Source of the DNA: a virus
Virus record (IMG/VR): IMGVR_UViG_3300008108_000672
Location: 1 to 21,735 of that record
Reading direction: 5' to 3' (one strand)
DNA: 21,735 nt
Shown here: positions 1-21,735 of the stretch, piece by piece
Numbering within the stretch: the first letter of the stretch is position 1
Layout: every line of letters starts with the position of its first letter
The notes under the pieces: model-generated
What the model was told of the DNA's origin: nothing
Databases searched by the model: none
The model's input: only the letters and a program-made list of their open reading frames with translations
Position numbers and translations under genes: made by a program

Positions 1-218
1 AGGGCCGTTACGGTATAATTAAAGGGTACCAAATGGTAGGAGCTATAAAAGAAGACAACGGCTTTGTGTCCTACTTCGAATCACTTTGTAAGTTCGTAGA
101 GACAGCTAGAAAAGAAGGTAGCGTATATAAAGGATACGATGAAGAATCTGGAAGTAGCACTGGTTATCTAAAAGCTCAACAATCTTTATTGTATCAAATA
201 GCTAATGAAAAATTTTAA
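1..218 (+). CDS. C-terminal part of an unrecognised phage protein (5' end outside window)
   Basis: The reading frame is open from the left edge (first full codon at base 3) to a TAA at 216-218, so the gene starts upstream of the window; the ATG at 33 is probably internal. The visible 72 residues are rich in Tyr, Gly and Lys, with no signal peptide or membrane segment and no motif I recognise. The next gene starts 20 bases downstream on the same strand, so it probably belongs to the same run of head-associated genes. No function can be given. Confidence 0.6.
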   Translation, partial: GRYGIIKGYQMVGAIKEDNGFVSYFESLCKFVETARKEGSVYKGYDEESGSSTGYLKAQQSLLYQIANEKF

Positions 219-238
219 TATTAAAAGAATAATAAACG

Positions 239-517
239 ATGAAACACATAAAACTGTTTGATATATTGAAAGAAAATGAGGTAAACGAACAACCAATCGC
301 GCCAACCCAACCAGCTCAAACAAAGCTAAAAACTAGCACTGGTAAAACTATAGCAAAAAGAATGGAATCGAACGCTCCTTTGATGGATCTAATAAAAGGC
401 ATTAAGAATCAACAAGAAATTTCTGACGTTTTAAATAAAATAATAGAACTTTTACCACAAATGACTGTATCTAACAGATCCGCTGTGATAAATTCTATAA
501 ATGCAAAGTTTAAGTAA
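239..517 (+). CDS. Small putative head-internal protein with capsid-targeting-like N-terminus
   Basis: 92 residues, unrecognised as a family. The first 12 residues, MKHIKLFDILKE, form a short basic/hydrophobic peptide ending in L-K-E. This resembles the T4 capsid-targeting sequence, about 10 residues that are cut off after an L/I-x-E by prohead protease gp21; a gp21-type protease is encoded at 14444-15082. After it come a Pro/Gln/Thr-rich linker (about 17-40) and a helical C-terminal part (about 45-92). The ATG follows an A-rich leader with no Shine-Dalgarno sequence. The downstream gene begins 8 bases after the stop. That it is packaged in the capsid is inference from the N-terminus and the neighbours; it could equally be an unrelated small cytoplasmic protein. 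Confidence 0.7.
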   Translation: MKHIKLFDILKENEVNEQPIAPTQPAQTKLKTSTGKTIAKRMESNAPLMDLIKGIKNQQEISDVLNKIIELLPQMTVSNRSAVINSINAKFK

Positions 518-525
518 ACGAGAAC

Positions 526-1821
526 ATGCATAATTTATCTAGACATCATATAAAATATGTTTTAGGTATAGAAGTTCCGTTAAACGAATCAATATCGATA
601 CCGCAAGATAAACTTCCGTTAATAGTAGAACAACAGCTGTTATACGAAGGTTTTATAGATACGTTGAAATCTTTTGCTGGAAATGTAACAGATAGTTTTT
701 TAAAGGGGTTTAAAGACTTTAAGGATTTTGCATCTACTCTCTACACCGTTATAAAAGACGGACTATCTACCAATTTCGCTAACTCTTTGATAAGAACATT
801 TGAAAAGAGCGAAATAAAAAAAACAATAGACGCGGTTTTACAAAAAATACAAAAAGGCGAACTACTAAACGATATTTTACAAAAAATAAAGAATATTAGC
901 AATCCTATAGGAAAGTTAATAGCATCAATAGGTTTTAGCGTAGTAGCAAAATTTTTTTACGACAAATTTAAGAGCGTAGATCTATCAAAAGATAGCATAA
1001 AACAAGAGGTTTTAAAATATTTGCAAAGCTACCTATCAGACGCAGCTATAGAAACGCTAAGTGGATTCGTAACAGGCGGATTCTCTTCGTTAAAAAGTTG
1101 GCTTGAAAAAATAGGAATAGGAATAGCTACGATATACAATACTTTAAAATCAACTATAGATGCTTTTAAAGACGCTTTCGAAAAAATAAAATCAGGAGGA
1201 AACCCAATGTTAGCAAAATTAGTAAGAGAAGAGTGTTGTTCAAGATCAATATCTTTGAATGAAACAGCGAATAGACTGTTGCTATCCGAAGGCATGATCT
1301 ACCACTTAGACAATAAGATAGATCTTAACGAATCAATATACAGACCGCAATCGTCCAAGTTTCTTGAACTGTTTGAAGAAGCTAGAGTTTTATACGAAAA
1401 CAATAAGCTGCAATTATCAGAACAAGATGAGTGGTACTTCAACAATACAGATCTAGGAAAATGGGGAATGTACGAAGGCGTAAGAGTGCCGTTAGACTTT
1501 CCTATGACTCTAGAATTCTTGATGGAAGTCAAAAGCAAGTCAAAGAAAAAGCAACCAGAGCTAAACAAACCCAAGCGCGGAGGACCCAAAAAGTTCTACG
1601 TTTACGTTAGAAAGCCTGGTGGAGGAATAAAGAAGCTGACTTTTGGAGACACCACTGGCTTAAGCGCAAAGATAAACAATCCAGAGGCGAGGAAGTCGTT
1701 CGCAGCAAGACACAAGTGTTCCCAAGCAAAAGACAAGACCACACCAAAATACTGGAGTTGCAGACTTCCACGGTATGCAAGCCTATTGGGACTCAAATCA
1801 AACTTCACAGGCTTTTGGTAA
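526..1821 (+). CDS. Mosaic head-associated protein with conserved phage C-terminal domain and internal repeat
   Basis: 431 residues. The last ~120 residues carry a signature I remember from many uncharacterised proteins of marine T4-type phages: basic KxxGGPKKFYVYV, KKLTFGD, then ARKSF-ARH-C and YWSCRLPRY (H/C and C residues near 394-413). Residues ~42-225 are long amphipathic helices. The peptide LNESI-x2-PQ...K...LYE occurs twice, at 19-41 and 267-291, and the underlying DNA shares 13 identical bases (583-595 and 1327-1339). Both copies contain L-N-E|S, a fit to the T4-type prohead protease site. This suggests that a 248-codon module was inserted in frame near the N-terminus of a shorter ancestral protein. 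An internal ATG at 1207 could mark an old gene start. Role beyond probable virion association is unknown. Confidence 0.75.
   Translation: MHNLSRHHIKYVLGIEVPLNESISIPQDKLPLIVEQQLLYEGFIDTLKSFAGNVTDSFLKGFKDFKDFASTLYTVIKDGLSTNFANSLIRTFEKSEIKKTIDAVLQKIQKGELLNDILQKIKNISNPIGKLIASIGFSVVAKFFYDKFKSVDLSKDSIKQEVLKYLQSYLSDAAIETLSGFVTGGFSSLKSWLEKIGIGIATIYNTLKSTIDAFKDAFEKIKSGGNPMLAKLVREECCSRSISLNETANRLLLSEGMIYHLDNKIDLNESIYRPQSSKFLELFEEARVLYENNKLQLSEQDEWYFNNTDLGKWGMYEGVRVPLDFPMTLEFLMEVKSKSKKKQPELNKPKRGGPKKFYVYVRKPGGGIKKLTFGDTTGLSAKINNPEARKSFAARHKCSQAKDKTTPKYWSCRLPRYASLLGLKSNFTGFW
583..595 (+). repeat. Direct repeat copy 1 flanking an inserted module
   Basis: AACGAATCAATAT, identical to bases 1327-1339, 744 bases (248 codons) apart in the same frame. 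Similarity continues through an ACCGCAA a few bases further on in both copies. It lies inside the gene at 526-1821. Confidence 0.6.
1327..1339 (+). repeat. Direct repeat copy 2 flanking an inserted module
   Basis: Second copy of the 13-base repeat at 583-595, encoding the second N-E-S-I. Consistent with insertion of the intervening module by recombination at short homology, or with local duplication. Confidence 0.6.
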
Positions 1822-1830
1822 TACTAAGCT

Positions 1831-2094
1831 ATGGAAAGACCATACACAGATACAATAGAAGACAATAGTTGCGTTATAAGAGAGTTCGACGAGAACATAG
1901 ACCCTATAGAGCTCATGTGGCACAGGGACAACGAACACAGAATAATAGAAGCTGTAGAACCCACAGATTGGCTCGTACAATTTGACAACGAATTACCGAT
2001 TTCTCTAGATAAACCCATATTTATACCTAAACACGCTTGGCACCGAACCATAAAAGGCACAGGAAAGCTAAGGATAAAGATAACAAAGCTGTAA
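1831..2094 (+). CDS. Conserved small phage protein, cupin-like pattern, function unknown
   Basis: 87 residues, acidic N-terminal half. The pattern W-H-R-D-x-E-x-R ... D-W-x-x-Q-x-D-N-E-L-P ... F-I-P-K-x-x-x-H-R-x-x-K-G-T-G is one I recall from small hypothetical proteins of tailed phages of aquatic bacteria. The spaced His residues and the strand-rich ending L-R-I-K-I would suit a small beta-barrel such as a cupin, but no metal-binding set can be assigned with confidence. The ATG is 9 bases after the preceding stop with no Shine-Dalgarno sequence. The overlapping minus-strand frame is a shadow. No enzymatic role is claimed. Confidence 0.8.
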   Translation: MERPYTDTIEDNSCVIREFDENIDPIELMWHRDNEHRIIEAVEPTDWLVQFDNELPISLDKPIFIPKHAWHRTIKGTGKLRIKITKL

Positions 2095-2161
2095 GCTAGT
2101 TAAGATATTGTTCACCAAAATCCATTTATGGAAGCTGATAGTAAAATTCAAAAGAAACTAA

Positions 2162-2368
2162 ATGACTTGGAGATCCAAATTCTTAAGCAACGTAGCTACA
2201 ACGTGTCTGATGCTAGCGATGTTTTTCAACCCGCTTGGCTTCGACGCGCTATTCAAACTAGTGATGGACTGGACAGGTTCTTATTGGATTACGGATTTAC
2301 TTTTCTATTCCGTTGCGCTTTTGTTTCTTGGCTTGTATTTATTATTCAGAAAACTATCTAAAAAATGA
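2162..2368 (+). CDS. Small two-helix membrane protein
   Basis: 68 residues with two hydrophobic segments, about 9-30 and 43-63, an intervening D-W-T-G-S-Y-W-I-T-D loop and a basic tail (FRKLSKK). The compact N-P-x-G-F-D ... T-G-S-Y-W-x-T-D pattern resembles a family I recall from marine phages with no known role. I prefer this frame to the overlapping 2128-2361 frame for two reasons: it gives a coherent membrane protein, and its stop overlaps the next start as ATGA (2365-2368), as in the next gene pair. The 67 bases before it contain only a weak promoter-like CCATTTATG at 2122-2130. Without a lysin next to it, a holin role would be a guess. Confidence 0.75.
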   Translation: MTWRSKFLSNVATTCLMLAMFFNPLGFDALFKLVMDWTGSYWITDLLFYSVALLFLGLYLLFRKLSKK

Positions 2369-2622
2369 TTAGCTTATTAGCCATACTATTTGAGGCAGAA
2401 AGGACAAAGTCGGGCATAAAAGTCAAGAAGGCGTACCTAACAAAGGATAAAGCCGCAATGAAGCGTGAGATAGAGAGGACGTCTAAGTTGAGCGATAAAG
2501 ATCCTTCAGCTTACTGTAAATGGGAAGCTGATTACGCAGACAAAGACAAGAAGAAAAAATACAAAACAAAAAAATCGAAAGCTACCACAGCTTACGAAAA
2601 AAGATTCGGTAAAAGCAAATGA
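2365..2622 (+). CDS. Small basic head-internal-like protein (capsid-targeting N-terminus)
   Basis: 85 residues, very Lys-rich. It begins MISLLAILFE|AE, a hydrophobic 10-residue leader ending L-F-E|A, very like the 10-residue targeting peptide that T4 internal proteins lose to gp21. The rest is basic, ending in a Lys cluster, A-Y-E-K-R-F-G-K, as expected of a DNA-associated internal head protein. The segment D-P-S-A-Y-x-x-W-x-A-D is familiar from uncharacterised marine phage proteins. It overlaps both neighbours by the 4 bases ATGA, indicating translational coupling. Packaging in the head is inference; the family function is unknown. Confidence 0.8.
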   Translation: MISLLAILFEAERTKSGIKVKKAYLTKDKAAMKREIERTSKLSDKDPSAYCKWEADYADKDKKKKYKTKKSKATTAYEKRFGKSK

Positions 2623-2891
2623 TAAGCCTACTACAAATACTAAACGAAGCGTTTTCAGCTAACGTAGAAAAAGCGTTGGCAAACAAAGCAAAAGCTACTG
2701 GAATATCAAAGACTGTACTTAAGCAAGTATACGAAAAAGGTTTGGCTGCCTGGAAAAGGGGACACAGACCGGGAGCGAGCCAACACCAATGGGCTATGGG
2801 CAGAGTTAACAGCTTCGTTACTGGAAAAGGCGGTGCGAGGAAAGCCGACAAAGGACTATGGAAAAAAGCGAGAAAAAGCAAAAAGAAATAA
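2619..2891 (+). CDS. Small basic conserved phage protein with capsid-targeting-like N-terminus
   Basis: 90 residues. Starts MISLLQILNE|AF, almost the same leader as the preceding gene (MISLLAILFE), with L-N-E|A as predicted cleavage site. The body has a pattern I recall from phage hypothetical proteins: G-I-S-x-x-x-L-K-x-V-Y-x-x-G-x-x-A-W-x-x-G-H-R-P-G-x-x-x-x-Q-W-x-x-x-R-V-N-S-F. The C-terminus is a run of Lys/Arg. The ATG overlaps the upstream stop as ATGA, and the next ATG follows one base after the stop. Being basic and targeted in the same way as its neighbour, it is probably a second internal head protein; direct evidence is lacking. Confidence 0.85.
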   Translation: MISLLQILNEAFSANVEKALANKAKATGISKTVLKQVYEKGLAAWKRGHRPGASQHQWAMGRVNSFVTGKGGARKADKGLWKKARKSKKK

Positions 2892-2892
2892 A

Positions 2893-3609
2893 ATGAAAAA
2901 TATAGACATACAAAGCTTTAGGACTAAATTGTTAGAAGAACAAACAGAGTGGCCAAAAGAAATGCAATCCAGATACCGTGGCGAATATTTGTTTATTCAC
3001 GATGATAGCAAACCGGGTTTTTACGGAGTAAAAGACTTGAAAACTGGACAAATGGTTGGTAGAGTTGGTTTTAAATCAGTTGAACAAGCTAAAGAATACG
3101 CGGCCGATTTAATAAAACCTCAAGGAGGAAGACAGTCTAGCCATTTTGAAGAAAACATTGACTTACCTGGAGATCAAGAAAAAATAGACGTAGCAGAACC
3201 AAAAGGAAAGATAACTAAGGCCGACTTCGAAAAGCTAAGATCTATGAAAAAGGGAAAGTCCCTAAAAAAAGAAACCGTAAACATGGATGAATTAAGAATG
3301 GTATTAGCTAGACTTAAACAAAAGAATCCAGGAAAGAAAATAACATACGATTTTATTAAAAATCCTAAATACCCAAAAGGCTATGTAATTAGAATAGATG
3401 GTAAAATAATATCAGAAACATCTATGTCAAGCGATCACGAAGTGGCAATGGCAATGAGCAGTCTAAAGGAGATAGTTAGCAACGCTTCTCAACTAATGGA
3501 CAAGCTTGGAGGAATGGAAAGAGATATTCCAGGTTGGATACAGGACCACATAACAAACGCAGAGAACTACATAGAACAAGCAAACCAAGGCTTTCACGAG
3601 CTACAATAA
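2893..3609 (+). CDS. Head-associated protein with conserved C-terminal helical motif
   Basis: 238 residues from the ATG at 2893, one base after the upstream stop; the frame extends back to 2833, but that part lies inside the previous gene. The N-terminus MKNIDIQSFRTKLLE|EQ ends in L-L-E, again matching a targeting peptide. Residues ~25-75 form a small alpha/beta domain (Y-R-G-E-Y-L-F-I ... G-F-Y-G-V-K-D). A Lys-rich linker follows, then a domain around 135-175. The last ~50 residues, with M-D-K-L ... D-I-P-G-W-I-Q-D-H-I-T-N-A-E-N-Y-I, are a motif found at the ends of many short phage proteins (L-P-x-W-V-x-x-K-I-x-x-A-x-x-Y-I). Function is unknown. Confidence 0.8.
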   Translation: MKNIDIQSFRTKLLEEQTEWPKEMQSRYRGEYLFIHDDSKPGFYGVKDLKTGQMVGRVGFKSVEQAKEYAADLIKPQGGRQSSHFEENIDLPGDQEKIDVAEPKGKITKADFEKLRSMKKGKSLKKETVNMDELRMVLARLKQKNPGKKITYDFIKNPKYPKGYVIRIDGKIISETSMSSDHEVAMAMSSLKEIVSNASQLMDKLGGMERDIPGWIQDHITNAENYIEQANQGFHELQ

Positions 3610-3612
3610 AAG

Positions 3613-3622
3613 CATATTTATA
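3613..3622 (+). promoter_or_regulatory. Candidate late promoter motif
   Basis: CATATTTATA 4 bases before the ATG at 3627. It belongs to a family of matching sites: 5527-5534, 6022-6033, 10363-10371, 12486-12496, 15103-15112, 18256-18265 and 19994-20002. Promoter function is inferred from position and recurrence. Confidence 0.6.
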
Positions 3623-3626
3623 AGAT

Positions 3627-4562
3627 ATGAACTTGGACGCGCTAATAATAAAACAGATTTTGCTCGAAGCTGACAAAGAGCAACCTGAACAAGAAGAAAA
3701 AAAGGAACTAACTCCCTTTGAACAAGATCCAATGGGCTTCATACTAAAGAAGTACGCAAGCCTAAACGAACTCTTGACTGAACTGATGACAGATTCTTTC
3801 AAAGAGTACCTCAATGCGATATTCATAGTGGCACCAAAACCAACCACATTCAAAGTATTGCTACACAACGGCCAGTACTTCTTTTTGACGTACCTAAACA
3901 AGGCGTACCAAGCAACAATATCAGGTAAGAACTACTACTTAATGACGCTTGGAGAAAAGCAACTTTGTATGCAAGCAATCGCAAGACTTTTACGCTTTGG
4001 GTCACCGCTAAAAACAAAAGGACCAGAGGGCGCCGAGCAAGACACTGGAGCAGCGGAAGGCGAAACAGGCGGAGAAACAGTAACACCAGAAACACCGCCA
4101 GCAGAGGGAGGAGAAGAATTGAAAGAAGCTTCGATATTGGCTGAAATACTAAAAAGACAACTATTTAATGAAGCAGTAAAAGGCGCTAGTAGACCATCAA
4201 CCGGTAACGAAACTTCTTTAAAAGAGGGATTAGTTTGTCTATTTTACGACGTTTTTAAAATACCTTCATTGGTGACTGAAATAGAAGATCTACACGCGTT
4301 AGTTACTACAAAACAAGCAGCAAGTGAAATAAAAGAAGAAGATGTAACAAAAGTAACTAATAAAATATCTCAAGTATATAATAAAAATAAACAATATTAT
4401 GGCTCCGGAAAATCAATGCCAGAGAATCTTGATCTATATGTTAAGTATGTATTTTTAACCGGACAAGAAATAGATACACTAACAAATGCAATATCCGCAG
4501 CCGCTTCTATACATAAAGAAGTTTGCTGTATCATTAAAAGAAGAAAAAGCTCAAGCGGGTAA
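3627..4562 (+). CDS. N-terminal part of a large mosaic head-associated protein (frame broken near 4515)
   Basis: The open frame is 311 residues, but the real protein probably continues in frame +1 as the part ending at 5493, giving about 621 residues. The leader MNLDALIIKQILLE|AD ends in L-L-E|A (E14), a targeting-type site. Residues ~30-130 form a conserved domain (D-P-M-G-F-I-L-K-K-Y-x-S-L ... V-A-P-K-P-T-T-F-K-V-L-L-H-N-G-Q-x-F-x-L-T-Y) that I recall from marine T4-type phages without a function. A Gly/Glu/Thr/Pro linker follows (~133-165), then L-K-E|A (E167) and a new AT-richer module starting about 183. From about residue 297 the frame reads an unlikely sequence (EVCCIIKRRKSSSG) and stops, whereas the +1 frame continues sensibly with K-K-F-A-V-S-L-K-E-E. 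Confidence 0.75.
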   Translation: MNLDALIIKQILLEADKEQPEQEEKKELTPFEQDPMGFILKKYASLNELLTELMTDSFKEYLNAIFIVAPKPTTFKVLLHNGQYFFLTYLNKAYQATISGKNYYLMTLGEKQLCMQAIARLLRFGSPLKTKGPEGAEQDTGAAEGETGGETVTPETPPAEGGEELKEASILAEILKRQLFNEAVKGASRPSTGNETSLKEGLVCLFYDVFKIPSLVTEIEDLHALVTTKQAASEIKEEDVTKVTNKISQVYNKNKQYYGSGKSMPENLDLYVKYVFLTGQEIDTLTNAISAAASIHKEVCCIIKRRKSSSG

Positions 4563-5493
4563 AGCGACAACGTTCGCTAATACAGTATTTAGTAACTCTT
4601 TTGATGCAAACGTAGATCCTAATGATAAATACGGTACATCTGACAATAAAGATTTGGCAAAGATCTCAGCAAAAATAGCTAGATTCGAAGATTATTTCTA
4701 TGGACCAAAAAGAGGAGGCAAACGTTCTCAAAGCTACATAAATTCTATCACAAAAGATAAAAAGCTACACGGCTCAGTAAATTCAATACTTCAAGCAGTT
4801 GGAAAACCAAAAATAAAAACAGACGGGATAAAACCTGAATATAAGTCAGAAGACGCTTTTTATAAGGCTAATAAAACTATTTTTGATGATCTAGAATCAG
4901 CTATAAAAACTATAAAATCTAAACTAACAGGTTCAGACTCTACTGCAAAGGTTAAAAAGTCTTTTACAAATAGTAGAGATAAATTTATAAGCGATATAAA
5001 AAAATACAAAATAGAAGTAAGTGCAGAAGATAGCAGTAAGTTTTCTAAAGAAATAGAAAAAGAGAACGAAGATTTCATAAAAGTACTATCAATGAAAACT
5101 GCTACATACGAATTAGCGAGTTTGATAATTGATAGGTGGACAGACAAGAATGCTAAAATATCTCCTGCATATAAAAAAATACAAGAAGTATCAAATCCAT
5201 TTGTTGCGTTAACCGCATTTGCAATTGCAGAAGCTGGGTTAAGTCCAAGCTTTTATAAAGTAATAGGTAGCTCTAAATCTTTAATGGGCCACGCCGATTA
5301 TTTCGATGCTAAAGCAGAAGTAGATATTGACTCGAGTAGCACAAAAATGACGCTTGTAGATTCTCCCAAACAGGCTGGCTTCTTACTGTCTTACGTAACC
5401 AAACTAGGAAAAAAGAGCTATTCAACCAAATTAGTATTTAGATTCTCAGGTTCTGAAATAAGAATAGAGGTACAAGAATTGAAAGCACAATAA
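4486..5493 (+). CDS. C-terminal part of the large mosaic head-associated protein
   Basis: The frame is open from 4486, but sensible protein begins at about 4513; the first nine residues overlap coding sequence of the upstream frame and are spurious. Read through, it gives ~325 residues rich in Lys, Ser and Asp, with helical stretches (~60-200), an A-F-A-I-A-E-A-G segment, and a strand-rich C-terminus (F-L-L-S-Y-V-T-K ... L-V-F-R-F-S-G-S-E-I-R-I-E-V). There is no ribosome-binding site or plausible independent start. Best explained as the second half of the gene beginning at 3627, separated by a one-base shift between 4512 and 4521. I recognise no catalytic motif. It may be a variable cargo module carried by the conserved N-terminal domain. 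Confidence 0.65.
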   Translation: MQYPQPLLYIKKFAVSLKEEKAQAGKATTFANTVFSNSFDANVDPNDKYGTSDNKDLAKISAKIARFEDYFYGPKRGGKRSQSYINSITKDKKLHGSVNSILQAVGKPKIKTDGIKPEYKSEDAFYKANKTIFDDLESAIKTIKSKLTGSDSTAKVKKSFTNSRDKFISDIKKYKIEVSAEDSSKFSKEIEKENEDFIKVLSMKTATYELASLIIDRWTDKNAKISPAYKKIQEVSNPFVALTAFAIAEAGLSPSFYKVIGSSKSLMGHADYFDAKAEVDIDSSSTKMTLVDSPKQAGFLLSYVTKLGKKSYSTKLVFRFSGSEIRIEVQELKAQ

Positions 5494-5500
5494 AGATAAA

Positions 5501-5527
5501 GTAACAATAGAATCAAATATTTGTTAC
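5501..5527 (+). other. Small inverted repeat touching a promoter-like motif
   Basis: GTAACAA (5501-5507) pairs perfectly with TTGTTAC (5521-5527), 13-base loop. The right arm abuts the promoter-like ATTTATA. There is no T-run after it on the plus strand, so an intrinsic terminator is unlikely; an operator or chance palindrome is possible. Confidence 0.35.
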
Positions 5528-5534
5528 ATTTATA
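5520..5534 (+). promoter_or_regulatory. Candidate late promoter motif, extended form
   Basis: TTTGTTACATTTATA ends 9 bases before the ATG at 5544. It matches 14 of 15 bases of TTTGTTATATTTATA at 10357-10371, which precedes another gene, so these two sites share an upstream TTTG box as well as the core. Confidence 0.6.
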
Positions 5535-5543
5535 AAAAAAGTT

Positions 5544-6017
5544 ATGAACATATTCTATTTACACGAAGATCCATTAAAAGCTGCTGAAGACCTTTGCGAC
5601 CAACACGTACTCAAAATGGGTATAGAGTCTGCACAAATGTTGTCTACTGCACACTGGATGAATGGATCGACAGCCCCATACAAGAAAGCCCACGTAAATC
5701 ACCCTTCAACAATATGGACTCGCTCATCTAAAAGTCACTACGATTGGTTAATTGAGCACGCAAAAGGCATATTTAAAGAGTACACAAAACGGTACGGTAA
5801 GCAACACAAAACAGAAGGTGTATTGGATTGGTTAGTAGAAAACAGACCTCAACTGCCAAATATAGGCTTTGTTCCCCCTCCTCAATGTATGCCTGAAGAT
5901 TATAAAAATAAAGATACTGTTAAAGCGTATAGAGACTTTTATTTATACGATAAAGTGCTTACAAAAGGATTGAACTACAATAGATCAAATTCGATACCAG
6001 AATGGCTAAGTAATTAG
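5544..6017 (+). CDS. Conserved phage protein of unknown function (CDxHVxKM / AQMLSTAH family)
   Basis: 157 residues. The conserved pattern is easy to recognise from many tailed-phage genomes: M-N-I-F near the start, C-D-x-H-V-x-K-M (19-26), E-S-A-Q-M-L-S-T-A-H (28-37), N-H-P-S-x-I-W-x-R (52-60), E-Y-x-x-R-Y-G-K-x-H-K (79-89), P-P-x-x-C-M-P-x-x-Y, A-Y-R-x-F-Y, and P-x-W at the end. The conserved His, Asp and Cys residues would suit an enzyme or metal-binding protein, but I know of no demonstrated function and do not assign one. It has its own promoter-like motif and stands between the head-associated genes and the spanin-like pair. No signal peptide or membrane segment. Confidence 0.88.
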   Translation: MNIFYLHEDPLKAAEDLCDQHVLKMGIESAQMLSTAHWMNGSTAPYKKAHVNHPSTIWTRSSKSHYDWLIEHAKGIFKEYTKRYGKQHKTEGVLDWLVENRPQLPNIGFVPPPQCMPEDYKNKDTVKAYRDFYLYDKVLTKGLNYNRSNSIPEWLSN

Positions 6018-6021
6018 TACG

Positions 6022-6033
6022 CATATTTATTAA
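6022..6033 (+). promoter_or_regulatory. Candidate late promoter motif
   Basis: CATATTTATTAA, ending 8 bases before the ATG at 6042, in a 24-base gap. Same core as the sites at 3613 and 12486. It would drive the spanin-like pair and possibly terminase. Confidence 0.6.
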
Positions 6034-6041
6034 TAAAACTC

Positions 6042-6419
6042 ATGAGTAGTCTATTATCTTCAATACAAAAAATCGCTTGTCATCAAACAACAAAAAAAGT
6101 TGTTTATATGATAGCTGCGTTATCTGCTATAACGTGTGTAATACTGTTATTTACATTGATACCAAAACAAGATTCAGACCTAAAAAAGAAGATAAAAGAT
6201 CTAGAAGAGCAGTCAAAAAAGCTTGAACAACAACAGCTTTCTTATGATAGTTTGATAAGAGATCAACAAGGCGTAATAGAGACATTAGACTACAAAATAC
6301 ACAACATAAAAGAAAAAACAACAGTTATAAAGGAATATTATATAAAGCAACAAGAGCGCGTAGACACTTTTACCAACACGCAAATAGATTCATTTTTTAA
6401 AGTAAGATACAAATATTAA
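6042..6419 (+). CDS. Membrane-anchored coiled-coil protein, inner-membrane spanin-like
   Basis: 125 residues. A short basic N-terminus is followed by one membrane segment at about 20-40 (V-V-Y-M-I-A-A-L-S-A-I-T-C-V-I-L-L-F), then a long Lys/Glu/Gln coiled coil (~45-110) and a short aromatic tail. This is the layout of an inner-membrane spanin such as lambda Rz: cytoplasmic N-terminus, periplasmic coiled coil. The next gene, 4 bases on, encodes a secreted coiled-coil protein, which supports a two-part lysis unit. Spanins are defined by architecture rather than sequence, so the call is inference; a structural or membrane-anchoring role is the alternative. Expression probably starts from the motif at 6022. 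Confidence 0.7.
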   Translation: MSSLLSSIQKIACHQTTKKVVYMIAALSAITCVILLFTLIPKQDSDLKKKIKDLEEQSKKLEQQQLSYDSLIRDQQGVIETLDYKIHNIKEKTTVIKEYYIKQQERVDTFTNTQIDSFFKVRYKY

Positions 6420-6423
6420 TACT

Positions 6424-6813
6424 ATGAAAAAGCTCATATTAATTGCATTTTTATGCCCTGTAATAGCGTTTTCTCAGGATACTGTTAAACTACCAACACA
6501 TGTAGCAAAATCAGTAATTAAAGATTTAATAGATTACGAAAGCGTTAAAGCCCAATTGAACCTATGCAATGAACAGATAAAGCTATTGGAACAAAAGATT
6601 AACGCAAAAGACAGCATTATAACTATTTACACACAGAAGATGGAAACTTGCAAATCACAAATAGACGTAGAGAAAGAAAAAACGAACTTATATAAAGAGT
6701 CTTACGACAATCTAAAAAAAGACTATAGAAAGCTAAAAACAAAGCTTGTATTAAATCAAATAGGAGCTGGAACAATCATAGGTTTCCTATCGTATTTGCT
6801 TATAGCTAAGTAA
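6424..6813 (+). CDS. Secreted coiled-coil protein with C-terminal membrane segment, spanin-like partner
   Basis: 129 residues. A signal peptide at 1-18 (M-K-K-L-I-L-I-A-F-L-C-P-V-I-A-F-S-Q|D) ends in the F-S-Q common in Bacteroidota exports. Residues ~36-107 form a coiled coil rich in Lys/Glu, and ~112-128 are hydrophobic (I-G-A-G-T-I-I-G-F-L-S-Y-L-L-I-A), a C-terminal membrane anchor. Cys11 follows Phe-Leu and does not form a good lipobox, so a lipoprotein is less likely. Signal at one end and anchor at the other recall single-protein (T1 gp11-type) spanins, but here another anchored coiled coil is encoded just upstream. Terminase starts one base after its stop. Lysis is the best guess from layout. 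Confidence 0.7.
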   Translation: MKKLILIAFLCPVIAFSQDTVKLPTHVAKSVIKDLIDYESVKAQLNLCNEQIKLLEQKINAKDSIITIYTQKMETCKSQIDVEKEKTNLYKESYDNLKKDYRKLKTKLVLNQIGAGTIIGFLSYLLIAK

Positions 6814-6814
6814 C

Positions 6815-8413
6815 ATGCCAGATAACAAACAGTACATAAGAGATAGGATAAAAGAGGAATTCATAAAGTGTGCTCAAGATCCTGTGTATTTCATGCGAAA
6901 GTACTACATGATCCAACACCCAACTAGAGGAAGGCAACTGTTCGATCTTTACGACTTTCAAGAGAAGGTGCTAAAGCTGTTCCAATCCAACGAGTACGCA
7001 ATAATAAACAAATCAAGACAGCTTGGCATATCTACACTGGTATCAGCTTACTCTCTATGGTTGATGCTGTTTAACAAAGATAAGAACGTACTAGTTGTAG
7101 CAACAACGCAAATGACAGCTAAGAACATGGTAACTAAGGTTCGCTTTGCTTACCAAAACTTACCAGCTTGGTTGAAGATAGGACACTCTGAAGACAATAG
7201 ATTGAGTCTTAGGTTGGTTAACGGTTCACAGATAAAGGCTGTATCTGCAGCAGGAGACGCAACTCGTTCGGAAGCTGTATCACTGCTAGTCATAGACGAA
7301 GCCGCTTTCATTGATAGGATCGAGGACATATTTACAGCTGCGCAACAGACGTTAGCTACCGGTGGTAGATGCATAGCACTATCTACTCCAAACGGTGTTG
7401 GTAACTGGTTTCACAAGACTTACACAAAAGCGCAAAAGAGAGAGAATAGATTTTTGCCAATATCGTTGCCTTGGACCGTACACCCAGAAAGGAATGAAGA
7501 GTGGAGAGAACAACAAACAAAAGAACTTGGTGTAAGAAACGCTGCGCAAGAGTGTGATTGCGATTTTGCTACGTCAGGCGCGGGAGTCATCGAACCAGAG
7601 ATATTAACCTGGTATGAAATGAACATGATTAGCGAACCTTTGGAAAGACGAGGCATGGACAAGGCTCTGTGGATATGGGAGTATCCCGATCCAATGAGAT
7701 ATTATGCAATAATAGCTGACGTCGCTCGAGGAGACAGTTCAGACTACTCTGCGTTTCACGTTATAGACACAGAGACACTATCTCAAGTAGCAGAATACAA
7801 GTCTCAAATAGATACGAGAGAATACGCTAACGTTTTATTGGCAATCGCTAATGAATACAATCAAGCACTATTGGTCGTTGAAAACGCTAACATAGGTTGG
7901 GACGTTGTACAAACAGTGATAGATAGTGGTTATCCAAACATACACTACAGTCACAGAATTGATGCGGATAACTCTTTTGAGAAATACATAGACAGATTCG
8001 ATAGAGGTTCAGGATTAGTGCCAGGATTCACCATGAGTCAAAAGACACGTCCTTTAGCTATAGAGAAGATGAGAGACTTTATCGAAAACAAGATAGTGAC
8101 AATAAGATCTATACGACTTCTGGAAGAGCTTAGAGTTTTCGTTTGGAAGAACGGTAAACAGCAAGCTATGCAGGGGTACAACGATGATCTTGTAATGTCG
8201 TTTGCAATGGGAATGTACCTAAGAGAGACGTCGTTAAGGTTCAAAAAAACAATGGATAGCCTAACCTCAGTGTCAATAAACAACATAAATAAGACTAATC
8301 ATACGCAATATTTACCGTCAAGCGATTACAGTGGATACAGCAATCCATGGAGTATGCCAATATCCACACCAGACGGACAAACACAAAACCACGACCTTTC
8401 TTGGTTATTATAA
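6815..8413 (+). CDS. terL: Terminase large subunit (T4 gp17-like)
   Basis: 532 residues; ATP-driven DNA packaging motor and headful nuclease docking on the portal. ATPase domain: P-loop K-S-R-Q-L-G-I-S-T at 66-74, Walker B L-L-V-I-D-E-A (D161, E162), coupling motif S-T-P-N (190-193). Nuclease domain (RNase H fold): D302 in A-D-V-A-R-G-D-S-S-D-Y, E356 in V-V-E-N-A-N, D457/D458 in Y-N-D-D-L-V, the expected acidic set. The usual P-loop Lys before Ser/Thr is replaced by Ile72; Lys66 at the front of the loop probably substitutes, as in other deviant terminase P-loops (lambda gpA K-S-A-R-V-G). T4 gp17 is 610 residues, so this is a compact form. The C-terminal ~60 residues are Ser/Thr/Asn-rich and variable. 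Portal gene follows after 11 bases. Confidence 0.97.
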   Translation: MPDNKQYIRDRIKEEFIKCAQDPVYFMRKYYMIQHPTRGRQLFDLYDFQEKVLKLFQSNEYAIINKSRQLGISTLVSAYSLWLMLFNKDKNVLVVATTQMTAKNMVTKVRFAYQNLPAWLKIGHSEDNRLSLRLVNGSQIKAVSAAGDATRSEAVSLLVIDEAAFIDRIEDIFTAAQQTLATGGRCIALSTPNGVGNWFHKTYTKAQKRENRFLPISLPWTVHPERNEEWREQQTKELGVRNAAQECDCDFATSGAGVIEPEILTWYEMNMISEPLERRGMDKALWIWEYPDPMRYYAIIADVARGDSSDYSAFHVIDTETLSQVAEYKSQIDTREYANVLLAIANEYNQALLVVENANIGWDVVQTVIDSGYPNIHYSHRIDADNSFEKYIDRFDRGSGLVPGFTMSQKTRPLAIEKMRDFIENKIVTIRSIRLLEELRVFVWKNGKQQAMQGYNDDLVMSFAMGMYLRETSLRFKKTMDSLTSVSINNINKTNHTQYLPSSDYSGYSNPWSMPISTPDGQTQNHDLSWLL

Positions 8414-8424
8414 AAGAATAAAAA

Positions 8425-10353
8425 ATGGAAGAACAAAAGAAACCGCAAGAGAACCTATTTAGTACGCTTAGACGCTTATTTTCCACGGATGTGATAATAA
8501 GAAACGAAGGCGGAGCAATGCTAAAGGTCATAGACACCGATAGAATACAAAACTCTGGAGTTGTACAGACTAATAGCTTAGTAGACAGATTCCATAAAGT
8601 TTACACAACGTCTACAGCTTACGGCGTGAACATGAACTTAGCTCAAAACTACCAATCAGCTCGTGTACAGATATACGCTGACTACGATGCTATGGACACT
8701 GACGCTATTGTTGCCTCAGCCTTGGACATCATAGCCGATGAGTGTACGCTTAAGAACGAACAGGGAGAAGTGCTACAGATACGTTCTTCTGACGAAAACA
8801 TACAGAAGCTTCTTTACAATCTTTATTATTCAATTCTAAACATCGAATTTAGCCTTTGGGGATGGATAAGAAACATGTGTAAGTACGGTGATTTTTATTT
8901 AAAGCTTGAAATGGCAGAGAAGTACGGAGTTTACAACGTAATCCCGTTTTCGGCTTACAACATAGTTAGACAAGAGGGATACAATCCAGAAAATCCTTCA
9001 GAAGTAAGATTCAAATACGATCCAAACGCAGCTATCGCATCTACCACTGGTTACTCATCAGCGTTCAATAACCAAGACGCCGGTATATGGTTCGATAACT
9101 ACGAGATGGCGCACTTCAGATTGACAGGAGACGTTAACTATTTGCCTTACGGTAGATCTTACCTAGAGCCTGCAAGAAAACTATTTAAACAGTATACACT
9201 CATAGAAGACGCTATGTTGATTCACAGGATTGTTAGAGCACCAGAGCGTAGAGTGTTTTACGTTAACGTTGGCGCTATACCTCCAACTGAAGTGGAAAAC
9301 TACATTCAAAGGATGATGAATAAGATGAAGAAGACTCCTTTGATGGACCCACAAACTGGTAATTACAACCTAAAATACAACGTACAGAATATGCTTGAGG
9401 ACTTCGTTATTCCTGTTAGGGGTAGCGATCAGACCACAAGGATAGACACAGCAAAAGGTCTTGATTACAACGGTATCGAAGATGTGGCATACTTTAGAGA
9501 AAAGTTATTTGCAGCGTTGAAGATACCAAAAGCGTTCATGGGATACGAAAAGGACTTAACGGGTAAAGCAACATTAGCCGCGGAAGATATACGCTTTGCT
9601 AGAACGGTTGAGCGCATACAACGTATCATCGTGTCTGAATTAACGAAGATAGGCTTGATTCACCTATATGCTCACGGATACACAAACGAGTCAGCAGCTA
9701 ACTTCACCATATCACTAACAAATCCATCGATAATATACGATCAAGAAAGAGTAGCGCTATTCAAAGAGAAGATAGACTTAGCAAAACAAGCTATGGACGG
9801 ACAGTTGTTACCTAGAGATTACATATACGATAAGGTATTCCACTTCTCTGAAGATCAATACTTAGAGCTCGAAGACATGATACTTGAAGATCAAAAGAGA
9901 GCATTTAGATACAAACAAATTGCGGAAGAGGGCAACGATCCAGCAGAAACAGGTCAAGCTTTCGGTACTCCACACCAATTGGCTAGCCTATACGGTGGAA
10001 AGGGCGACATGTCTCTAGACGTACCAACAGGATATGATGAGAATAAACCAGAAGAAAAATACGAATCACCAGGTAGACCACAGAAGTACAAATCTAAGCG
10101 TGGAACAGATGCGAGTCCTTTTGGAAGAGACGGAATGGGAGTGTACGATCTAAAATCAAATGCGGAAACAGGAGAAGACAAACTCAAGCCAGAATACAGA
10201 GGAGGACCATTAGCGTTAGAAAGCACTATGGCAGAGTTGTTAAAAAATAAACAAATGCTTGATAAGATAGCTAATAAGTCTCAAAGAAAAGTGAAGCTAT
10301 TTGAATCCACAGATCTTTTAGACGAAAGTAACATATTACAAGATCCCGAGTAA
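8425..10353 (+). CDS. gp20: Portal protein (T4 gp20-like)
   Basis: 642 residues against 524 in T4. Forms the dodecameric ring at the prohead vertex through which DNA enters and the neck attaches. Recognisable gp20 features: V-D-R-F-x-K-V-Y, Y-A-D-Y-D-A-M-D-T-D-A-I-V-A-S-A-L-D-I-I-A-D-E (near 84-107), K-Y-G-D-F-Y-L-K-L, Y-G-R-S-Y-L-E-P-A-R, R-I-V-R-A-P-E-R-R-V-F-Y-V-N-V-G, and P-K-A-F-M-G-Y-E. After about residue 510 comes a Gly/Lys/Pro-rich extension that T4 lacks, ending in two close protease-type sites, L-F-E|S (E627) and L-D-E|S (E634). If these are cut, the portal loses a short C-terminal tail on maturation. The A-rich start region lacks a Shine-Dalgarno sequence. Confidence 0.96.
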   Translation: MEEQKKPQENLFSTLRRLFSTDVIIRNEGGAMLKVIDTDRIQNSGVVQTNSLVDRFHKVYTTSTAYGVNMNLAQNYQSARVQIYADYDAMDTDAIVASALDIIADECTLKNEQGEVLQIRSSDENIQKLLYNLYYSILNIEFSLWGWIRNMCKYGDFYLKLEMAEKYGVYNVIPFSAYNIVRQEGYNPENPSEVRFKYDPNAAIASTTGYSSAFNNQDAGIWFDNYEMAHFRLTGDVNYLPYGRSYLEPARKLFKQYTLIEDAMLIHRIVRAPERRVFYVNVGAIPPTEVENYIQRMMNKMKKTPLMDPQTGNYNLKYNVQNMLEDFVIPVRGSDQTTRIDTAKGLDYNGIEDVAYFREKLFAALKIPKAFMGYEKDLTGKATLAAEDIRFARTVERIQRIIVSELTKIGLIHLYAHGYTNESAANFTISLTNPSIIYDQERVALFKEKIDLAKQAMDGQLLPRDYIYDKVFHFSEDQYLELEDMILEDQKRAFRYKQIAEEGNDPAETGQAFGTPHQLASLYGGKGDMSLDVPTGYDENKPEEKYESPGRPQKYKSKRGTDASPFGRDGMGVYDLKSNAETGEDKLKPEYRGGPLALESTMAELLKNKQMLDKIANKSQRKVKLFESTDLLDESNILQDPE

Positions 10354-10356
10354 TTA

Positions 10357-10371
10357 TTTGTTATATTTATA
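10357..10371 (+). promoter_or_regulatory. Candidate late promoter motif, extended form
   Basis: TTTGTTATATTTATA in the 37-base gap before the ATG at 10391. Matches the site at 5520-5534 in 14 of 15 bases and contains the ATATTTATA core shared with the other sites. Confidence 0.62.
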
Positions 10372-10390
10372 GATAGACTATTAACGCAAT

Positions 10391-11239
10391 ATGGCAGTTA
10401 AACACAGCAAATACAGAAACCCGGCGATACTCTTTGAACTACTAGTTAGACAAACTACCGCCGATTTGGTACAAAACAAAGACACCAAAGCCGTTAAGAT
10501 ACTCAAGAAGTATTTTGTCAACACCGAGTTGGGCAAAGAGTACCAACTTTATAACATGTTCAACACAACAGAGAAACTATCTGAGTCAAAAGCAGAGATG
10601 TTCATAAGCACTGTGTTAGAACAGAGAAAGAAGCTTGACAACGAAAAGTTGAACAGAGAAAAATACAACCTCATAAAAGAGATAAAGAACAACTATAACA
10701 TAGACGACTTCTTTAAAGCTAAGATAGACAACTATAAGACTTACGCATCTATATACACTGTGTTTGAGTCGCAATACAGTCAAACAGTTGACACAAAGCA
10801 GGTATTGCTGAATAAGATAAACCTCTTGGAACACATAACGGACGAGGAGTTAAAAAATAAACCCATCAGCGCTACTATGGTTCAAGATCTCATGAAAGAG
10901 GACAAAGAAATCAGACTGTTGGCGTACAAGTTAATGGTAGAAAAGTTCAATTCAAAGTACAACAACTTCTCAGAAAGACAGAAAGAGGTGTTGAAAGAAT
11001 ACATAAACAACATATCAGAAACTGAAAGTCTTAAGAACTATTTGAACGGATTGATAAAACAAATCAAAACAGAATTGGTTGAGATCAAAAAGGGCATAGA
11101 AGACAAAGTAACAGTAATAAGGCTAAACGAAACGATAAAGCTTCTTAATCCAATAAAGCAAAACGAGTCAATAAAAGACGACGCTATATCAAATCTGTTA
11201 CAATACATAGAGCTCATAGACATACTAAAACAGAAGTAA
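10391..11239 (+). CDS. Putative prohead-core-region protein, all helical
   Basis: 282 residues, strongly charged and predicted all-helical. The start M-A-V-K-H-S-K-Y-R-N-P-A-I-L-F-E-L-L-V-R-Q and R-E-K-Y-N-L-I-K-E-I-K-N-x-Y are features I recall from a conserved gene following the portal in marine T4-type phages; I do not know its function. In T4 the same interval between genes 20 and 21 holds small prohead core proteins gp67 and gp68, so a role in the core is a positional inference; there is no visible similarity to them. It contains L-S-E|S and L-N-E|T, candidate protease sites. The next gene starts 3 bases after the stop. Confidence 0.8.
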   Translation: MAVKHSKYRNPAILFELLVRQTTADLVQNKDTKAVKILKKYFVNTELGKEYQLYNMFNTTEKLSESKAEMFISTVLEQRKKLDNEKLNREKYNLIKEIKNNYNIDDFFKAKIDNYKTYASIYTVFESQYSQTVDTKQVLLNKINLLEHITDEELKNKPISATMVQDLMKEDKEIRLLAYKLMVEKFNSKYNNFSERQKEVLKEYINNISETESLKNYLNGLIKQIKTELVEIKKGIEDKVTVIRLNETIKLLNPIKQNESIKDDAISNLLQYIELIDILKQK

Positions 11240-11242
11240 AAC

Positions 11243-12349
11243 ATGAAGCCATTCAATAACTCTTTTGCTACTTTAAAACTTAGGGAAGAGCAATCATCGT
11301 TTGACGAGCAAAATGTAACAGGCGCAGACGGAGCTTACAATGCTTCCTTACACGCAAGCAAAAAGAAAAGAAACCCTTTTACCGAGGACGAACTATCAGG
11401 ATACAAGAAGCTTAAGGGCTTTAGACCGGGTCACACTAAAGACACAGGAGGATTCCAATACAGCGATTTATGGGGAGTAAACGAGGGTTTTGAAGTTGGA
11501 GACAAAGCTAAGGTGACGATGAAGGGTAACGTAAATCACAATAAAATAGGCGAAATAGTAGACGTTACAGAAGACGGAAAGTACTTTACGCTTCAGTTCA
11601 AAAACAACACAAAGTCTATATATCACCAGTCGGACATAACCATACCAGCAGGAATAAAAGACTTCGAAGAGAAGCCAAGACTAGATATAGATGAAGCCGA
11701 GCAAACATACAACGACGATGATATTTACGAACCGTACGAACAAGACGACGATGAAGACGATTACGATTGGTTCACAGACACTTACGAGAAAAGCACTAAA
11801 AACGAAAATCACTCTGATTCCAACGCTCAAGAGCTAGAAAGAGTAGAAAACCTCCTATCAGTTGCCCATCAAAAGAACGACTATTCTGTAATGAGTGCAT
11901 ATGAAAATCGCATCAAACGATTAAAATTATTAGTGGCTATAGAAAAAAAGATAGGTAAACAGCTTCCACGTCTTGAATTCCATGTAGATTTTGCTAATTA
12001 TCTTAGAAAAGAACTTGGATATAAAGGACCTATAAAATATAGTCAGTTAGGTGGATTAAAAAATGCTGTAGAAATAGCTGATTTTATTATAAGTAGCCAA
12101 AGTCAAATAAACGAGAACTATCACAGATTCAAAAAAGAAACAGTTACCAGAAGCAAAGAGCAGCAGATGCACGAAGCGATGAAGCTGGTTAGAAAGAAGC
12201 TGTACGAAGCTGAGAAGGTGATAGATTACGTTAAGACAATGAAGGAAGAGCTTGGTCTACAGGAGTACAAGAGTCACACAAACAAATTGATGGAAAAGCT
12301 TCAAATATCCATCAGCGAGATATACAAAAAATACAAAAGCATAAAGTAA
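11243..12349 (+). CDS. Mosaic prohead-core-region protein with KOW-like domain and inserted module
   Basis: 368 residues in four parts. (1) Basic N-terminus, 1-80, with G-x-R-P-G-H-T. (2) After V-N-E|G (E81), a small beta-barrel of KOW/SH3 type (V-G-D-K-A-K-V ... I-G-E-I-V-D-V ... Y-F-T-L-Q-F) at ~84-135, then an Asp/Glu/Tyr-rich acidic linker (~145-180). (3) A ~103-residue helical module between N-E|N (E188) and I-N-E|N (E291), AT-richer than its flanks and bordered by imperfect direct DNA repeats. (4) A conserved helical C-terminus ~292-368 (A-M-K-L-V-R-K-K-L-Y-E-A-E-K-V-I-D-Y). The position between portal and protease genes suggests a core protein. Function is unrecognised; the mosaic build is the notable feature. 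Confidence 0.78.
   Translation: MKPFNNSFATLKLREEQSSFDEQNVTGADGAYNASLHASKKKRNPFTEDELSGYKKLKGFRPGHTKDTGGFQYSDLWGVNEGFEVGDKAKVTMKGNVNHNKIGEIVDVTEDGKYFTLQFKNNTKSIYHQSDITIPAGIKDFEEKPRLDIDEAEQTYNDDDIYEPYEQDDDEDDYDWFTDTYEKSTKNENHSDSNAQELERVENLLSVAHQKNDYSVMSAYENRIKRLKLLVAIEKKIGKQLPRLEFHVDFANYLRKELGYKGPIKYSQLGGLKNAVEIADFIISSQSQINENYHRFKKETVTRSKEQQMHEAMKLVRKKLYEAEKVIDYVKTMKEELGLQEYKSHTNKLMEKLQISISEIYKKYKSIK
11800..11820 (+). repeat. Imperfect direct repeat copy 1 at left edge of inserted module
   Basis: Begins AAACGA and ends GATTC. Compared with 12109-12130 about 16 of 22 aligned positions agree, at a distance of 309 bases (103 codons) in frame. Marks the left edge of the AT-rich module in the gene at 11243-12349. 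Confidence 0.4.
12109..12130 (+). repeat. Imperfect direct repeat copy 2 at right edge of inserted module
   Basis: Begins AAACGAGAA and ends CAGATTC. Partner of 11800-11820. The encoded peptide N-E-N occurs in both copies. Confidence 0.4.
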
Positions 12350-12351
12350 AA

Positions 12352-12480
12352 ATGGCAAAAGCAAAATCAGCAGGAGAGAGCCGTAAAATAAGTTTCGGCA
12401 AAAGAAAGAAAGGAAAAGCTCAGAAGTCTCACAACAAACACGACAGAAAAGAAAGGACTTATCAAGGGCAAGGACGCTAA
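12352..12480 (+). CDS. Very small basic conserved head-region protein
   Basis: 42 residues, 15 of them Lys or Arg and only 3 acidic, with S-F-G-K-R-K-K-G-K-A-Q-K-S-H-N-K-H-D-R-K-E-R near the middle and G-Q-G-R at the end. I recall similar tiny proteins (F-G-K-R-x-x-G-K ... N-K-H-D-R-K) in marine T4-type phages beside the prohead genes, with no known role. The ATG lies 2 bases after the preceding stop in a tightly packed row, and the product fills an otherwise empty 149-base gap. The charge suggests nucleic-acid or acidic-core binding. T4 also has a very small core gene here (67), though its product is acidic. Confidence 0.75.
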   Translation: MAKAKSAGESRKISFGKRKKGKAQKSHNKHDRKERTYQGQGR

Positions 12481-12485
12481 CTTAA

Positions 12486-12496
12486 CATATTTATTA
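12486..12496 (+). promoter_or_regulatory. Candidate late promoter motif very close to start codon
   Basis: CATATTTATTA ends only 2 bases before the ATG at 12499. If it is a -10-type element, transcription would begin at or beyond the ATG, so the message would be leaderless or a downstream start would be needed. Confidence 0.55.
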
Positions 12497-12498
12497 GT

Positions 12499-14442
12499 AT
12501 GACAAACATAACCAAACTTTATCAACAGCTACAAGAGGGTAAGACAACCCGTGAATATTTCGTTAGGGAAGCCCGCAGACAGTTTCCACAGTTCATTAGC
12601 CCTGTGACTTCTTTTACTGACGCTGTAAACATATTGAAGAGCAAAAGACTTGTGTCCGAAAACATAACTAAAGAAGTTAGTGGAGCTTTCTTTGACGCTC
12701 CCCCAGTTACAACTATAGATGAAGCTACACTAAAAGATCTAGTTCAACCTCTAGTAGCAAAGTTAGAATCTATGGGATTTGAAACAGAAATAGATCCATA
12801 TGGAGGTTATAAAACGTTATTTGCATGGAAAACTTTTCCAAATGGAAATACATTAACAATGTTTGTAGGTCCATCAGATTATGAATTGAAAAAAAGAGAT
12901 TATAAGGGATTTGATGAATTCTCTACCATAGACGTAAGTTTTAAATACTACACTACCGAGATAACAAAGAAACTTTTTGGACTATATAAAAGTAAGAAAC
13001 GTGTAATGCAAGCGCTTCCTGATGAGGGTGGTAGAGAAATAGACTTAGGAGTCGGAATGTTTGATATACCTATTGAAGATTCTGTAGAAAGAATAGCAAG
13101 TTTGGTGAGAAAAGCAGAACAAAAAGTAGAAAGTGGACAATTAAACAAATCAGAGCCTGTAAACGAAGCACACAAGCTTGACGCAGAACAAATACTCGAT
13201 AGAATGTCTCCCTATGCTGTTAAAAAGGGCATGGAAGCTGAGCTAAAGAAAGAAAAGACTTACGACAATACTACAATCGATAAGGTAAAAGAGAAAGTGG
13301 CAAGGAAGCTTAAAAAGAATCCAAATGCGTACGACGATCAGATAGTAGCAAACGTAAAGAAGGTTGAAAAACAGGACAAAGAGCTTGAAGCTACAGAGCT
13401 AAAAAAAGAATTGGTAGATAAGAAGAATGCGATGAGAAAGCCTAAGGGCTTCAAAGCTGATAAGGCTAACACGAAGGCGTCTAAGAAAGAAAATAGAAAA
13501 GGTAAGCCAAAGGGCGTTAAAGTAATGCCAGATAAAGGAGTAATAGGAACCGAAAAAGTCATAAAAGAAAACATAGAGGACGATGAGTATATGAAACCAA
13601 GACCTGGTGGACCATTACTAAGCCCACAAGATAAAGAAGCAGAAGACTTTGATTTGATGAAGATGAAAGTTAAAGGTTGGTACAGAAAAAATTTCGCTAA
13701 CCCAAAATCACAATTAGCATCAAAGTGGGATAATGAATTTTACGGTAGCGTAGAAGCTGCTTCAAACAAAGAAGAGCTCAAACAAGCTGTACAGAGCATA
13801 TTAATGGGAGATACGAGTTCAGCTAGAAAAGAACTCGGTCTAGATGAAAATAAAACTGCCGTAATAGAGAATCTAAAACAGTGGCTTCAGGAGAACGTTT
13901 CTAGAGAATACCACCCCGGCATGGAAGTAAAAACCCCAGACGGCCAAGGGATAGTTAAAGAGGTAATTGGCGGTACGTTAACAGTTGAATTAGAAGATAG
14001 TAATATAAAAGACTATCAGTTCAATGTTATAAATAAGCTCATGGATAAGGACGAAGAAGAGCCAATACAAACAACCGATGAACCAATACAGGTAGATCCA
14101 GACAAAGCAGCTAGAGACGCGGCGTTTGCTAAGCTTCCAAATCTAGGATCTGTTAGAGGAAGCGGCAATGTGATTCCTAGAAGCTGGTGGCAAGACATGA
14201 CAAAAGAGGAAAAAATAGCTGCCATAATCGAAAGATTGAACAAAATGGAAGAGGGAGAAAATAAAGAGAAGATCAAAGAAATGATAAAGTCTAAATTAAA
14301 AGAGGGAGGAGCCGCCGTAGCAATTTCAACCAATAGAGGGGAAAAAATTATTCCTGTAAAAAGCGCTGGTGATGCTACTAATATGGCTAATGATTTAAGA
14401 AAGAGCGGTTTTTCTAATCCACAAATAATTCAAGGAAAATAG
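12499..14442 (+). CDS. Large mosaic prohead-core-region protein with several modules
   Basis: 647 residues. N-terminal ~54 residues (M-T-N-I-T-K-L-Y-Q-Q-L-Q-E|G ... Q-F-I-S-P-V-T-S-F) are a conserved start I recall from prohead-region genes of marine phages and include L-Q-E (E13). Module A, ~55-223, between V-S-E|N and V-N-E|A, is an alpha/beta domain. The conserved helical, Lys-rich region ~224-357 contains A-E-x-I-L-D-R-M-S-P-Y-x-V-K-K-G-M-E. Module B, ~358-465, lies between I-K-E|N and L-Q-E|N. Then come a KOW-like segment (H-P-G-M-E-V ... G-I-V-K-E-V) at ~470-510, a linker, a helical part (P-R-S-W-W-Q-D-M) and, after L-K-E|G (E602), a ~45-residue C-terminal module. The prohead protease gene follows one base after the stop. 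Probably a head core component; exact role unknown. Confidence 0.78.
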   Translation: MTNITKLYQQLQEGKTTREYFVREARRQFPQFISPVTSFTDAVNILKSKRLVSENITKEVSGAFFDAPPVTTIDEATLKDLVQPLVAKLESMGFETEIDPYGGYKTLFAWKTFPNGNTLTMFVGPSDYELKKRDYKGFDEFSTIDVSFKYYTTEITKKLFGLYKSKKRVMQALPDEGGREIDLGVGMFDIPIEDSVERIASLVRKAEQKVESGQLNKSEPVNEAHKLDAEQILDRMSPYAVKKGMEAELKKEKTYDNTTIDKVKEKVARKLKKNPNAYDDQIVANVKKVEKQDKELEATELKKELVDKKNAMRKPKGFKADKANTKASKKENRKGKPKGVKVMPDKGVIGTEKVIKENIEDDEYMKPRPGGPLLSPQDKEAEDFDLMKMKVKGWYRKNFANPKSQLASKWDNEFYGSVEAASNKEELKQAVQSILMGDTSSARKELGLDENKTAVIENLKQWLQENVSREYHPGMEVKTPDGQGIVKEVIGGTLTVELEDSNIKDYQFNVINKLMDKDEEEPIQTTDEPIQVDPDKAARDAAFAKLPNLGSVRGSGNVIPRSWWQDMTKEEKIAAIIERLNKMEEGENKEKIKEMIKSKLKEGGAAVAISTNRGEKIIPVKSAGDATNMANDLRKSGFSNPQIIQGK

Positions 14443-14443
14443 T

Positions 14444-15082
14444 ATGTCTAAACAGCTACTGATAGACCACTCGGTATTCCAACCGACTAACATTTTAAAG
14501 GAATCAATCGACGCAAAGACCAGAAACATGGTCGTGATTGGTCTTGTGCAAGCTTGTGATAAACCAAACGCAAACCGGCGCATTTATCCTTACGATGTAC
14601 TATATCCTCAGGTTGAGAAATACGTATCAGGTCCAATAGCTGAGAACAGAGCGTTGGGAGAATTGGATCACCCAGAGTCTTCCATCATAAACTTAAAGAA
14701 CGTATCACACAACATATTAGAACTGTGGTGGAAGGGAAAGGATCTCTACGGAAAGGTTGAGATACTACCTACGCCGTCAGGCAACATACTAAAGGAGCTC
14801 TTCCTAAACAACATTACAGTAGGCATATCTTCAAGGGCTTTGGGTTCCACTACTCAGATAGGCGAAGGTCTAGTTCGAGTTGAAGAAGATCTAGACATCA
14901 TCTGTTGGGACTTCGTATCTCAACCCAGCACCTACGGAGCTTACATGAGACCGCAACAATCTGTAGGTATAGGCATAAACGAATCTGTTAATTTCCAACA
15001 ACAAGACACAAAATACAGCAAAGCAAATCAGCTCATGCGCGATCTTATTTGCGAAATGTCAGGAGTTTGTTGCGTTAATTAA
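14444..15082 (+). CDS. gp21: Prohead core protease (T4 gp21-like)
   Basis: 212 residues, the usual length for this serine protease family, which has a herpesvirus-assemblin-like fold. It degrades the scaffold and trims head proteins after L/I-x-E during prohead maturation. Catalytic His76 lies in L-G-E-L-D-H-P-E; the nucleophile is in V-G-I-S-S-R-A (Ser129 or Ser130). N-terminal V-I-G-L-V-Q-A ... N-A-N-R-R-I-Y-P and late D-F-V-S-Q-P-S-T are also typical. Two candidate self-cleavage sites flank the core: L-K-E|S (E20) and I-N-E|S (E180), so mature enzyme might span about 21-180. It follows the mosaic core protein by one base and precedes scaffold and capsid genes, the T4 order 21-22-23. Confidence 0.95.
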   Translation: MSKQLLIDHSVFQPTNILKESIDAKTRNMVVIGLVQACDKPNANRRIYPYDVLYPQVEKYVSGPIAENRALGELDHPESSIINLKNVSHNILELWWKGKDLYGKVEILPTPSGNILKELFLNNITVGISSRALGSTTQIGEGLVRVEEDLDIICWDFVSQPSTYGAYMRPQQSVGIGINESVNFQQQDTKYSKANQLMRDLICEMSGVCCVN

Positions 15083-15102
15083 GCGATTCTACCAAAAATA
15101 TA

Positions 15103-15112
15103 CATATTTATT
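15103..15112 (+). promoter_or_regulatory. Candidate late promoter motif for scaffold and capsid genes
   Basis: CATATTTATT in the 120-base gap after the protease gene, 90 bases before the scaffold ATG at 15203. It is the only member of the motif family with a long leader. Confidence 0.6.
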
Positions 15113-15119
15113 GATAAAT

Positions 15120-15183
15120 GTGCAAATCCCACTATTGCACTAGATCAAAAAAACACATATTGCTTCAATCTACAATAAGCAAT
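15120..15183 (+). promoter_or_regulatory. Structured 5' leader of the scaffold gene: two small hairpins
   Basis: Hairpin 1: GTGCAA (15120-15125) with TTGCAC (15135-15140), 9-base loop. Hairpin 2: ATTGCTT (15159-15165) with AAGCAAT (15177-15183), 11-base loop. Both stems are perfect. An A-rich, Shine-Dalgarno-free stretch of about 19 bases follows before the ATG. They may protect or tune the scaffold/capsid message; neither has a T-run, so they are not terminators. Confidence 0.4.
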
Positions 15184-15202
15184 TAAAAACCAAAAAAAAA
15201 TT

Positions 15203-16369
15203 ATGGACAACAAAATTTACAAAGAAGCGATTCTTGACGCTAAAGCATTACGTGCCGGTGCAATTGCAAACGCAAAATCAATCATGCAAGAAGCACTTGA
15301 GCCCGCTATTCAAGAAATGATGCGCCTTAAACTCTCTGAAGAACTCGAAGAAGATCTTGAAGAAGGTACTTACGAAGAGGGATACGAAGAGGAAGGTGCA
15401 ATGAAAGAAGAAGGCATTGATGAAGTTACTGACGCTACTTTAGAAGAAATTCTTGCTGAGCTCGACGAACTTGATGGTCAAGAAGAGGGAGCAATCAACG
15501 AAGCAGAGGGTGACGACGAAGACGAAGCTGATTCCGATGACGAAGTTGCTGATGAAGAAGAAGCTGTATCAGACGACACAAAGGTGGTTCAACTAACTTT
15601 GGGAGATCTTAAAGCCGCTTTGATGCCTCAAGCTGCTGAAATGGGAGACGAAGCTGGTGAAGAATCAGAAGAAGCTCCTCTATCTTTGGACGAAATCTTA
15701 GCTGAAATGGAAGCTGAAAAGTACGAAGAGGGTAAAGATCACGTTGAAGAAGACGTAATGACTGGAGCTAAAAAAGCTGCATTAGACCTTTTTGGTAATG
15801 TATCACCTGAGAACACTTTCTTATTAGGTTTAGGCGTTGTTGGTGCAGTAGTAGCGGGAGCTATTGCTTTACCAAAAGCTATACCAATGATTAAAGGATA
15901 TTGGGCGGCATTAACAGATAAGGGAGAAAAAGCTGAATTGGCTAAGGCTGCTGAAAAGGTCGGAGTAGACATCGATGGAGACTCTGCACCAGTTGCAGAA
16001 GAAAAACATCACGGCATGGAAGAAGAACTCAAAATGGCAAAAGAAACAATCGCTGAATTGAGAGAGAGCATCAACGAAATCAACCTCTTGAATGCTAAGC
16101 TTCTTTACATGAACAAGATCTTCAAAGCTAAATCTTTGACCGAGTCTGAAAAAGTAAAAGTAGTTAAAGCTTTCGATAGAAACGTAAGCATCAAAGAAGT
16201 TAAAAACACTTACGAGACGCTTAGCGAATCTTTCCAAGCTAAAAAATCACAGGTTATCAAAGAATCTGTAGGTTTCGCATCAAAACCGATCGGAGTAGCA
16301 CCTAAAACTAACATCGTGGAAGCTGACGCTTTCGTTAACAGGTGGCAAAAGATCGCAGGTATCAAATAA
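15203..16369 (+). CDS. gp22: Prohead scaffold protein (T4 gp22-like) with hydrophobic insert
   Basis: 388 residues against 269 in T4. Core scaffold around which capsid protein assembles; normally degraded by the prohead protease. Very acidic (Glu/Asp-rich ~44-185) with helical ends. The conserved C-terminal part is L-L-Y-M-N-K-I-F-K-A-K-S-L-T-E-S-E-K ... F-D-R-N-V-S-I-K-E-V. The peptide L-(D/E)-E-I-L-A-E occurs twice (80-86, 162-168). Many L/I-x-E sites fit its degradation, e.g. I-K-E|S (E354). An unusual block at ~181-263 contains a membrane-like stretch (206-223, L-L-G-L-G-V-V-G-A-V-V-A-G) and the gene's only ATA codon; it is bordered by the near-identical 11-mers GTTGAAGAAGA (15743) and GTTGCAGAAGA (15992), 83 codons apart. 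Start: ATG after an A-run. Confidence 0.92.
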   Translation: MDNKIYKEAILDAKALRAGAIANAKSIMQEALEPAIQEMMRLKLSEELEEDLEEGTYEEGYEEEGAMKEEGIDEVTDATLEEILAELDELDGQEEGAINEAEGDDEDEADSDDEVADEEEAVSDDTKVVQLTLGDLKAALMPQAAEMGDEAGEESEEAPLSLDEILAEMEAEKYEEGKDHVEEDVMTGAKKAALDLFGNVSPENTFLLGLGVVGAVVAGAIALPKAIPMIKGYWAALTDKGEKAELAKAAEKVGVDIDGDSAPVAEEKHHGMEEELKMAKETIAELRESINEINLLNAKLLYMNKIFKAKSLTESEKVKVVKAFDRNVSIKEVKNTYETLSESFQAKKSQVIKESVGFASKPIGVAPKTNIVEADAFVNRWQKIAGIK

Positions 16370-16404
16370 AAAATCAAAAACAAAACAAAAAACCAATAAT
16401 CACA

Positions 16405-18063
16405 ATGGCAAATTTAGTAAGCTCGCTTCTAAGCGAATCAGCCCAAACTGCCTTTGAAAGCCAAACGGGTGTTGCTACTCGCCTTTCAAAAAAATGGGAA
16501 AAATCCGGACTTTTAGAAGGTCTACAGGATTACGAAAAGAACAACATGGCAGTGTTGTTAGAAAACCAAGCAAAACAGCTCGTAGTTGAAACCACTAACA
16601 CAAACCAAGGCGGTAACACATGGAGCGGTAACGGAACTGGCGAACAATGGGCTGGCGTAGCTCTTCCATTGGTTCGTAAGATCATGGGACAGATCGCTGC
16701 GAAAGAATTCGTTAGCGTTCAACCTATGAACCTTCCTGCAGGCCTAGTATTCTACCTTGATTTCCAATACGGAAACGATAAGAATCCTTTTGGAGCTGGT
16801 AACTCAATCTACGGTACTCCTTCTGCTAACTTTGGTAACTTGGCTGCTGGTGGTCTTTACGGCGCTGGTAAGTTCGGTTACTCTTTGAATCAGTTTAGCG
16901 CTTCTGTTAGCTCTTCTACCGCTACAAGTGCTTCTGCTACTTTTGCAGAATTGGAGTTTAATGCTGATTTCTCTGCATCTGTTGCAGCTAAGACAATCAC
17001 TAAGGTAACTGTTCCTACTTCTTCTCTTGGTGCTGACATCAACGTAGACGGGGTTAGAGCTTTCATCATCACTTCTGGTTCTACAGTTAACGCTGCTGAT
17101 AACTTACAACAGTTCACTGCTCTTTCTTCTAGCGCTGCTGGTGTATATGTTAATTTCTTCGTAAATAAAGCTCTTGCATCTTTCGCAGGTACAGCTACTT
17201 ACGTGGTTAACTACAATAAGAAGACAGACTTCAACTCTCGCGGTGACTTCGAAGACAGAGCTGGTTTACCTTCAGTTCCTAATGCTGCTTCTAACACATC
17301 TATCGTTATCCCTGAGATCAACGTACAGATGAAGAATCAGACCGTTTCTGCTAAGACTCGTAAGTTGAAAGCACAATGGACTCCTGAATTTGCACAAGAC
17401 CTTAACGCTTACCACTCTCTTGACGCTGAAGCTGAATTGACTGGCATCCTTTCTGAGCACATCTCTCTTGAGATCGACCTCGAAGTAATGGATATGCTAA
17501 TCCAAAATGCTCCTACCGTTGAGTACTGGTCTGCTAAGGTTGGTAGCCAAATCAACGCTTCTTATACGCAATACGATAGCAACGTATCTGGTGTGTTTTA
17601 CACTCAAATGACTTGGTTCCAAACACTTGGTATCAAACTTCAGAAGGTGTCTAACATCATCCACCAACGAACTTTACGTGGCGGCGCTAACTTCATGGTA
17701 GTTTCTCCTACAGTTGCTACAATCCTCGAGTCAATCCCTGGATTTGCTGCTGATACTGATGGAGCTGCTGACACAATGAAGTATGCTTTCGGTGTACAGA
17801 AGATCGGTGCTTTGAACAGCCGTTACAAAGTTTACAAGAACCCTTACATGACTGAGAACGTGATCCTTATGGGTTATCGCGGTAACCAGTTCCTTGAGTG
17901 TGGCGCTGTATACTCTCCGTACGTTCCATTGATCATGACTCCTCTCGTTTACGATCCTAATACTTTTACACCTCGCAAAGGTATCATGACTCGTTACGCG
18001 ATGACAATGATCAGGCCCGAGTTTTATGGTTTAGTTGTAGTAGCAGATACAAACGTTATCTAA
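16405..18063 (+). CDS. gp23: Major capsid protein (T4 gp23-like)
   Basis: 552 residues from the ATG at 16405; the frame opens earlier (16342) but that part lies in the scaffold gene. HK97-fold shell protein. The N-terminal peptide to be removed in maturation holds candidate sites L-S-E|S (E11), L-L-E|G (E38), L-L-E|N (E53), with V-V-E|T (E62) near the place where T4 gp23 is cut (E65). Conserved gp23 parts: V-R-K-I-M-G-Q-I-A-A ... V-S-V-Q-P-M, V-S-A-K-T-R-K-L-K-A-Q-W-T-P-E, D-L-N-A-Y-H-S-L-D-A-E-A-E-L, and the C-terminal R-P-E-F-Y-G. A Ser/Ala/Thr-rich surface insertion lies at ~150-265. All 26 Ile codons are ATC and Arg is mostly CGY, unlike the ATA/AGA-rich neighbours, fitting very high expression. 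A strong terminator follows. Confidence 0.97.
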   Translation: MANLVSSLLSESAQTAFESQTGVATRLSKKWEKSGLLEGLQDYEKNNMAVLLENQAKQLVVETTNTNQGGNTWSGNGTGEQWAGVALPLVRKIMGQIAAKEFVSVQPMNLPAGLVFYLDFQYGNDKNPFGAGNSIYGTPSANFGNLAAGGLYGAGKFGYSLNQFSASVSSSTATSASATFAELEFNADFSASVAAKTITKVTVPTSSLGADINVDGVRAFIITSGSTVNAADNLQQFTALSSSAAGVYVNFFVNKALASFAGTATYVVNYNKKTDFNSRGDFEDRAGLPSVPNAASNTSIVIPEINVQMKNQTVSAKTRKLKAQWTPEFAQDLNAYHSLDAEAELTGILSEHISLEIDLEVMDMLIQNAPTVEYWSAKVGSQINASYTQYDSNVSGVFYTQMTWFQTLGIKLQKVSNIIHQRTLRGGANFMVVSPTVATILESIPGFAADTDGAADTMKYAFGVQKIGALNSRYKVYKNPYMTENVILMGYRGNQFLECGAVYSPYVPLIMTPLVYDPNTFTPRKGIMTRYAMTMIRPEFYGLVVVADTNVI

Positions 18064-18086
18064 TATTAACACCGTATACTAAAATA

Positions 18087-18112
18087 GGTCGGCCCGTAAG
18101 CCGGCCTTTTTT
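18087..18112 (+). terminator. Intrinsic terminator after the major capsid gene
   Basis: GGTCGGC (18087-18093) pairs with GCCGGCC (18100-18106) through six Watson-Crick pairs and one G-T pair, with loop CCGTAA, followed by six T residues. It begins 23 bases after the gp23 stop and closes the capsid transcript. Confidence 0.93.
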
Positions 18113-18120
18113 ATGCTCCC

Positions 18121-18214
18121 AAGTGACACCCTGAGCTCACCCAAAGCTCATTTTCTCCTACCTATACAACAATATGCCTAAAAAACAGCTTACCCCATGA
18201 GCTCCTGGTGACTT
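18121..18214 (+). ncRNA. Extended imperfect hairpin, candidate structured RNA
   Basis: In a 219-base gap with no gene. Outer stem: AAGT(18121-18124)/ACTT(18211-18214), CACC(18127-18130)/GGTG(18207-18210), then GAGCTCA(18133-18139)/TGAGCTC(18198-18204). Inner stem: AAGCT(18144-18148)/AGCTT(18187-18191) and TTTT(18151-18154)/AAAA(18182-18185). That is 24 pairs closing a 27-base apical loop. It begins 8 bases after the terminator T-run. The element could be a small RNA, a processed leader, or the relic of a lost element; strand and transcription are unknown. Confidence 0.4.
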
Positions 18215-18255
18215 TTGGCGCTTAACAAAATAGTGTAGAGCGTTGCTACCTTGTG

Positions 18256-18265
18256 CATATTTATA
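18256..18265 (+). promoter_or_regulatory. Candidate promoter motif for the phoH region and neck genes
   Basis: CATATTTATA, 17 bases before the ATG at 18283 and after the capsid terminator, so a new transcript is expected here. An in-frame GTG at 18253 would place the motif inside the coding region and is less likely to be the start. Confidence 0.65.
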
Positions 18266-18282
18266 TAAAACACAGTTACAAG

Positions 18283-18606
18283 ATGGAAAATCAACCTGTT
18301 TCGCAAAAAAGAAAGCCAAAGAATCCTATAAAGTTTCAGGTAACACTGAATGAGGAGCAAAAAGAGACAAAAGCAGCGATACTAAACAACAAGATAACGG
18401 TTGTTAAGGGTCAAGCTGGATCTGGAAAATCGTTGGTAGCAGCACAGGTCGCATTAGACCTATTGTTTAGAAGGGAAGTAGAGAAGATCATACTAACGAG
18501 ACCAGCTGTTACATCTGGTGAGGAGATAGGTTACCTTCCAGGAGACAAAGATGCTAAGCTGGCTCCCTACACCGCAGCGATATACGAGACGAAGCCCAAA
18601 ACATAA
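18283..18606 (+). CDS. phoH: PhoH-like ATPase, N-terminal fragment (gene broken)
   Basis: 107 residues from the ATG at 18283. PhoH-like proteins are P-loop ATPases, common in marine phages, with uncertain roles in nucleic-acid or stress metabolism. Seen: N-P-I-K-F-Q-V-T-L-N-E-E-Q, Walker A G-Q-A-G-S-G-K-S (43-50), T-R-P-A-V-T-S-G-E-E-I-G-Y-L-P-G-D (72-88), and P-Y-x-x-x-I-Y-E (95-102). After I-Y-E the frame runs only five more residues and stops. In the family about 40 residues should follow before Walker B, including the M-R-G-R-T segment; they are absent here, and Walker B continues in another frame from about 18588. A frame-changing internal deletion in the phage or an assembly gap explains this. 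The fragment alone would not be an active ATPase. Confidence 0.88.
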   Translation: MENQPVSQKRKPKNPIKFQVTLNEEQKETKAAILNNKITVVKGQAGSGKSLVAAQVALDLLFRREVEKIILTRPAVTSGEEIGYLPGDKDAKLAPYTAAIYETKPKT

Positions 18607-18617
18607 CCCACAGACAG

Positions 18618-18836
18618 ATGGAGTTGCTTTTGGGTAGGATATGCATAGGAACGAAGATGATAGTGTGCGGGGATGTGTCTCAGATAGATTTAAAAGACAG
18701 GAAGATGAGCGGATTTCAGTTTCTGTGTACAAATTTCAAAGAGGTACCCGGTTTCGAAGTGATAACGCTTAAGAAGAACCACAGGGACCCAATAGTAGAA
18801 GACATACTAAAAATATATAAAGAACACTTAGATTAA
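18618..18836 (+). CDS. phoH: PhoH-like ATPase, C-terminal fragment (gene broken)
   Basis: 72 residues from ATG 18618, but homologous sequence already begins at about 18588, where this frame reads D-E-A-Q-N-I-T-H-R-Q just before the ATG: the Walker B and following helix of PhoH. Then come L-L-L-G-R-I, M-I-V-C-G-D-V-S-Q-I-D-L-K-D-R-K-x-S-G-F, and the K-K-N-H-R-D-P-I-V-E-D-I-L family ending. The frame differs from the N-terminal fragment; the two meet at about 18586-18590. Lacking Walker A, it cannot bind ATP in the normal way if made alone. The next gene starts 5 bases after the stop. Confidence 0.85.
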   Translation: MELLLGRICIGTKMIVCGDVSQIDLKDRKMSGFQFLCTNFKEVPGFEVITLKKNHRDPIVEDILKIYKEHLD

Positions 18837-18841
18837 ATAAC

Positions 18842-20008
18842 ATGCCAAATCCCGCAATATACGATGGAACGCCCATACCGATAGCTGGAAACACGCCTTT
18901 CGGTTTCTACGATAGTGATCCGCAGTTCCAATCAGATGGACCCAAGGTCGCAAACTTCGTTGCAAGAAAGTTGGGTTATGGGGTAATGGACGTAGAATTG
19001 GACGATCTAAACATATATGCATGTTTTGAAGAAGCGATATCTGTTTACGCAGAAGAACTTTATCAAATAAAGATAAAAGACAATTACATAAGCATAGAGG
19101 GATCTCCAACGTCTTCTCTATTGAATAACACAGTAATTACGCCTTCTTTGAATAACATCATAGCTATAGCTGATGATTACGGAGAGGCAGCTGGCGTTGG
19201 GGGTAACACAGAATGGTACACTGGTTCATTGACTCTTAAAAAGAATCAACAGGTTTACGACCTACAACAGTGGGCGATAACTTCAGGAGGATTAGCTTCT
19301 AACGATAGGATACAGATAAAGCGTATATTCTATGAATCAAATCCAGCTGTTAACCAATACTACGATCCATACATAGGCGGTTCTATAAACTACCAAGGAG
19401 CTACAGAAAACTTTGGTTGGGCGAGTTATTCCCCAGGTCTAAACTTCGTATTGTTCCCAGTTTATTGGGACATTCAAAGAATTCAAGAGATAGAGATGTC
19501 AAATATGGTTAGACGTTCAGCGTTTAGCTTCGAACTAATAAATAATAAGATACGCATATTTCCAATACCGGAAAACGACGATATGCTTTTGTTCTTCCAA
19601 TACGCGAAGAGAAGCGAAACATCTAACATAGCGGGAAATAGCTATTATGGAACTAATCCTGGCCTAGTAAGCAATCCATCAAATGTTCCTTACGGAGCTA
19701 TAACATACAATCAGATAAACTATCCAGGAAAGCAGTGGATATTTGAGTATACATTAGCTCTTTGCGCAGAATTATTAGGACTGATCAGGGGTAAATACTC
19801 AACTGTTCCAATACCAGGAGCGGAGGTTACACTAAATGCAGGAGATCTTGTAGCTATGGGTAGAGACATGAAGACCGCGTTAAGAGATAAGCTTAGAGGC
19901 GATTTAGAGGACATGAGTAGAAGGTCACAGTTAGAAAGGAAGCAAGCGGAAAATCAGTCTTTGAACGACACATTGAACCAAGTACCAATACCAATATTTA
20001 TACTGTAA
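18842..20008 (+). CDS. gp13: Neck protein (T4 gp13-like)
   Basis: 388 residues, longer than T4 gp13 (309). gp13 binds the portal after packaging and, with gp14, forms the head-completion neck to which the tail attaches. The N-terminal region V-A-N-F-V-A-R-K-L-G-Y-G-V-M-D-V-E-L-D-D-L-N-I-Y-A-C-F-E-E-A-I-S-V-Y parallels gp13 ([28 protein letters not shown]). Near the C-terminus W-I-F-E-Y-T-L-A-L-C-A-E-L-L-G and V-P-I-P-G-A-E-V-T-L also follow the T4 pattern. The middle is Tyr/Asn-rich and strand-rich. It precedes gp14- and gp15-like genes in T4 order, each separated by one base. Confidence 0.86.
   Translation: MPNPAIYDGTPIPIAGNTPFGFYDSDPQFQSDGPKVANFVARKLGYGVMDVELDDLNIYACFEEAISVYAEELYQIKIKDNYISIEGSPTSSLLNNTVITPSLNNIIAIADDYGEAAGVGGNTEWYTGSLTLKKNQQVYDLQQWAITSGGLASNDRIQIKRIFYESNPAVNQYYDPYIGGSINYQGATENFGWASYSPGLNFVLFPVYWDIQRIQEIEMSNMVRRSAFSFELINNKIRIFPIPENDDMLLFFQYAKRSETSNIAGNSYYGTNPGLVSNPSNVPYGAITYNQINYPGKQWIFEYTLALCAELLGLIRGKYSTVPIPGAEVTLNAGDLVAMGRDMKTALRDKLRGDLEDMSRRSQLERKQAENQSLNDTLNQVPIPIFIL
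19994..20002 (+). promoter_or_regulatory. Possible promoter motif inside the end of the gp13-like gene
   Basis: ATATTTATA, 7 bases before the ATG at 20010, the same spacing as other motif copies. It lies in the last codons of gp13 (I-F-I-L), so it may be coincidental. Confidence 0.35.
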
Positions 20009-20009
20009 C

Positions 20010-20501
20010 ATGGCACTGTTTGGCACAAGAAGGGACATAAGTACTTTTAGGGGCATATCAAGAGAGCTCTTAGAAAACGTCATATCCCAGAATTGCGGAT
20101 ACTATAAAGTAAGACTACAAGACACAGAGTCCAACGTTTACGGTGAAGCGCAGAATAAATACTTCATTGGTCCGGTGCTAATAAACTGTTTGATTGAACG
20201 CGGTGATTTTGCGTTTAAGAAAGAGAACTTTGGTGTTGACGTTGATCGACCTATTACGTTTAGATTTATGAAATACCATTTAGAGCAAGCAAACGTAGTA
20301 CCTGAAGTTGGAGACGCTATAATGTATAATGAGAGTTTTTACCATGTGGATGGGGTTAATGAGAATCAATTCATAGTTGGTAAAGATAATGATTACTCAT
20401 ACGAACAAGGGTTAGAAAACTTTGGCGATTCTTACTCTTTACTAGTTTTAACCCATTTAACTAGTCCTGACATATTGGGAATAAAACAAAACAGACTGTA
20501 A
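20010..20501 (+). CDS. gp14: Neck / head-completion protein (T4 gp14-like)
   Basis: 163 residues, shorter than T4 gp14 (256). Assigned mostly by position between gp13- and gp15-like genes and by a shared layout: K-K-E-N-F-G-V-D-V-D-R-P-I-T-F-R-F corresponds to the gp14 stretch F-G-M-x-V-x-x-x-x-T-L-S-I, and P-E-V-G-D-A-I-M-Y-N-E-S-F-Y-H-V-D-G-V to P-K-E-G-D-L-I-Y-F-P-x-x-x-x-L-F-E-I. The strand-rich core fits a head-completion or adaptor fold. It starts one base after the gp13-like stop, and its own stop is one base from the next ATG. Moderately sure; a differently named head-tail connector is the alternative. Confidence 0.65.
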   Translation: MALFGTRRDISTFRGISRELLENVISQNCGYYKVRLQDTESNVYGEAQNKYFIGPVLINCLIERGDFAFKKENFGVDVDRPITFRFMKYHLEQANVVPEVGDAIMYNESFYHVDGVNENQFIVGKDNDYSYEQGLENFGDSYSLLVLTHLTSPDILGIKQNRL

Positions 20502-20502
20502 A

Positions 20503-21735
20503 ATGAATCAAGGCACAAGACCAAGGAATAGAAGAGAATTTATGACGTCGCTGTCAGAGCCTTACGTGAAAGGCTATAGCGATCCGACTAAAGTCTTTTC
20601 AGAACCTAAGAAGTCTGGAATGCCCGAAATAAATAGATCGTATCAAGTAGCTTCTGATACACCGCAAGATAAAGACTTTTCCATAGGTATAAAGGACATA
20701 GATGAGGCGGTGATGTACTACTTCGAAAAGGTGTTAAAACTCTTTGTAGTACAGAACAATAATAGAATAGCGATACCGATAATATACGGATCAGCAGAAA
20801 ATTGGAAGAACTTTCAAAAGGACGGTTACTTTAGGGATAAAGAGGGCAAACTGATGGCGCCGCTACTTGTATTCAAAAGAAACACCATAACACAAAATAG
20901 GAATTTGGGTTTTAAATTGGACGGTAACTTAGTTCACAACTTACAACTGTTCGAAAAAAGATACTCAACAAGAAATTTCTATAGCAACTTTAACTTACTA
21001 GCTAATAGATCTCCAGAGAAAGAGTACGTTGCGGTAGCCACACCAGATTACGTAACAGTAGAGTACGAGTGCGTAGTTTGGACCCATTACATGGAACAGA
21101 TGGATAAGGTTGTAGAAGCTTTGAATTTTGCTTCTAGGGCTTATTGGGGAGATCCCAATAGATTTCTTTTCCACAGTTCTATAGAAACGTTTACCGATAG
21201 TACACAGTACGAACAGGGAGAAGACAGAGCTGTTAAAACAAATTTCAATGTAACTCTTAACGGTTACCTAATACCAGATACCATAAATAAAAAGATGGCC
21301 AATGCTACAAAATACTACGGGGTATCAAAAATAGTATTTGGTTTGGAAATAACCAATTCTGGTATAGAACAATTCGCTACGACTAAGAAATCTACTAGTA
21401 AGAAACTTGCTAACGTGATAGCAGCTGACTCAAATAACACAGTAATAAATCAAATAATAAGTAACGTGCCAACAGAAGCGATAACTTATATAAACACAAA
21501 CAAAGAATTGTCAGGTATTGTATCAACACCAACAACAGTTACTTTTGCGTCTGGATGGCTAGTCGCTCCAAGTGGTTTACCCGCTACATCAGTCGATAAT
21601 TTTACGTTCTTCTGTAATGGACAATTGATAGAAAAGACAGCGATAGTTAGCTTTACCCAATCATCAGGCACATCAACGTTAGTTATAAACCCAGAATTGT
21701 TGTCTTACGAATTAGAGTACGACGACGAGATTGTA
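20503..21735 (+). CDS. gp15: Tail terminator / sheath stabiliser (T4 gp15-like), 3' end outside window
   Basis: Open from ATG 20503 through the right edge, at least 411 residues; T4 gp15 has 272. gp15 caps tail tube and sheath and joins the tail to the neck. Shared layout: I-A-I-P-I-I-Y-G-S-A-E-N-W (gp15 I-P-I-T-Y-A-S-x-x-H-F), A-P-L-L-V-F-K-R-N-T-I near 130, and Y-V-T-V-E-Y-E-C-V-V-W-T-H-Y-M-E-Q-M-D-K-V-V-E-A-L (gp15 I-x-M-I-Y-E-L-S-I-F-T-R-Y-E-D-D-M-F-Q-I-V-E-Q-I-L). The N-terminal ~65 residues are basic and lack a T4 counterpart. Beyond about residue 290 an extra strand-rich Ser/Thr/Val region continues past the window, perhaps an added domain. It follows the gp14-like gene by one base, in T4 order 13-14-15. 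Confidence 0.72.
   Translation, partial: MNQGTRPRNRREFMTSLSEPYVKGYSDPTKVFSEPKKSGMPEINRSYQVASDTPQDKDFSIGIKDIDEAVMYYFEKVLKLFVVQNNNRIAIPIIYGSAENWKNFQKDGYFRDKEGKLMAPLLVFKRNTITQNRNLGFKLDGNLVHNLQLFEKRYSTRNFYSNFNLLANRSPEKEYVAVATPDYVTVEYECVVWTHYMEQMDKVVEALNFASRAYWGDPNRFLFHSSIETFTDSTQYEQGEDRAVKTNFNVTLNGYLIPDTINKKMANATKYYGVSKIVFGLEITNSGIEQFATTKKSTSKKLANVIAADSNNTVINQIISNVPTEAITYINTNKELSGIVSTPTTVTFASGWLVAPSGLPATSVDNFTFFCNGQLIEKTAIVSFTQSSGTSTLVINPELLSYELEYDDEIV

Follow-up and report, generated by a model that had tools for sequence, protein, structure and literature searches.

Exchangeable modules bounded by predicted prohead-protease sites in head-cluster proteins of T4-like environmental phages

The T-even internal proteins carry a short N-terminal segment that ends in a site for the prohead protease gp21, are packaged into the prohead core and cleaved, and share this leader while differing in the body that follows it (PMC9026906, PMC3012670, PMC12373910). 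Prohead proteases of the T4 type cut head proteins behind L/I-x-E. Fragments of the T4 core proteins mostly leave the head (PMC9026906). PhiKZ and SPN3US also have a gp21-like protease, x-E sites, and ejection proteins in the head; N-terminal propeptides are removed from one mature body, most of the pieces released in SPN3US leave the head, and module swapping at the sites is not described (PMC10052503). Polyvalent proteins combine several domains and are predicted to accompany the DNA and undergo peptidase processing; some end in a fused assemblin-like peptidase (Iyer et al. 2017, PMC5512222). The nearest known systems to the one described here are these and the T4 internal proteins. In the open literature – preprints and most subscription papers lay outside the search – we found no paper that links prohead-protease sites to module exchange.

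We analyzed a window of 21,735 nucleotides (the whole of the stretch from IMG/VR record IMGVR_UViG_3300008108_000672) that contains a head gene cluster of the T4 type, including a gp21-type protease. Genes are named by their first nucleotide, all features lie on the plus strand, and arrows mark predicted cuts. The protease (14444..15082) matches phrog_207 (E=1.1e-45) and, over residues 29–175, T4 gp21 (PDB 5jbl, E=1.1e-24), and by homology it has the GELDHPE and GISSR active-site regions of gp21. It likely has a C-terminal site of its own, GINE↓S, and N179-E180 is kept in the isolate Flavobacterium phage immuto (MW353175; laboratory host Flavobacterium sp. LMO8). Genes of the 11243 and 12499 types lie between portal and protease in the window and in most loci, and a gp22-like acidic scaffold is encoded at 15203..16369.

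These positions, between portal and protease or after the protease, are those of T4 gp67, gp68, and gp22. However, gp21 cuts the T4 proteins into several fragments that are mostly removed, whereas here cutting is predicted and the stretches between predicted sites hold variable folded domains. Total length at equivalent gene positions ranges from about 150 to 655 amino acids among loci. The 11243 and 12499 products had no PHROG match when homology to T4 gp67/gp68 was sought. T4 internal proteins have one cargo per gene, but here many modules share a polypeptide and also occur within core and scaffold proteins. The domains that define polyvalent proteins are known and often enzymatic, and their peptidases are mostly zincins; here we see small, uncharacterized domains and a separate gp21-type protease, and boundaries map to gp21-type sites. 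Pfam, NCBIfam, and PHROGs gave nothing above curated cut-offs for the window carriers, as we call the module-bearing proteins. No disparate known (often enzymatic) Pfam or NCBIfam domains appeared in these or in the long carriers of loci L200 and L221, which, judged by sequence, do not combine several known activities in one polypeptide.

A sequence-only reading of the window had proposed that its head proteins are mosaics whose variable modules are bounded by prohead-protease sites, are freed inside the capsid, and may be delivered to the host with the DNA. Among relatives with near-identical terminase, portal, and protease, we observed that the 11243, 12499, 15203, and 2893 products lose, gain, or replace whole modules, and that the module edges lie at [LIVMF]-x-E sites. 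Alignment of homologues thus bore out the proposal that inserts differ between close relatives with edges at x-E sites; we did not see the same modules everywhere with edges unrelated to such sites. Across 155 loci, carriers contained 91 distinct large indels and the portal, capsid protein, and 10391 product none. Both edges fell within two residues of an [LIVMF]-x-E motif in 41 of the 91, against 2.7 at random (0 of 300 randomizations reached the observed count). Collapsing the indels to 59 families left 24.7 against 4.2 expected (200 randomizations, maximum 9.7). This indel test with conserved flanks superseded an edge test on smoothed identity blocks, which gave only about 2-fold enrichment, diluted by ordinary divergence. 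Indels in the scaffold also follow sites, more weakly than those in carriers. In the immuto scaffold (QQO91883.1), a 62-amino acid unit is duplicated in tandem (94.6% nucleotide identity), each copy after an x-E; predicted cuts there are GVNE↓GFEQWL and NLEE↓GFEQWL. Others are predicted in QQO91871.1 (SMMNE↓NEIDNSDY and RIVE↓AGEK) and QQO91879.1 (MIQE↓AK). These results support exchangeable modules bounded by putative protease sites.

In the 12499 product, the five sites named in the sequence-only reading are at the residues it gave (RLVSE↓N at 54, EPVNE↓A at 223, KVIKE↓N at 357, QWLQE↓N at 465, and SKLKE↓G at 602). All five lie in or beside segments of the AlphaFold model with pLDDT below 50, which make up 25% of residues. 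Valine at P3, flagged as a relaxed form of the consensus, is supported at residues 54 and 223 because different hydrophobic residues stand at these columns in homologues, with [LIVMF]-x-E kept in 35/35 and 42/42, respectively. E465 is near-invariant, with [LIVMF]-x-E in 43 of 46 homologues.

The 12499 product begins with a helical domain common to relatives (residues 1–54, 12499..12660; pLDDT about 94 for residues 1–50) that contains a further site, LQE↓G, at 13 and ends LVSE↓N. The AlphaFold model and a separate homologue (L159:2950-3432) delimit a linker (residues 55–75, 12661..12723; pLDDT below 50 for residues 55–71) that ends TIDE↓A. The first proposed module exists, but its left edge is better placed at 75 than at 54 because the separate gene begins MKITEFKKLIREEVRKVLKE↓ATLKDL exactly at the equivalent residue. 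This alpha/beta domain (residues 76–223, 12724..13167) ends PVNE↓A; it is missing in L003, and L004 has an unrelated short module there. Neither it nor the 11243 product had a match in 50,697 phage records, and Foldseek on the 12499 model returned no significant fold (best E 0.022). Actin-capping protein topped the structural aligner's output for this module (Z 8.8, rmsd 3.9, 103 residues, 11% identity); we rejected this candidate and drew no function from it because the score may reflect only a common arrangement.

A conserved helical domain with a basic tail follows (residues 224–357, 13168..13569) and ends VIKE↓N. Comparison of relatives defines a second exchangeable module, which is helical (residues 358–465, 13570..13893), present in L003, and missing from L004, where VIKE↓ joins DVIENIKSWLQE↓. 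Related stretches occur in 11243-type carriers of three other loci (L067, L073, and L075). Next come an SH3/KOW-like domain (residues 466–521), which matches Tudor domains with Z of about 6–7 in a structure alignment of the model, and a low-confidence and helical tail (together 13894..14304, ending KLKE↓G at 602). The C-terminal module (residues 603–647, 14305..14439) differs among the window, L003, and L004: the protein changes right after KSKL(K/N)E, and the upstream DNA is nearly identical.

The 11243 product starts with a capsid-targeting-like segment, MKPFNNSFATLKLRE↓ (11243..11287), delimited by comparing relatives; L003, L004, and L016 have insertions of modules of 62–68 amino acids right behind it. 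The three proposed sites are correctly numbered (WGVNE↓G at 81, STKNE↓N at 188, and SQINE↓N at 291), but 188, with lysine at P3, does not fit as a site. At this left edge of the helical module, degenerate in the window (TKNE), L003 and L004 have IKE↓N. The pattern at 81 is present in 28/37 homologues and that at 291 in 41/41; site 291 is in a predicted helix, and all three positions are outside low-confidence segments. The module after GVNE↓G, which has an acidic linker (11486..11692) and had been called KOW-like, is modeled by AlphaFold as an SH3-like beta-barrel, with Foldseek matches of residues 82 to about 138 to PsaE and Tudor domains (E about 4e-3, prob 1.00). Also as proposed, the module at residues 189–291 (11807..12115, ending QINE↓N) contains a confident helical domain (residues 189–285, pLDDT about 93). 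A conserved C-terminal helical core segment completes the protein (residues 292–368, 12116..12346) and is rich in sites, with 6 against 2.5 expected.

Other genes in the window have related features. The 3627 product has a capsid-targeting-like MNLDALIIKQILLE↓ (residues 1–14) and then a module that ends EELKE↓A at 167 (3627..4127). Consistent with the module switch proposed at this residue, the N-terminal module stands alone in five other loci as genes of 149–167 amino acids (L079, L092, L094, L095, and L109), and it is also found at the C-terminus of an 841-amino acid immuto protein. The exchangeable insert of the 2893 product (2941..3153) lies between LLEE↓ and HFEE↓NIDLPG and is missing in L004 (LREE↓QNVDLPG), and the middle of the scaffold (about 15752–16000) is a different module in L004. 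Two separate genes are of the cargo type: MISLLAILFE↓ with a basic domain (2365..2619), and MISLLQILNE↓ with a basic DUF5824 domain (2619..2888; PF19141 E=1.4e-17), the only match above curated cut-offs in the searches that covered the window carriers. They resemble T-even IPI, IPII, IPIII, and Alt, with the leader glutamate at position 10 as in T4 IPIII, where aspartate in place of glutamate blocks processing. The 2365 and 2619 genes and those in L159 and L016 have short leaders ending in a gp21-type site and different bodies, and a related genome also has MIKLxDLLxE↓ genes. Genome-wide, site enrichment near N-termini is present but weak, confounded by homologous genes.

We propose that the 11243 and 12499 products are polyproteins of the prohead core, as are, less clearly, the 2893 and 3627 products and the 15203 scaffold. 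Each carrier would enter the prohead core by means of an N-terminal segment, its folded modules strung together and separated by [LIVMF]-x-E motifs at which the gp21-type protease would act. Once activated, the protease would cut the linkers, shredding scaffold-like parts and freeing modules whole. Since a short cleavage site precedes each module and another closes it, modules could be acquired, dropped, duplicated, or transferred to other carriers without harm to head assembly. The head would most likely retain the freed modules and eject at least some of them with the DNA, as with T4 internal proteins. Mosaicism, x-E edges, and movement of modules between carriers and genes are what the carrier reading predicts, and this much of it stands, less the site at 188 and the edge at 54. 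We give the explanation as a whole a probability of roughly two in three. Its parts differ in strength: sequence comparisons make it nearly certain that modules are bounded by sites and exchanged there; protease family and site conservation make cutting by gp21 very probable; and modules probably stay intact in the head. Ejection into the host has about even odds by analogy with T4 internal proteins, set against the loss of most T4 core-protein fragments from the head (PMC9026906). An anti-defense role is a tentative guess, and no recognized effector domain was found in the window modules by Pfam or NCBIfam.

Modules might be freed and kept but act inside the particle – in DNA packing, neutralization, or head size – rather than in the host. 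A strong positive charge is seen in several cargo-type proteins (2365, +15; 2619, +18; residues 224–357 of the 12499 product, +15), and some modules have an SH3/Tudor-like fold, which often serves to bind nucleic acid or proteins. Not all modules are basic, however; some are neutral or acidic (residues 76–223 and 358–465 of the 12499 product, −3 and −4), and the fast swapping seen among almost identical phages recalls arms-race cargo, T-even internal proteins for example. We regard this alternative as rather unlikely.

Also unlikely is a role of the modules as head-building filler, in which the carriers, like T4 gp22, gp67, and gp68, would shape the core before all pieces are cut and expelled, with turnover reflecting weak constraint. 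The gp67/gp68-like gene position, the removal of most T4 core fragments (PMC9026906), the general departure of SPN3US propeptides (PMC10052503), and carrier parts that, like scaffold, are rich in sites (residues 292–368 of the 11243 product) all favor it. Against it, modules are compact predicted domains, and their interiors are depleted in sites (24 against 40.6±4.8 across 33 inserts; 11 against 82.5±7.4 within modules carrying the DINDP anchor), whereas the scaffold is enriched (2664 against 1819). Also against it, the same modules are found in carriers outside the gp20–gp21 interval and as separate genes behind capsid-targeting-like N-termini; they recur in different carriers. The DINDP module, present in 313 matched stretches of viral contigs, is a separate gene in L016. 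Overall, separate genes compared with carrier copies had both sites in 19% against 7% of controls, a moderate difference in a set that includes non-cargo proteins.

That the x-E motifs are incidental, glutamate-rich flexible linkers tolerating insertions while the protease makes no use of the motifs, is very improbable. [LI]-x-E is common in carriers anyway, but we rejected motif frequency as evidence: relative to shuffled sequence it is 1.74x in carriers, 1.5x in terminase, and 2.7x in protease, and many [LIVMF]-x-E motifs arise by chance, so carriers cannot be told from other proteins by counts alone. Enrichment at both edges is confined to hydrophobic-x-E; [LIV]-x-K, -D, -N, and -Q controls were not enriched at indel edges, and [KR]-x-E, [ASG]-x-E, [LIV]-x-K, and [LIV]-x-D were not consistently enriched at both. 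The pattern is conserved in homologue alignments while P2 and flanks vary, and a site stands 3–4 residues before the anchor of the DINDP module, its position fixed to within one residue, in 45 of 48 contexts (7.1±2.4 at random). Assembly noise or chimeric contigs, suggested by the metagenomic origin of most loci and by disrupted ORFs in the window (PhoH, 3627/4486), has against it continuous, near-identical flanking genes and identical module arrangements in independent contigs (L004/L005; L016/L017/L018), and is already contradicted by the same organization in the immuto isolate.

More broadly, it is quite probable that T4-related environmental phages use prohead proteins as cassettes with protease-site slots for plug-in cargo. 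Hundreds of them would share a pool of small domains, each taking the form of a leader-tagged gene, a module within a polyprotein (up to about 1,240 amino acids long), or a scaffold insert, with the prohead protease as common release enzyme and its cleavage site as exchange junction. If so, many environmental phages hold large interchangeable protein sets in the head, freed by one protease, and dividing sequences at hydrophobic-x-E sites would reveal this cargo. The rule would give boundaries and a search strategy for hundreds of unnamed domains of phage dark matter, candidate injected anti-defense or takeover factors. The system also points to natural designs by which proteins could be loaded into capsids. 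The contents of T4-like heads, an old question, become testable in cultured immuto. An immuto protein with an HExxH motif (L006:1554-4277) may be a bridge to polyvalent proteins, and five carriers have an RMF-like Pfam match (best 3e-7).

The 21.7-kb viral fragment carries a T4-like head cluster encoding a terminase (ORF starting at 6815; phrog_2), a portal (8425; phrog_213), a 282-aa protein (10391), two carriers – proteins built of exchangeable modules (11243 and 12499) – a gp21-type protease (14444), an acidic scaffold (15203), and the major capsid protein (16342/16402; phrog_138). Profile comparison matched the protease to T4 gp21 (PDB 5jbl) at 1e-24. Flavobacterium phage immuto, the nearest cultured relative found, has the same gene order.

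In two related loci, L003 and L004, the terminase, portal, and protease are near-identical to those of the window (protease, 98%). The insert at residues 76-223 of the 12499 product is absent in L003 and has another module in its place in L004; the insert at 358-465 is absent in L004, where VIKE↓ (arrow, predicted prohead-protease cut) runs straight into DVIENIKSWLQE↓. After KSKL(K/N)E↓, the 12499-type proteins of the window, L003, and L004 switch to three different C-terminal modules, with the upstream DNA staying near-identical. Inserts thus differ among related phages, as the sequence-only reading had proposed. Across 155 loci, indels of at least 20 aa flanked by conserved sequence numbered 201 in carriers (91 of them distinct), 57 in the scaffold (32 distinct), and 57 in the terminase (1 distinct); the portal, capsid protein, and 10391 product had none. 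Consistent with the further proposal that insert edges fall at x-E sites, 41 of the 91 distinct carrier indels have both edges within 2 residues of [LIVMF].E, versus 2.7 at random; we found no double-edge enrichment of this kind for the control motifs [LIV].K,.D,.Q,.N, and.S. When indels were collapsed into 59 families, limiting pseudo-replication, 24.7 had both edges at sites versus 4.2 at random (maximum 9.7 in 200 randomisations). From sequence, we put the probability that module boundaries and exchange are located at the sites at roughly 95%.

Plain motif frequency proves nothing about the sites. The residue numbers originally assigned to them were all right; residue 188 of the 11243 product does not fit the pattern in the window (TKNE), and relatives have IKE↓N there. 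In the 12499 product, hydrophobic-x-E is present at residues 54 (35/35 homologues), 223 (42/42), and 465 (43/46); in the 11243 product, it is present at residue 291 (41/41). Because this pattern is retained while P2 and flanks change (LVSE, VITE, IIAE, IIRE; PVNE, KINE, PMKE, IIKE), V at P3, noted at first as a relaxed form of the consensus, is acceptable. Site 602 of the 12499 product is retained in the closest relatives only. AlphaFold models locate domains between sites, and all five named sites of the 12499 product lie within or beside segments of pLDDT<50 (25% of residues), versus 2 of the 11 other motifs. The 11243 product has a confident beta-barrel (84-138) – the module read as KOW-like and modelled as SH3/KOW/Tudor-like – and a confident helical domain (190-285); that site 291 falls within a predicted helix counts against this picture. 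On sequence grounds, the sites are very probably cut by gp21.

Modules also move between carriers. One is common to 11243-type, 12499-type, and middle carriers and to the 3627-type protein of immuto. Scanning viral contigs for the widespread DINDP...EAEPEGGPIADRYG module yielded 330 stretches, 313 of which encode a relative; a hydrophobic-x-E site lies 3-4 residues before the DINDP anchor in 45 of 48 distinct upstream contexts, versus 7.1 for random positions (SD 2.4, maximum 14 of 500). Where flanking genes are recognisable, DINDP-module genes adjoin portal, 10391, or protease homologues or 3627-like genes. Carriers with a DINDP-type module reach 1,243 aa, and those of loci L200 and L221 read as long module strings, every module ending in x-E. 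In the immuto scaffold (L006:20049-21290), a 62-aa unit bounded by x-E sites is tandemly duplicated, each copy beginning directly after x-E; the copies share 94.6% DNA identity, with just three identical bases upstream of the unit. In this cultured phage, then, a module was evidently duplicated recently. Five carriers (alignment A3, 5 members) match Pfam RMF (ribosome modulation factor; best E 3e-7), which makes this stretch a candidate for a module whose target is in the host. Another possible carrier is a 431-aa protein of the window (526-1821), which has several x-E sites, hydrophobic helices like those of tape-measure proteins, and a phrog_7595 domain at its C-terminus.

Some modules are separate genes behind leaders – short, capsid-targeting-like N-terminal segments ending in a site. 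A search of 50,697 phage records gave no match for module 1 of the 12499 product (76-223), but this module stands alone in locus L159 (MKITEFKKLIREEVRKVLKE↓ATLKDL...), homology beginning exactly after the site. The DINDP module stands alone in L016 (MKLFEILSE↓EFSANDPVL); further cases are the modules marked by ENFKDGKKKGK, ESLRDWFK, and DHEVSMA. Window products 2365 (MISLLAILFE↓) and 2619 (MISLLQILNE↓) continue into basic domains (+15 and +18, the latter DUF5824); the T4 IPIII leader likewise has ten residues (PMC9026906). A 183-kb relative (L244-L253) has about ten more small leader-type genes, clustered at 86-119 kb, with three types of leader-like N-termini (MIKLxDLLxE, MKxxxVKKLQKIAGILKE, and MKxNFNLVKYLSxxNRLLKE). 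A systematic separate-gene test gave just moderate enrichment because unrelated genes were included.

Freed modules could be cargo or filler. T4 core fragments are mostly expelled from the head (PMC9026906), and SPN3US propeptides likewise leave it (PMC10052503). Sites number 11 inside 53 DINDP modules versus 82.5 (SD 7.4) expected from shuffling, and 24 inside 33 non-redundant inserts versus 40.6 (SD 4.8); the scaffold is enriched (2664 versus 1819 expected). All these figures overstate significance, since family members are not independent. Intact release is favoured because separate leader-tagged genes exist and sites avoid module interiors. Retention of modules as intact pieces is reasonably likely; for their delivery to the host, analogy suggests about even odds.

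By analogy, the module system would work like T-even internal proteins combined with the polyvalent-protein idea. T-even internal proteins, which are injected and anti-restriction, similarly have diverse bodies behind one leader (PMC12373910, PMC3012670), and polyvalent proteins share the idea of multidomain injected proteins (PMC5512222). Polyvalent proteins are defined through known domains, many of them enzymatic (PMC5512222); Pfam and NCBIfam showed no such domain in the window carriers or the long carriers of L200 and L221, which are therefore not polyvalent proteins by the published definition. We found no description of module exchange at prohead-protease sites in the open literature. 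A 907-aa immuto protein (L006:1554-4277), with nucleotidyltransferase-like (GGFKPPHLAH) and HExxH metallopeptidase-like (HEMIHH) motifs, is possibly of polyvalent type.

L004 differs from the window in other ways too. Inserted between its capsid protein and PhoH is a 449-aa zinc-finger/homing-endonuclease-like protein (15058-16407) that the window lacks. Window ORFs 3627 and 4486 (3627-5493) correspond to one 697-aa L004 ORF (729-2822), relative to which ~80 residues are absent at ~4530. PhoH is in two pieces in the window (18253-18836; ORFs 18253-18606 and 18618-18836) and is a single 234-aa ORF in L004 (17085-17789), so the window copy is frameshifted or has lost a stretch.
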